Both the position numbers and the translations under genes were made by a program. Of a DNA stretch of 64,000 nucleotides, positions 1-64,000 are shown piece after piece (the stretch's first letter is position 1; each line of letters opens with the position of its first letter). The notes below the pieces were generated by a model that saw only the letters and a list, made by a program, of their open reading frames with translations, was not told the DNA's origin and did no database searches. The stretch spans positions 8,174,028-8,238,027 of the forward strand of contig OZ025278.1 in assembly GCA_964019165.1 (NCBI GenBank), in the 5' to 3' direction. Source of the DNA: Mastigias papua (taxonomy: Eukaryota; Cnidaria; Scyphozoa; Rhizostomeae; Mastigiidae).

Positions 1-601
1 CATCATACTGAAATGTAGCATATGTTGCAATTGATTTAAAGTAAACAGTGCTTTTTCCTCAATATTTTGACAGCAGTTCATTCTCTGTCTGACATTTCCC
101 TCTGAAACATTTGCCACAGGGCTCATTGATATTGAAGTAGAAGTTATGGCTGTGATCAACCTGTCAACATTTCTTTTATTGGACTCGATGCTGGATTAGC
201 ATGTGCAATACTTTGAAATAGGGAGTATATATGCATACAACTGCATTAGAGGTATAGGTTCTGGTTCTGCATTCTGGTCATAACACCTCCTTCCTTTCAT
301 TTCCAAAGTGAAGAGATGTAATCACTATGGATATTCAACACTCATTGATAACAACATTAATACCAGTTTGAAGATTTATTTCGAAAATTTCAGCAGAGCA
401 AAAAATCAAAGTCCAGTTCAATTAACGCTTAGAAATTTTACTCAGAATTTCGAAAAGCAGCGTTAAATTCATATATGCTTAAGTTTGTTTGATAACCTAT
501 TGAAATTGAAGCCCAAGCAACTTTCAATGAAAATGAATTCTTTAGTGCATCCAAGGGAGATGCACTAAAGAATCATTTCCATTATTGCATTGTATTTTAC
601 A
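1..601. other. Intergenic DNA, no gene seen
   Basis: AT-rich sequence without a coding ORF. The only structure seen is the hairpin at 537-573. The last eight bases (594-601) are the left target duplication of the adjacent hAT element. Confidence 0.6.
537..573. repeat. Perfect 15-bp stem hairpin
   Basis: The arms 537-551 and 559-573 are exact reverse complements (core TTTAGTGCATC / GATGCACTAAA) around a 7-base loop. It lies about 30 bases left of the hAT element, outside its TIR. No T-run follows, and function is unknown. Confidence 0.75.
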
Positions 602-1936
602 CAGGGCTCGTGCAGAATTTTGGTAAGCAAATTCAAGGAGCTTTCAAGGACTATTCAAGGACTAAAATAAAACTTTTCAAGGATCTTTAACTTAATAGAC
701 CTTTGTGGGTATTTCATGTCTTCTGAAAAAGTTCGAATAAATATTACGAATCAATACACATTCCTAGTGTACGTACATAGAGCCACAAAAGTAATAATTC
801 AATGTTTGTATTGAATTTGGACTCTGAGATATATTGAGAGTGCGAGAACGATTTTAAAGTTAACAATGCTTCAAACTCTGGTCCTTGCAAATGAAACAAG
901 ACTAAAATTTTTCTTATTTGAACTTGCCAAAGTCATTTTATTGCGCACTGCTATATGGCTGTTTGGTATGTTTTACCTAAACAGAAAACGTAATTTTTCC
1001 AAAGGTATCAAAATATGAAGCAGATGAAAAAATACGTATAGTAATAACATTCAACATCGAGCACGAAAATGGTTATTAAAGTTTGAAAAATTATGCCAGA
1101 GACTTCAAAATTGGAACATTTACGTATTTCTGGGTAATTTGCTTTCTGTGGAGAACTTTTAGTTCTAAGTTGCCAGATTTTGACTATATGGCTCGACCCT
1201 AGAAGCCATGGGAATATAACTAGGTAGATTAGGTTCAGTCTGTTATTGCTCAAAACAGAAATTCTAGACTCCTCTTCGAGTTTCCTACAGAAGGAATTGG
1301 CTGTCTACAAAGCTACATGTTGCAATTTTGTGGCAAAACATCACTTTGGAACAATTATTATTCAATGTGACATACATATATACATTCATGGATATCATGG
1401 AATATTCCACTCGGTATTTTGTCTTGTAGGATCACTTTGAGTATATTAGTATATTGTCAAGAATCTAGGTTAAGTACAACCTGTACACTTCCATAACAAA
1501 AGCATTCGAACGGAAGCCATATGTTGAGATGAAACATTTTCTACATGAAACAATAGAAAAGTAAAAGGTTATTCTTTGAGAAAGAGGCCACCGTTGATTT
1601 CTGTCGTTTTTCAATGCTTAGTGAGTAACCATAAGTTAAGCGGGCTGCATGCAGATGTCTCATAGTTCTCTTAGGATATTATAGCGCATGCGTGACGTTA
1701 AAATAACGAAAATGGAGCATTTCTCCGCATATAACGAGTTTACTTGTACGATCTTCTGTAAACTATCTGATTTCTCTATTGCTCTGAATGATGTAAACAG
1801 TAAACATTCATAAATTTCAAGGAGTGTGATCAAGTTTCAAGGAAAATTTCCATTTTCAAGGAGTTTCAAGTGCCCTTGAAATCAAATTTCAAATTCAAGC
1901 ACTTTTCAAGGAGTTCAAGGACCTGTACGATCCCTG
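602..1936. mobile_element. Non-autonomous hAT transposon
   Basis: The left end reads CAGGGCTCGTGCAG and the reverse complement of the right end reads CAGGGATCGTACAG. The flanks are ATTTTACA (594-601) and AATTTACA (1937-1944), an 8-bp duplication with one mismatch, the size expected for hAT. Both ends are dense in the motif TTCAAGG, in direct orientation on the plus strand (about 640-690 and 1820-1922). No transposase ORF is present. The two short ORFs inside (1008-1253 minus, 1246-1440 plus) show no domain and are taken as chance. Confidence 0.8.
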
Positions 1937-1944
1937 AATTTACA

Positions 1945-2462
1945 TCTCAAATAAAGGCTTGGCCTTACATATGCCTCTCGCAAGATTTGTGATATTCAGC
2001 GTAGGTCTATAGTGGAAATTTATGGATTGTGTGTGATGAAACTTTGTTAATATTCAATATACTAAAATTGAGTAATTATTCACAACTTTAGGTACATATA
2101 TAAATAGGTAACTAAACGAATAACATATATATATATATAAATATTTACATATATACATATGCACATATGCATTTAGATATATTTATAACTTTATTTACAA
2201 CAGGCTATTTACAATCAATAATGTAAATATACAACAACTAAATAACGTGTGCAACGTGAAACATTGAATTGTGTATTTTGATGTATGCATTCTAGCGACA
2301 AGTAATTTTCAAACGGGAGTTACATAATTTTCAGCAATATTTGCAAAAGAATTAAAATTACTTTAAATTTGTAATGTATTCCAATTGTACTATTTGAAGC
2401 GTGACAGGTCAAACAGTCTCTAACTTTGAATTGTAACGTATGTCGCAGCACGGTGAATCATA
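1945..2462. other. AT-rich spacer with TA-rich microsatellite
   Basis: No gene seen. A run of alternating AT and ATAC-type repeats lies at about 2098-2185. Confidence 0.6.
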
Positions 2463-2465
2463 TAA

Positions 2466-2773
2466 GGCTACGTTCACATTACTCCGTTTTCATTTAGATC
2501 CGTTTTTGCTCCCAAAAACGGGACTGTCTTTCTACCCTTTTGACATTACTCCGTTTTATACTGGCTCTATTAGTAGCGTTTTCATATTGTTCCGTTTTTC
2601 GTGTTCACACTACAGAGTTCCGTTTTTGCTTAGCTCCGTTTTCTTTTAGCTCCGTTTTTATCATCGTTTTCATTTGGTTCCGTTTTTGGGGTAGATTAAC
2701 GTGAGCGCAAAGCCAAAAACGGAGCTAAACAGTTGCGTTTTTGCTCAAAAACGGAATAGTGTGAACAACATTG
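2466..2773. mobile_element. PIF/Harbinger MITE with CCGTTTT repeats
   Basis: The left end is GGCTACGTTCACATTACTCC and the right end, reverse complemented, is CAATGTTGTTCACACTATTC. The flanks are TAA at 2463-2465 and 2774-2776, a 3-bp duplication typical of Harbinger. The interior is many copies of CCGTTTT in both orientations. The ORF at 2440-2649 is only these repeats read in frame. It is the same family as 56616-56981. Confidence 0.75.
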
Positions 2774-2776
2774 TAA

Positions 2777-4437
2777 GAAACTGCCGATAATTTTAGCTGC
2801 TACATATGGAAGCTCTGTTTGAATTTGTTGCATAAAGACCGTTCTGTAAACATTCTAACTTTGATGAACTTGATTACCTATATTATACCAAAGGATTCTA
2901 GAGCTAATATCATATACGGATAAAAAGGATCAATTTTGAAGAAACCAACTTGAATCAAAATAATTGAATAATATTTTACTTCTACCGGAAAAGTCATGAT
3001 ATCATGCAATAATCGTCAGTCGAATAGGTTTTCATCTTTGCCAACTTTTTCTATGAAATGATAGAATGAACAGCTAAATGTGTTTTTACGTACGTCTAAC
3101 ACGAAACTTAACATTTCTTTCTGTGTCAGGGGTGCTTTGGCTCCTTTACCTGTAGACACCTGTTAACTTAGAAAGTTACTCCTCTGATTTTGATATTAAC
3201 TTTCGGTTTTCTTCTGGTAAAGTTCCACAGTATTGATGCTTTTCCATTTACCCTATGAAAGGAGAAGATATTGACTTACAATGATGCTTGGACAGTTCAA
3301 TAAGTCTGATATAACAGTAGCAGTTAGTAACAGGCTCTTGCATGCAAATATATATTTTGATCAAATTTTACTTTAAATTAAAACACAATAATAAAGCCTA
3401 AATAAATCACTGTTGTCCTTTACATATTCATCACTTTAAAAAATGTATATAAACCTAGTAAAATGCACATATCAACATAATTTTTTAAACAATTTTCTTT
3501 GATGCGTCGGTACGAGGGGTTTATCACTCTGCAAAAATTCGAACACTTTGCACTACTATCACAAAACATTACAAACAATCACAAATTTCTCAAATATCGC
3601 AAAAATCAATAGAAAAGGATCTCATGAAATCACGAAAGTCACGAAAATTTCGTTCACTTTTCTGAGAATGATACACTCCTTGGGTAGATAGATTTTCTTT
3701 CTCATCACTTTATACTTAGCGTTTGCTTGTAAAATATGCAAATAATTTTCATGATACAAATTATCTTTATGGCAGTACTGTCAGCACACTATATATATAT
3801 AACTTAAAGAACTGAATGATATGTTGGCATAGGCATAAGTCTAGTAGTCAACTTAAGTTGCACTTGCTAATAATCCTTTTTATTCTGAAAGAAATTAATA
3901 TATCTGTTGTGAATTGTGTTCTCTGGGAAATGATGCCTATAATTTGATAAGGCCATAGACCAAAGAAAGTAGTCACAAGTAACATAGATGATATGCAGGA
4001 CAGAGGCTGTCGCAGGAAATTTTCATACGTAGCACCATTAAAATGGCTTGCTTCCAACCAGACAATGATGAAAGAAAGTAAACTGTAACGAACTGAGAGC
4101 AATAACGAAAACAGAATCGAAAATTCGACGGTAGGTGTGAAAAAGGAACGAATTTTGGGATTTTGATTAAACTGTAGTTACATTCAATAGTGCCTTGGTA
4201 TGAAATATCACTAGTGGTTGAGTATCCACTAGGATACAAAGAAAATTTGCAATCAAGAATAGTAATGTAAAATCTGTTTTCCGACATCTAAGTGCAGACA
4301 TGCTATATTGATGAATAAAATCCCTAATGCTCACTATTTTATACCCTGTAGTCAGAATAAACCGTAGCTGTTATGCAGTCATGTGTAACCACGTCTGCAT
4401 TTTTATTGAATAGAATATTACTCTTTACCTGAAAGGC
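2777..4437. other. Intergenic DNA, no gene seen
   Basis: AT-rich sequence. The overlapping minus-strand ORFs at 3848-4287 have no recognisable domain or coding signature. No repeat boundary was recognised. Confidence 0.5.
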
Positions 4438-4860
4438 TCAATTCTGTAATGCATTCGCGTAAAACAATTTTCTCTTGCTACTTAGTTGTGGACGGAAGTC
4501 ACATTCTTTTGTTTTCTTTGAATTTTCAACAGATTCTGAGTTTTTCTTATTGATATTGATGTCCTGAAGATGAGTTCTTGAGGAATAGGGAGTGAATTCT
4601 ACATGCATCTCTGTCCCAATCGATTTATCGTTTTCTACAAAGCTAAGACATCTTTGAGCATTCCTGTCACGAGATTCACCGCATTCACAATCTTTGCCCT
4701 TCGGGCTGCATCGTCGACAAAACTTTTCTTCCTTACCACCAGTGTATTTCTCTTTTCTTGGCGCCCACGTGATTTTTTTATCGAGTCTGTTTTGAATAGG
4801 TGTTCTTGGTACACAATTCAGTAATAGCTGGTCAGGCATTTCTTGCTGCATCATTATCAA
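4438..4860 (-). CDS. Hypothetical 140-aa protein, possible exon
   Basis: An ATG-to-stop ORF of 140 codons, rich in charged residues, with a short Cys cluster at about residues 48-70 (pattern CxxCx6CxCx9C). I do not recognise the family. Its hydrophilic composition and lack of low-complexity sequence make it more protein-like than the other ORFs outside transposons. It could be an exon: a CAGGTAAAG splice-donor-like string follows the stop within about 15 bases. No paired exon was found nearby, so a chance ORF or old transposon exon is equally possible. Confidence 0.25.
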   Translation of the reverse strand: MIMMQQEMPDQLLLNCVPRTPIQNRLDKKITWAPRKEKYTGGKEEKFCRRCSPKGKDCECGESRDRNAQRCLSFVENDKSIGTEMHVEFTPYSSRTHLQDININKKNSESVENSKKTKECDFRPQLSSKRKLFYANALQN

Positions 4861-6582
4861 CTACTTTGAGATACCACTCTGCAGTTTATATCACAAATAT
4901 ACAGGAGAGTGCCTACCTAACTTCTGTTAACCATAAAGAGTCTTTGCATTGGTTTTATTTTCAAAGTTGTCAAAAACACGTGACGAAAACACTTGAAGTC
5001 GAAAATGGAAAATTGACGTCAGGCAGGAAATCCATTCATTTCATTTTATTTAAATATTCGATAATTTAGATTCTCCAAAAAGTATCATGAAAATAAATAA
5101 TTATTCTCACACGCATATCATTGTTTTCTTTCGGCCACTTCCCTCTACAATAGAGATGAATCTTTACCTTGGTAAACAGAGTTTCCTTGATAAAGGGTGT
5201 GGTTCTAAATTTTTCATGCAATCTTAGCTTCTAATTCCCCCGCTTTCTCCTCCATCACAGATACTGGTTCCACATATTTTACCCCTAACCCCCAATCCGC
5301 CTCAGCTGCCTACAGGTCTGCATTGGAGGGCCCCTATTTGCACGCTCTTTCTCCGGAGATGTTGGAAAATGTCTGGGCAGTTCAATGGCACGTTGAAAAA
5401 CTCCAGCTTGACATTAAAATACGGTATTTTCGTGTTCACTAAGTGCACGGAAGCACAACAAAGAACAGAAATTACGGAAATTTTTGGAGCTCTGTACACT
5501 TTTTATGTTAAACGCAGAAATTAATGGAATAAAGCGAAAGATCATTGTCTTCGAAAGGCTGACTGAGTTGAGGCCAGCAAGTGACTGGGTCTGGATTAGC
5601 GTTAAAGAGATTACAGGTGAATGAGAAAGTAGAGAAAAATCCAGAAACCATTTGACATAGGCAGTGCAACCAGTTAGGTAGGGGGGCAAACCATGTAAGT
5701 AAGAGGATCTAGGCTTGGTTAGTGTAAAACCACTCAAGTTTTACAGGTAATAAAGTAATAAACAGGGCAATAAAGATATTTAAATAACAATTAATAAACC
5801 AAAAGGGTACAACAAAATAACAAATTAAAGCAAATACATATAGTTATGAGTGTTCCAAGATCATCAAAGTTTAACGTCTTCAATCAGTAACTGAAGCGGC
5901 GACTTTTGTGGTACGGTAACCACAACGGCAACGGTAACGGCAACGGCAATTCAATAGCAACGGCACCCTTCAACGACTTCAACTAAAACGACTTTAACTC
6001 ACGGCAACTTACACGACTGTACTCAAACTCACGATGACTTTAGCTTACAGACACACAGCACACCCACATTTATATTCAACGTATTACACAAGAGAAAGTG
6101 AGGACAGCAAGCAATGAGACAATACACCAAGAATAGACAAAACGCAATAGCTACTCACATGAGATGGGGCAATGGGACAATGACGAGGCATGACGTAAAC
6201 ACTAAATGTGGATAAATTACAAAATGGAACCAATATGAACACATGAAGCACACATCACGAAATCAAAATAAAGTACAAAACTAGTACTCTAACATTAGTC
6301 TGATCTTTTTAATGCTACAGTTGATGCAGCTGCACTGGTCTCTTGATAATAGTTGGCACTTGAAGAGCGGAAGCAATGTAGAATATATTTTTGCATACCA
6401 CTAAAACAAATAACGCAAATATTAGCTAATCTGAATCAACCACAAGGGGAAAAGACAATATGTACTCTAGGTTAATTAAACAAACCAACGACACCATTCA
6501 CTCACTTACCGCTACAGCACAGCACTGTACTACACCATTGTACAATACACGCCACTACACAGGAATACAGTTACAGTAGTGC
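4861..6582. other. Intergenic DNA with a short minisatellite
   Basis: No gene seen. ORFs at 5302-5737 (minus) have no domain. The only structure recognised is the ACGGCA-type tandem repeat at about 5911-5967. Confidence 0.5.
5911..5967. repeat. ACGGYAA-type minisatellite
   Basis: Imperfect tandem copies of CAACGG / TAACGG, about seven units, ending as diverged CAACGGCACC units. Similar CAACT / ACGACTT units continue more loosely to about 6050. Confidence 0.6.
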
Positions 6583-6895
6583 ATCCAGTACGGCGCGGCA
6601 TAGGGGTAAAAAATGGGCAGTCGTAGTGGTAGGTCATCGTAGCTCTACGGCCCCGCTCTCCGGAAAGCATCATCGTAAAGTACGACCATGAATTCCGGAA
6701 AGCATCATCGCAGAAACGTTCACGCTACACACGGGGAAATTGTCGTCGCAACCTCGTTTTCATATTACGCTACAATCTGGGAATGCGGCGTGGTACTCGT
6801 TTTCATGTTACACTCCACTTGGAAATAAAGTCACATCGGATTGAACAGAGCGAGAAGCAGAGATCGAATTCAGTATACAAGTGATATTCCATAAC

Positions 6896-7266
6896 TCGAG
6901 TGCTAGACAGATTGAATATTGGAAATGTAATAGCCTAGCTAAACCTATTATCGTACTTATGATTATGAGATCTCTTGGAATTTATTCCACAGATTTCAGG
7001 ACATGATTTGTTTTTTATACTATTAAAAATTTACATGACAAAATTACTTACTACTATTACTTATAAGCTATATTACATACAACGATACCCCGGGGAACAA
7101 TAACTATAGTATAGTGAAACTCCAATAAACTCCAAGAAAAGTTTTCTTCATTAGTTTCATTTACCCTTGCCATCACTTTGGTCTGACGTCTAATATGAAG
7201 CAGACCTAAGTATCGAATTGTTCTTATTATCCGTAGTGTTGTTTCTAGCTCTTTAGTTTCAGTTAT
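6896..7266. other. Interior of the TIR element, no gene
   Basis: AT-rich interior of the 6589-18097 element, up to the foldback insertion. No ORF or repeat was recognised. Confidence 0.5.
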
Positions 7267-8749
7267 TTAAAGTGCAAGTGACACTATTTTTAAGAGAGCT
7301 ATTTTTTTGCATCAAAAGGAAGAATGTAGTGTCTTGAACTGTGCTACATGGTTTTGGTGGTTCGAAATATCATTAAGCGGAGAAAACGCACGCTTTATTG
7401 TCGACCAACAGCAGTCATTCATATCCCTTCATGAGTGATGGCTGACGTCACAGTGAGAACTCGTTGGCGAGGTCCAGTGGCAAGGTCTCATTTGGAAGCG
7501 GATCTTAGGAGTACGCACACCACCAAATGTTGATAAACTATATATCAGTCGATAGGTTTCACCCTCCCAAATAAGAATCTGTAATAATATTTGCAGAATA
7601 ACGCCGCATTTAGAAGTTATGATCTTTTTCATAGTAGGGCCTAGCACACATTTCCGAAAATGTTAAAAACATTGGAAGTGAAATTCATACATAATGTAAA
7701 TACCATATGAAAGCAATCATCAGTATATCAAGAGTATGCAATAAAATCTGCCACTTTTAGGGTAGGGGTTGGGTGGAAGTTACACAGAATTAATCACTCG
7801 CCCAGATCACCGCCACCGCCACGTTTCGAAGATCACTTGAGGCATCTTTTAGCACTTACGTTTACCCCCCTAAATCTAGTTGTGTCACTTAACGCTTTAG
7901 TCTTATAGTCCGAATGTAACTAGTGTCGAGTACAGCTAAATTTAGGGGGTAAACACAGATGTCGAAAGATGCCTGCAGTGATTTCTCAAAACGTTGGCAG
8001 CGAAGGTAAACATCTGTGAGTATGGAAAGAATTCATGTCTGATGAAGGGCATATTCCACCACTCAGATAGAGCTGATGTTTACAAATTGCACAATACTAA
8101 CTCTTTGGTTTTTCTGTTGGCAATAAGAAGGACTGCTACTACTGCCCCTTTATGGTTTGTGTACAAGACAGTGTAAACATACCTGTAGTGACATGGTGGA
8201 GGCAGTTATCTGGGCGAGTGATTAATTCTGTGTAACTTCCACCCAACCCCTACCCTAAAAGTGGCAGATTTTATTGCATACTCTTGATATACTGATGATT
8301 GCTTTCATATGGTATTTACATTATGTAGGAATTTCACTTCCAATGTTTTTAACATTTTCGGAAATGTGTGCTAGGCCCTACTATGAAAAAGATCATAACT
8401 TCTAAATGCGGCGTTATTCTTTAAATATTATTACAGATTCTTATTTGGGAGGGTGAAACCTATCGACTGATATATAGTTTATCAACATTTGGTGGTGTGC
8501 GTACTCCTAAGATCCGCTTCCAAATGAGACCTTGCCACTGGACCTCGCCAACGAGTTCTCACTGTGACGTCAGCCATCACTCATGAAGGGATATGAATGA
8601 CTGCTGTTGGTCGACAATAAAGCGTGCGTTTTCTCCGCTTAATGATATTTTCGAACCACCAAAACCATGTAGCACAGTTCAAGACACTACATTCTTCCTT
8701 TTGATGCAAAAAAATAGCTCTCTTAAAAATAGTGTCACTTGCACTTTAA
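7267..8749. mobile_element. Foldback-like element with 537-bp arms
   Basis: The left arm 7271-7807 and right arm 8208-8745 are near-identical inverted copies, starting AGTGCAAGTGACAC at each end. TTAA lies immediately outside both arms (7267-7270, 8746-8749), which fits a piggyBac-type TTAA target but could be part of the arms. The 400-base centre is itself a diverged inverted repeat (around 7822-7880 and 7940-7996). No transposase is encoded; the ORFs at 7429-7647, 7994-8176 and 8593-8784 are not convincing. Confidence 0.75.
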
Positions 8750-9583
8750 GTAGTTTTTTCTTTTTTGTCTTTTATCTATGTTAATCCCCTTGGGGTAGAC
8801 ATGGCCTTTTGCTCCCCTGGGGTGTTCGTCCCAGTAGTATTGTAAAGTAATTATTGTAAGTATTGTAGACCGTAAATATGTATTGTAGTATTTTATTGGA
8901 ATATAAAAAAAAAAAAAAACAATAACTATGAATACCCCGGGGCCATGAAACACTAAATACGGCATGGAATGACCATATCTTGCCATTGACTATTACCAAT
9001 CATTTACCTTCATTGTCCCCATTTGAAATAATATTTTTAATGGTTGTTATTTTGTTCATCATTGGAAAAGCTGTTAGTACGAAGGATGTCGTAACTGAAC
9101 CATCACAATGGAAAAGTTGCTGGAAAAGTCGTTTTAAAAATGGAGAAAGTGTTGAAATAGTTCCTGTGAACGGAAGCATTGTAGCCTAGGTCATTTTCCA
9201 TCTACGGATCGAATGCTTTTCATCGGCTTATGAATGTAGACATCATAGCGTAGGCCATGTTCTCTCTCGACAGGGTGCCCTTCTCATCCGTTCATTCACG
9301 CCGCTACGGTGGCCTATCGCTGCCATCAAACTTTTTTAGATGGTAAAGACAAAAGTAAAAATGAAATTGAAAATTAAATGCAATTCAAATCAAAAGCAAA
9401 ATTGAAATTCAAATAAAATTGACATGTAATTTAAATCAAACGCAAAATTGAAATATATTTAAAAATACAATTCGTTTCAAATCAAAGTGAAAGTAAAATC
9501 GATTTCTCTCTTGGCCTAATCAAATCAATCAAACACGAACAAAGGACCAATACGTCACTCCTTCCCATTACCTATATTTGCTG
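8750..9583. other. Interior of the TIR element, no gene
   Basis: Holds an A15 run at about 8909-8923 and AAATTGAAAT-type low-complexity DNA at 9340-9500. The ORFs at 8735-9189 show no domain. GATACCCCGGGG-like strings at about 7083 and 8931 form another inverted pair just outside the foldback element. Confidence 0.5.
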
Positions 9584-9588
9584 CCGAT

Positions 9589-9748
9589 TATTGCATAGAA
9601 ACTATGGACCTTGTAATAATCCTTGTTTTGCTTACTATATTTGATTAACCTCATTTTGTTATGTTTGATTTACCTCATTGCGAGGGAAGATGGATCAATT
9701 GGACTAATGGCTGAAGTTGAATGAGTTGTTGCTTTGTACACTGTTTCA
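9589..9748 (+). repeat. 5' LTR of Gypsy copy A
   Basis: Matches 17087-17246 along its length. It starts TATTGCAT and ends TGTTTCA, directly after CCGAT and directly before the primer-binding region. Confidence 0.88.
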
Positions 9749-9766
9749 TCTGGCGACGAGTAGTGA
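9749..9766 (+). other. Primer-binding site region of Gypsy copy A
   Basis: TGGCGACGAG begins two bases after the LTR, the usual TGG start of a tRNA-complementary primer site. The tRNA species was not determined. Confidence 0.55.
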
Positions 9767-9778
9767 TAAATCTAAGAG

Positions 9779-10399
9779 ATGAACCCACTTTCAAAATTAA
9801 CTGGAACACCTAGTTTCAATCCTGCAGACCATACCGAAAATTTGATGCAAACCTTCACCGGCTTCATTGAAACGTGGGAAATGTGGTATGATGTAGCTTC
9901 AATTGGTGAAGTAAAAGTGGACGCCACGGAAGTGGAGAGGAAGGAACACAAAGCAAAAGTATTCCTGATGTGCGCCTTTTCAGGTGAGCGTTTAAAAGTC
10001 GATCTTAAAGTTGAATACAACCAGGATATAACCGCATTAAAGGCAGCTGATTTTGATGCCATGATAAAAAAGCTCTATGATCGCTATAGACCAACTCAGA
10101 ATAGTGTACTTTTACACTACCAATTTCATCAGCTTAAGCATTCTAGTGGGGAAAAAGTTGATGATTTTATAAATAAAGTCTGTCAACAAGCTGAAAAATG
10201 CGCATTTAAATCCACTAATGATTCGTGTACTGCTAAAGATTCAATTCACAAAACCCTTATACGCGACCAAATCATTATTGGTACCAATATAGCTAGCATT
10301 CGTGATGATGCGCTGGAAAGGGAATATGATCTAGCTACCCTAATTGCCAAAGCCCGTAAAATAGAAGCGAGAGAAAATGCCACAAAGGAACTTGAATAA
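9779..10399 (+). pseudogene. gag: Gag, N-terminal part (Gypsy copy A)
   Basis: A 206-codon ORF starting 31 bases after the LTR, with the helical capsid-like composition of Gypsy Gag proteins (motifs FLMCAF, LYDRYRPTQN, FHQLKHSSGEKVDDFINKV). Gag packages element RNA. The stop at 10397-10399 seems to be a frameshift product: a second frame stays Gag-like until about 10455, where the inserted LINE begins. The C-terminal zinc knuckle lies 3.3 kb away, beyond the LINE, at about 13830-13930. Confidence 0.8.
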
Positions 10400-10685
10400 A
10401 GCCCACTAGCTCCTCTGTCAAATTGGGTGTGCTGACACTGAAAACCCAGAAAATCAGGTATATTTGATATTTGACATTTGATTTGTTTAGGGAGGGTTAA
10501 CCTTCAACGGAAGTTGTTTTTCAAGGGGCCCTCCAAAAAATAAGGAAATAGTCAACCCTGTATTGATTTTTTGAAACCACCCATGGAGGATGCCGACTTA
10601 GACTCAGCAGGAGGGCTATTCCATAGTTTAGCTCCCTGGAAAGAAAAACATTTTTGTCCATTTGCTGAACTTTTCTTTGGTTACC

Positions 10686-13393
10686 TTAAATCAGTCTCAG
10701 TGTTCCGGAGGCTGAGGGAGGAGCATACTGAGTTTTTGTGAAGAGGCTACACAAGTATTGAGGAGCCAAATCATTGAGCAACTTGGAGACCATTGTTTTG
10801 GTTTCATAACCAATGAGCTCTTCAATGGTCTTCCAGCCCAACTCTGCAATAAGTGGTCTGCTTGGGGTGTCAAAGCTGCTATTTGTTATGATCCTAGCAG
10901 CGCAATTAGGAAGTTGTTGTAGCTGGTTGATGTTTGAAGACCCACCACAACCCCAGACAGAACAACAGTATCGAAAGTGGGGCTCAACAATACAAGTGTA
11001 AAGAGTTTTCAAACTAGCCTTAGGCAGAAAGGATTTAGCATGTCTCAAAAAGCCAGTCGCCCTGGAGACCTTTGTAGCAACCGCATTGATTTGCACTTTC
11101 CAATCTAAAGAGCAATCAATTTGCACTCCAAGGTACTTTGTTTTTGAACAACAACGAGTTCATTGTCGCGCATCTTCAGTTCCAAGGCTTCATTTCGACT
11201 TCTAAGAGAGCTGCCTTTCTGCTTGGTAGATACGAGCATTGAATGAGTTTTTGCCACATTCAATGAAAGCTTATTGCCTTGCAATCAAGTCTCCAATTTC
11301 TTGAGATCACTATTTATAGCCTCATTCAGCTGAGTCAAATCGCGAGACTGATGACAAAGACTGGTATCATCAGCATACATAGTCACAGAGGAATGTTGGA
11401 CGGCTTGGGGAAGATCATTGATATAGATGAGGAATAGAAGAGGACCAAGGCATGAGCCCTGTGGAACACCCACTTCTATTTCCCCGACATTTGAGTCAAC
11501 ACCATTAACCCTGCAGAATTGCTTGCGATTGGATAAATAAGATCTAAACCAAGACAGCTTCCGCTACTGAACACCATAATGTTCAAGTTTTTTGCAGAGA
11601 ATATCATGGTCGACCTTATCAAATGCCTTTATCAGGTCAATAAACACCAATCCCACAAGCTTACCGAGATCAAGCCCGTTGTACCAGTCATCACTCATTT
11701 TGAGCAAACAAGTTAGTGTGGAGTGTAGCCGCAAAAACCTGATTGGCAAGATGTAAAGAGACCATTTCTTTCATATACTGGTACAGCAGGTTGAAAACAA
11801 GCTTTTCAAAGAGCTTTGAGATGACAGGCAAGACTGATATAGGACTATAATTAGACTTATCAGTCCTATCACCATCTTTTAAAACTCGGAGTAATTCTAG
11901 CTACTTTCCATGAATCTGGGAACTGGCTAGTTTCAAATGATGTGTTAAACAGGAAAGTCAGAGAGTTTACAATGTAGGGCAAAGCAAAGCTCAAAGCTCT
12001 TCGTTGTTTTATCCTTTGCAAATGCATCCCTGTTATCTTTCAACTCAATTGCCTTGAATCTGAACTTAGCCCTATCTTTGTTAACTTCAAATTCCCCTGA
12101 TAGAAGGGGATTAGCAACAGGTTGGATTTTATCTGCTAGATCACTACCTATAGTGCAAAAGTAATTGTTCACTGCATTAGAAACATCTTTTTTGTTCAGA
12201 ATTTCTGTCCCAGATTCATTGAGACAATCAATGCTACTTGACTTTGATCTCTTGTTGAGAAGTTCATTAATTGCTTTCCAAGACTCTTTGATATCACCTT
12301 TACAAGCAGAGATCTTATTGGTATAATGCTTCTTCTTCAACAGAACATTAAGGGCATTGACCTTATTACGGATCTTTCTGTAAGAGTCCATAAGAATTGG
12401 GGATTTACTTTTGACTGCTGAATTTTTTAGTTTGTCTCTTGTGTGCATGAGATCCTTAAGGTCCTTGTCAATCCAGGGGCAATAATTCTCTGAAACCCGC
12501 ATTTCAATCAAAGGCGCATGTTTTTATATAATCAGAGAAAATATTTCAGACCAAAAGTTGACAAGTAGATTGATATCATCAGTGTCAGTTAGAATTTGTT
12601 CCCAACATACCCCAGAAACATCAGCAAGGAATGCTTCCTCTTTAAAATTTTTCATTTTACGAGTCTTAATATTTTTGTGACCTTTTTCTACTGCTCCATT
12701 AAATTTCCGAATGCAGTAAACCAAATAGTGATCACTCAAGGAAACCCCAAGCACTCCTGATTTTATAATGTTTCTGGGACATGTTGTAGCAACAAGGTCA
12801 ATGACTGTAGCAGTAACAAGAGTGACCCTTGTTGGTTCCTCGATTAGCTGTTTGACGCTGAAAAGCTCATACAAACTAGAAATGTGTTTGGCATTGTTTT
12901 CCGGTGTCTGATCAATTGGTTTCTTGGCAAGATCACAATTTGTGTCTCCGAGGAGAATGATTTCTTTGCTTTCCTTTTCAAGGAAAGCAAGGGCATTTTC
13001 CAGCTTATTAAAGGAATCAACTGGGTCACTTGGTGGTCTGTACCAAGCAACAACAAGAAAGGGTTTGCTTTTGAGTGTTGATATCTCAACACAGAGAAGT
13101 TCTAGTCCCTCAGAAGGTAGATCGACCCTGGGTGTCATCTTGATAGAGTCTTTAACATAAAGTGAGACCCCACCTCCATTACAGGTCCTGTCAATACATT
13201 GTTGTTGATATCCTGAAATTTCAGTCAGCTGTTTTGGAATAGAACCATCGAGCTTAGTTTCATTTAGGGCAAGAATGTGAATTCCCTTACCATTTAGAAG
13301 TAACTCAATTTCATCAAGGTGGTTGCACAGACCGTGATAGTCAGGGATGCAATTGCCATACCCCTCTGAAAAACAAGATGCTGATGAGACCAA
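10686..13393 (-). pseudogene. LINE ORF2: endonuclease-reverse transcriptase, broken
   Basis: Read on the minus strand: an EEP/APE-type endonuclease (12524-13393: ALNETKLDGS, GGGVSLYV, LLGDTNCD, SLSDHYLV), a connector (11945-12511), RT fingers and palm (11285-11749: [34 protein letters not shown], catalytic YADDTS) and the thumb and C-terminus (10686-11126: EPHFRYCCSVWG). It nicks target DNA and copies its RNA there. The endonuclease ends FSLII and RT pieces lie in different frames, so frameshifts and stops have killed it. CR1, L2 or a related Jockey-group clade is likely; placement needs a tree. Confidence 0.85.
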
Positions 13394-13501
13394 GTCGGTT
13401 CAGTATCAAGATCACCGGCATCCCCCCCTAGATGGTTCAATATGATTAAGACAAGTAGCATCCAACTCATTGTTTACTTCACAATACATCGTTTTATCTA
13501 G

Positions 13502-13690
13502 TCAGAAATGAAGTGCACGAAGAAGATTACCTTGGAGTAAAGAATCTCCTACTTTATTTAAATATAAATGACTGCGGTTAAGATGCTTCTGTGGATGGAT
13601 ATTTTCATACTCAATAAATGCATAATCATTCACTGAGCAAAGTTCAGCAAGAACGAAATTGACTTTTCTTTCTTTTTTCTTCATAACCAT
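13502..13690 (-). pseudogene. Possible ORF1 remnant or 5' region of the LINE
   Basis: A 62-codon ORF at the 5' end of the LINE, upstream of the endonuclease. It begins with a basic stretch (KKKERK) but has no recognisable RNA-binding domain. Confidence 0.25.
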
Positions 13691-13725
13691 CCCCTCGTGC
13701 TACCAAGCTTGAAATTATCACCTCG

Positions 13726-14439
13726 ATGTTGCATTTTTGGGGTAAAAGGGGGGAAATATTATCACAAAGCCCAAAAAAGGGAAACTCTCATGGAACAAAG
13801 ACCCCCTTCGATACCAAAAATATTATATGCTGCGATGGCTGTGGTAGGACCAACTGCAACAGAGGTCAAAGCTGTGCGCCAAAAATGCCTTCTGTAATTT
13901 TTTTGGAAAAAAGGCCATTTTGCAGCTGTTTGCATGAAACAAACAAAGGGTCCTGTGCCCTAGCTGAGTCGCTGGGCATTCTTTCCTTCAATAACCCTCC
14001 TCATGACGTCAAGTCTGTCTTGAATTCCACCATTCACAACTCACAGACCAGCAAAATCTTCCACAATCTGCTGAATAGCACACACCCATCAATTGCCAAT
14101 ATATTGTCCAAATATGAATCCGTCTTCTCCGGCCTTGGCAAATTGAATGCCAATCCAGTACATTTTCACCTAAAACCTGATGCTAAACCAGTCATTCAAC
14201 CTCCACGGCATATACCATATCACCTCCAAGGAGCTTTCGATAAGCTCATTTGTGACATGGAAGATGATGGCTTTATAGAACAACACTCTGGGCCAGTAAC
14301 GTGGCTTACCAACCCAGCTTTGGTTCCAAAACCAGATGGGTGCATTAGAATCACTGTAGATTTACGAGGCCTAAACAAAGCCCTCCTGAATCCTACAGTT
14401 ACCCATACCCAGAGTAGAAGATGTCCTGCCCATGTTTAA
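13726..14439 (+). pseudogene. pol: Gag zinc knuckle and RT N-terminus (Gypsy copy A)
   Basis: After the LINE, Gypsy sequence resumes. Residues about 35-60 retain the Cys-rich start of a zinc knuckle (CCDGCGRTNCNRGQSC), with a frameshift in its second half. This runs into the RT N-terminal region (LVPKPDGCIRITVDLRGLNKAL). No D(T/S)G protease motif is found between knuckle and RT, where Gypsy elements normally have it. The ORF leaves frame at the end and overlaps the next. Confidence 0.8.
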
Positions 14440-15244
14440 CGGCAAATCTGTTTTTAGTAAGCTGGACCTAAAAACAGCCTTTCACCAGCCTGAACTGGAT
14501 TCTGAATCTCGCACATTAACCGTTTTTCGTGCAGGGGACCGTTTAATGCGATACAAACGTCTCACAATAGGTACGTTACAAGCCTCAGGTGAGCTTAATC
14601 AAAGACTTCGCCCTATCTTTGCCAATATCAAAAATGCAACTGTCATTCAAGATGATATTGTCATTGCAGCCACTGACCTTCCAAGTCACAACAGGTCATT
14701 AGACCATGTCCTTGCTGGTCTACAAACTGCTGGATTAACTGTCAGCCCAAACAAATGTGTCCTAGCCTCATCCGAAATCTCATTCTGGGGAATCAAAGTC
14801 ACCAAAGAGGGCATAAGACCATATCTCGACAAGGGTAAAGCCGTGCAACAAGCAGACAGGCCACAAACTAAGGATGAAGTTAAATCCTTCTTGTGCATGG
14901 TTCGCTCCAATGGGCAATTCATTCCAGACCTTGCTGCTGCTACAGCCAACCTCAGAGAACTCACAAAAAATAACACCACCTTCCAATGGCTAGCTGCACA
15001 CGAAAAGGAGTTTCAAAACCTGAAGGAGGCATTTAAAGAGGATGTTCTACTACGGCACTATGACATGAATGCCCCAACTTTCATCTTTGTTGATGCTCAC
15101 AATACAGGCCTATCTGCAATTCTTACCCAAGACCCTTCGATAGATACAACCAAAGCTGTTGCCATAGCATCTCGGACTACCACTGCAGCAGAAAAAACTA
15201 CTCACAATTGGATCTGGAAGCCAATGCAATCGATTTTGGCCTAA
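14432..15244 (+). pseudogene. pol: Reverse transcriptase and RNase H start (Gypsy copy A)
   Basis: RT palm and thumb (FSKLDLKTAFHQ, LTIGTLQASGELNQRL, VIQDDIVIA, CVLASSEISFWGIKV) followed by RNase H (TFIFVDAHNTGLSAILTQ). The catalytic YxDD reads VIQDDI, so the aromatic residue before the aspartates is replaced; both aspartates remain. RT and RNase H together turn genomic RNA into cDNA. It leaves frame at about 15210, where the next fragment takes over. Confidence 0.85.
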
Positions 15245-15567
15245 GACAATTCAGGCACATTCTTGTCGGAGGCCCACCGGTTACCATTGTCACTGATCAA
15301 CAGCCCTTGGTATCACTGTGGACCTCCAAACGAAAGCCACCATGTAGGATTGAGCGTATACTTCTTCGCCACGAAGATGTTAGCCATCAAGTTATCTGGC
15401 GCAAAGGGAAAGAAAACCCTGCCGATTACACCAGCCGGCATGCTATCCCTATTGAAAGCCTGCCTCAGCACATCCATGATGAAGCAAAAGAACACCAAAA
15501 GCTTCTTTTTCTTCTTCATCAACCAATCCAATGTACCATCTCTCTTCAGCATTTACATCAAGCCTAA
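15208..15567 (+). pseudogene. pol: RNase H C-terminus (Gypsy copy A)
   Basis: Continues RNase H in another frame (NAIDFGLRQFRHILVGGPPV, TDQQPL, WRKGKENPADYTSRH), the typical Gypsy RNase H to integrase linker. It ends at a frameshift. Confidence 0.8.
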
Positions 15568-15569
15568 CT

Positions 15570-16598
15570 TAATGATAGGCAAATTGAGCGTCTTCATCAT
15601 TTCATAGCACTTGGCCTCCCGCCCTATGACGACCCAACATTAAAAGGGTTTCACAAAATTTTCAGTCAACTCTCTATAGGAGCAGATTACATTATATACA
15701 GAGGTGACAGAATTTTCCTCCCGCAGTCTCTCTATGATGAGGTTATCTTAATAGCTCACAGTGTCTCACATGCAGGACAAGATGCTGTTAAACGACCAAT
15801 CAGGGCTCATTTCTGGTTTCCCAGCCTCGACAACACAGTCCAACAGCACCTTCAAACCTTTCATGAATGCCAGATCCATACAATAAGCCATACTAAAGTA
15901 TCACTATCCAGTGCACCAACACCACACTATCCTTGGGAATCAGTCTCACTAGATCTTTCGGACCTTTACCTGACAAATCTCACATCCTTGTCAGTCGATG
16001 CAATCTCTCCAGATTCCCTGATGCAAAGGTAGTTCGCTCAACAGGGGCTCGGCATGTCCTTCCAGCACTTGCTACAATTTACAACAATTTTGGAAACCCT
16101 TGTGAAAACAAAGCTGATAATGGCCCCCCTTTCAACAGCCAAGAGTTTAAAGACTCCTCAGCTGCTAGAGGAATAATTTTAATGCATTCGTATCCTTACC
16201 ACTCCCAAGGTAATGAAGCCGAATGCTTTATGGAACCTTTGGGTAAAGCAATTAAAGTCGCTTTTGATACCAATAAACCTGTACAGGAAGCTATTGGTGA
16301 TCTACTTACAGATTATCGATCCACACCATACCCAGCCACAGGACTCACCCCAGGTGACATGGTCTTTCGAGGTGGCTCTACCATTCCAAACTTCCTAGAG
16401 AGACTCCACCGACTGATAGCCAAATTGAAGAAGCTAAAGGACGCGATAAGGAGTGAAAAACCAAGGTCAATGCCAAACAAAATGCCTCTCGCTGGAAAAA
16501 GTACCCACATATTATCCAGGGAGAAGATGTCCTTGTTATGCGTTCTCAAACTAGAGGGAAATTTCAGTCACTGTATGAACCAACCCCTTACACTGTAA
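15570..16598 (+). pseudogene. pol: Integrase (Gypsy copy A)
   Basis: The zinc-binding region lies at about 15720-15890 (HSVSHAG then HECQIH), followed by the catalytic core. The first acidic segment is at about 15940-15960 (WESVSLDLS), the second is ADNGPPFNS and the third GNEAECFMEPLGKAIK, giving the D, D and E positions. Integrase inserts the cDNA. At least two frame changes fall between 15900 and 16020; from about 16000 the frame of the 15933-16598 ORF is correct. Confidence 0.8.
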
Positions 16599-16978
16599 TA
16601 GATGTAAAAGGTGCCCGATATAAACTCCTTTCCTGTGACACGGACACTCAAGACAACTTATATTCCGACATGCTTCACAAATCAAGGTGTATCACGAGCC
16701 AGCCCCAATCAATTTGCAGCAGACGAAGCCACCCAGCATATAACTACCTCGCCCTGACGCAACAAGTGAAATCCCATGCACTAGGAGAAAGTTCAAAGAT
16801 CAACCAATTCAACCAAGCCGTAATTCACTATCCCACCAAGCTAAGAACAGCCCAGGAAATTAAGGTGATCAACCACCACAAGAGGAAAACACCCAAGATA
16901 GTGAGATCTCACTTTCACTTAGTCCAGGTGCAATTGAGCCACAAATCACAATCTGTCTACCAGAGCAAGAAACTGTAG
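16538..16978 (+). pseudogene. pol: Integrase C-terminal tail (Gypsy copy A)
   Basis: Carries the usual Gypsy integrase tail (GKFQSLYEPTPYTVIDVKGA), an SH3-like region, then a hydrophilic end. It overlaps the previous frame, so another frameshift separates it from the core. Confidence 0.65.
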
Positions 16979-17071
16979 ACAAAGAGGGAAGAAGGACTCT
17001 GAAACAAAAAAAGTTAAGTAAAAAGGCCTGATCAATAAACTTCTCAAGTGATCAGTACAGTACCATTAAAT

Positions 17072-17086
17072 AGAAGAAGAAAGTGA
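17072..17086 (+). other. Polypurine tract of Gypsy copy A
   Basis: AGAAGAAGAAAGTGA sits directly in front of the 3' LTR; it primes plus-strand DNA synthesis in LTR elements. Confidence 0.75.
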
Positions 17087-17246
17087 TATTGCATTGAAAC
17101 TATGGACCTTATAATAATCCCTGTTTTGCTTACTATATTTGATTAACCTCGTTTTGTTATGTTTGATTTACCTCATTGCGAGGGAAGATGAATCAATTGA
17201 ACTAATGGCTGAACTTGAATGAGTTTTTGTTTTGTACACTGTTTCA
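17087..17246 (+). repeat. 3' LTR of Gypsy copy A
   Basis: 160 bases matching 9589-9748 with about ten substitutions by eye, followed by the CCGAT target duplication. Confidence 0.88.
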
Positions 17247-17251
17247 CCGAT

Positions 17252-17715
17252 CATTTCCGCTCTCTTCTTCCTAGTTCTCTGTACGTCAAATAATGCCACA
17301 AAGCAACATTGATCAAACGAAAAGAAGTCACTGAAAGTAAAGTTTATAGGACAGCATATTGGTTGCTGTAATAGCTCTCTCTTTTATACCATGTAATCAT
17401 CCCATATTTAAATAAGATAGATTATTCCAGATGATGAGAGCTTAAAATTAATTTTCCCAATCAAGCTCTTGATCTGAAATTACTCCCAATGATATTTGCT
17501 TACTATTTTTATTTCGCAGCCGCTTAGGTTAAGTAGCTCTTGACTTGTTACTTTGTTGGCTCTAGTTGGATGCCCTATAAACATATGCTTCGTCCTTTCG
17601 TCAAGTTTAAGTTGTTGAATCAAAGGTATGCGGGACTTTGCTGCTTTAAGAAATTTGAAGTCTAACAGTCTACCTTTAGTTACTGTAAAGCATTCTTGTA
17701 GAAGGCAATGCGAAC
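17252..17715. other. Interior of the TIR element, no gene
   Basis: Resumes the 6589-18097 element after the Gypsy insertion. No ORF or motif was recognised. Confidence 0.5.
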
Positions 17716-18209
17716 AATATGACTTGTATAATGAATTCTATCTCTACTGCTCGCTCTGTTCAATGCGATGTGACTTTCTTCCAAAGTGGAGTGTAACATG
17801 AAACGAATACTATGCCGCTTTCCCTGAGTGTAGGGTAAAATGAAAACGAGGATACGACACCGTTTTCCCTGAGTGTAGCGTAAAATGAAAATGAGGTTAG
17901 GACGACGCTTTCCCCATGTGTAGCGTGAACGTTTCTACGACGATGCTTTCTGGGATTCATCCTCGTACTTTACGACTGTGCTTTCCGGAAAGCATCGTCG
18001 TAATAGTACTCGACGATGCTTTCCGGAAAGCGGGGCTGTAGAGCTACGATGACCTACCATTACGACGGCCCATTTTTGACCCCTTTGCCGCGCCATAATC
18101 CAGGGGGCCAGGAAGTTAGGCAGCCGGTGCAGTAGCTCAAAACAGTAGAAGTTGGTAATAATACCATGCCCTTGATCGAATATTTGTTTACCTAAATGGC
18201 TCTGCCTTA

Positions 18210-19752
18210 TGCTAGGGGCACACGAGAGTCAAATGGCTGAGCTAAATGACATGAGAGACATTTAGCTCAACCATTTGACTCACGTGTGCGGCGATTTTTA
18301 GGTGAGAATTTTGACTCACGAATCGAATCTCAAGATATCAAATCAGTTTGATAATTTATGTCACTGGTGCCATTTTGCTCATCGTGTGCGACGGTCTGAG
18401 CAAATCTGCTCACGATCTTAGCAATATTACGTATGCGCTATTTTAATCACCACAGAAGGAATGCGCGCGAAGAGATAGTACTAGGAAAACTTGGACTAGG
18501 CCATGGATTCTGAGACGTACGACGCAGGGAGTTTTTTCAAATCTCCTTCAAGAGTAGATTGTGAAGACCCTGCAAAATTTCGCCAGTTCCATCGCTTAGA
18601 TCGAAATGAATTTGAAGATGTTTTTTCAGACCCAATAACAAGGCCTAATAAATCGCTAGTTCTTAAGTTAAACTACAGAGACTACCACTCAAAGAAGAAA
18701 CCATCTGTTTGTGAAAAGTTTATTCGTTCCATTCCATCCTAAATCAAATCACAACTGACTACTGTTATCGATACTCTATCACTTAAAGCCTAAAAAAGTT
18801 AAAAATAAACGCATGAAAGGAAATACGTAATAAATGGTGAAGTCGACATAATCAATAAGCTCTGAATCATATATTGAATTAAACGTATACGAGTCATCTA
18901 ATAGTATCCGGACCCATGCCTGTGAAGACTCGGTGCTGCAGTCACGCTACTACCGACAGAGAGATTAAATATTGCAAACTTGAAAATAAAAGAACTGAAA
19001 GAACACCGCTAAAATAATGACGTATACGAAGCATCTGCGCTAATGTTCGCACAAAAACCCGACAATGTTTAAGCAAAAGTGGAGTCAATAATTTGCAAAG
19101 AGTGCACAAATATGAGACAGTCCATAAGTGCCGGAGAACGCTTGTCCATCTTTTTGAGATTTCTTGCCGCAGGTAAGCTCCAAAAACATGTTAATAAAGT
19201 AAACTATCTTTATGTTGTGAATTAAAAAGGATATCTGTTGTTACCTGTGCAAATGACTTATTGTAAACGGTAACTATAAGACACGTTGGGAATTTAAGCC
19301 AACGATAATCAATGATCACAGACTTAGTATAATCAACCTACTGCTTATGATGATTATAATAGCAAAGTTAATCTTTTATAGAAATGAGAAAGCCAAAGAA
19401 TCCAAATAAATGGTCTAAGTCAAACTAAATTTTCTTGGTCAAACAAGTTCAGAAAAAGCCAGGTTTCTGGACTTTGGTTTAGAAAAAGCCAATGCACCAA
19501 ATCTGTCTGTGTTGTTTATAAAGCTCATACGTAGTATTGCTAAGATCGCGAGCAAAATTGCTTAGACCGTCGCATACGATGAGCAAAATGGCACGAGAGA
19601 TAAAAATTACCAGACTGGTTTGATATCTTGAGATTCGGCTTGTGAGTCAAAATTCTCACCTAGAAACCGCTGCATACGTGAGTCAAATGACTGAGCTAAA
19701 TGTCTCTCGTGCCATTTAGCTCAGCTATTTGACTCTTCGTGTGTGCCTAGCA
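18210..19752 (+). mobile_element. PIF/Harbinger element, internally deleted
   Basis: The left end is TGCTAGGGGCACACGA and the right end, reverse complemented, TGCTAGGCACACACGA. Flanking TTA (18207-18209 and 19753-19755) is the Harbinger target duplication. Each end contains a self-complementary stem around GAGTCAAATGGCTGAGC. The transposase is reduced to first-exon remnants and no DDE domain is present. It is the same family as 47775-57201. Confidence 0.85.
18503..19171 (+). pseudogene. Harbinger transposase, N-terminal exon remnant
   Basis: The start MDSETYDAGSFFKSP and RQFHRLDRNEFED (18503-18620) and the end (about 19073-19171, translating to ICKECTNMRQS then LFEISCR-like remnants) match the exon at 48183-48414. 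The latter's RERLSVTLRFLSTG stretch is a hallmark of HARBI1-like transposases. A segment of about 450 bases (18621-19072), absent from the other copy, splits this exon. Both copies end at a GTAAGCTCC splice donor. The catalytic DDE exon is missing, so the element depends on a transposase elsewhere. Confidence 0.65.
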
Positions 19753-20119
19753 TTAATGTTGAATGTTGTGAAGTGGTAGGAACGTCTACTGAGCACCTTG
19801 CTATTTATAGTGAAGTGGCGGATCCAGACATTCGCAACATTCGCAGATGCGAATGTCAGATTTTCAGAAAACTTTTTTCATACAAGAAAATGACAATTGA
19901 TAAGAAAATTAATAGAATAGGTAAAACTTATTGCAACGATAGTCCTATTATGGCTCCTCAATCCGTGAGTTTGCTCGTTACTTTACGTAAATAGTTTCTT
20001 ATGTGTTTTTTCCTCTGCGAAGCAATTTCGCTTTCTAACGTCAGACAAGCCTTTATCGGTATCTAGGCAGTTGCGAATGTTCACTTGTCAGTTGCTAAGC
20101 ATTTTGCGAAGTTCCTTCA

Positions 20120-23100
20120 TTCATTCATTTAAGGTGACGATTACGGCAACCGTAAGTTGTCAATCAACACTTTCCAAGCTGTTCTATCTTCAGATGTCCG
20201 TTTCAAACTACCGTAGTCTGTAATGTTGAGCCAATCTTTCACATCGTCTGACCACTTTCTTCTCTGAGCACCTCGTGATCTTATGCCTTCTACACTTCCT
20301 TCTAAGATTGTCACTACATCATTCCCACTCGAGCCTCTACAAATATGTCCAAAGAATGCAGCTTTTCGCTTTGCAATAGAGTTCATTAAATGCATGTTTA
20401 TCCCCATCCTTTGCAGTACCTCCTTATTACTAACCTTGTCTGTCCATCTAATCTTAAGAACTCTACGATATATCCAACATTCAAAAGCATTAATCTTGTT
20501 CCGTATTTCCTTATTTATTGTCCAAGCTTCACTGCCGTATGTAACCACTGACCAGATATAACTTCGTAGCATCTTCTTTTTTAGAGACATGCTAACATTG
20601 CTTTTCAATAATTCTTTATGTTTCCAAAACGCCGTCTTTGCTAATGCTATCCTAGTTTTTACTTCCTTTATACACCTTCCATCTTCTGAAATATTTGTAC
20701 TTAAATACCTGTAATCTTTTACTTGTTCAAGCTGCTTGTCGTTAACTACAATTTTGATCCTGGTCTGTGGTTTCTTTTCAATTACCATAACTTTTGTCTT
20801 CTTATCATTCAGTTCCATTCCAAAATCTTTGCATACTCTAACAATATTATTTAGCATTCTCTGTAAATTTTGTTCACTATCAGCAAGTATTACAGTATCA
20901 TCTGCATAACGTATGTTTGTGAAACCTTTTCCATTGATAACTATGCCTTTGTCATTTTCCAGAGCCTTATTTACTACCTCCTCACTATACATATTGAATA
21001 AGATTGGTGATAAAATACATCCCTGTCTGACACCTTGCTTTATTTTCACTTTTTTAGACAATGAAGTATTAATTCTAATTTGTGCTTCTTGATAATCATA
21101 TATGCTACTAATCAATCTTATCTCTTCGTTGGGAACATTATACTCTGCAAGCATTTTACTGAGGGCAACATGCTTTATCTTGTCGAATGCTTTTTTATAG
21201 TCGATGTAACATACAAATAATTTCTAATTCTTTTCAATCAATCTCTCTGACATGAATCTAAGCTGGCAAATGCCATCCCTAGTACCTCTACCTTTTCTGA
21301 AACCTAGTTGACTATCTCCCAATCTGTTTTCAATCAATGGTGTAATTCTTGATTTGATTACTTGTAGTAATACTCTTGACGCATGCGAAATTAGACTAAT
21401 GGTCCGATGTTCATTACAGTTTTGGGTTCCTGAAACTTTTAGTATTGTTATAAATGTTGTTGATAAAAAATCTTCAGGCAGCTCACCAGTGTTATAGCAA
21501 TTGTTTATTATTTTAGTCATTAGATTAATACCATCGTTTCCCATGTACTGCAGTATCTCTGCTGGGATCGCATCTGCACCTGTAGCCTTTTTCTTAGGTA
21601 ATGACGCTATAATGCTCTTTACTTCTTCACTGTCAATATGCACCTTCATATATTGTGAAACTTCAGGTGTTATCTTAAGAGGTCTATCTTTATCATTATA
21701 TAAGTCCTCTACATACTCTGCCCATCGTAGCAGTATGTCTTGTTCTGTAGTAAGTGTGTTTCCATCCTTATCTTTTATGTTATTATTGCTACTAATTCTT
21801 TTGTTTGTTAACTTCTTTATCATATTATATGCTCTTGGGTTGTGCTTCTTATCTAATTCTTCTATTTCTTTGCACAGACTTTCGTGATATTCTTCTTTAG
21901 CCTTACGACACATTTTTCTTATCTCCTTTGTTAATTCTGCATATCTCAACCTATCATGCTTAAAATTGCGCTTCTCTTCCATTACCTCCAAGATATCTTC
22001 AGTCATCCAATTTTGCTTCTTAGTCATTTTACGTTTTCCACCAGTCCTTGCTGCTACTGTTGTCAAGCATGCCTTCAATTTGTGCCAGTCATGTTTATTG
22101 TCATTTTCATTTAATTCCTTACTGAATTCTTCCGTAAACTTATCTTATAAGTCCTTATCTTTCAGTGCTTCTAGATTCCAACTCCAGCGAACATGTCTTC
22201 TTTTCTGCTTTTTTAACTTAACTCTGATGGTCATCCAAACAGGATCATGATCTGAACCACAGTCTGCATCTTTCCTTGCCTTTGCATTAGTAGTAGAGTT
22301 TCGATATCTTTTGTCTACTAGAATATAATCAATTTGATTCTCATCCTTCCCATTTGGATGCTTCCATGTGCTTCTTGATTTTAATTTCTGCTCAAACCAT
22401 GTGTTGCAAATAAAAAGATTTTCTTTTTCACAAAATTCAATTAATCTCTGTCCCCTCTCGTTAACTTCTCCTAATCCATATGGCCCTACTGTATTTTCAT
22501 ACTGTTCGCTTCCTACTTTTACATTAAAATCTCCTAATACTATCGCTATGTCTTTCCAATCTTTCTGTCGTTTTCTTTCCAACTCAATACTTCTATATAA
22601 TTTTTCTACTTCCTCATCATCATCATCCATATTTGGAGCGTAAATTTGATGTATTAGTAAATTTCGTGCTCTGCCAGATACTTTTAGCGTCATGTGCCTC
22701 TCGGAGACTGCCTGATAACTTAACACCGAATTGATAATTCTCTTCCCTATGATAAAAGCAACTCCCTTTCTGTGCTTCTCTCCACCCGAATATATGACCT
22801 TAAACCTTTCCCCATTGGGTAACTCGTACATAAATTCCCCATTGCCTTTCCAAAAAGTTTCTGATATTCCAAGTATATCAATCTTCATTCTATGCATTTC
22901 CTTACAAACATTTCCAAGCTTTCCTTTTCGATAGAGACTCCTGACATTCCAGGTTGCAATTTTCCAGAGGTCACTTGATGACGGTGCACGCTTGCCCTCT
23001 GAATCACAAGACGTCCACCGGGCCAGACTACCGCTCCAAATATTTCGAGCAACACCCCTTTTGCCAAGATCTGAAAAAAGTTTACTTTTGATACTCATGT

Positions 23101-23421
23101 TGATTATCCTCTGGGGCTAATAGACACAGTAGGCCCCAAGAACTACTGTATCCAGCAATGTCATAATATTGACAGATGTGCTAGCCATTGTTTCAGGTGA
23201 AATCTTCTGCCTACCATTGATTGTTGAAATTACCGTTGACTAACAGAGAGCTCTTCCGCCAATATCAACTACCTCTATCTTGCTGACCAATAGAGAATCG
23301 TATCCCTGATTTGGGAGGCTAACTGGTACTACATCTTGCCTAAGGATGACCAGGAAGCTAATGGAGGGAAGGGAAGCTTCACTGCCCCATTCATAACCTC
23401 ATAGATTATGCCATTGCCCAA
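20120..23421 (-). mobile_element. Full-length RTE-type LINE (copy 1)
   Basis: A 3.3-kb minus-strand element with one endonuclease-RT ORF and no ORF1, the size and layout of RTE elements. The 12-bp sequence GAAGTTCCTTCA occurs at 20108-20119 and 23422-23433 as target duplication. The 3' end (about 20120-20131) is a short ATGA/TGAA repeat tail. About 320 bases of 5' untranslated region precede the ATG at 23098. Confidence 0.92.
20141..23098 (-). pseudogene. RTE endonuclease-reverse transcriptase, two nonsense codons
   Basis: One frame runs 986 codons and is broken only by TAA at 22142-22144 and TAG at 21221-21223. APE endonuclease (22145-23098): ATWNVRSLY, SETFWKGNGEF, VLGDFNVKVGS, QIDYILVD and the terminal GSDHDPVWM. 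RT (about 20500-21600): KKKATGADAIPAEILQYMG, RTISLISHASRVLLQVIKSR, QLGFRKGRGTRDGICQLRF, KQGVRQGCILSPILFNMYSE and catalytic IRYADDTV. The C-terminal region has the RTE pattern around RAQRRKWSDDVKDW. It performs target-primed reverse transcription. So few defects imply recent loss of function. Confidence 0.92.
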
Positions 23422-23433
23422 GAAGTTCCTTCA

Positions 23434-23748
23434 CATTTTGCGAATGTACTCCGCAACGCCAACATCAAAAAGCCTATTGGTTTTGTACGGGGAAGAAGCT
23501 TCTTGCGAATCTTGGTCGCCGGGGTTGTAAAAGAGGGTATGCGGCCTCATAGCGTAATATGACTCCAATATGCAGTTGCCTTAAACGATGTTAGATAGCC
23601 CATAAGTCATAATTAAGGACGTTGCGAGTTGCGAATGTTGAGACGAAGGAGGCGTGGGCTGGTACACTGGCACTTGTACTCCAAGGAATGGGCCATAGGA
23701 ACACCATATACACGTGATACAATGGCAATGCATGCGAGTGAGATCAGC
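23434..23748. other. Spacer between LINE copy 1 and foldback element
   Basis: No gene. Several GCGAATGT strings occur here and left of the LINE (for example at about 20074 and 23440), as expected if both flanks belong to the same older element. Confidence 0.5.
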
Positions 23749-24040
23749 CTACCTGACACCGATCGACCTCCAGTTTACGGTCAGTTTGCAGTCAGTTTAC
23801 GGTAAACTTCCGGAATGGCCTAAGAATTTCACTTGACTAATTATTGCTGGTTTGTCGAATGTCAACTGCAAATTTCAACACAGACTATATAAATCAAAAG
23901 TAGAACCTTCGCTTTATATGAATATGTGCTTTTTAACGTGTTTCAATGCAATTTTTAGGTCGAAATTTTCTTTTTTGGTATGTCTTACTCCGAGCCACGT
24001 CAACGTTTCTACGGCCTAATCCGAGTACTGTATCAGTTTA

Positions 24041-24740
24041 GTCGCCCAGCTAATTTTGAAGTACGCATTAATATAATTTGATTTTCTCTTCATATATTTA
24101 GAGAGTACATATGTGGAATGATGGTATTTCAGGTTTGTAGAATTCTGATAACATTTCGGGGGGAAATCCTCCTTTGAAACACGCGTATTTTACCGCTCCT
24201 CAAATCCCATACCGGTTTAGTCGCCCAGCTAATTTTGAAGTGCGCGTTAATATAATTCGATCTTCTCTTCATATATTTAGAGAGTACATATGTGGAATGA
24301 TGGCATTTCAGTTTTGTAGAATTCTGATAACATTTCGGGGGAAAACCCTCCTTTGAAAAACGCGTATTTTAGTGCCTCTCAGATCCTACACCGTTTTAGT
24401 CGCCCAGCTAATTCTAAAGAACACCTTTAATATAATTTAACTTTCTCCTTATGTCTTCAGAGATTGCATATGTAGGAAGCTGGCATTTAAGTTTTGTAGA
24501 GTTCTGATTACTTTTCGGGGGAAAACCCTCCCTTGAAAATCGCGTATTTCAACACATCTCGGATCCTATCCCGGTTTAGTCGCCCAGCTAATTTTAAAGA
24601 ATACCTTAATATAATTTGACTTTCTCCTTATGTCCTTAGAGAGTACATGTGTGGGAAGCTGGCATTTCAGATTTGAGGAATTCTGATAACTTTTCATGGG
24701 GGAACCTTCCTTTGAAAATCGCGTAGTTTGGTGAAAACTA
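24041..24740. repeat. 180-bp tandem repeats, left arm
   Basis: About four units with starts near 24041, 24220, 24399 and 24579, each containing GTCGCCCAGCTAATT, a TTTAGAGAGTACAT-like stretch and CTTTGAAAA-CGCGTATTT. Units diverge inward; a degraded fifth copy extends to about 25060. Small ORFs such as 24174-24356 are repeat read-through. Confidence 0.8.
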
Positions 24741-25606
24741 AACCCAGCGGAACTGAATTGACACGCTAACTCGAGCTAAAACTTTTCTAGGAAGGCTTGG
24801 AGCATATTCTTTAGTTATACATATGTATATTGTAAAAATATCATGTTTAAACTAACACATGTGAGGAGATTTCAGACAAATGATCAGGACTCAAACCCAC
24901 TGGCTAAGTTGCCTATCTAATTTAAAAGTAGGCATTGAAATAACTGGAATTTTTCTTCATGTTTTTAGAGAGTTCATCTGTGGGCAGCTGGCATTTCATT
25001 TTTGACGAATTGTGACAACTTTTCGGGGGTGGGGGGCTCTCCTTTGAAAAACGCGTATTATAGTGAAAACTAGGCATTTCCATTTCCACTTTAGATAGAG
25101 ATTTGTCACTCAAGCGATTTCTGTAGAAAGTCTCAATATAGGGATAGAGACAACACGAATTAAACAGGGCAAAAAGAAAGTGTGCTACCTTCATAAATAC
25201 TACTACCAGTGCATGAATTACGCTCTCTATTTTCAAGAGTTTCGTCTAAAAAAGCCTTTTTAGCGACACAACACCACACAGTGTACTTTGTAGTTGCTCT
25301 AAGTTTTTTAACAAGTTGCGTACAGTTCGCGTTACAGGAAATACGCTATGATATTTTGTAAAGTCTTTACGAAAATGTTTACCCTCACTCATTTAATCCA
25401 TTCTTGGCCTACAAAGTTCATCCCAGAAAACAGTGTGGGAGTGGCCCTCTATACCGTATATTCTGCTAGTGGCTTGCTCATAATTTTCTACAAACTTCTT
25501 CACCCAAAATATGTTGATAGTTCTACTAATTAGCAGAAATTCCTAGGAGAGAGCGGTCTGCAGCGTGCGATCATCCCATGGCGGGGATATAAAGCGAAAA
25601 TACACG

Positions 25607-26055
25607 CTTTTTTATAAGGAACCACTTTATAAGGAACCTACATGTAGAAGGCCGAAATATTTAAAGAACTTATACTACTAAAGGAAAATCCCTAAGGAAT
25701 TTTTCATTTTAAATTTCCGAGTGCTGTACTCAGATGCAAGTGAAGATTACATTATATTGGATGATATCAATGGAATAGACATGATACTTCTTGATTGAAA
25801 TTATGCTTTTGCATATATAGAACTTATTTCCTGTCGCTTTTGTGCTTTTGAGGTTGATTTCTAGCCATAAGTAAAGGTAGAATTGAGAATTTCAATGCTT
25901 TTCTAGTGTCTGTGTCATTTTCAGGCACTCTATGTGCAGTGAAAATTAAGGAACAATTAAGGAACTTTTAGTACTAGAATTTAATAAATAGAGTTCCGAA
26001 AATAAGGAACTTTTTAGAACTAGGTCTTTAGCTAGGTTCCTTATAAAAAAAAAAG
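25607..26055. mobile_element. Possible MITE inside the foldback element
   Basis: The left CTTTTTTATAAGGAACC and right GGTTCCTTATAAAAAA are inverted, and the interior repeats AAGGAACT/AAGGAACC strings. No target duplication was identified. Confidence 0.4.
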
Positions 26056-26663
26056 CTTGTACTCCAGTGATCTCTACAATCTTGAAGATTGGATATTAGG
26101 ACAATTTCAGAGTTAAATATCTCATTAGAAGCGTTTCAAAACATATCCCACATTGGATGAGTAACTGGCATCCCTTCAGAAGCATTGTTTATGAACAATA
26201 AACACTCTAAAATATCTATAGCTGCCTTAACATTATACAAGCTTCCTACAGAGGTAGCAAATACTTTCCTGACAGAAGGGTTTCAGGGGAGGGTATTCCA
26301 GGCCCGGTAGCCCCCACAAGGAATTGTGATAACTCATCAAAATTGAAATGCCAGCTTCCTATAGATGTAATCTCTAAAGATACGAAGAGAAAATCAAATT
26401 ATATCAAAGCGCATTTCAAAATCAGCTTGGCAACTAAACCGGTATGAGAACTGAAGCCTAATCAGTTGTCTGAAGTTTCCTTACATACGCTATTTTTAAC
26501 CATGAAATTTTCCCCATGACACACATATCTATAACTGAAAGACATACGCTGAAACTTCATAGAAAGATTTTAACTCGAATTATCGTGTCGCTTCAAATTC
26601 ATACTACGGTATTGTTGGGAGGGTTTGAGTCCTGATCATTTGTCTGAAATCTCCTCACATGTG

Positions 26664-27102
26664 CAGGGCCTTTTTTAACATACAAACTGGGGGCAAATGC
26701 CCCCCAGTTCTCAACTTTGCCCCCCGAGTGAAGAGGTTTTTGACCCCAGAAAAATATCCCTTTTTGCATAGGTTCTCAGCTATGTTGTCAAGCAACTACT
26801 GCTGTCATCATGTTGCAATGAATGGGACCCCTTGAGTTTCATCGGCTAAAGAATGAACCACAATAACATTTTTGCACAACATTAGGAAACTGTATAATAC
26901 GCGAACAGTACGTTATTGTAACAATTACAAAACTAGAGATTTCATCTCCAAACTTTTTTACATCAAAACTTAACATTTATGAACATTGTTTCAATATATC
27001 ACATGTGTCAACCTTATTTCAAATTAGGCTTTTTGTCCTAGTATCACGTCCCTTTTGAGAGTTTGCCCCCCACCCAGTAAATGTATGTTAAAAAAGGCCA
27101 CG
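26664..27102. mobile_element. hAT MITE
   Basis: The left end is CAGGGCCTTTTTTAACATAC and the right end, reverse complemented, CGTGGCCTTTTTTAACATAC. A perfect 8-bp duplication CACATGTG lies at 26656-26663 and 27103-27110. The left arm of the host element has the uninterrupted target at about 24857, confirming the insertion. The interior has poly-C stretches (GCCCCCC) and no ORF. Confidence 0.9.
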
Positions 27103-27199
27103 CACATGTGTTAGTCTAAACATGCTATTTTTACGATAAAATACATACCTGTAACTAAAGGATACGCTCCAAACCTTCCTAGTAAAGTTTTAACTCGAG

Positions 27200-27790
27200 T
27201 TAACGTGTCAATTCAGTCTTCTGTTTTCAAGGGTATTGTTAGGACGTGCATTTCCGCCGGGCTCAGTTTTCATCAAAATACGCGTTTTTCAAAGGAGGAT
27301 TTCCCCCAGAAATGTTATCAGAATTCTACAAAACTGAAATGCCATCATTCCACATATGTACTCTCTAAATATATGAAGAGAAAATCAAATTATATTAATG
27401 CGCACTTCAAAATTAGCTGGGCGACTAAACCGGTATGGGATTTGAGGAGCGGTAAAATACGCGTGTTTCAAAGGAGGATTTCCCCCCGAAATGTTATCAG
27501 AATTCTACAAACCTGAAATGCCATCATTCCACATATGTACTCTCTAAATATATGAAGAGAAAATCAAATTATATTAATGCGTACTTCAAAATTAGCTGGG
27601 CGACTAAACCGGTATAGGATCTGAGAGGCACTAAAATACGCGTGTTTCAAAGGAGGTTTTTCCCCCCGAAATGTTATCAGAATTCTACAAAACTGAAATG
27701 CCATCATTCCACATATGTACTCTCTAAATATATGAAGAGAAAATCAAATTATATTAACGCGTACTTCAAAATTAGCTGGGCGACTAAACT
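27200..27790. repeat. 180-bp tandem repeats, right arm
   Basis: Three near-identical units (period about 180, marked by TTAGCTGGGCGACTAAAC at about 27413, 27593 and 27773) in inverted orientation to the left arm. They are better conserved than the left units. The ORF at 27205-27516 is repeat read-through. Confidence 0.8.
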
Positions 27791-28072
27791 GATACAGTAC
27801 TCGGATTAGGCCGTAGAAACGTTGACGTGGCTCGGAGTAAGACATACTAAAAAAGAAAATTTCGACCTAAACATTGCATTGAAACACGTTGAAAAGCACA
27901 TATTCATATAAAGCGAAGGTTCTACTTTTGATTTATATAGTCTGTGTTGAAATTTGCAGTTGACATTCGACAAACCAGCAATAGTCAAGTGAAATTCTTA
28001 GGCCATTCCGGAAGTTTACCGTAAACTGACTGCAAACTGACCGTAAACTGGAGGTCGATCGGTCTACCTGAC

Positions 28073-30186
28073 AAGTTAATTAGCTAATAGTTATCCGAGA
28101 GATATGTTTATATGAAGAAATACTGATTATCATAGAGATTTTGATAGATGCTTAACTATCATCATTGTGTATGGAGACCTGGGGTAAGATTGGCAATTTC
28201 TTGAAGTTTTCCAGCCGGCAGGTATTGCATGATCTACTGAGGGCCTAAGTGCATGGGTCCTATTGGTAGCAGAAGGTGAAGATTCCTGTTGATACTCCAA
28301 GATGTCTAGTACTTATGTTTTATTTATAAAATATGTGATATTAGTATCTGAAAGTGGTATGCCATTTGTGTGACTCAATCAGCTAAATTAACGGATTTAA
28401 CTACTATTTTTATAGTTATCGATCGTATGTGTCATGTATGCACAATCGCTTTTGCAGTACAGTCTGGTACGTTTCGGTTGTCTGGCTTTAGTTGAAGTGG
28501 TTAAACAGCGTTCAAATGTGTAAGATTGAACGTTAGATATGTCAGATTTGCTTATCAAGAACTTGTAATGGGAAGTTTCAGTGGAAAATATTATTAGATA
28601 ACGAAAAGTCTCAACACTAGTACTAACAGCTTTGTTCTTAGTTACCCCTATCTAGAGTGATATGCACCATATATCCACTTCACCTGTCTAGCATCAGTGA
28701 TGAAACAAGTAGCCTCCCAAAATTATCTTTAAGAGGGCTTACCCTTAGTGTAGTGCAGGTGATGCATTGGTAGTAATAGCTAAAAAATTATGCACAATCT
28801 CTGACAAATGAAACATGCAGAAATTTTATATTGGAAGATTGTTGCCTCCTTTTTCTGTATTTGTTATCTTAGGATTTTCAATCACATCTCTTTTTCCCTT
28901 TTACACTACAGTGATCCCTTTAGCTTTATGTATTGTACCTATTCTTCCAAGCAGCAACATACTGCAAAATAACTACTTAATTGCCTTTGTCTGCTTGAGG
29001 ACTGCCTTCCATAAAACTGACATCTCTAAAACCAAATCATATAGTTCAAGTTATACCTTAATTGGATATACCCAAATACAAATCTGAATTGAATGTTTCT
29101 TAGACTAGACTTTCTTGTCAATGCCTCAAATCACAACTCATAACCAAATGCAATTTCCAAAACCCTTAAACTGCTTAAAGACTTTACTAGAAGTTGTTGC
29201 CTAAATTTTGATAGGTATGTTGAGTCAAATGAACAAAATTACATTGAAGATGGATTATATGTTGAAATATTGGGATAGATGTTGAGTTTCTCTGAAGCAT
29301 GGGTAACCAAAAGTCATGCCCAGCGGCAAGTTTTATTTGCCAATTTGCTGAATGGGTGGAGACATGCACATGTGTTTGTTCAATTGGGTGTCAAAATTCT
29401 CTCATTATCAAATTCTGAACACTGTGGACAGTTTCCTTGTGCCTTTTGTCCTCTATATCGATGTATTCTGATTAACAGTAGGGCTGGGCCAAATTGATCA
29501 GTAAGGCTTTATGTAGAATCATTACATGATTTCATGAAATTATTGAACTGTGAAGGTGAGATTTCTTCTGAATCTTTGAAGAATAGAATAACATATTGCT
29601 GAAAGTGGATGATTACATGTAAATACTTATAGAGGCTTTGCTATAATAGAGAAGAACAGTAATATAGAAATATCAATCCATGTACCAAATCTTGAAAAGG
29701 CACATGAGTATAAAGTAATCCATTGGCAATTTACATTTCTTTTGCCTCTGCTTGCCAGATCTAGTGTGCTCAAACCATGATGGTCAGTATATCCAAAGCA
29801 TGAGATTTGATAGCTCAAGTGGGTTGTAGGCAGGCACTTAGTAGTTTTTATTCATTGGCCTCAGTGGCCTACAGTAAGTTACTTTTTCCATTTATGTACA
29901 CACTTTTGATACATTGATAATTTTGATATGTGTGGCTGGACTTGTATGGCAGGAAAACAATGTATTATTTAAACTACATTGTGAATTTAAAAAATTCCAT
30001 CATCAATTTGGTTTCACCTTTTGTTTGAAGGTATGGTTTTTGTGTATTGACTTATTATGAGTTAAAAGCCTAACTCATACTAGCAGTGCTAGTTTATCTT
30101 TACAATGCAAGTTTATTTTGAGAGACGAAAAGTAAAATATATAGGAAAAATTTTGAGTTGTTGAATTTTTAATGGGGTGAAATTTA
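28073..30186. other. About 2.1 kb without a recognised gene
   Basis: AT-rich DNA. The ORFs at 28815-29087, 29187-29497 and 29627-29818 have no domain or transposon motif. It may be interior of the GGCGGATCC-ended element. Confidence 0.5.
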
Positions 30187-30231
30187 GGGCGTGGTCATGT
30201 GGGCGTGGTCATGTGGGCGTGGTCTTTTCTA
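30187..30231. repeat. Short minisatellite GGGCGTGGTCATGT
   Basis: Three direct copies of the 14-base unit, the last one cut short. A GGGCGTGG string also precedes the right end of the element at 57467-58845, so it looks like a subterminal feature of that family. Confidence 0.7.
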
Positions 30232-30283
30232 GCGGTGAGGATTTTGCGAATGTCAGAATTTACTCTGGATCCGCATCTGGTGA

Positions 30284-31509
30284 TAATCATAACAAAATGT
30301 TTGAATCATAATAGAATAAGCTAAAATTGAAATGATTATTGGAAATTACGGACCTCTAGAATCTGTATGTATAATGTGAATTACTAATTATAATGTAAAC
30401 AACAGAACACTTGAGCGATTAAATAAGACAAGGTGACTGTATAACTTTTAGTAGGATAGGAGGAGGCATCTAGTATGCTGGAATCTGCAGGTCACAGCTA
30501 GGTTGATTGCATATTGTAAAGCGGCAAAATAATGCAGTGTAAAAATTTCTCACCTCTTCCCGGACTTCTATATGATATATTTACAAAAATAGGCAACAAA
30601 TTTATTCTTATTGATTGTAAGAAAAGATGACAAATGGTAAGTGGCAAGCAACAGTAAATTTTATTTGTTTACACATAGTTTATGTACATATATTATGATA
30701 AAGTTCACATTTATTAACAAGAAGTGGGGCAGCCACTTTGTGAAAAACCATGTATGAATACTGCTATATTGACCGACAATGTATTTTCCCTGACATTATC
30801 AACAGGTGTGCGTAGAGTACACATTAAGATATTCACGCATTTTCTTCTGTCCGGCAATTCCCGAATTAATCAATTGATTATTATAATTTGGATGATGTCC
30901 ATAGATTTCCACATATATGCCTAGTTGTGTAGTTGTATATGTGAGCTCATGAGAAGTAATGTGCGAGCAGGCGAAATAATTTGAATAAAAAAGGCTAAGT
31001 GTATGGTGGCCGATAACTGCCAATAATAAAATCTATAAAATATGGAAAAAATTATGCTAAATAGAATGTGGAAACATTGCAAATGAAATGAAATTGAAAA
31101 TCATTTGAAGTTCAAATTATTTTGAATATAAAAGCTCTATTTAATTTCAAAATAAAAGTTTTGCAATCGCAAATCGAAATGCGCATAGTTTAAAAGTAGA
31201 ATTTCTGCAAAATGGGGAAACTGCCTCTCTAGGCGTAAAGTGGGCAAATAATAGAAGTATTGCTGTAAAACGGGTAAAAGTACTACACTCCTTTTTATAA
31301 GAACCAGTCAGTTAAGCCCCCAGGTGCTAATTCGAAGATTTAAGGTATATGGCCATTTTACGGCTAGAGAAACAATTTGCTCATTAGCTGTTGGAGTGAG
31401 ACCGCTTGCCTTTTAACGGCTGAAGTGAGATTATTTCTCTACATTACAGCTGGAAAGAGCCTATTTGCCTATTTTACGGCGTGAGTGGATATCCACAATG
31501 AAGCAAAAG
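30284..31509. other. About 1.2 kb without a recognised gene
   Basis: AT-rich DNA with ATTTGAAAT-type low complexity at 31070-31200. At 31340-31490 there are about four loose repeats of a TTTTACGGC...GAG motif spaced roughly 45 bases apart. Confidence 0.45.
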
Positions 31510-31517
31510 CATCCTTG

Positions 31518-31966
31518 AATCCTCGAATAAGCCTCCACCTCCGAATAAGCCCCCACCTAAAAATCATTTTTGCATATAAGCCCCCCTCGAATAAGCTCCC
31601 ATGGGGGCTTATTCGAGGGAAGTATAACAGTAGAATAATATCATATTTCAAGAAGCTGTACAGTATTACTTTCTTTGAATGGAGGCTAAAATGCAAAGAG
31701 AAACGCGCCATTCGTGACAATAGGAACATTATAATGTTTGTTAAATCTTCACACAACACTTTGTAACTCATTTAACGATATCAGCTTCTGTAACTAGCAG
31801 CTCAAAATTTAGTTGATTGAGAAAATTATGTTGTTTTTTATATCAAACTTTGACGACAATGCCAGACTCTGAAATAAGTCCCCCCTCGAATAAGCCTCCC
31901 CTCGAATAAGCCCCCACCCAAAAATTCATTTTTGCAAATAAGCCCCCGGAGGCTTATTCGAGGATT
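31518..31966. repeat. MITE-like repeat with CCTCGAATAAGCC modules
   Basis: AATCCTCGAATAAGCC at 31518 is inverted at the right end (GGCTTATTCGAGGATT). Two C-rich modules of about 95 bases (31520-31619 and 31874-31966) repeat in direct orientation; each contains AAAATCATTTTTGCA-like sequence and its own inverted ends. It encodes nothing convincing. Confidence 0.55.
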
Positions 31967-31989
31967 TGCGGTATTTTATATTACTAAAG

Positions 31990-33160
31990 ATTTTATATCA
32001 TTAATTTTATTTTTAACAATGCTCGTAAATACCATATTAATAGCTCCAAACTGATTGCGCGAGTAGTTAAACAAGTGAATAGACAAATATAAACTTTACC
32101 ATGATTGCCATGGTAAATTTTTAGGAGAAAATTTCCAGTGAAGTCTATACCGATGTTAGAAAACGGAGGATTCAAAGTGTCTAAGCGAAATTGCGGTAAT
32201 TCTGATGGCGTGGGCAGAAGATAGGGTCCGCCTGTGACTTCTGTGGAAGTAGAACATTTATGCAGAAGGCGACGAGCAACAGAACGTACTGATGGAGTCC
32301 AAAAATGTTGACGGATGGCGACGAGCGTACCTCCAACACCAATATGACGTAGACGTTTGTGATAATCAAGAACTAACAAATCTATAAAACGAGAGTGTTA
32401 AGGTAATAAAATTAAGGAAGAGTCGAGATCAATGCGTCCTTTCGCGCGAATAAGTCCGTTGTCGGATAAGAACAAAGTGAGTACGAGAAGAGGGATAGTC
32501 TAGAACTTGAGGGTATAAATCTTGCTGATGGGCACTAATCCATTGGGCTTCAACGAAATTAATCTCTGAAGCAGTAGGGTTTCCTTTTATCCCTGTACCA
32601 AAGCAAACAGGATGTAGACGAGGAAGCCGCGGGTGGCAACGTAATCTGTTGTTCGGGAAAAGAAGCAGCAACTGTAGCGGAAAGAGGTGACAATTTAGGC
32701 CATTATGGCCACGAGGCGATATTATGAATCTAAGATTGTTGGGTAACCTTCCCTCTGATTGGATCTTACGCAGAATAGACATCTCTTCAGATATTACACA
32801 TCATAAGTTTTCTTTATGATTCCAATCAAACACAACGTCTAACACTCTACCACTCAAGGCTACCAATCAACTGAACTAACTTAAAGCATACACGATATTA
32901 TAAGAAATGACGGAGCAATTAAACGAGACAGTAAATCACTATACAGAAATCAACTCTTAAAAACAAGGACTAATAATATCTCTATATTGTCATTTAAACC
33001 TTTAATCCGGATACCACAGCAAAAAAATAAACAATGCAAATATCCCCAATAAAGAAGGGCAGTGGAACGATAATTATGAATTGAATAACGACTGTGCACT
33101 GCAACCACGAGGAACAAGATCGGCAGGGTTTGTCTGAGGAAGGGGTATAACCCCAGAAGA
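31990..33160 (-). pseudogene. pol: BEL/Pao retrotransposon Pol remnant
   Basis: Read on the minus strand: the RNase H end with TNPADLVPRGCS at about 33070-33130, then a damaged integrase N-terminal region (32390-32790, frameshifted) and integrase core (31993-32379: HKRLRHIGVGGTLVAIRQHF, SNIGIDFTGN, KVYICLFTCLTTRAISLELL). The NPADLVSRGC and KVYICLFTCxTTRA strings are diagnostic of BEL/Pao. The second and third catalytic residues are lost because the copy ends at about 31990. RTE LINE copy 2 appears to have inserted upstream of it. Confidence 0.8.
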
Positions 33161-33182
33161 AAGATGTGAACAAGCGATTTAT

Positions 33183-33290
33183 GGCATCATTGTCATCATC
33201 ATAATCATAATTATAATCATCATCATAATCATCATCATCATCATCGTCATCATCAATTTATTTCCAGTTCATCATCATCATCATCTTGTG
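33183..33290 (-). repeat. ATC/GAT trinucleotide array, 3' tail of LINE copy 2
   Basis: Imperfect runs of ATC and ATA on the plus strand (GAT/TAT in the LINE sense) at 33183-33258 and 33270-33287. Confidence 0.75.
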
Positions 33291-33351
33291 CCATCTGCTC
33301 CCAGCAGGTTGGCTGTTATGGACCTCCATTCTTGTCTGTTCTCTGCAGCTC

Positions 33352-34420
33352 TCACGCATTCGCCAAAAGTCTTTCCAGTCCAGTCCTTGATGTTAGTTGC
33401 CCATGTAATTCTTGGCCTTCCTTTTCTCCTTTTTTTCCGTTTAATTTCCCTTCTAGTAAAAGTCTCTGTAGCCCATTCTGTCTTATCCCGAAATATTTGG
33501 CCTTCCTTTTTCTGATACTATCAATCAGTAGTCTCTTTATCTTCATCATGCCCAACACCTCTTCATTCGTCTTATGCTCAGTGTATAATATCCTTAACAT
33601 TCGCCTATAGCATCACATTTCAAATGCTTCCAATCGCCTACTCATAGCCCTCGAAATGGTCCATGTTTCAAGTCCTTAGGTAAGTGTCAACCAAACATAA
33701 CATTTTATAGCCTAAATCTCAAACTAATGTTTATGTTTCTGCATGTCAACAATTTCCTCATGTTAGCGAAAGCTCTTTTTGCAATTAGAATACGTCGTGC
33801 TATTTCTGCATCACTTCTGCCATCTTCCCTTGTTATATGCCCTAGGTAAACGAACTTGCTCAATTGGCTTTCCGTCAAGTTCTAAATCTATTATTTTATG
33901 TACCGTTTTACTAACTACCATACTCTTTGTTTTTACGATGTTCATCTTCATTCCATACGGTTTCCCACATGTATTTACATTATTGAGTAGTGTCTGTAAA
34001 TCTGCTGCATTTAAGGCTATTAGTGCTGTGTCATCCGCATATCTCAAATTATTAATATTCATACCACCGATATTAACTCTATTTCTATCTATTACTTCTG
34101 TAAAGATTTTCTCTGTATACAAATTAAATAAATTTGGTGACAGGACACATCCCTGGCGAGCACCTCTCTTGATGCTAAATTCTGATGAAAACTCTGTTTT
34201 TGTTCTAACTACAGCTGTTTGATCCCAGTGTAGCCCTGCAAAAATTCTCAAATCTTTTCATCAATTCCTATTTCCTTTAGACACTCCATCAGCTTGGAAT
34301 GTTTCACTTTATCAAATGCTTTCTTATAGTCAATAAAGCAGATAAAAACTATTTGCCCCAGCTCAATAATTCGCTCACAAATAATTCTTAAATTGAATAT
34401 ACCCTCTCTTGTTCCAATCC
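33352..34420 (-). pseudogene. RTE reverse transcriptase, C-terminal half (LINE copy 2)
   Basis: Begins with the RT segment containing VFICFIDYKKAFDKVKH (about 34290-34350), then GARQGCVLSPNLFNLYTEKI, catalytic LRYADDTALIA (33811-34251), and the RTE C-terminal region TNEEVLGMMKIKRLLIDSIR with LQRLLLEGKLNGK (33352-33600). At least two frameshifts separate the blocks. The N-terminal half is at 45669-47555. Confidence 0.85.
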
Positions 34421-34422
34421 TA

Positions 34423-34699
34423 CAATAGTGGACAAAAGTCCTGGGACACTTTGCAATTTTTTACTCTGCGCTCATCTCTCATCCCCCTCCTCCCCTTAAA
34501 CAATGTTGGTTTGTGGAAGGAGTATATACGATAGCGGAAAATTTTCACGTGTGCAATAGCGTCAAGTGTCCCCTCCATCAGCCAACATTGTTCCTGGGGG
34601 GAGGGGGTTGCCTATAAGGTGTAAAATTAAGGAAGTTCAGAGGAATATGGTTTTTTTTAGTTTTTCCCTAAGTGTCCCAAGGACTTTTGTCCACTATTG
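34423..34699. mobile_element. Tc1-type MITE copy A
   Basis: 277 bases with TIRs CAATAGTGGACAAAAGTCC and a quasi-palindromic interior. TA lies on the left, TCTG on the right. The TIR style and TA target suit the IS630/Tc1/mariner superfamily. Confidence 0.85.
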
Positions 34700-34845
34700 T
34701 CTGCTATCAAATTTTCGCTATAGACACTACTGAGCTGCAATCAGGTCGGAACATGGGGTTTTCGGGGGCGCTGAGTGTGATGGTGTGAAGAGTTTTCCCA
34801 TAGGTCTACCCCGTGACGTCATACCAACGTCATGGGGTAGGTTTT

Positions 34846-35775
34846 ATGGTCCGTGCCTCCTTAAAGTGCAAACCTCCAATACTCAACAGAAGAGAGAAGG
34901 ATCGCTTTCTCAGAAAGTTTAAATGTATGAGAGAACAAAATCCAAACTTGACGGTAGGGGCTATTGCAATGGAGTGTGAACTCCATCATGTTAGTAATAA
35001 GACGTTGTGTAGACTTCTCAACCAGTCTGGGTATAAGTATGTTCGGCCAAGGAGAAAAGGCATCCTCACGGCCAGTGACAAAAGGAAACGGGTTGCGTAT
35101 GCAGTTAAGGCTGTAAAACATACGACTCCAGCTTTCTGGACAGAGGATGTTCTGCTGTACTTAGATGCAGTGTCGTTTGTCCACAAACGAAATCCCTATG
35201 AGGATGCATTGGCACCAGCCGCCAGGGTGTGGAGAACGCCTGGTGAAGGTCTGGAGCTAACAGCAAAAGGGAGAAAAGATCTCAGGGGTGGAAATATTTG
35301 TCACTATGTAGTAGGCATTTCTTTTGGGGGCGGAGCAGTACTGGTTGAGGAGTATACGACAATGAACGGAAAATACTTTTCGGAATTTATCGAAAAAAGT
35401 TTGCATAAAATACTTATTGATCGGGCTGCTGCAAAAGGAAAGGATAAATTGCTTTTTCTTCAAGACAATGACCCGAGCCAAAACACTGCGAAAGCAAAAG
35501 AAGCACTAAACAATATAGGGGCAGAGGTCGTTAAAATTCCGGCAAGGTCCCCAGATTTAAACCCCATAGAGAATTTCTTTCATAACGTAAAAAGGAAGCT
35601 CAGGCAAGATGCCTTAGATAATAGGATAGTAAATGAAGATTTAATTGCATTTAAGCATAGAATTGTGCGCACAATTTCTAATTATGACATAGGTATCATA
35701 GATAAAACAATAAGTAGCATGTATAACCGATTAATTACAATGACTAAAAATAGAGGGTGCCGAACGAAATATTAA
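34846..35775 (+). CDS. Tc1/mariner-like DDE transposase (DD34E)
   Basis: A DNA cut-and-paste transposase of the IS630/Tc1/mariner superfamily. The frame is open from 34804; I chose the ATG at 34846 because the codon at 34813 is GTG, giving 309 residues. The N-terminal part has an HTH-type DNA-binding region (residues about 10-60, with LTVGAIAMECELHHVSNKTL) followed by a basic linker. Catalytic residues, numbered from 34813: D118 in YLDAVSF, D218 in FLQDNDPSQ and E253 in RSPDLNPIENFF, with 34 residues between the last two. No stop or frameshift is seen. The first of the two usual Tc1 HTH motifs seems short or absent, so an upstream exon is possible. It is the likely mobiliser of the MITEs beside it, by inference. 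Confidence 0.85.
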   Translation: MVRASLKCKPPILNRREKDRFLRKFKCMREQNPNLTVGAIAMECELHHVSNKTLCRLLNQSGYKYVRPRRKGILTASDKRKRVAYAVKAVKHTTPAFWTEDVLLYLDAVSFVHKRNPYEDALAPAARVWRTPGEGLELTAKGRKDLRGGNICHYVVGISFGGGAVLVEEYTTMNGKYFSEFIEKSLHKILIDRAAAKGKDKLLFLQDNDPSQNTAKAKEALNNIGAEVVKIPARSPDLNPIENFFHNVKRKLRQDALDNRIVNEDLIAFKHRIVRTISNYDIGIIDKTISSMYNRLITMTKNRGCRTKY

Positions 35776-36188
35776 CTATGTTCGTGCACTTGGATACTCT
35801 TATGTAAAACTGTACACAACTTATTTAGGACAGAGAAGATGCGTACAAATGTAAGTGCTGTAACACCTACATAATACTTAGGGACTCTAATTATAACACA
35901 AGGGACTCTGAGGGGCAGGGGGCCCGATACCCCCATGGCTAGTCGTTCTCATAAGTAGTATATAAGTAGAGTTCTTGTCGATACTAAACCTAATACTCCA
36001 GAGTTTTAAGTCTTTTCTAGGTTCCTTTCCAACGTGAACAATCATAGTACATTTGGAGAAGATGCCGAAACCTTGAATATTTCAAAGGAAACCGTGGACA
36101 AGCAACTTTCTGCTGAGCATACTAAATCACACGCTTGTACGTGCTCCCATAGAACTCATACTCAACAACAACAACTGGTAGTAGCAAC
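35776..36188. other. 3' flank of the transposase gene
   Basis: No ORF of note. It holds the repeated phrase GGGACTCT (about 35881 and 35904) and a G-rich stretch at 35910-35930. The small ORF at 36127-36357 has no domain. Confidence 0.5.
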
Positions 36189-36602
36189 GTTTACACTCAC
36201 AGTTTACACTTGAAAATCTACTGAAAAAGGCCATTTCACTTGAAATAAGGGGGAAACTGACTACTGTACCAGATGTACGCAATCGTTGTACATCTGGCAG
36301 TGATTTTTTATTATTTTTTTCATATACATATTTTGCAGTAAGGAAGGAAAACTGCACGGTTTACAAAATTTTTCTATCAAAAGTCACATGATCTGAGTCT
36401 TAAGTCTTCAGAAGTGTAAACCGTCGAGAAATGTCGATTTTTCTGGTACTACAGCGTGTTCTACATGCTTTTAAGAGCTCCATCGGGTGTACACAAACTG
36501 TGTACATCTGTTACATAGATTACAAACGTTAAATACATATTGTAAGAAGAAATATAGAGCATTTTACAAGTGTAAACTGTGGGTGTAAACCGTGTAAACT
36601 GT
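36189..36602. repeat. Cluster of GTGTAAACYGT motifs (iteron-like)
   Basis: The string GTAAAC with flanking GT/YGT recurs at about 36189 and 36203 (inverted), 36356 (inverted), 36414, 36571, 36583 and 36592. Three direct copies are spaced about 10 bases apart just before the stem-loop at 36611. Repeated short motifs beside a Rep gene and hairpin resemble Rep-binding sites, but binding is inference. Confidence 0.55.
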
Positions 36603-36610
36603 AGCATAAA

Positions 36611-36656
36611 TGACAACAAGACACAGCGGGATATAGCCCGCAGTGTCTTATTGTCA
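36611..36656. other. Stem-loop, candidate replication origin
   Basis: The arms 36611-36630 and 36637-36656 pair at 18 of 20 positions around the 6-base loop ATATAG. It lies 69 bases past the Rep stop codon, between the two convergent genes. HUH Rep proteins of circular ssDNA replicons nick at such hairpins. The classical nonanucleotide of circular Rep viruses is not present in the loop. It could instead be a transcription-terminating or chance hairpin. Confidence 0.45.
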
Positions 36657-36724
36657 AGGCGTATGTATACAATAGCACAGATTCCATAAAGACTGTGGGG
36701 GGCTATTATACCTATTGCTACCTA

Positions 36725-37999
36725 TCATTCTACCACGTCGAGTATAAGGTGTGCAAAACAAGTGCCGCATGGTGTCACTGTCTTTTGAGACGAAATGGGA
36801 ATCTGATGGAAAAAGTGAAACTTTCTCCATCTGACATCCATCATTTCTGTCTCTCTCTCATCAATACTGGAGCCTTTGATGAAGACTATGGGAGACTTGG
36901 AGGTGGCAAAAACTGGAGTGTCGCTGGTAAACTCAATATCCCTAGCATAGGTGGTTTTAGGCGCAGCGAAATGGACGACGTGGCCTTCTAACAACAATAG
37001 CATGTCATTCCAAGGTAAGATAGCTGGAGTATACCGAAAGTCATTCAAAAAGATAACTTCTTTGTCTTCAACCCCTAGCCACGCATACGAACAAGTCGCA
37101 GGTGAAAGGAAAGTGTTATATATAACTCGTAAGGGGTCAAGAATGAATGTTTTGCCACAGTTCGCTGGACCCGTAATATATATATTACGGCCCTTCCCAC
37201 GACCCATGGCGAGTAACGTAATAACGGCATCAGCAAATATACTTTGCTGAATGCCATTGTTACAGAGAATCTGCTTGGCACACTGCAACCACTCACCTTG
37301 ACAGACACACGTATTATTATAGGCCTGTTTGAGGAGATCAGTGCGGGACATTGACCTCCTGTCCAACGTTTGCTGCGCCCTTTCCATTGACCATACAGAC
37401 TGTATGAGTTCGTTCACTCTTTTTTCACCTCTATTCAATACAAACTCATACAGCCTGCTGTCACCATTCGTTTTTCTCTTTTTTGCCAGAGCAAGGAGAT
37501 GTAACTTGGAGTCAATGCTGTGCGAGACAATGATGTTGGAGACCTCCAAGTTACTAAGCCGTTTTGTCTGTGCACCTTTGCCTTTCTTATGTGACGACCG
37601 GTTCCGTATTGCCGAAGACGTCTTAGGGAAAGCAATTGCAGCTGGGTGATTCTCGCTTCTCAGAACCTGGGTATCCTGCTTTGTAACATACTGGTAAGCT
37701 GTATGATACCCAGAGTGACCTGAGAAGTTAACAACAATATTTCCATGCTCCTGGAGATATTTCTTAACTTTTTTCCATCTCTGAAGCTTGCTCAAAAGAA
37801 GACACATATGAAAATGGACACCCGCATCCATATGATGTTCCATGCAACATGCCCATTGAATGATGAGAGCTGTTGTTACAGCTTGGAAAGCAGTTGTTAC
37901 AAGTTTTCCGAAGGACTCACGATTGAACCTTTCTGTATCTGCTTGACTATATGTTAGCAGATACACTTTTCTAACTTCATTGTTATTTAATTGAGCCAT
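36725..37999 (-). CDS. Rep-like protein: HUH endonuclease fused to SF3 helicase
   Basis: An intact 424-residue ORF. The N-terminal HUH nicking domain has motif 1 YLLTYSQ (13-19), motif 2 HFH (62-64) and motif 3 YVTK with Tyr104 and Lys107. A basic linker follows (135-175). The C-terminal SF3 helicase has Walker A GPANCGKT (277-284), Walker B VIFLND (315-320) and motif C PVFATSK (362-368). This domain order is that of Rep proteins of circular ssDNA viruses and of parvovirus NS1. I recall similar uncharacterised proteins in marine invertebrate genomes. Rep nicks a hairpin and starts rolling-circle or rolling-hairpin replication. No capsid gene is nearby, so it is a mobile-element gene or an old viral acquisition; the intact frame argues against long neutral decay. 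Confidence 0.85.
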   Translation of the reverse strand: MAQLNNNEVRKVYLLTYSQADTERFNRESFGKLVTTAFQAVTTALIIQWACCMEHHMDAGVHFHMCLLLSKLQRWKKVKKYLQEHGNIVVNFSGHSGYHTAYQYVTKQDTQVLRSENHPAAIAFPKTSSAIRNRSSHKKGKGAQTKRLSNLEVSNIIVSHSIDSKLHLLALAKKRKTNGDSRLYEFVLNRGEKRVNELIQSVWSMERAQQTLDRRSMSRTDLLKQAYNNTCVCQGEWLQCAKQILCNNGIQQSIFADAVITLLAMGRGKGRNIYITGPANCGKTFILDPLRVIYNTFLSPATCSYAWLGVEDKEVIFLNDFRYTPAILPWNDMLLLLEGHVVHFAAPKTTYARDIEFTSDTPVFATSKSPIVFIKGSSIDERETEMMDVRWRKFHFFHQIPISSQKTVTPCGTCFAHLILDVVE

Positions 38000-38011
38000 T
38001 ATGATATTACT

Positions 38012-38155
38012 ATCTCTGTGATTTTCTTGTCGTTCTCTGTACGCAAGTGCTACTTTTGCTATACGATGAATAATTGGACTATTATGTCTGTGATTTTATT
38101 GTCGTTCTCTGTAGCCAACTGCTATGTTTGTGCCACGAGGAATAATTTGAATATT
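38012..38155. repeat. Two 72-bp direct repeats upstream of rep
   Basis: 38012-38083 and 38084-38155 are diverged tandem copies (shared TCTGTGATTTT, TTGTCGTTCTCTGTA, GAATAATT). They start 12 bases before the Rep start codon, so they lie in its promoter region. The first copy is preceded by GATATTACT. Confidence 0.65.
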
Positions 38156-38764
38156 CCCGCCGTGTGCTTATTGTTTGAGAACGGAAGTTTTCCAAACACT
38201 TTAACGGTAATGGACATATGCAGTAGATATCGACCATTAAAATGGCGCTTTTGCGGTCAAACAGCTTATCTCTCTCGTAAAAATACAGGTGAAAAACTAC
38301 TTGATGAGAAGCTATTTTCAGATTGTACATACTACCGAAGAGCCAAATTACTTGTGTAAAAATGTATAAATGAAAATCTGCATCTAGATAATGATGATGA
38401 TTATTATTAACAGAGGATTGTGTGGTAGCCTCGTTTGCAATTTTTTACACACACATACCACAAGGGCATTACTCACGTATATAGAGAGCTAATTTGATCC
38501 AATTTTGTACATATTCTCAGGACATGTTCCACGATGCTTGATCTACCGATAAAATTGTATTCCAGCAATAACCCTTTCGTCGTATTATCGCTTTAGGCAG
38601 GTACACTGCCACAGAGGCAAACCGATAGACCCCCACACGGTATGACGTCACAGAGGTGACTTACAACATTTTTATCATCGCCATCGTGTTCAGCACCATC
38701 GATTACCCCTTGACCGACCAATACATTGCAGGTATAACGTGTTTTGAAAAATTTTACCTCCAGA
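38156..38764. other. Left-over right end of the transposase-Rep unit
   Basis: No gene supported; the 38,000-38,360 plus ORF is non-coding by appearance. The last 126 bases (38639-38764) are the right inverted repeat of the unit. A CRE-like palindrome TGACGTCA occurs in both terminal repeats. Confidence 0.5.
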
Positions 38765-38843
38765 CAATAGTGGACAAAAGTCCTGGGACACTTTGCAATT
38801 TTTTACTCTGCGCTCATCTCTCATCACCCTCCTCCCCTTAAAC
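38765..38843. mobile_element. Tc1-type MITE copy B, left part
   Basis: The first 79 bases of a second copy of the 277-bp MITE, in the same orientation as copy A. CAGA precedes it instead of TA. Its continuation is at 45469-45666, after Gypsy copy B. The last four bases AAAC are the Gypsy target site. Confidence 0.88.
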
Positions 38844-39062
38844 TGTAACAGGACCGATATCCACCTCCTTATTAGAAATTACTATGTAGCCTCGTAATGA
38901 TTACGTAACATGTGAGTCTCATTGTTCAGTCTTTTATTGTCTATTGTGTGTAAATGTATAAATAGTAGAATCTTAATTTGTAAGGGAGTTGATTTTGATT
39001 ATGAATAAAGAGTACAAGTCTGTCTTCTTTCTGGACAACTCTAAGACTCGAGCACTGTCACA
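38844..39062 (+). repeat. 5' LTR of Gypsy copy B
   Basis: Starts TGTAACAGG and ends CTGTCACA. It carries a TATAAATAG box-like string at about 38958 and an AATAAA polyadenylation-like signal at about 39003. TTGGTGTAGGACCCG follows as the primer-binding region. Confidence 0.93.
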
Positions 39063-39104
39063 GAATTGGTGTAGGACCCGTCTGCCTTCAAGGCTCTACG
39101 ATCC

Positions 39105-41915
39105 ATGGCGACGGTCGAAGTTGTCGGCATTATTAAAGGACTTGCTGCTGTAGTGCAAGACCAGCAAGCTGCTTCAAAAGATGCCTATTCAAAGACACAG
39201 AAACAAATCCAGGATTTGTCTGCTGCTGTCCATGCGTTATCAAACACCGTGGGCACGAACGGGGCCTCAAGCTCTCCCCTTCGCCTGCCTCAACTCACAT
39301 TACCGGAGTTTACAGGATGTGAAAATCTCGACCGGTTTACAGAGCAATTAACAAATGTTCTAACATCTTCAGGTGTCTCTGCCAAATTTTGGTTCACTTA
39401 CTTAAAGCAACAATGTCGCAAGGATGCTCGTGCCTTCGATGTCATTTGTAATTATGAAACAACTCATGCTTCAAAGATAACTGAAAAGACATCCAATGCT
39501 GAATATCTTGACTTTTATCGCAAGTGCCTAACCCGCCTCACTACCCAACGTGGTGTTCCTAAGGAGCAGCAAATACGCCAACTCCTCTCTACCTACTATT
39601 CGATGAGTCAGCAAAAGATGGAATCCGTCGCTGATTTTGCTCACCGCTTTTTGGAAACACAGCATAGTCTGGAAAAGCTCATTCCCGGCATCCATCGCTC
39701 TGGTGAGGACATAGAATTAATCCATGCCTTTATGCTGAAATTACAGCCTACAATTAGTAAGGACCTGATCAGTAGAGATTCCACTTTCTCATCTTTGACC
39801 GCAGTGATCGAGGCTGCCAAAAGGTTCGAATGTGTCGACTCTCAACAGTTGCAAGGGGCTGAAAAATCCTGGACACCTCACGCCGCCTTTGCCGCTCAAC
39901 CCGCTTCACGATCTCTCTCTACCCGCAGCGCCGCCAAAGCTCAGGAACTCAAGGTAGATAACACATTTTCTAAACACAAGGACCATCAGTCAGGTACACG
40001 ATTATGTCGATTTTATAATAAATTTGATGTAGCGAATTGTGAGTTGCCTAATCATCAATGCTCTCGGGGTTATATTCATAAGTGTTCTACCTGTTTTAAA
40101 GTATCTTGTAAGGCGTATAATCATCATAAGTCCTCTTCATCTCCCTTTTTGTCCTCGGGTTCTCGCCATCCACCACGCAACTCCCCCCAATCCAGTAGAG
40201 TTCAAGCTAATTATATAGCACCTAAAGATCAGGCCGTTCCGGATTCATTTATGGATTCTGTTAAAGCTGTTGTTCAGGATTCCTTTCAATCGTTAAAGCA
40301 CGATTTGGCAACAAGCATTGAAACCGAAGTAAAACGCCAACTGCCCCAGCCCTCCCCAGTGTCACTTTCTAATGCGACTACGACGCAAGATCCACTTTTT
40401 AGCATGCCTGCTACCACTTCTCTGCCCGTAAATGCATCATTTTCGGCCTTTGATCTTGCGGACAAAAACATTCTTTGGGCTAAGGTCACGTCTGCAGGGG
40501 TTTCCCTCCCTTTGCCCTTGGATAGTTGCTGCTCAGTTTCCCTTGTCAGTCAAAATCATGCAGAAACCGTAGTCAAATTCAACCCTGCACTTCAATTTAC
40601 TAAATTAGAGCAGCCTATCCCTGTTTCGGTCGCCGGGCCAAATTCTTCCCTCAGGGCCGTTGGCGTTCTTCAAGTGCCTATTGTTTGGGAATCGGGTCAA
40701 TCCGCTCTGTTCACGATGCTTGTTGTTCCTAATTTAACCTGGCCTATTCTCTTTGGTCAGAATCATTTGCGCAAGACCGATGCACGTATTTATTCTAAGG
40801 ATTTGCGCGTCTTTTTTGCTGACCCAGCCTTGAATTTTGAGGTTCAATGCTATGACACGAATCCGCTTGAAGCTTTTCCTACCCTGAGAGGCCATCAGCC
40901 ATGCCATAGCTCCACGGCCAATGTTACGTGTTTACTGACCGCTATGCCCCAGCCTGGCGCAACAGCAGAGCACGTTTCATTAACACGGGGACTCAATCTT
41001 GTCACAGTTTGCATTGTCGTTGCTGCTTCCCTTGTAGGCTCCCCCCTGCTAGCGGGACCATTATGGCTGGAGGGTGCTCAGTTTTCATCAGGGCTTCAGT
41101 CCTTAAGTGGCCCCATAGCTCTTCAGTCTCTCAAACGTGCGGCATATCCTGGTGAAAGGTTGCCCCAGTTTTTTCCCTCCAGCCCTTCTGGGTTTTCAAA
41201 GTGTCGTCCAAGTCGCCCTCTTGCCCCTATAGGAAATTCATGCATGGCTGCGTGGACATCTCAAAGCGATCTTCCCATTCATTCTTTGGACCCGCAGGAT
41301 ATGGTATTAGTCACTAACGTTTTAGTACATTCAGATACTGCCTCAGCTCAGTTGCCTTTTCATGTGTCACTAGGAACCATACGCCCATTTTCCGAAGCAG
41401 ACACAGTCGAATATCAGACTGCCGTGAGATATACCGCGCAGCACTTGTCTGATATTTGGTTTTCACAAGTAGGTCTTAGTGATCATGATTCCCATTTATC
41501 CTCTGAGCATCTTGTCGCTATGCCAGGATATACTTCTGCACTGCCATCAGGTTTAGATTCATCTCTATTGTCTGAGTTTTTGGACAACAACACTGTTGAA
41601 CACGAACACGCCTTTCCGCCCACAGACACGGTGACTCTTAAACCTGATTCTTTAGACTTTCAGGATGCGCTTTTTACAGCTTTAGAATTAGACACGCCTT
41701 CTTATGCACATGTGCCCCGTCCTATATTGGCACAATTCAAAGAGCTCTTACATAAATATCCTCACGTCTTTCATTTGCCCAATTCGCCTCTTTCCACCAT
41801 CAAAGGTTTTTTCACAATATTGACACTGGGCAAGCGCCTCCAGTTTATCGCCTTCCTTATCGCAAGAGTCCTGCTGAACTTGCAGCCATTAAGGAGGAGC
41901 TTGAGCGCATGGTAA
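39105..41915 (+). CDS. gag-pro: Gag-protease polyprotein (Gypsy copy B)
   Basis: A long ORF of 936 codons starting 42 bases after the LTR. The N-terminal part is a Gag with a predicted helical start (residues 1-50) and capsid-like region (55-250). A Cys/His-rich segment (about 304-345: CRFYNKFDVANC, CSRGYIHKCSTCF) replaces a plain CCHC knuckle. The retropepsin-like domain is at about 455-580: the active-site strand reads PLDSCCSVSLVS, Asp473, and WPILFGQNHL follows about 90 residues later. DSC instead of DTG/DSG is unusual. Residues after about 900 are read in the wrong frame relative to Pol, because the RT start lies in the -1 frame. Confidence 0.85.
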   Translation: MATVEVVGIIKGLAAVVQDQQAASKDAYSKTQKQIQDLSAAVHALSNTVGTNGASSSPLRLPQLTLPEFTGCENLDRFTEQLTNVLTSSGVSAKFWFTYLKQQCRKDARAFDVICNYETTHASKITEKTSNAEYLDFYRKCLTRLTTQRGVPKEQQIRQLLSTYYSMSQQKMESVADFAHRFLETQHSLEKLIPGIHRSGEDIELIHAFMLKLQPTISKDLISRDSTFSSLTAVIEAAKRFECVDSQQLQGAEKSWTPHAAFAAQPASRSLSTRSAAKAQELKVDNTFSKHKDHQSGTRLCRFYNKFDVANCELPNHQCSRGYIHKCSTCFKVSCKAYNHHKSSSSPFLSSGSRHPPRNSPQSSRVQANYIAPKDQAVPDSFMDSVKAVVQDSFQSLKHDLATSIETEVKRQLPQPSPVSLSNATTTQDPLFSMPATTSLPVNASFSAFDLADKNILWAKVTSAGVSLPLPLDSCCSVSLVSQNHAETVVKFNPALQFTKLEQPIPVSVAGPNSSLRAVGVLQVPIVWESGQSALFTMLVVPNLTWPILFGQNHLRKTDARIYSKDLRVFFADPALNFEVQCYDTNPLEAFPTLRGHQPCHSSTANVTCLLTAMPQPGATAEHVSLTRGLNLVTVCIVVAASLVGSPLLAGPLWLEGAQFSSGLQSLSGPIALQSLKRAAYPGERLPQFFPSSPSGFSKCRPSRPLAPIGNSCMAAWTSQSDLPIHSLDPQDMVLVTNVLVHSDTASAQLPFHVSLGTIRPFSEADTVEYQTAVRYTAQHLSDIWFSQVGLSDHDSHLSSEHLVAMPGYTSALPSGLDSSLLSEFLDNNTVEHEHAFPPTDTVTLKPDSLDFQDALFTALELDTPSYAHVPRPILAQFKELLHKYPHVFHLPNSPLSTIKGFFTILTLGKRLQFIAFLIARVLLNLQPLRRSLSAW
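41807..41813 (+). promoter_or_regulatory. Candidate -1 ribosomal frameshift site TTTTTTC
   Basis: In the gag frame the codons read GGT TTT TTC, so the heptamer is T TTT TTC, a canonical slippery pattern. Slipping back one base leads directly into a -1 frame beginning HNIDTGQAPPVYRLPYR and continuing through RT. A one-base indel in the T-run is the alternative explanation. Confidence 0.55.
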
Positions 41916-43714
41916 AGCTCAACATCATTCAACCCAGTCATTCTCCTTGGGGCTCTCCTTGTATTCTGGTTCGTAAGCCCCCAGAAAAAGGGAAACCTCA
42001 ACCCCCTCGTTTTGTGGTTGACTATAGGGCTCTTAACGCGATTACCTTAGGAGATGGGTACCCCATCCCCAACGTTTCCAATATTTTGGACGCCATAAGT
42101 GGGGGTAAAATCTTTGGTAAACTGGACTTGGCTAGTGGCTACTGGCAAGTCCCAGTTAACCCTAAGCATAGAGAAAAAACTGCCTTCTGCACCCATTTAG
42201 GTCTTTGGGAAAATCTCAGAATGCCTTTTGGGTTAAAAACAGCCCCACAAACTTTTCAACGCATTTTGAACACTGTGTTTGCTGACTTTCTGTATAAATG
42301 GCTTATTATCTACATCGACGACTGTGTCACGTGGTCACACTCATTCGAAGAAGCACTAGTCCACTACCAGAAAATTTTCGAACGTGCATCCAAGTTTGGA
42401 GTTCAATTTAAGCCGTCTAAGTGCTCATTTTTCTCCACTAATCTTCAAATTTTAGGCCATCGTATTACTCCTGAAGGTCGTTTTCCTACTGAAAAAGGGA
42501 CAGAATCTATTTCCTCCTATCCCCGGCCTCGTAATGTTTCTAGTCTAAAACGATTTCTGGGAATGATTGGCTATTTTCGGGAATACATCAGAAATATGTC
42601 CCAATGTTCACAAAATTTACGCTCATTACTCAGCCCAAAAGCCTCGTTTTCATGGTCAGATCAACATGAGGCTGAGTTTCAGGGTCTTAAATCTGCCCTA
42701 CTTTCTAACGACATCATACTATCCCACCCAAAATGGGATAGGGAATTTCAAGTTCACACTGATGCTAGCAAAGCAGGTTGTGGTACAATGCTTGCACAGC
42801 AACATAACGGCATCCTTCGGCCTGTTCGTTTTGCTTCTAAAGCATTTACTCCCACGGAATCGCGCTGGCCTACAGCCCACCAGGAACTTTTTGCTGTCAA
42901 ATGGGCTTTAGAGCAATTTCGCCATTATCTTATAGGTCACAAATTTCGCGTCATCACCGACCACGCTAATCTCAAATTTCTAGCCTCAATTGCTCCTCAA
43001 AATTCAAAACTTGCTAGGTGGTGCCTCTCTTTGGCTGAATTCGATTTTTCCATTGAGCATCGTCCTGGTAAAACCAATGTTGTGCCAGATGCCTTGAGTC
43101 ACGCGCCTTTGCCTACTCCACATCCCGAGGCCTGTATTCTCGTCATTCCTCCTTCACAGGTCTCTTCCTTTCTCCTAACTGCTCTGGGTTTTGATCTCTG
43201 CTTACAAAATACTGCGCCAGAGCCTCAGCCTTTTACCAGTCCTCTCACTTGTCTAAATCTCGCCTGCTCTACTCAAACACCTCTCAATACTACCGCTCTA
43301 CCATCTTCCTCCCACCGACTGACTCCGATCAGACCCTGTTTCGCCACCGCAGTGGACATCCCTGTAGCAGGTTCTACTCAGAAGTTGCAAGAACATCTGC
43401 CTGAGTCTACACCCTGGCCTGACAATTTCGAACAGCTGCGCCCGCTCAATTTCAACAGGGTAGAATTTGCGCAAAAGCAACGTAAAGATCCTTGGTTAGC
43501 GCCCCTTGTGCAGTTTCTTATATCTGACAACTCACCAAAATCTATAGCTCTGTATGATCCCAAAGTTCGGAAGTGGGTCACCAGTATTGCTAAGCACACA
43601 AAACTTATTGATGGTTTGTTATTTTATTCAGACGAATTTATGAAAAATCCGGATCATTTGAGCCTCTTTGTTCCATCAGACGTGGAATTAGAGCATCATA
43701 TTTTGCTGTCATAA
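41814..43714 (+). CDS. pol: Pol, RT and RNase H (Gypsy copy B)
   Basis: Open in the -1 frame from the slippery site; the first in-frame ATG is at 41909. RT: PCILVRKPP, FVVDYRALNAITLGDGYPIP, KLDLASGYWQVPV, MPFGLKTAPQTFQ, catalytic YIDDCV, LGHRITPEG. RNase H: FQVHTDASKAGCGTMLAQ, RWPTAHQELFAVKWALEQFR, VITDHANLKFL, IEHRPGKTNVVPDALS. A long spacer then leads to the integrase. The TAA at 43712-43714 sits in the integrase zinc region (ILLS-stop-HDSPLG), where related elements have an amino acid. Confidence 0.92.
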
Positions 43715-45100
43715 CATGATTCCCCTTTAGGTATGCAACGAGGGCGTGATGCTACTTATAATGCCATTTCCCGTGATTTTTATTGGCGCAATTTATCTAG
43801 GCATGTTCGTAACTGGATCCGACGTTGTCCACACTGCATTCGGTTCAAAGCATTGAGCCAACCTCATGGACCAATGCAGGTGCGTTTGTACCAACATCCA
43901 TTTCATACTTTAGGCGTTGACTATGTCGGGGAACTTCCTTCATCTCCTTCTGGTAATAAATGGATTCTTACCGCTGTCTGTCCGTATTCCAACTATTTAC
44001 GAGCTATTCCAGTTCCAGATAAAACTGCAACCACTGCCGCATATGCGTTGTTTCATGACGTCTTCTTACTGTTTGGTTTTCCCTCCATTTTACAAAGTGA
44101 TCGTGGAGGCGAATTTCTCAATGCTGTCCTACATCGGCTTACAGCCTTACTGTCTATTAAACATGTCTTTACCTCTGGTTACAGGCCACGCCTCAATGGT
44201 GCTACTGAGCGCGTTCACCGCTTTCTCAATAGTGCCATAGGAATTTACTGTGAGCATTACCAATACCGTTGGGAAGACTTCTTACAACCTGCTGTCTATG
44301 CGCATAATACATCGCCTATCTCGGGTACTTCTGATATCACGCCATTTTTTCTCGTATTTGGTCGTGACGCACCTTCGCCGGAAACGCTGTCCCTTCAACT
44401 GCCTCCAGATACCCTCCCAGCAGACCACTATGCGCAACAATTAATTGCAAGAATGAAGGTTGCGCAAGATCATTTTAGTAATATTAAATCTGATCTACGC
44501 CATCGTCAGCTCGAACTCTATGATACCGCCTCACGCGATTTGCATATCCCTGATGGAAAGCTTGTTTATGTTCGCAAAGACGGCTTACCTTCTGGCCCTA
44601 ATACTGTCTCCCGCTTCATTCGCACCTACGATGGTCCATATTTAGTTATTGGTCATCCGTACGCACGCTCTGATCTCTTGCATTTACGCAAAGTTGACAC
44701 TGGTGAAAATCTGCCACGCCCTGTCAACATAGAAAAGGTAGTCGTTGTCCCTGAGTTCACCTCAGGGGACTTGCGTTCCGCAGAGGATATCCTTGTCGCA
44801 CCAGACATCGAGCCTACTGCAGAACAAGGGCATGTTACTCCAACCTCGGAGTTAGTATCTGTTGCTTTTGAGTTCGGCAAGTATTTAGAAACCTTGCCTA
44901 ACAAGTCAGCTGTGTCATCACAAGCCTGTAAATTTGTTTACGAGCATTTTCCTGCCGCTCGTGCAATCCTTTCCCGCCATGGCCGTCTTAAAGGTCTCGT
45001 TAAGTCATGCCCGTACCTCCAAATTGAGGGCGGTTCACACGGGGGTACTTATATCTTATCCCTAAACCAAGAAATTTTCTCCCGTATATGTCGTTCATAA
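43715..45100 (+). pseudogene. pol: Integrase part of Pol (Gypsy copy B)
   Basis: Same frame as the RT part, cut off by the single TAA. The zinc-binding module continues as HDSPLGMQRGRDATYNA and CPHC. Catalytic core: Asp in LGVDYVGELP, Asp in LQSDRGGEFL and Glu in NGATERVHRF. The C-terminal tail has KLVYVRKDGLPSGPNTVS, the integrase SH3-like region, and an extra 100-residue end. Read-through or a sibling copy would be needed for a working integrase. Confidence 0.9.
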
Positions 45101-45245
45101 ATTTCACACTCTTGATTTCTAGTTAATCATGGACAATTTCCTCCATCATCTTATCTCTTGTAATTGCTATTATCATTGTGTTGTGACGTAACCACAAAAA
45201 AAATTATAAACCAGTTTCTAATTTTTTTATCAACGAGGGGTGGAC

Positions 45246-45464
45246 TGTAACAGGACCGATATCCACCTCCTTATTAGAAATTACTATGTAGCCTCGTAAT
45301 GATTACGTAACATGTGAGTCTCATTGTTCAGTCTTTTATTGTCTATTGTGTGTAAATGTATAAATAGTAGAATCTTAATTTGTAAGGGAGTTGATTTTGA
45401 TTATGAATAAAGAGTACAAGTCTGTCTTCTTTCTGGACAACTCTAAGACTCGAGCTCTGTCACA
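45246..45464 (+). repeat. 3' LTR of Gypsy copy B
   Basis: Matches the 5' LTR except for one base by eye (GAGCTC versus GAGCAC near the end). A purine-rich ACGAGGGGTGGAC tract precedes it. Confidence 0.93.
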
Positions 45465-45468
45465 AAAC

Positions 45469-45666
45469 AATGTTGGTTTGTGGAAGGAGTATATACGATA
45501 GCGGAAAATTTTCACGTGTGCAATAGCGTCAAGTGTCCCCTCCATCAGCCAACATTGTTCCTGGGGGGAGGGGGTTGCCTATAAGGTGTAAAATTAAGGA
45601 AGTTCAGAGGAATATGGTTTTTTTTAGTTTTTCCCTAAGTGTCCCAAGGACTTTTGTCCACTATTG
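45469..45666. mobile_element. Tc1-type MITE copy B, right part
   Basis: The remaining 198 bases of the MITE, ending CCACTATTG followed by TA and LINE copy 2. With 38765-38843 it totals 277 bases, the length of copy A. Confidence 0.88.
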
Positions 45667-47771
45667 TAGGTCGGAAACCGCTCTGAATGATGCTAATTTC
45701 TTGATCTATTTTTGCTATAACCCTTTTTTGTACGATCTTCAATAAAAGCTTCGTCATATGACTCATCAAACTTATGGTACGAAAATCTGAGCAACTGTGT
45801 GCATTTGGCTTTTTTGGTATAGGCACAGAGATTGATTGTCTAATGTCTTTTGGAATAAAACCTGTGTGATAGATGTCATTGCATATCTCTGTGATGATGT
45901 TTAGGTTGTTGCTATCTAATGCTGCCAAAATCTCAGCTGATATTTGATCTGGGCCTGTGGCCTTCCCTCTTTTCATTGCTCTAATTGCTGTGTCTACTCC
46001 TGACTTTAGGATTGCCTTACCAGTAAGAGCATTGTTGTCTGACAAGGTCTTTCTTTCATCATCATACAATTCAGCTATGTATTCAACCCATCTATCTGCT
46101 ATACCTTTTTGTTCAAACAGTATCCTTCCATCATTGCTCTCTATGCATCCAGAATTCCGTTTTCTTGATTTTTTAAGTTGTCAGTTGCTTTACTCTATTA
46201 TGCATCTCCTTAACTTTGTGTCCCCTATCAAGTTCCTCCACCTCTTGGCATTGCTGTATCATCCAATCTTCTTTTGCATTTCTACACATGTCAATAACTT
46301 CTCGGTTTAACTTGTCATATTGCTTTGGATCATTATTTTTGGCTATTCTTCTGAGATTCATTTTGTCTAGAATGTCACCTGTCATCCACTCCTGCTTCTT
46401 AGTTATACTTTTTCTTGGTAGAATCTCTTGTGCAGTTCTATGCAAAGCGTTCTTTACATGTCTTATTTCCTCTGTACTGTATCTGTACTATCTGGTGCTT
46501 GTTCCTGTTCCTCTACATTAAGAACAAATTTATTTTGAATTGAAACATTGAACCTACTTCTGATGTTTTCCTCTTTCAACATATCTAGATTCAGCTGACC
46601 TTGCCTTTTCTTTGTTTGTACTTTTTTAAGCTTAATTTTCAATTTCATGACTACTGGGTTATGATCTGAATTGATATCTGCTCCTGGGTATGTATGCCTT
46701 GACTCTTCTAACTCCATTCTTGAACCTGATGTTTATCATAATGTAATCTATTTGGTTTCGAGTTTCTTTGTGTGGGCTTTGCCTTGTGTGGAGCCTTCTT
46801 GGATGTTGCTGAAACCATGTGTTTGTGATTACTAGATTGTGCTGTTGGCAAAACTTTATTAGCCTTTCACCACGTTCATTTGTGTCTCCTAGCTCATATC
46901 TTCCAACTGTATTCTCTAACTTGGTTCCTACCTTGGCATTAAAGTCACCCATTATGCATGTAACCTCTCCAGATTTAATCCTTTGAATCACATTCTCTAT
47001 CTTTTCATAGAAAGCCTCAATTTCATCATCTGCATTATCTTGAGTGGGAGCATCCACTTGTATTATATTAACATTGAAGGGCTTTCCTCTTATCTTCACC
47101 ATTATTATTCTCTCAGATACCGACCAGTAACCTATGATTGAATCTACTAATTTTTTCCCTAAAATGATACCTACTCCATTTTTATGTTCATCTCCTCCTG
47201 AATATATCATGGTATATTTGTCCTTTGCTATTCTTCCATTCTCTGCCCACCTCACTTCCGATAGTCCCTATATGTCAATGCTCATTCTATTCATCTCCTG
47301 TACAGCATTGTCTAGCTTTCCTGATTGATACAAAGTTCTGACGTTCCACGTCCCAATATTTAAGATTTCACCTCTAGTTTTCAGTACTGCATTGTCAAAC
47401 AACCTCCTTCCAGTTGGGTTTGGGTGGCCATCGTCATTCGCAGCCCTTTTAGCCAGATAGCTACTAACTTCTTCCCTGTCATTTGAATCCTGAAGAGTCG
47501 CAGGGGGCGCAACTCGTCGTTCTCTATCTTCTTCAATTCTATTAACCACATCCATAACAAACTATTGGTATTTACACGGTTGGGCCCTAATCCCTTCCAC
47601 GGAGCCTGGCCACAAGCCTTCATCATCAAGATTATGCCCTGAGTGTGCCTCACAATTTGCTGTTGTGCCTTTGGAGCCATTGTCTTCTCTTAAAGATCTT
47701 CTGCCTCCTCTGCCACTCCAGACTTCATGCACTTACAGGGGTGATGTCCCCTTTACAGCAACTCAAACGGA
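45667..47771 (-). mobile_element. RTE-type LINE copy 2, 5' part
   Basis: Continues the LINE interrupted at 34422. The 5' end is cut at 47771 by the Harbinger insertion; the sequence after it (57205 to about 57400) has the GC-richer look of a LINE 5' region and may be its continuation, but this is unproven. Confidence 0.85.
45669..47555 (-). pseudogene. RTE endonuclease and RT N-terminal half (LINE copy 2)
   Basis: Endonuclease: NIGTWNVRTLYQSGKLDNA (47268-47555), a TAG at 47265-47267, then SEVRWAEN, CIMGDFNAKVGTK, QIDYIMIN and, after a frameshift near 46700, INSDHNPVVMK. The linker region is 46173-46445. RT N-terminal half (45669-46069): MKRGKATGPDQISAEILAAL, FRTISLMSHMTKLLLKIVQK, IIQSGFRP, breaking off exactly at the insertion point. 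Several frameshifts show it is older than LINE copy 1. Confidence 0.88.
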
Positions 47772-48182
47772 TTATGCTAGGCGCACACGAGAGTCAAATG
47801 GCTGAGCTAAATGTCACAAGAGACATTTAGCTCAGCCATTTGACTCACGTGTGCGGCAGCTTTTAGGTGAGAATTTTGACTCACGAGTCGAATCTCAAGA
47901 TATCAAACCAGTTTGATAATTTTTGTCACTCGTGCCATTTTGCTCAACGTGTGCGGCGGTCTGAGCAATTTTGCTCACGATCTCAGCAATACTACGTATG
48001 CGCTATTCGAATCAACACAGAAGGAAAGCGCGCGAAAAGCTTATTTGAAAATGGCAGATCACTCATCTTCCTCATCTTCGAATCAGAATTTGAAGAAAAC
48101 GCTCTTTTGCTGATGTTGCTACTTAGGTGTTGCCGCTACCGTCGATTTGAGAGCTAGTGCTAGGAAAATTTGCACTAGGCCA

Positions 48183-48414
48183 TGGATTCTGAGACGTACG
48201 ACGCAGGGAGCTTTTTCAAATCTCCTTCGAGAGCTGGATTATGAAGACCCTACAAAATTCCGCCAGTTCCATCGCTTAGATCGAAATGAATTTGAAGATG
48301 ATTTAGCGAAAGTGGAGCCAATAATTTGCAAAGAGGACACGAATATAAGACAGTCCTTAAGTGTCAGAGAACGCTTGTCCGTCACTTTGAGATTTCTTTC
48401 CACAGGTAAGCTCC
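48183..48414 (+). pseudogene. Harbinger transposase, N-terminal exon
   Basis: From the ATG at 48183 the first codons match the other copy, but one frame change falls near 48225. From there it reads ELDYEDPTKFRQFHRLDRNE, KVEPIICKEDTNIRQSLSV and RERLSVTLRFLSTG, ending at a GGTAAGCTCC donor. The RERLxVTLRFLxTG string marks HARBI1/PIF transposases. The DDE exon does not follow; intron-like DNA runs into Gypsy copy C. The element is non-autonomous. Confidence 0.75.
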
Positions 48415-48578
48415 AAAAACAATGTTAATAAAGTAAACTATCTTTAGGTTGTCAATTAAAAAGGATAGAGAAAGCTGAACAACAAGAGTGCTTTTCAAAT
48501 TTCATAATATGGTTTTCCATTCATTGTCAATAACGTGAACTGTTATCATTTTGTAGTGCTATAGCAACTTTTTATGTA

Positions 48579-48867
48579 TGTTAGGCATATGCAACAACGA
48601 CACAACATACACATGCGAATAAACCTCGTAGTATCACAAAGAGAAGACACACGACACTTTGATAATTTTGAATCCACTCTGTTATCCACAATAAACCAAA
48701 AAAAACAACTCTTTACTCGAAGAACAATGTCCTGTTTGAATATATAACAGTATTTTCCCTATAACTGTCCCACTAGTTCTTATTTTCTTCTCCACCTCTC
48801 TCTTCTCTCTTCTCTCTCCTTGTTTCCTTGTACCCAGTCCCTTGAGAACTCCGCAGAGGGCCTCACA
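48579..48867 (-). repeat. 3' LTR of Gypsy copy C
   Basis: In plus-strand reading it starts TGTTAGGCATATGC and ends GCCTCACA. The ORF at 48682-48870 is LTR sequence. Confidence 0.93.
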
Positions 48868-48880
48868 CACTCCCCCTACA

Positions 48881-49234
48881 AAATGTGATCCTTGACATTT
48901 AGTGTAAGAGATACAACGTAATGTTCACGTGAAAGAAATGGTTCTGGTACACCAACAACAGCTACAACTGTCACTCTGCCAATGGAACAATTATGAAGCT
49001 TAACGGCGCCTATGTCAGTCTCAGAATTGTCCTTGACTCTTAAGAATCCCCAAATCGTGCTGCGCAGCAAATCTCTTACTCGAACGTAACTGTGGCTCAA
49101 AATCTGGAACGATTCAATTCAAGATATTACATCCTGGACAATGGTTTCCTGGATTTGGAGTGGTATGTTTTCCAAATAACTCAAAAGTGATTATAATTTA
49201 AAGGTCTCAGCCTAACAGAAATCTTTGATAAAAG
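48881..49234 (-). other. 3' untranslated part of Gypsy copy C
   Basis: About 350 bases between the last Pol stop and the purine tract. The 48876-49100 ORF has no recognisable domain. Confidence 0.5.
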
Positions 49235-50107
49235 CTAGCAGCTATAACTATATGGTTCTTGCATGAAATAAGATGGGAGGTACTGGATAAAGTGGCCATA
49301 ATAGGTGCCATTCTGAGGCTGCAGAAGAGTAACCAATCCTGTGCCAGCAGGAAACATTGTCTGTAATGGGATATCTGTAGACTGCGACTGGACCAGACTA
49401 ACGGCTGGCTGATTATCCCAAGGTCTCCCAAAATCATAGTAAGCTAATCTCACAGGTTGACGGCGTTCTCGCTTAGGACGGTCAATAGTCTCATGGGAAT
49501 CTCCACTAAATTGAGTGTCATTGGTTGCAGTTGCAGTGTGTTCAGTTGTATCATAATCATCTACCTGTTGAACTGGGGGTGGACTGCTAACTACATCCTC
49601 ATCTGCCGCTGGTAACTGGGATGGTGTATGTGTTCCTGTGGATGCTGTTGCCTGATCAAATTGAGGCATGGGCATGAACTGTTGCGCAGCTTGGTCAAGT
49701 TGTGCTGGAGAAAATGAAGGTAGCTCCTCATAGATGTCAGTATGTAGTGAGTCATCCTTCTCAGTAATGTCACGCTCCTTGCTGGTTTGCACCGGTATGT
49801 TCTGCTTTTTCATGGCATTCCTACCACATGACTTCTGCTCATAAGGTAAAAAAGGGCATGGTAGCAGTAAATTGCGATGCAAGGTTCTTGTTCCCCCTGA
49901 CTGTGACTCTGGACATACCTCATACACAGCATTCATTGGGTCTTTACGATTCAAAACAATGTACACCTTATCTTCCCAAAAGGAGCGTAATTTACCAGGA
50001 CCACCTCTGTCTAAAACATTCTTTACTAGTACCCTGTCACCTGGTTTGAGATCAGAGCTCCTTACTTTCTTATTATAATCGTCTCTCCCAGCAGCTGTAC
50101 TGATCAT
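49235..50107 (-). pseudogene. pol: Integrase C-terminal tail (Gypsy copy C)
   Basis: Same frame as the preceding integrase, separated from it by one TAA at 50165-50167; the frame in fact reopens right after that stop. It holds the SH3-like integrase end (KPGDRVLVKNV, GGPGKLRSFWEDKVYIV, VYEVCPES) and a 200-residue acidic, proline-rich tail ending in DRPKRERRQPVRLAYYD, as in many Gypsy Pol proteins. Confidence 0.85.
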
Positions 50108-50164
50108 TGTTTTCTCCGATGCAATCTTATAAGCCTCTGTAAGTGCATCTTGGAAGTTCTTGAA

Positions 50165-51802
50165 TTATTCTGGGTATGACTTTGCAGTTGGTATATCTGT
50201 TTGTCCAAAAATAATGTCTATTGGGAGACGCGGCTTCCGCCCAAATAACAACTCAAATGGTGAGTACCCTGTACTGTCATTACGAGCGCAATTATATGCA
50301 AAACACATTTTGTTTACATGCTCCTTCCACCGAGACTTTTGTGTTTCCGCCATTGTTCTTAACATTGACAGAAGAGTTTGATTAAATCGCTCACACTGGG
50401 CATTGCCCATAGGATGGTAAGGTGTTGTACGACTTCGCTTTATTCCAGTCAACTGCTCTAATTGATGAAAAAGATGATTTTCAAATTCTGTGCCCTGATC
50501 ATGGTGGATTTGGGCAGGGAATCCGAATCTCAGGATAAAATCATTAAATATCTTTTCTGCAGCTGTGCGGGCAGATTTATTGGTGGTGGAATATGCTTGT
50601 GCATATCTGGTAAAATGGTCGACCACAGTCAAAATGTACTCATACCCACCCACACTTTTTTCAAGATGAATAAAATCAATGGAGATGAGTTCAAAAGGTT
50701 GGCTGGTGATAATGCTCTGAGCATGGGCTCTTGGAGGTAGATGAGGTTTTTTTCGCTTCAAACAGCAGCAAACCTGTGTAACATAATGACTGATGTCTTG
50801 CGCCATGTGTGGCCAGTAGAAGCGCTCTCTTGCCAGCTCTATGACTCGATCTGTTCCTAGATGGCCCATATCCTCATGAAGGTGCTTGTATACCAACTTC
50901 TGATACCGGAGAGGAAGAACAAGTTGAAGTCTCTTGTTAGTTTTCCTGTAAAGGGCTTGATTAGTTCCAATGATAAGTCTGTTCCACTCACGCATTAACA
51001 GCTTTGTCATATTTGATTCTCGATGATGCTCTGAAATAGTTGGGCGTTCTCCAATCAATTTGGCTTGCAGTACTGGTGCAATGACTGGGTCATCTTCTTG
51101 TGCTATCTTTATATTTCCCATGGGTATTGAGCTGGGGAGGCTAAGAGATGGTGCATTCATAAGTCCGAGTACTTCCGTGTCGGTTGAAACTGAAGTTACC
51201 CAACCAACATCAGTTCTTTCCATTGCACTAATAGTGTTCATAGTGGACTGGATATCATTGTTGGCGGTTTCCTCTGTGCACTCTTCAATAAAGTGTTCTA
51301 TGTTTTTAGGCATCGGGGACATGAAATCTGCATCTTTATTTGAATGCCCTGGCCGATACTTCAGGTCGAAATTAAAATCTGCTAAAGCAGTGACCCATCT
51401 GTAGCCTGTTGCATTTAGCTTGGCAGTTGTCAGCAAATACGTTAAGGGATTGTTATCGGTGTAAACAGTAAAGTGGTTGGCATAAAGCAAATAGTCCCGA
51501 AAATGTTCTGTTATGGCCCATTTTAAGGCTAAGAATTCCAGTTTTCCAGAGTGTAAGTGATACTTCTGTTCGGCTGGTGTTAGTGTTCTGGAGGCGAAAC
51601 CGATAACTCTCATTTTCCCTGATTGTCTTTGATAAAGAACAGCTCCCAGGCCATCCTGCGAAGCATCCGTATGTAAAACAAAAGGTTGTGAATAATCTGG
51701 ATATGCCATTACAGGAGGATTTGTCAGCTGGTCAATGATCAAATTCAGTGCTATCCTATGTTGCTCTTGCCACACAACAGGGTCTTTAGAATTGTTGGAC
51801 AC
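50165..51802 (-). CDS. pol: Pol, RNase H and integrase (Gypsy copy C)
   Basis: In frame with the RT ORF but split from it by one TAA at 51824-51826. RNase H: FVLHTDASQDGLGAVLYQRQ, LHSGKLEFLALKWAITEHFR, VYTDNNPLTYLLT, LKYRPGHSNKDADFMS. Integrase zinc module: HEDMGHLGTDRV then CCCLKRKKP, with the first CC pair of the HHCC motif retained. Catalytic core: Asp in LISIDFIHLE, Asp in HHDQGTEFEN, Glu in NAQCERFNQT. The end GYSPFELLFGRKPRLPID is typical. Confidence 0.93.
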   Translation of the reverse strand: MSNNSKDPVVWQEQHRIALNLIIDQLTNPPVMAYPDYSQPFVLHTDASQDGLGAVLYQRQSGKMRVIGFASRTLTPAEQKYHLHSGKLEFLALKWAITEHFRDYLLYANHFTVYTDNNPLTYLLTTAKLNATGYRWVTALADFNFDLKYRPGHSNKDADFMSPMPKNIEHFIEECTEETANNDIQSTMNTISAMERTDVGWVTSVSTDTEVLGLMNAPSLSLPSSIPMGNIKIAQEDDPVIAPVLQAKLIGERPTISEHHRESNMTKLLMREWNRLIIGTNQALYRKTNKRLQLVLPLRYQKLVYKHLHEDMGHLGTDRVIELARERFYWPHMAQDISHYVTQVCCCLKRKKPHLPPRAHAQSIITSQPFELISIDFIHLEKSVGGYEYILTVVDHFTRYAQAYSTTNKSARTAAEKIFNDFILRFGFPAQIHHDQGTEFENHLFHQLEQLTGIKRSRTTPYHPMGNAQCERFNQTLLSMLRTMAETQKSRWKEHVNKMCFAYNCARNDSTGYSPFELLFGRKPRLPIDIIFGQTDIPTAKSYPE

Positions 51803-51826
51803 TTTACCCCTCCCTTGTTTTTGTGG

Positions 51827-54088
51827 TTATAAATTCGTCTCTTTTGACTTCTGCATGGTAGGGACAGTTTTTAATAACTCGTAAATGGGCTTCACAATAC
51901 GGGAAAAGTTGGCTATATACCGTCTGTAGTAACCCAATAAACCTGTCAATTGTCGTACCTCCCCGACTGTTCTAGGCTTGGCATCTTTAAGCTTCAAGAT
52001 TGGCTTTATGTTCTTGGAATCAATGCGATATCCTTCCTCTGACACTATACGACCCAAGTAGACCACTTCCCTTTTAAAAAGATGACACTTTTCAGCTTTG
52101 AGCTTGATTCCACGGGCTCGCAGCCTTCTGAGAATTAGACGTACATGTTCAACATGATCCTGGAATGACTTCGAATACACAATTACATCATCAAGATAGG
52201 GGGCACAAAATTGATCTCTATAGTCCTCTAAAGTATTCTCCATGAAGCGCTGAAATTCTGCGGGAGCATTTTTTAATCCCATCGGAATACGCACCCACTC
52301 ATACAGCCCCCATGGTGTAACAAATGCTGTTAAGGGTCTACTCTCTGGATCCATGAAGCCCTGGTGGTAAGCCTTGCCTTGATCAATTGTGGAGAACCAA
52401 CAATTCCCTGCTAGGCTATCTAATGTGTCCTGTATCCTCGGGATGGGGTGTGAATCTGAATATGTTTTATTATTCAGAGCTCGATAGTCAATACAAAGTC
52501 TGATAGATCCATCCTTTTTCCGTACAATGACGCAGCAACTACTATAGGGTGACCGTGACTTGGCTATGAACCCACGGTTCAAAATATCTTCAATATATTG
52601 CTTTAGCTCTGTATATAATGGACGCGGTACAGTAAGATAATGTTGAGCAATGGGTGTTTCATCAACCAAATTTATCTTTAACTTCAATCCCTCAGCACAA
52701 CCAATGTCATCTTTGTTCACACAAAAAGTGTCCCTTTCCTCATACAACATGTTTTTCACCATGGCTTTCTGTTCTTCTGTGAGATCTCCTAGTGATACAT
52801 TTGGGACCATCTCATCGGAATAGTCTATGCTCTCATGTCTTGTATCGGTTTTTATCTGCCTACTTGATAACGAATTTAGTTCTCGAGTTTCATATCTTTC
52901 CTCTGGGCCCTTTAGTTGTACCTCTGCTGGGGTAATTGAGCGAACAAGCTGTACTGTCCCTAAAACCGTGCTGCCTTTTAAGGTAATATCATGGGCTGTA
53001 GTATTCGTTACTTGTATGTAAATTTTATTACAACTTTCCTTCTTTAACATTTCAATTGCGGGGCAAATCTCGATCCCTTGAGGTACATGCGCGATTATAT
53101 CAGGCTCGAAGAGGACCGGTACTTGTCGTTCAACTAACCCGATATCACAATGGCACGCCAGTCTTTTGGTTTCCCCTCTTGGAACAATAAAGTCTCTCTT
53201 AAGCATTCGTACAGGGCTGGTAGTTGTTTCCATCAACGAATTAATGACACTGATCAACGATACAAGGTTTTCGTGAGACCTTTCCTGGAAACTTCCTGAC
53301 AGTAGTGATGCAATCCCATCTATGTTTGTGGTTGACTCTTTTGATGTTATTACCTCCTCTATCACATTATACCCAATGATAGGTTGTTCTAGCTTATAAT
53401 CAGTAACTAGCATTGGGACTTCAATGGAATCTTTATCATTATATGAAAGTTGAAAGTCAACTTTTACCCATCCTTTGTAAGGGAGTTTTGAACCATTTGC
53501 TGTCATGAGTTCAAGCTCTCTTCCTTCAGGAAATAAGTTCTTCACATCTTGGACCTGGATATCTGGGAAATATTCTGAAAGCTGTTGCGCATCTATTATT
53601 GATACTTGAGCCCCTGTATCAAAAAGTGCTTCAACCCTTACTTTGTTCATAATGACAGTTACAATGCATTTTGATCCTACTAATTTTGAAATCTTTTCCC
53701 TTTCTTTGGGCGTAATATGGCTAATGTACACCCCTTGATCATTGCTGTCACCAAGGCCTCTGCTACCTGCATTATATAGGAACTTGTGGTGCTGCATCGC
53801 TTCACAAAGGGGTCGATGGTAGCTCCAATCTCTCTTTTGACAGTCTTTACCACAATGCTGAACGTTTAAACACCCTCCACACATAAATACTACATTTTTC
53901 TTTATACCACAGCCATTACAATGTTGGGACGTTTCTGGGATATTTTCAGCTACTGGTTGTCCCGTTGCAGTAGCTGAGGGTAGTTCCCCCGAGTTTTGGA
54001 ACATTGGTATGAGTAGTGATCTGAACCCCCACATTTCCAGCAGTGAGTGCATGTTTCCCCTTGTCCATTTAGGAAACACTGCTTGCAC
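51827..54088 (-). CDS. pol: Pol N-terminal part: MYND finger, protease, RT (Gypsy copy C)
   Basis: A 753-codon frame in -1 relation to gag with a 139-base overlap, which suggests frameshift expression. Residues 57-95 form a MYND zinc finger (C57, C60, C70, C73, C79, C83, H91, C95), normally a protein-protein interaction module of chromatin regulators. The protease active site is [13 protein letters not shown] (157-159). [51 protein letters not shown], catalytic [22 protein letters not shown]. The final residues before the TAA are a basic linker to RNase H. Confidence 0.92.
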
Positions 54089-55395
54089 CCTTTTCGATTT
54101 TGTCTTGTCCCAGCGTATCCTTCCCGTGGTGGTTTGTGTTGTTGGGAATTCCCTTGTTTTACCCCTGGTTGATGTCCCATAGAATTTTGGTTCATTTCTT
54201 GTCGCAATGACGTCATATCGGCCTTCAGAGCTTTAATTTCAGCAAGCATTTGTTCGTACAATGGGGTGGCTGGCTCTCTAGCTTGCTGGGGGGTTGAGGG
54301 CTTATTTTTTGAGGCAGAATGATTTTCCCCTGAGGGTGATTTCCCTACTTCACTTTCCTGTATCTGGGATACTTTAGCTTTCCCTTTATTTCCTATCCCC
54401 AGCTTCGCATTACGCTCTGATTCCTCTGCTTCCGCTAGGTTTAGTTGTGCAATTAGCTCTGCATCAGATATGTCTGGCTGTTGAATAAACGCCCTCATTC
54501 TTGATCTCAAGTTATTACTTATGAGCCCGGTTTCCAATGCATGCAAAAACATGGATTGGCATTGCGACACGTCATACTTCAATTTACTACCCTCTTTTTT
54601 TGAAGCAAAGATAATTTTCTCCCTGAGATTCAAGGCTCGGAGTAGGAAATTTTGGGGCTTTTCACTTGGTGTTTGCACCAGATTGGACAGACTGGCACAC
54701 AGTTCACTGGCGTTTTTTTCTTGATAATGCGCCCTAATAATATTTATCACTGTAGGAAGACCTGTTTCTCTCATGGCTTCAAGGTAGTCTTTCAGGGGTA
54801 AACCTGGGGCGATAGATTTTATCACAGCTTCGATTATTTCCCTATCAGTGTAGCCTTTTTCTTTTCCAGTTTCTATTTGTCTACTCAGACTGATGAAGGA
54901 TAACTGATCTTTTGATCCTTGAGACCCTATTATCCCCAAGATACGAAAATCTCGCTTCAAAATTGATCTGAGACTACCCAGCTCTGCTTCCGGACTTTCC
55001 TGGTCAACCCCCGTTGTATTTGCTCTCGTGTTAACCCGTGACATAATAGTTTGCAGAGTTCTCTTTTGTTTCCCTGGTGATAATTTGGCATCACTGTCTA
55101 TTTCCGTTCTTACATGCTGGTCTGAGTCAATAATGTCATCAGAGGCATCGTTAGATTTTGGATTGACCATTTCTAATATTTGCTTCAAAAATGCTATTTT
55201 TTCTGTATCTTGGAGTTTTTCAACCAGTAGCTCGATTGTATTATTCAGCACTTTCACTGTTGCTAACCGAGATTTCCCTTCATAGTCTGATTTGTCTATT
55301 TTTAACTTTTCACACACATTATAGAGTTCAGGCCGATCTAAATACGAAGCAAACCCCTGAATTTCGAGTTGTAAGTCTTCTACTTCCTCATTCAT
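53950..55395 (-). CDS. gag: Gag (Gypsy copy C)
   Basis: An intact 481-codon ORF. It has a coiled N-terminus (1-70), an acidic spacer, a capsid-like helical region (about 150-330), a second helical segment ([23 protein letters not shown]) and a C-terminal zinc knuckle region ([19 protein letters not shown], then [11 protein letters not shown]). It forms the particle and binds RNA. Its 3' end overlaps the MYND-protease frame. Confidence 0.9.
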
Positions 55396-55820
55396 CTTAT
55401 ATCTGTTCAGCGGACGAATATCAATATAGCTAAGTAAATTCGTTACACTGATTGTAGTTCAATACAGTATAGTTATCTGCTCGCGCACGTGGTAAATCAA
55501 CAAACAGCAGCACGCTCCAACATCAATAAAACACATAAAGTGTATTTCAATATAAAAGTTCCAATACTACACGTCTATTTCGTAATAACACAACAATTTC
55601 TTCAGCTTTCCATCTCGTAGTTGACATAAATCATTTGATATAAATCATTTACAGCAGTCAACAATACATGAGGCACTTTCGAACGGGCATTCGATCTTCT
55701 TGCTGCCTTGCTTTCAGGCGTTTCCTCGATGTATCAACGGGAAAAAAAAGAAAATAAATCTTACTCACAGATCGGCAGGTGGGTCCAGTAAAATGACTGT
55801 CACGTCTCGGTCACCAGAAA
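55396..55820 (-). other. Leader and primer-binding region of Gypsy copy C
   Basis: 425 bases between gag and the 5' LTR. Next to the LTR, in element sense, TGGTGACCGAGACGTG follows four bases after the LTR end; it is the likely tRNA primer site. The tRNA was not identified. Confidence 0.6.
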
Positions 55821-56109
55821 TGTTAGGCATATGCAACAACGACACAACATACACATGCGAATAATCCTCGTAGTATCACAAAGAGAAGACACACGACACT
55901 TTGATAATTTTGAATCCACTCTGTTATCCACAATAAACCAAAAAAAACAACTCTTTACTCGAAGAACAATGTCCTGTTTGAATATATAACAGTATTTTCC
56001 CTATAACTGTCCCACTAGTTCTTATTTTCTTCTCCACCTCTCTCTTCTCTCTTCTCTCTCCTTGTTTCCTTGTACCCAGTCCCTTGAAAACTCCGCAGAG
56101 GGCCTCACA
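55821..56109 (-). repeat. 5' LTR of Gypsy copy C
   Basis: Matches 48579-48867 with two substitutions by eye. Confidence 0.93.
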
Positions 56110-56615
56110 TGTACATACTAACTATTAGTTCTATTTGATATGGCGGGATCTTGCCTTTGTCTTAATATGTTACGTGACAATGAGTAAGCTACATTGCTGC
56201 TTGGATGTTTTTGTAAATAATCAAAATAAGGTCAGAAATATGACATATTGCACATGGGTGAGATAATACTCCAGGAAATCGTGCTATTGAAAGTCAAAAA
56301 TGCACGTTATGTTTTTTGTTGTCACCTGTGCAAATGACTAATTGTAAACGGTAACTATAAGTAAGTTAGGGAATTTAAGCCAACGATAATCAATGATCAT
56401 AGACTTAGTATAATCAACCTAGTGCTTATGATAATTATAATAGCAGAGCTAACCTTTTATAGCAATGAAAAAAGCCAAAAAATCCAAATAAATGGTCTAA
56501 GCCAAACTAAATTTTTTTAGCCAAACAAGTTCAGAAAAAGCCAGATGTCTGCACTTTGGCTTAGAAAAAGCCAGTGCACCAAATCTGTCTGTGCTGTTTT
56601 TAAGGCGCACGCTTA

Positions 56616-56981
56616 GGCCCCGTTCACATTGCTCCGTATTCATATGAAAACGGATACAAAAGTATCCGTTTTTGCCTTGCGTTCACATTGCTCCGCTATG
56701 AAAAAGGAGACTTTTGAAAACGCACTTTGAAAACGGACACTTTTGAAAACGGAGACTTTTGAAAACGCAAAAATGCAGTGTGAACATCGAAAACGGATAC
56801 TTTTGAAAACGCTAGTATAAGACTCAATATCTTGCCGTTTTCCGCTGTACCTGGAGGGGAGCAATGTGAACACTTATCGTTTTCATAGCGTATTCAAATG
56901 TACCCGGAGCAATGTGAACAGGCAAAACGGATCGAAATGAAAACGGATAAAAACGAATACGGAGCAATGAGAACATAGCCT
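56616..56981. mobile_element. PIF/Harbinger MITE with AAAACGG repeats
   Basis: The left end is GGCCCCGTTCACATTGCTCC; the right end, reverse complemented, is GGCTATGTTCTCATTGCTCC. TTA flanks at 56613-56615 and 56982-56984. The interior is filled with GAAAACGGA/TCCGTTTTC in both orientations. It is inserted into the right half of the larger Harbinger element and is the same family as 2466-2773. Confidence 0.85.
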
Positions 56982-57204
56982 TAGTATTGCTGAGATCGTG
57001 AGCAAAATTGCTCAGACCGCCGCACACGTTGAGCAAAATGGCACGAGTGACAAAAATTATCAAACTGGTTTGATATCTTGAGATTCGACTCGTGAGTCAA
57101 AATTCTCACCTAAAAGCCGCCGCACACGTGAGTCAAATGGCTGAGCTAAATGTCTCTCGTGACAGTTAGCTCAGCCATTTGACTCTCGTGTGCGCCTAGC
57201 ATTA

Positions 57205-57466
57205 CTGATACCCTCTACTTAGTTTAGCTCACCAGTCGAGGTGATGTACCACGGTGTGGCCGTTGGTGTGCAGTACCAACTACCTGGAGCCATAAGTGAG
57301 AGCTGTGTAGCAGTGGAGGACCAGTGTTCCTATCCACATCCAGAATGACCGGGATGTGCGACTGACAGGTCTACAAAGGTGCTACCTCTCACATACTACA
57401 CCGAACACCACTTATTTACAGTTGGCTAGTTTCTATTTAGCTAAAAGAAGCTAATTAAGGCAAAGT
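57205..57466. other. Short unique stretch, perhaps LINE copy 2 5' end
   Basis: No ORF. The sequence to about 57400 is less AT-rich than its surroundings. If the Harbinger element inserted into LINE copy 2, this is the LINE 5' region; I could not confirm it against another copy. Confidence 0.35.
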
Positions 57467-58845
57467 CAGAGGCGGATCCAGGCACTCGCAACACCCGCAC
57501 TGGCGAAGGTCAGATTTTCTAAGTGCAAATTAGCTTCAAAGATCTCTGTGTATAGAAACTACCTTTCATTCTTATTTGACAATAATCATATCAAAACCTC
57601 ACTATCTACCAACAACCCCATGTCGTAACCTTGGTAACATTATCTGTTGTTTATCTTTGGCAATACTTGTTATTGTACGTTGTTTTTGGGCTCCTCTCAA
57701 GTATTATTTGAATTGGGTGATCCCCAACATCATAAATTACACAGAGCCAATTATTGCGTGCGACCATCACATAAAATTAGCATCTACTTATCTGTGCGTG
57801 CGCAGAAAAATAGTACGTGAAATGTGGTCCCCCAAAAGCTGTGGGAACTTCGGAATGGATGGTGCTATAAGTACGTCAAAAATCAATAGGAAAGTGTATG
57901 GAGAAAATGGTAGTGCGAATGTGGCGAAGGTAGAAGCGATGGGTGTTATATGGAAGAGAGTGGGGGATAACCCTATACTATCTGTCTCGATAACCCTCTC
58001 TTCCACCAGGATATCTTGTCCGTACAGTTTGCTCAATTCTCCCTAATATCCAGCTGGCGGGATTCAATTGCAAATTGAGGAAGTAGCATACATCTATGAA
58101 GGTCTATTAGCAGTCTCCATATGGGATGTGAATGGCTCTACAAACACTTATACCAAAGACGATAAGAGCCCAATACTGTAGCTATTCTATTTGTATTTGT
58201 GGCATTTGTTGCCATCGATTTCAGTTAGGCATGAACGGTAAGCACTTGGATAACCATCGATTTCTGTAGGACGTGTAGACCAAGCTCCCGTTTTGTTACA
58301 ACAAGGATATATGCCAAGACTGCAAGTCAAAAATACTCAGTGAAAAATTAATTAATAATAGCATTTCTAGATGTTGAGCGAATGCCCAAGGTTTGGACCG
58401 TAGTGGCTCTTCTCGTTGTCTTATTTATTGATCTGCAATCCTCACCAGCTGACAGTTCGATTTGCTGACAAATATATATCAGAAAGCTAACTAGACCCCT
58501 ATGTAAACTCAATATACCTTACGGGGAAAGTGTCATTATCGGGTGATATTTACTCGAAATAAATTATTACTTTTTTGGCATAAGAAAGTGGTCAATACGA
58601 ATGTAGTGCTCAAGATATTGCTACTCCTTGCTGCTGACTGAAAATGGAAAATCATTGCATTTATTATGTAAATATTACGGGTTCTCTCTGCTTTATATAG
58701 GATTGTACTAGATAGCAGTATTGGGGTTGGAATGGGGACTCTGCGAGTGAGGTTTATAGGTATGACCTGTGTGTGTAGTTATTTGGGCGTGGGACTTATT
58801 TTGCAAATTGTGCAAATGTCAAAATTTGTGCTGGATCCGCCCCTG
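57467..58845. mobile_element. Possible hAT-like element with CAGRGGCGGATCC ends
   Basis: The left end CAGAGGCGGATCCAGGCAC and the reverse complement of the right end, CAGGGGCGGATCCAGCACA, match well, then GCAAATGTCAAAATT versus GCGAAGGTCAGATTT. CAG ends suggest hAT. No target duplication is visible. The 156-codon ORF at 57576-58046 has no domain I recognise. Confidence 0.55.
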
Positions 58846-59455
58846 TAATGCGAAAACTAAAGAGAAAAAACTAAAAACTATATAATTGCAAATAATTGTT
58901 AAATACAAAATAGTATAAAAAGGCTAATTCCTTAATAAAAACTTTACTTAATCTGCAGTAGCAAGACAATTTATCAAACTTTTTTTATTCTCCTTTATAT
59001 TCTCGCAAAGTGTAACTGTCTTTCAGACTATTAGGCAGTGAGTGAGGACCATAAGGAGTAGCTTCTAAACTGACTATTTTATACCTTATATTGTTGTTCT
59101 TCCTTTCGGCTGTTGCAAATGATTTGGATTTCGTAGGCTATAATTATAAATTTAAACGAGACTTACATTTAAGATGAAGTTTTTAGATTTGTGCAAAATA
59201 CGAAGTTAAACACAGAGAAAGTTTCGAGCATTGCGATTGTACAAGCATGAAACAGAACACACTGAATTACGAAAACAATAAGGGTAGAATTAAAGCTATT
59301 GTTTATGAATGACATGTGTGGAGTTCTTTTCTATTTTCGTTCTAGACGTATTTCAACACTCCCACTCGAAAGTACTAAAAGAACTACAAAATTAAATCAT
59401 GTTCAAGCGTATAGATGTAGTATATAGTCGTATAAATGCATTGTTCAGATTGAGT
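58846..59455. other. About 600 bases without a recognised gene
   Basis: AT-rich DNA between the hAT-like element and the Copia remnant. It may be the 3' part of the Copia element, but no LTR pair was found. Confidence 0.4.
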
Positions 59456-59932
59456 TCAAGATTCCCATTTAATCTCTGAACCTTTGAAATTTTGTCTCGC
59501 CTAATGGCTTTGTGAACACATCTGTTATCATGTCCTCTCTTGGACAATACTTCAACATTACTTCTTTGCTATATTTTCTTAGATGTGCTCATATCTGATG
59601 TCGATGTGTTCGGTACCTGAGTGGAATTTTGGATTTCCGCATAAAACTATAGCTCTTTGATTATCTTCAAGGATTACCTTTGGCGGTTCTTGTTTGAAAT
59701 TCACATCGCTCAACAATGATTCATTAGCGCTTATTGCAATGCAAAGCTAGCAGCAATATACTGCCTCAGTGGAAGCAAGAGCTACTACTGGTTGTTTCTT
59801 GCTTGTCCAACTAATCAGTCCACCACATAGAAAATATCCATAGCCTTACTGAGACTTGCTTCCTTTGGGATTGCTGCCCCAATCTGCATCGACGTACCCT
59901 TCTAGCTTTATGCTGTCATCTTTAAGGATCAG
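59456..59932 (-). pseudogene. pol: Ty1/Copia RNase H remnant
   Basis: Minus-strand translation gives the Copia RNase H in order: LEGYVDADWGSNPKGSKS, GGLISWTSKKQPVVALASTE, VILEDNQRAIVL, NPKFHSGTEHIDIRYEHI, then in another frame YCPREDMITDVFTKPLGETK. These are the signature strings of the Copia Pol C-terminus. At least three stops and a frameshift are present. The RT upstream of it was lost or displaced, perhaps by the element at 60087. Confidence 0.85.
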
Positions 59933-60457
59933 TCATTTAAAACTCTGGGTAATAGGGCGGGCCAGAGTTGGTAGGGCATGAAAACTTTTTCTAGGATACT
60001 TCAGGGGTATGAAACTTTGTAGAGAATTTTTGAGGAGTATGAAATCCTTTAGAGGCAAAATCTAAAGAAAGTCAAATTAATGACTTTAGTAGAGGTCCTT
60101 GTGTACTCCAGCTTGATTTCTCTGCCTAAATTGTTTTTTGCATGAATCAATTTTTTGACGGTTTCTTTATGGGATAAAGGTGGGTGCCATTTTTTTCACC
60201 CAGTTTAAGGGTAATTTTAGGGGAGCGGAAAATTTCTGTTCAAAATAAGAGCCTCTGCGGAGGAGCAAATTGCTCTGGCTGAAAGCGCCTTTCTTACAGA
60301 GACATGCATGCAATATTGCCCAGGAATGGATTCAAGGAGACTGTAATAGCTCTGGCTCATCAGATCTGCCACCTCAATAAAGGACATGGATGGTATTAAA
60401 CTGCCCAAAAAGGTATAAAACCTAGTAAAATGACAAAGAATAACAAATTATTCAGAT

Positions 60458-62245
60458 TTAATTTAATTCTTCGTCTACATTGTTCATTTTAGAATTATCA
60501 CAGTCTTTTGTATTTTCACATTCAATGCATTTGCATAACGGGGTGAAATTCATACCAGTTTTACTGCACGAACACCTTGTTCTGATGCATGATCCTTGGC
60601 AACCACACTTTACAAGAGCTATGACAGCATGTGGTGCAGGAAGCTAAGTACATTGAAAAGGTGCAAAACAGCCTTCCGTTTCACTCCAGCCATTATGTGA
60701 AGTGGAGGAAACTGGTTTCTGGCATTTCTGTATCCCTTATTAACTTTGGCTATATAATTCACTATTTGCAAGTGGGGAAAAAGGTGGCCAGTGCTGGTGG
60801 GAGATTTTCACTTTCTGAATTTATTTTGCTGAACAATTCCCATCTTAATTCAGTAAGGGATGTCTGATGTGTGTTGGCTGAGTATACGAAACACGCAAAA
60901 CTCTCGAGCACCTTCTGACATCTTTTCCAAGTTAAAATCTCTTTCTCCAAGTTGCTGGAATACTTCAATTATTTCACTGTTCAATTGCAAAGCAAGGTAC
61001 GATTTGATTCATTTTTTTTTGAAATTCAGAAGAATTTGCCTCCCCAATTAGCCCCAGAAAACATATGGAGTCCAACGAGAACCATTACTTTCCTGGCTCC
61101 AATACATTTGCAGCGCTCATTAATACTTATTTTCTTTTCAAAAATTGCTTTTGCCAGTCTTGAAAATCAACTCTCCGGTGATGCTGTTTCTTGCAGATAA
61201 GTGAAGAAGTAAGATAAAGATGTCTGTATCTGGAGAATAGATCGTGACGTTACAAACCACATCACCCTTGCTTACTGCATCCAAAACATGCAAGGAAATT
61301 AATGTGTCTGCTTCTTCATGGTCTTGTCTATAAACTTCAGAAGCGTACAAGTTTTCTTTTTTGCATGATATGAAGTTCCTTATATAACAATTAACTCTGT
61401 ATCGCTCAGTCTATATTTTTGCAGGAGGGCTTTGCCTAGATACTCCGGTAACTGTGGTTTGGTTTCTATATGTGATAGGAATGTCTTTAGAGGAACAATG
61501 TTGATATTGGTCCTGTCATATATATTAAACTTGACGGACTTTATATTCACATTAAGCTTTGCTCTTGTTTGCGATTTCAAAGAATTGCTGATGTAGCGAT
61601 CGAAAATAACTCTCCCTTCAGTATAACCCTGCAGCATTCGTTCTATTGCTTGAGCACAGGTAGAAGTCCAGAAGAGTTGGCAAAGTCCAGACATGTTATC
61701 ATTGACGCTCCTTTCCTGATGCTTTGTACAACAGCCATGCCATCAATAACACATGCGTGCATTTGAGTCGAATTTGTTCTAGCTGATTCCGCGTTATCCA
61801 TGTTAACGCCAGATATATCTTGTGTTGGGAATTCTTTGATTTCCTTCATAAATGAGCTTTTGTCGCTCGGTAAAGAAGCATTCCATCTGAAGGGAACAAC
61901 GAGCTGGCAACCACCGAGAATTCGTATTGTCCAATTGCTTCTTTCAAAGGCGCTCCAAGCTCAGGACGACATTACTGCACTACAAGAAACCTTGCTAGTG
62001 GTGATCTATCTTCTCTCAGCTTAACCCACTTCGCCGCTTAGATTACACTTGACCTTCTTGTTGTATGCACTGAACATCTTCAGTTTTATCTTTACCATTG
62101 GATTTCGTATGGAGACAATGGCACTTTCTTTTTCTAATCTGCTTCCCACAAACTTATTGAACGCGTTCTGGCCCTTTTCTTCCTGATTTATGATATCCTC
62201 TCTGCTAGAGATTGGTACTTCCTTTGTAGGGATAATGTTCATCAA
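60458..62245 (-). pseudogene. Uncharacterised nuclease-like protein with Cys-rich C-terminus, broken
   Basis: Pieces in order on the minus strand: an N-terminal region (62021-62245: FVGSRLEKESAIV, VKIKLKMFSAY), LREDRSPLARFLVV and IGQYEFSVVASSLFPSDGML (about 61880-62030), ACVIDGMAVVQSI (about 61740), FDRYISNSLKSQTRAKLN and PLKTFLSHIETKPQLPEYLG (61380-61694), HEEADTLISLHVLDAV and VTIYSPDTDIFILLLHL (61190-61330), LTELRWELFSKINSESENLP (60800-60860) and a C-terminal Cys cluster (about 60520-60615: CGCQGSCIRTRCSCS then PLCKCIEC). I recall this set from many uncharacterised invertebrate proteins. EADT and SPDTD resemble the acidic motifs of FEN1/PIN-like nucleases; that function is inference. It has multiple frameshifts. 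Confidence 0.65.
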
Positions 62246-62810
62246 AGGAGATTCGTTTAGAAATGGATTTCCCCAGAATTTTGGGAAGATTCTTGTGGCT
62301 ATGGAGCCTGTTAGCTGATGACATTTTCTCGAATCGAATGAATTCTATTTTTAACTGAGCAAAGACTCAAATTCTTTTGTTAACCTTGATAGTTCAAGTA
62401 CGATATATAAATATAATTCAAGTGCTTTGCTATTTGGGTAATTCCGGTTATTCTTCCTACTGCTTAGAGCTGTCGAATCTTCTATTCTTATGCTTGATTG
62501 ACAAACAGATCTGTAAGTGAAATTCCTGTTCTTGCAACTGCAAAATCTCCCTTCTCTAAAGCTCCCCATGTCTCTGAGTCTTTCTGCGTTACTTCATTCA
62601 TTTGGTCAAGATGTAGCGGTACATACTTCAGCTTCTCTGTTTCAGACCTCTTTGTTGATAAAAATTGGCATAAAAAGTATCAAATTTCATAAAATAATGG
62701 ACATGTTTGGAGATTTAACAATAAAAGTTACAAATAGTCAACAGCCAGTATTCTGAAAAATAATATAAAATCCCAAGATATATTAAGAAACATATCTTTG
62801 ATTATTTTCT
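62246..62810 (-). other. 5' part of the TIR element
   Basis: The 62351-62569 ORF may be N-terminal coding sequence in a shifted frame, but has no recognisable domain. The right TIR begins at about 62811. Confidence 0.4.
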
Positions 62811-62994
62811 CCTCCGCAGAGGCTCGCGAACAAGCCGTTATTTCCTAGCCCCCTAAAATCACCCTTAAAGTGGCTGACAAAAATGGCACCCACTTTTAGT
62901 GTATCGAGCAATTATCAAAGAAACGATTTATACTGTAATATCAATTTAGGCAGAGAAATCCAGCGGAGGCCAAACACATGGACCTCTACTACTT

Positions 62995-63208
62995 GCAGAA
63001 GGGTATTGATCACTGTATGCGTGTCTAGTTGTCAGAGTTTATCCAATAGCAATTTTTCTCTGATTTAAGGTTTCTGTGGTATACTGTGACATTCTAGTGC
63101 TCTTATTAGCATTCATCACAGCTGTTTGTTCAAATGCAGCTTCAAGCATAAATCAACTTTTTCATGAAAACTTATTTATGCCTTATGCAAAGAAATCTCA
63201 CAAATAAT
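62995..63208. other. Spacer, no gene
   Basis: Short stretch between the TIR element and the Penelope-like fragment; nothing recognised. Confidence 0.5.
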
Positions 63209-63277
63209 TATATGTGAACAGTCTGTTGGTACTACAGAACTTCACTATAGCACGAAACAGCGGGAACATTGCTTTAG

Positions 63278-63318
63278 CATACTGAAAGCTTTTTTCGTCC
63301 GACACTCGTCAGAGTATG
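63278..63318 (-). ncRNA. Hammerhead ribozyme (minimal, Penelope type)
   Basis: On the minus strand, in sense with the endonuclease: stem I strand CAUACU, core CUGACGA, short stem II (GU..AC around GUCGG), GAAA, a 3-bp stem III (AAA-AGC-UUU), then C and the other stem I strand AGUAUG. All invariant core positions are present and the predicted cut follows C63284 on the minus strand. A very short stem III is normal for ribozymes known from Penelope-like elements. The 2-bp stem II is weak. Activity is not shown by sequence alone. Confidence 0.75.
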
Positions 63319-63441
63319 AAACGTCGGATAGCGACCAAAAGGTGAAACGAAATATATAGCCAGATGCGGGTACACGTGATATGATGAATAATGCGTCTAT
63401 TTGGCTCTATGATTGGCCAATTAGCACCTATTCACCATTGT

Positions 63442-63889
63442 TTACTTGAAGAGTCCAAGTGAAAAAACGAACTCTTTTTGTTTACACAAGACTGGGTTTT
63501 GAGTCTTAATGTAAACCGATTCCACAACACCTAAATGAAAGGACGATCTTGCTTGCCCAATGATCCGAAAATTATCGTCTGTATATGTTTTGGCGCATTC
63601 TGGATTTGTAATAAGATGTTGTCCTATGGTCGTATCACTTTTCATTTTAGAAATAGAGTTTTTACACATACGAGGTGGCTGTTCTCTTGTTGTTGTGTTT
63701 TTCGTCCTGATGCTCGTGGGGACATGTTGTTTTATTGTCTGCTAGTCTCTGCGTGGTGCGCCCTACGTACCTAGCTTCACATCGGCACACAAATTCGTAA
63801 ACTACACAACTTTTTTGAGTGGTAGGAATGCTATCTATTTTAGCAGATGGTAGCATAACCCTAGTGTTATAAACCACACAGGGCTTCAC
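63442..63889 (-). pseudogene. GIY-YIG endonuclease of a Penelope-like element
   Basis: The first half (63662-63889) has KSCVVYEFVCRCEARYVGRT, the GIY-YIG core in its Penelope form (VVYxF...RYVGRT) with the catalytic arginine of QRLAD next. The second half, in another frame (63442-63669), has IGQHLITNPECAKTY, FRIIGQARSSFHLGVVESVY and the final NPVLCKQKEFVFSLGLF. A frameshift near 63665 separates them. The endonuclease nicks target DNA for retrotransposition; the RT that should precede it is outside or lost. Confidence 0.85.
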
Positions 63890-64000
63890 AGCATAGAAGC
63901 AAAAAGAAAGCTTTCAGTATGCTAAAGCAATGTTCCCGCTTTTTCGTGCTATAGTGAAGTTCTGTAGTACCAACAGACTTTTCACATATTTTCGGCGGAG

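What the first reader, a model, noticed from the sequence alone, without database searches (positions are those of the whole stretch)
34700..38764. TIR unit pairing a DD34E transposase with an HUH-SF3 Rep protein
Seen: two long intact ORFs, convergent, inside 126-base diverged inverted repeats whose 13-mer GTGACGTCATACC sits exactly 113 bases from each end. Nearly all other genes in the window are broken. Known: DD34E transposases cut and paste; HUH-SF3 Reps drive rolling-circle or rolling-hairpin replication. Inference: one element may combine integration by a transposase with replication by a Rep. I know no described element with this pair.
Basis: partly seen in the sequence, partly recalled or inferred. 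Interest (0 to 1): 0.88.

Follow-up and report, generated by a model that had tools for sequence, protein, structure and literature searches.

The report
Rep-transposase element with direct terminal repeats
In an animal-like genome there is a family of small mobile elements that carry both a virus-type replication gene and a cut-and-paste-type transposase, and their copies look as if each had passed through a replicating circle or chain before the transposase inserted it; I found only one, broken, precedent in print.

Summary
The pairing is real, but the reported unit is not the whole element. In the source genome (G000, 346.8 Mb) the element is F–E–F: 11 of 13 copies whose outer edges I could see are flanked by TA on both sides. 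E holds a Tc1-like DD34E transposase convergent with an HUH-SF3 Rep. F is a 279-bp near-palindrome, repeated in direct orientation, whose outer ends are the Tc1-like termini. In the window the right F is split by an LTR retrotransposon and the transposase lacks codons 1-58.

F1 and F2 pair by copy in 6 loci (1 weakly against, 3 unresolved), so copies appear to pass through a single-F stage, which plain cut-and-paste does not predict. A second family fills 27 small contigs as head-to-tail ~5047-bp arrays and sits in a chromosome as a TA-flanked tandem dimer; a third has the same plan. Non-autonomous derivatives kept F and the intergenic iteron/hairpin block but lost both genes.

Best reading: Rep replicates a circle/concatemer; the transposase inserts F-bounded pieces at TA. 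Both steps are inferred; crossing-over plus gene conversion is not excluded. Closest print: a broken truffle element (Liu 2011).

The parts
34421..34422 (.). left TA of the target-site duplication (T at 34421, A at 34422; the A is also base 1 of the 279-base F as used in the calls)
   Evidence: TA on both outer sides in 11 of 13 copies with both edges visible
34422..34700 (+). F1, left 279-bp terminal direct repeat; near-palindrome with its own 24-34-nt inverted ends (ACAATAGTGGACAAAAGTCC...), the Tc1-like outer terminus
   Evidence: (DNA fold -61.1 against mean -27.9 kcal/mol, 0 of 200 shuffles)
34700..34825 (+). internal left inverted repeat of E (126 nt) ending in GTGACGTCATACC
34872..34873 (.). 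place where about 414 bp present in other copies is missing here
34870..35775 (+).
36189..36599 (.). iteron array, GTGTAAAC x4 and GTTTACAC x2, candidate Rep binding sites
   Evidence: 6 here, 4 in the rest of the 64-kb window
36611..36656 (.). 46-nt stem-loop beside the iterons, candidate origin hairpin (no canonical CRESS nonanucleotide in the loop)
   Evidence: -17.3 against mean -4.2 kcal/mol, z -7.4, 0 of 200 shuffles
36725..37999 (-). Rep, 424 aa, HUH endonuclease plus SF3 helicase; open frame
38008..38151 (.). two tandem 72-nt repeats (79% alike) just upstream of the Rep start; role unknown
38639..38764 (-). internal right inverted repeat of E
38764..38843 (+). F2, left part (79 of 80 bases as in F1)
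38844..45464 (+). LTR retrotransposon nested in F2 (224-bp LTRs 99.1% alike; 4-bp duplication AAAC); not part of the element
45465..45667 (+). F2, right part (203 of 203 bases as in F1)
45667..45668 (.). right TA of the target-site duplication

Best explanation
The element is TA|F–E–F|TA, about 5.06 kb when complete. E carries a Tc1-like transposase and a convergent HUH-SF3 Rep. Proposed cycle: (1) F x F recombination or transposase excision gives a circle with one F [inferred]; (2) Rep binds the family-specific iterons between the two genes, nicks at the hairpin beside them and drives rolling-circle replication to multimers [inferred from Rep fold, iterons, hairpin, arrays]; (3) the transposase takes the left end of one F and the right end of the same or a later F in the multimer and inserts that piece at a TA [TA flanks and Tc1-like ends shown; the reaction inferred]. 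Taking the same F gives a solo F, the next F gives F–E–F, the one after gives F–E–F–E–F; all three forms exist in the genome with TA on both sides [shown].
For: DD34E and TA flanks: 11 of 13 family-1 copies with both outer edges visible have TA on both sides (L021 and L022 are near-identical duplicates), 10 of 12 solo Fs. F1 and F2 of one copy are sisters in the F tree for 6 loci (window 96/92, L010 99/95, L020+L026 96/90, L013 94/91, L019+L024 85/88, L021/L022 clade 99/98); F1=F2 279/279 in L003 and L005, 278/278 in L006. The internal inverted repeats stay 56-61% identical left to right in all 6 copies checked, so it is the F alone that is renewed. Family 2: ~5047-bp head-to-tail units on 27 small contigs; 3 of 3 array contigs tested begin and end inside the unit, at different phases. 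Chromosomal TA|F–E–F–E–F|TA at C1:10877573 with three identical Fs. Non-autonomous derivative: TA-flanked monomer L101 and TA-flanked dimer L102/L103, F, internal ends and the iteron/hairpin block kept, transposase absent and Rep reduced to scraps. Iterons differ by family but sit in the same place: GTGTAAAC x6, CAACGGTCTACA x6, ACGGTTTAC x5. Rep model: best PDB match AAV-2 Rep68, E 7.8e-13.
Against: No molecule was observed: circles, nicking and concatemer integration are all inferred. Tandem dimers and arrays can also come from unequal crossing-over between Fs; both units of the C1 dimer share the same transposase frameshift and differ at 1 of 4282 positions compared, which fits either route. 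F1/F2 likeness can come from gene conversion. In the F tree L009 goes weakly the other way (F1 with L014's F, 80/79), L007, L008 and L011 are unresolved, and L003-L006 are too alike to tell. L008 and L011 lack TA on at least one side; L058 has TT on both sides; the C3 array of 7 Fs has no TA on its left and no complete F at its right end. The hairpin loop is not a known CRESS nonanucleotide. For the transposase, dN/dS between copies (0.28-1.01 over the 36 pairs of 9 copies, one pair without synonymous change) gives little sign of selection within the family.
Confidence: 0.7

Rival explanations
1. A Tc1-like transposon that picked up a Rep gene and still moves by cut-and-paste. F1 and F2 are kept alike by gene conversion, tandem dimers and arrays grow by unequal crossing-over between the Fs (satellite-like), solo Fs are their deletion products.
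For: Needs no extrachromosomal stage; the C1 dimer's shared frameshift fits; direct 279-bp repeats invite such recombination; the C3 array with exactly equal 2683-bp spacing and lacking TA on the left looks like a satellite.
Against: Needs a separate conversion in each resolved copy. Array contigs tested have no chromosomal flank (3 of 3). The Rep stays under constraint (dN/dS 0.29-0.44 for L003-L006 against L008 and L009; 60% identity between full-length Reps of different families) and the derivative keeps the iteron/hairpin block without the genes, which a pure cut-and-paste element would not need.
Confidence: 0.2
2. A degraded parvovirus-like provirus that replicates by rolling hairpins at F; the transposase is a passenger.
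For: Rep fold closest to AAV-2 Rep68; F folds as a hairpin.
Against: Fs are in direct, not mirrored, orientation in the 9 full family-1 copies with two whole Fs; no third shared long ORF and no capsid-like match in the four copies listed; TA flanks and Tc1-like ends point to the transposase; the transposase is kept in all three families.
Confidence: 0.05
3. Two copies of an unrelated miniature transposon F happen to flank a Rep-transposase unit whose true ends are 34700 and 38764.
For: F occurs alone in the genome with TA flanks.
Against: Exactly the same F–E–F junctions in the near-full family-1 copies and in two more families with diverged Fs; no TA at the inner junctions.
Confidence: 0.02

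Closest known systems
Geminivirus-like transposon of Tuber melanosporum (Liu et al. 2011, PMC3198968; section 8 read)
   Same: A repeated eukaryotic element with a Rep-like ORF and transposase ORFs inside terminal inverted repeats.
   Different: Its Rep ORF is interrupted, both transposase ORFs are broken, 37-bp inverted repeats, no target duplication seen, geminivirus-like Rep; the section describes no direct terminal repeats or arrays. The transposase family is not named in the section.
IS630-Tc1-mariner transposons (family knowledge recalled; profile matches)
   Same: DD34E catalytic residues, TA duplication, Tc1-like outer ends.
   Different: Here a Rep, LTR-like direct repeats that each carry both termini, F1/F2 renewed by copy, tandem forms.
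CRESS-DNA replicons and parvovirus Rep/NS1 (recalled; fold match)
   Same: HUH endonuclease plus SF3 helicase in one protein; iterons beside a stem-loop.
   Different: No capsid-like ORF seen; chromosomal insertion at TA by a DDE transposase; loop lacks the canonical nonanucleotide; circular DNA not shown.
Planarian PEVE/PIVE and Hydra DENSOV_HM (named in Liu et al. 2011)
   Same: Parvovirus- or papillomavirus-like helicase genes in invertebrate elements, PEVE extrachromosomal.
   Different: That section mentions no transposase for them.
Helitrons (recalled; passages)
   Same: HUH-encoding eukaryotic transposons that replicate.
   Different: Different helicase type and ends (recalled); here SF3, TA duplication and inverted termini.
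Teratorn (review PMC10175614, passages seen)
   Same: A fusion of a cut-and-paste transposon with a viral replication system in an animal genome.
   Different: 180 kb, piggyBac plus herpesvirus.

Membership tests
IS630-Tc1-mariner (Tc1-like) | DDE catalytic domain with DD34E spacing | tested here: met
   DDE_3 E 8.7e-14; Sleeping Beauty 5cr4 E 1.7e-6; D118/D218/E253 invariant in 17 of 17
IS630-Tc1-mariner (Tc1-like) | TA target-site duplication | tested here: met
   11 of 13 family-1 copies with both outer edges visible; 10 of 12 solo F; C1 dimer, L101, L102/L103; exception L058 TT/TT. No empty site was shown.
IS630-Tc1-mariner (Tc1-like) | N-terminal HTH DNA-binding domain | tested here: inconclusive
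   full-length relatives carry PF01498 (P0121); window copy lacks codons 1-58 and scores 31.4 against a cut-off of 31.5
IS630-Tc1-mariner (Tc1-like) | plain cut-and-paste movement, ends inherited independently | tested here: not met
   F1 and F2 pair by copy in 6 loci, 1 weakly against, 3 unresolved
CRESS-DNA replicon | HUH-SF3 Rep | tested here: met
CRESS-DNA replicon | circular single-stranded genome | not testable with these tools
   only assembled DNA; head-to-tail arrays are compatible
CRESS-DNA replicon | origin stem-loop with nonanucleotide and iterons | tested here: inconclusive
   iterons and stem-loop present; loop not canonical (nonanucleotide recalled)
CRESS-DNA virus / Parvoviridae | capsid gene | tested here: not met
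   only two long ORFs shared among the four family-1 copies listed; for family 2, for family 3; intron-containing genes would be missed
Parvoviridae | mirrored terminal hairpins, rolling-hairpin replication | tested here: not met
   Fs direct in 9 of 9 copies with two whole Fs (L003, L005-L011, L013)
Helitron | no inverted ends, no target duplication, SF1 helicase (recalled) | tested here: not met
Tuber melanosporum Rep-transposase element | geminivirus-like Rep, 37-bp inverted repeats, no target duplication | tested here: not met
   sequences were not compared

The most novel reading that the evidence does not exclude
A replicon of animals with two phases: free head-to-tail multimers made by a viral-type Rep, and chromosomal copies made by a Tc1-like transposase that picks any two F termini in the multimer, giving solo, one-unit, two-unit or longer insertions. 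The 27 array contigs would then be the free phase of family 2 caught in the genome assembly, and non-autonomous derivatives would ride on both enzymes.
Probability: 0.42. Interest if true: 0.93.

Novelty: categorically new. Interest (0 to 1): 0.86.

Why it matters
It would join two ways of multiplying that are normally separate, rolling-circle replication and DDE-transposase integration, in one 5-kb animal element, and would show how a cut-and-paste transposase can serve a replicative life cycle. It makes a long-discussed question, how Rep replicons become transposons and back, directly testable: intact copies, solo ends, dimers, arrays and non-autonomous derivatives lie in one genome. Tandem arrays of such elements would also be a source of satellite DNA.

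Tried and rejected
The viral-contig hit L001 was spurious: its ORFs bear no relation to Rep. Genome contigs and viral-contig scans with the Rep and transposase alignments gave no relative, nor did the phage collection or the first viral scan. Contig lengths shared between the Rep and transposase hit lists (5: four of megabase size, one of 4497 bp) looked like linkage, but a crude control gave a mean of 1.5 and a maximum of 6 in 2000, so I count it as weak. The Rep and transposase trees agree for five pairs, ((family 1, c1630678),(c4497,(family 2, family 3))), but two of those pairs rest on such shared lengths and five tips agree by chance 1 time in 15. The family-2 'intergenic' stretch was wrongly delimited because the L047 transposase frame is broken; the six iterons were re-placed. 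Junction counts (inner against outer F junctions) could not be had: the tool stayed busy.

Not done: no empty site shown; no read depth; the host was not identified (relatives with names are from stony corals and a sea anemone).
Full report
What is in the window. The 126-base inverted repeats are real by a global test (score 16; maximum -4 in 2000 shuffles and in 1989 random pairs) and marginal by a local one (29; reached by 2 of 2000 and 1 of 1989). But directly outside them lies a 279-bp sequence F in direct orientation on both sides: 34422-34700 and, split by an LTR retrotransposon (38844-45464, duplication AAAC), 38764-38843 plus 45465-45667. F matches between the two sides in 79 of 80 and 203 of 203 bases. 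F is a near-palindrome (fold -61.1 against -27.9 kcal/mol, 0 of 200 shuffles).

Copies in the genome. The source genome is held as G000 (346.8 Mb, 172 contigs). The reported unit has 78 matching stretches, of which only the best candidates were scored. Eleven near-full copies besides the window (L003-L013) all contain about 414 bp more than the window copy near base 173 of the query or, where the left piece was seen, right after it; it holds codons 1-58 of a 359-aa transposase. So the window copy is an internal deletion. Nine of the eleven (L003, L005-L011, L013) have two whole Fs in direct orientation; L004 has 130 bases of the left F, and the left F of L012 was outside the piece held. The unit is 5057 bp in L003 and L005.

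Ends. Outside, F is preceded and followed by TA; inside, the junctions read CAGA|F and F|TCTG. Of 13 loci where both outer edges are visible (window, L003, L005-L011, L013, L019+L024, L021, L022) 11 have TA on both sides; L008 and L011 do not; L021 and L022 are near-identical duplicates. Of 40 scored F hits (1147 candidates) I fetched 13 that had no E hit beside them; one (L037) proved to hold part of E; of the other 12, 10 have TA on both sides. So F ends behave as Tc1-type termini.

One F per generation. In a maximum-likelihood tree of 34 F rows, F1 and F2 of one locus are sisters for the window (96/92; only the right 203 bases of F2 used), L010 (99/95), L020+L026 (96/90; taken as one copy because they lie 4 kb apart), L013 (94/91), L019+L024 (85/88), and the four Fs of L021/L022 form one clade (99/98). 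L009 goes weakly against (80/79), L007, L008 and L011 are unresolved, and the Fs of L003-L006 are identical or nearly so and tell nothing. Under plain cut-and-paste F1s and F2s would form separate lineages. The internal inverted repeats, by contrast, stay at 56-61% left-right identity in 6 of 6 copies examined. A stage with a single F (a circle, or one repeat of a multimer) is the simplest cause; repeated gene conversion is the alternative.

Genes. Both genes are open in L004, L005 and L008; L003 lacks an ATG at the usual transposase start, L006 lacks the usual transposase stop. Rep is open in 7 of 8 copies compared. Rep dN/dS for L003-L006 against L008 and L009 is 0.29-0.44; over the 28 Rep pairs it runs from 0 to 0.73 with one outlier of 2.21 that rests on a single synonymous change, and one pair has no change. 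For the transposase it runs from 0.28 to 1.01 over 36 pairs of 9 copies, one without synonymous change, so recent selection on it is not shown. The Rep model (mean pLDDT 84.3, pTM 0.58) matches AAV-2 Rep68 best (E 7.8e-13, 109 PDB matches at E<=0.001). Whole-chain TM-scores are only about 0.4 because the two domains are placed differently; helicase-only targets reach about 0.6.

More families. A Rep search of the genome (99 of 1389 candidates scored, 101 rows) gave 16 rows of family 1, 2 of a family 3 (C14, C20) and 83 of a family 2 at 60% identity: 2 on chromosome-size contig C1 and 81 on 23 small contigs, 80 of those 81 without a stop. A transposase search (113 rows) gave 15 of family 1 and 98 of family 2, all 98 without a stop and on small contigs, adding 4 contigs, 27 in all. 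Units follow each other head to tail at 5045-5048 bp, one step of 5060 (for seven array contigs). C54, C114 and C153 begin and end inside the unit at different phases. One unit holds a Rep of 429 aa, a convergent transposase of 359 aa and one F of 278 bp. Of 40 other small contigs sampled at one 400-bp place (known array contigs left out), 12 matched one of the three families, mostly at 72-81%, one at 99.75%. At C1:10877573 two units stand in the chromosome as TA|F–E–F–E–F|TA with three identical Fs; both share a frameshift in the transposase and 18 other differences from an array unit, and differ from each other at 1 of 4282 compared bases. Family 3 has the same plan, 4534 bp in L058, Fs 278/278 (L057) and 277/277 (L058), TA/TA in L057 and TT/TT in L058, and open genes of 359 and 438 aa in L058. 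F of family 2 aligns better to F of family 1 when reversed (50.5 against 24), so F may have flipped between families.

Origin. Between the 3' ends of the two genes lie iterons that differ by family: GTGTAAAC x6 in family 1 (4 more in the remaining window), CAACGGTCTACA x6 in family 2, ACGGTTTAC x5 in family 3, with a strong stem-loop beside them in family 1 (z -7.4) and inverted iterons in family 2 that fold with each other. A derivative of family-2 type, unit 2.68 kb, keeps F, the internal ends and exactly this block (74% over about 670 bp, 5-6 iterons); no transposase match was found at E<=1 and of Rep only scraps of residues 1-74 and 385-425 remain. It occurs as a TA-flanked monomer (L101, F 278/278), as a TA-flanked dimer (L102/L103), and as 7 Fs at exactly 2683-bp spacing on C3, the first two units identical; that last array has no TA on its left and no whole F at its right end. 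The pattern ACAATGCCTGCCAAAAGT of family-2 F ends occurs 1101 + 1106 times in the genome, 0 for the reversed control; only the first 100 or so places were listed.

How it most likely works. See Best explanation: Rep makes multimers from a circle; the transposase cuts at any two F termini. The forms found (solo F, one unit, two units) are what this predicts, and non-autonomous derivatives keep what both enzymes would need. Replication, circles and the cutting itself are inferred. Crossing-over between direct repeats plus gene conversion could give the same forms; I put that at 0.2.

Print. Nine searches of the open-access library (no preprints, no Repbase) showed no intact element of this kind in their listings. 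The nearest is the broken truffle element of Liu et al. 2011 (PMC3198968: passages and all of section 8 seen). Passages only were seen of PMC10175614 and PMC6668415.

Noticed in passing
window 38844-45464: LTR retrotransposon nested in F2, LTRs 224 bp and 99.1% alike, 4-bp duplication AAAC, ORFs of 936, 601 and 455 aa.
   Followed up: partly
window 49235-55395, minus strand: A second retroelement with ORFs of 481, 753, 545 and 290 aa.
   Followed up: no
G000 small contigs, e.g. L062, L068, L079, L080, L092, L096: Further divergent relatives (72-81%) of the three families: 12 of 40 sampled small contigs matched.
   Followed up: no
G000 C3:5983768-5999866 (L099, L100): Seven Fs at exactly 2683-bp spacing, without TA on the left: an array of the non-autonomous derivative inside a chromosome.
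   Followed up: partly
L047 573-850 against window 34422-34700: F of family 2 looks reversed relative to E when compared with family 1.
   Followed up: partly
L058 2131-6664: Family-3 copy flanked by TT on both sides instead of TA.
   Followed up: no
window 38008-38151: Two tandem 72-nt repeats just upstream of the Rep start.
   Followed up: no
hit lists: In both lists 18 clusters have a longest contig of 3.5-4.1 kb, more than in neighbouring bins; perhaps small complete units of distant relatives in metagenomes.
   Followed up: no
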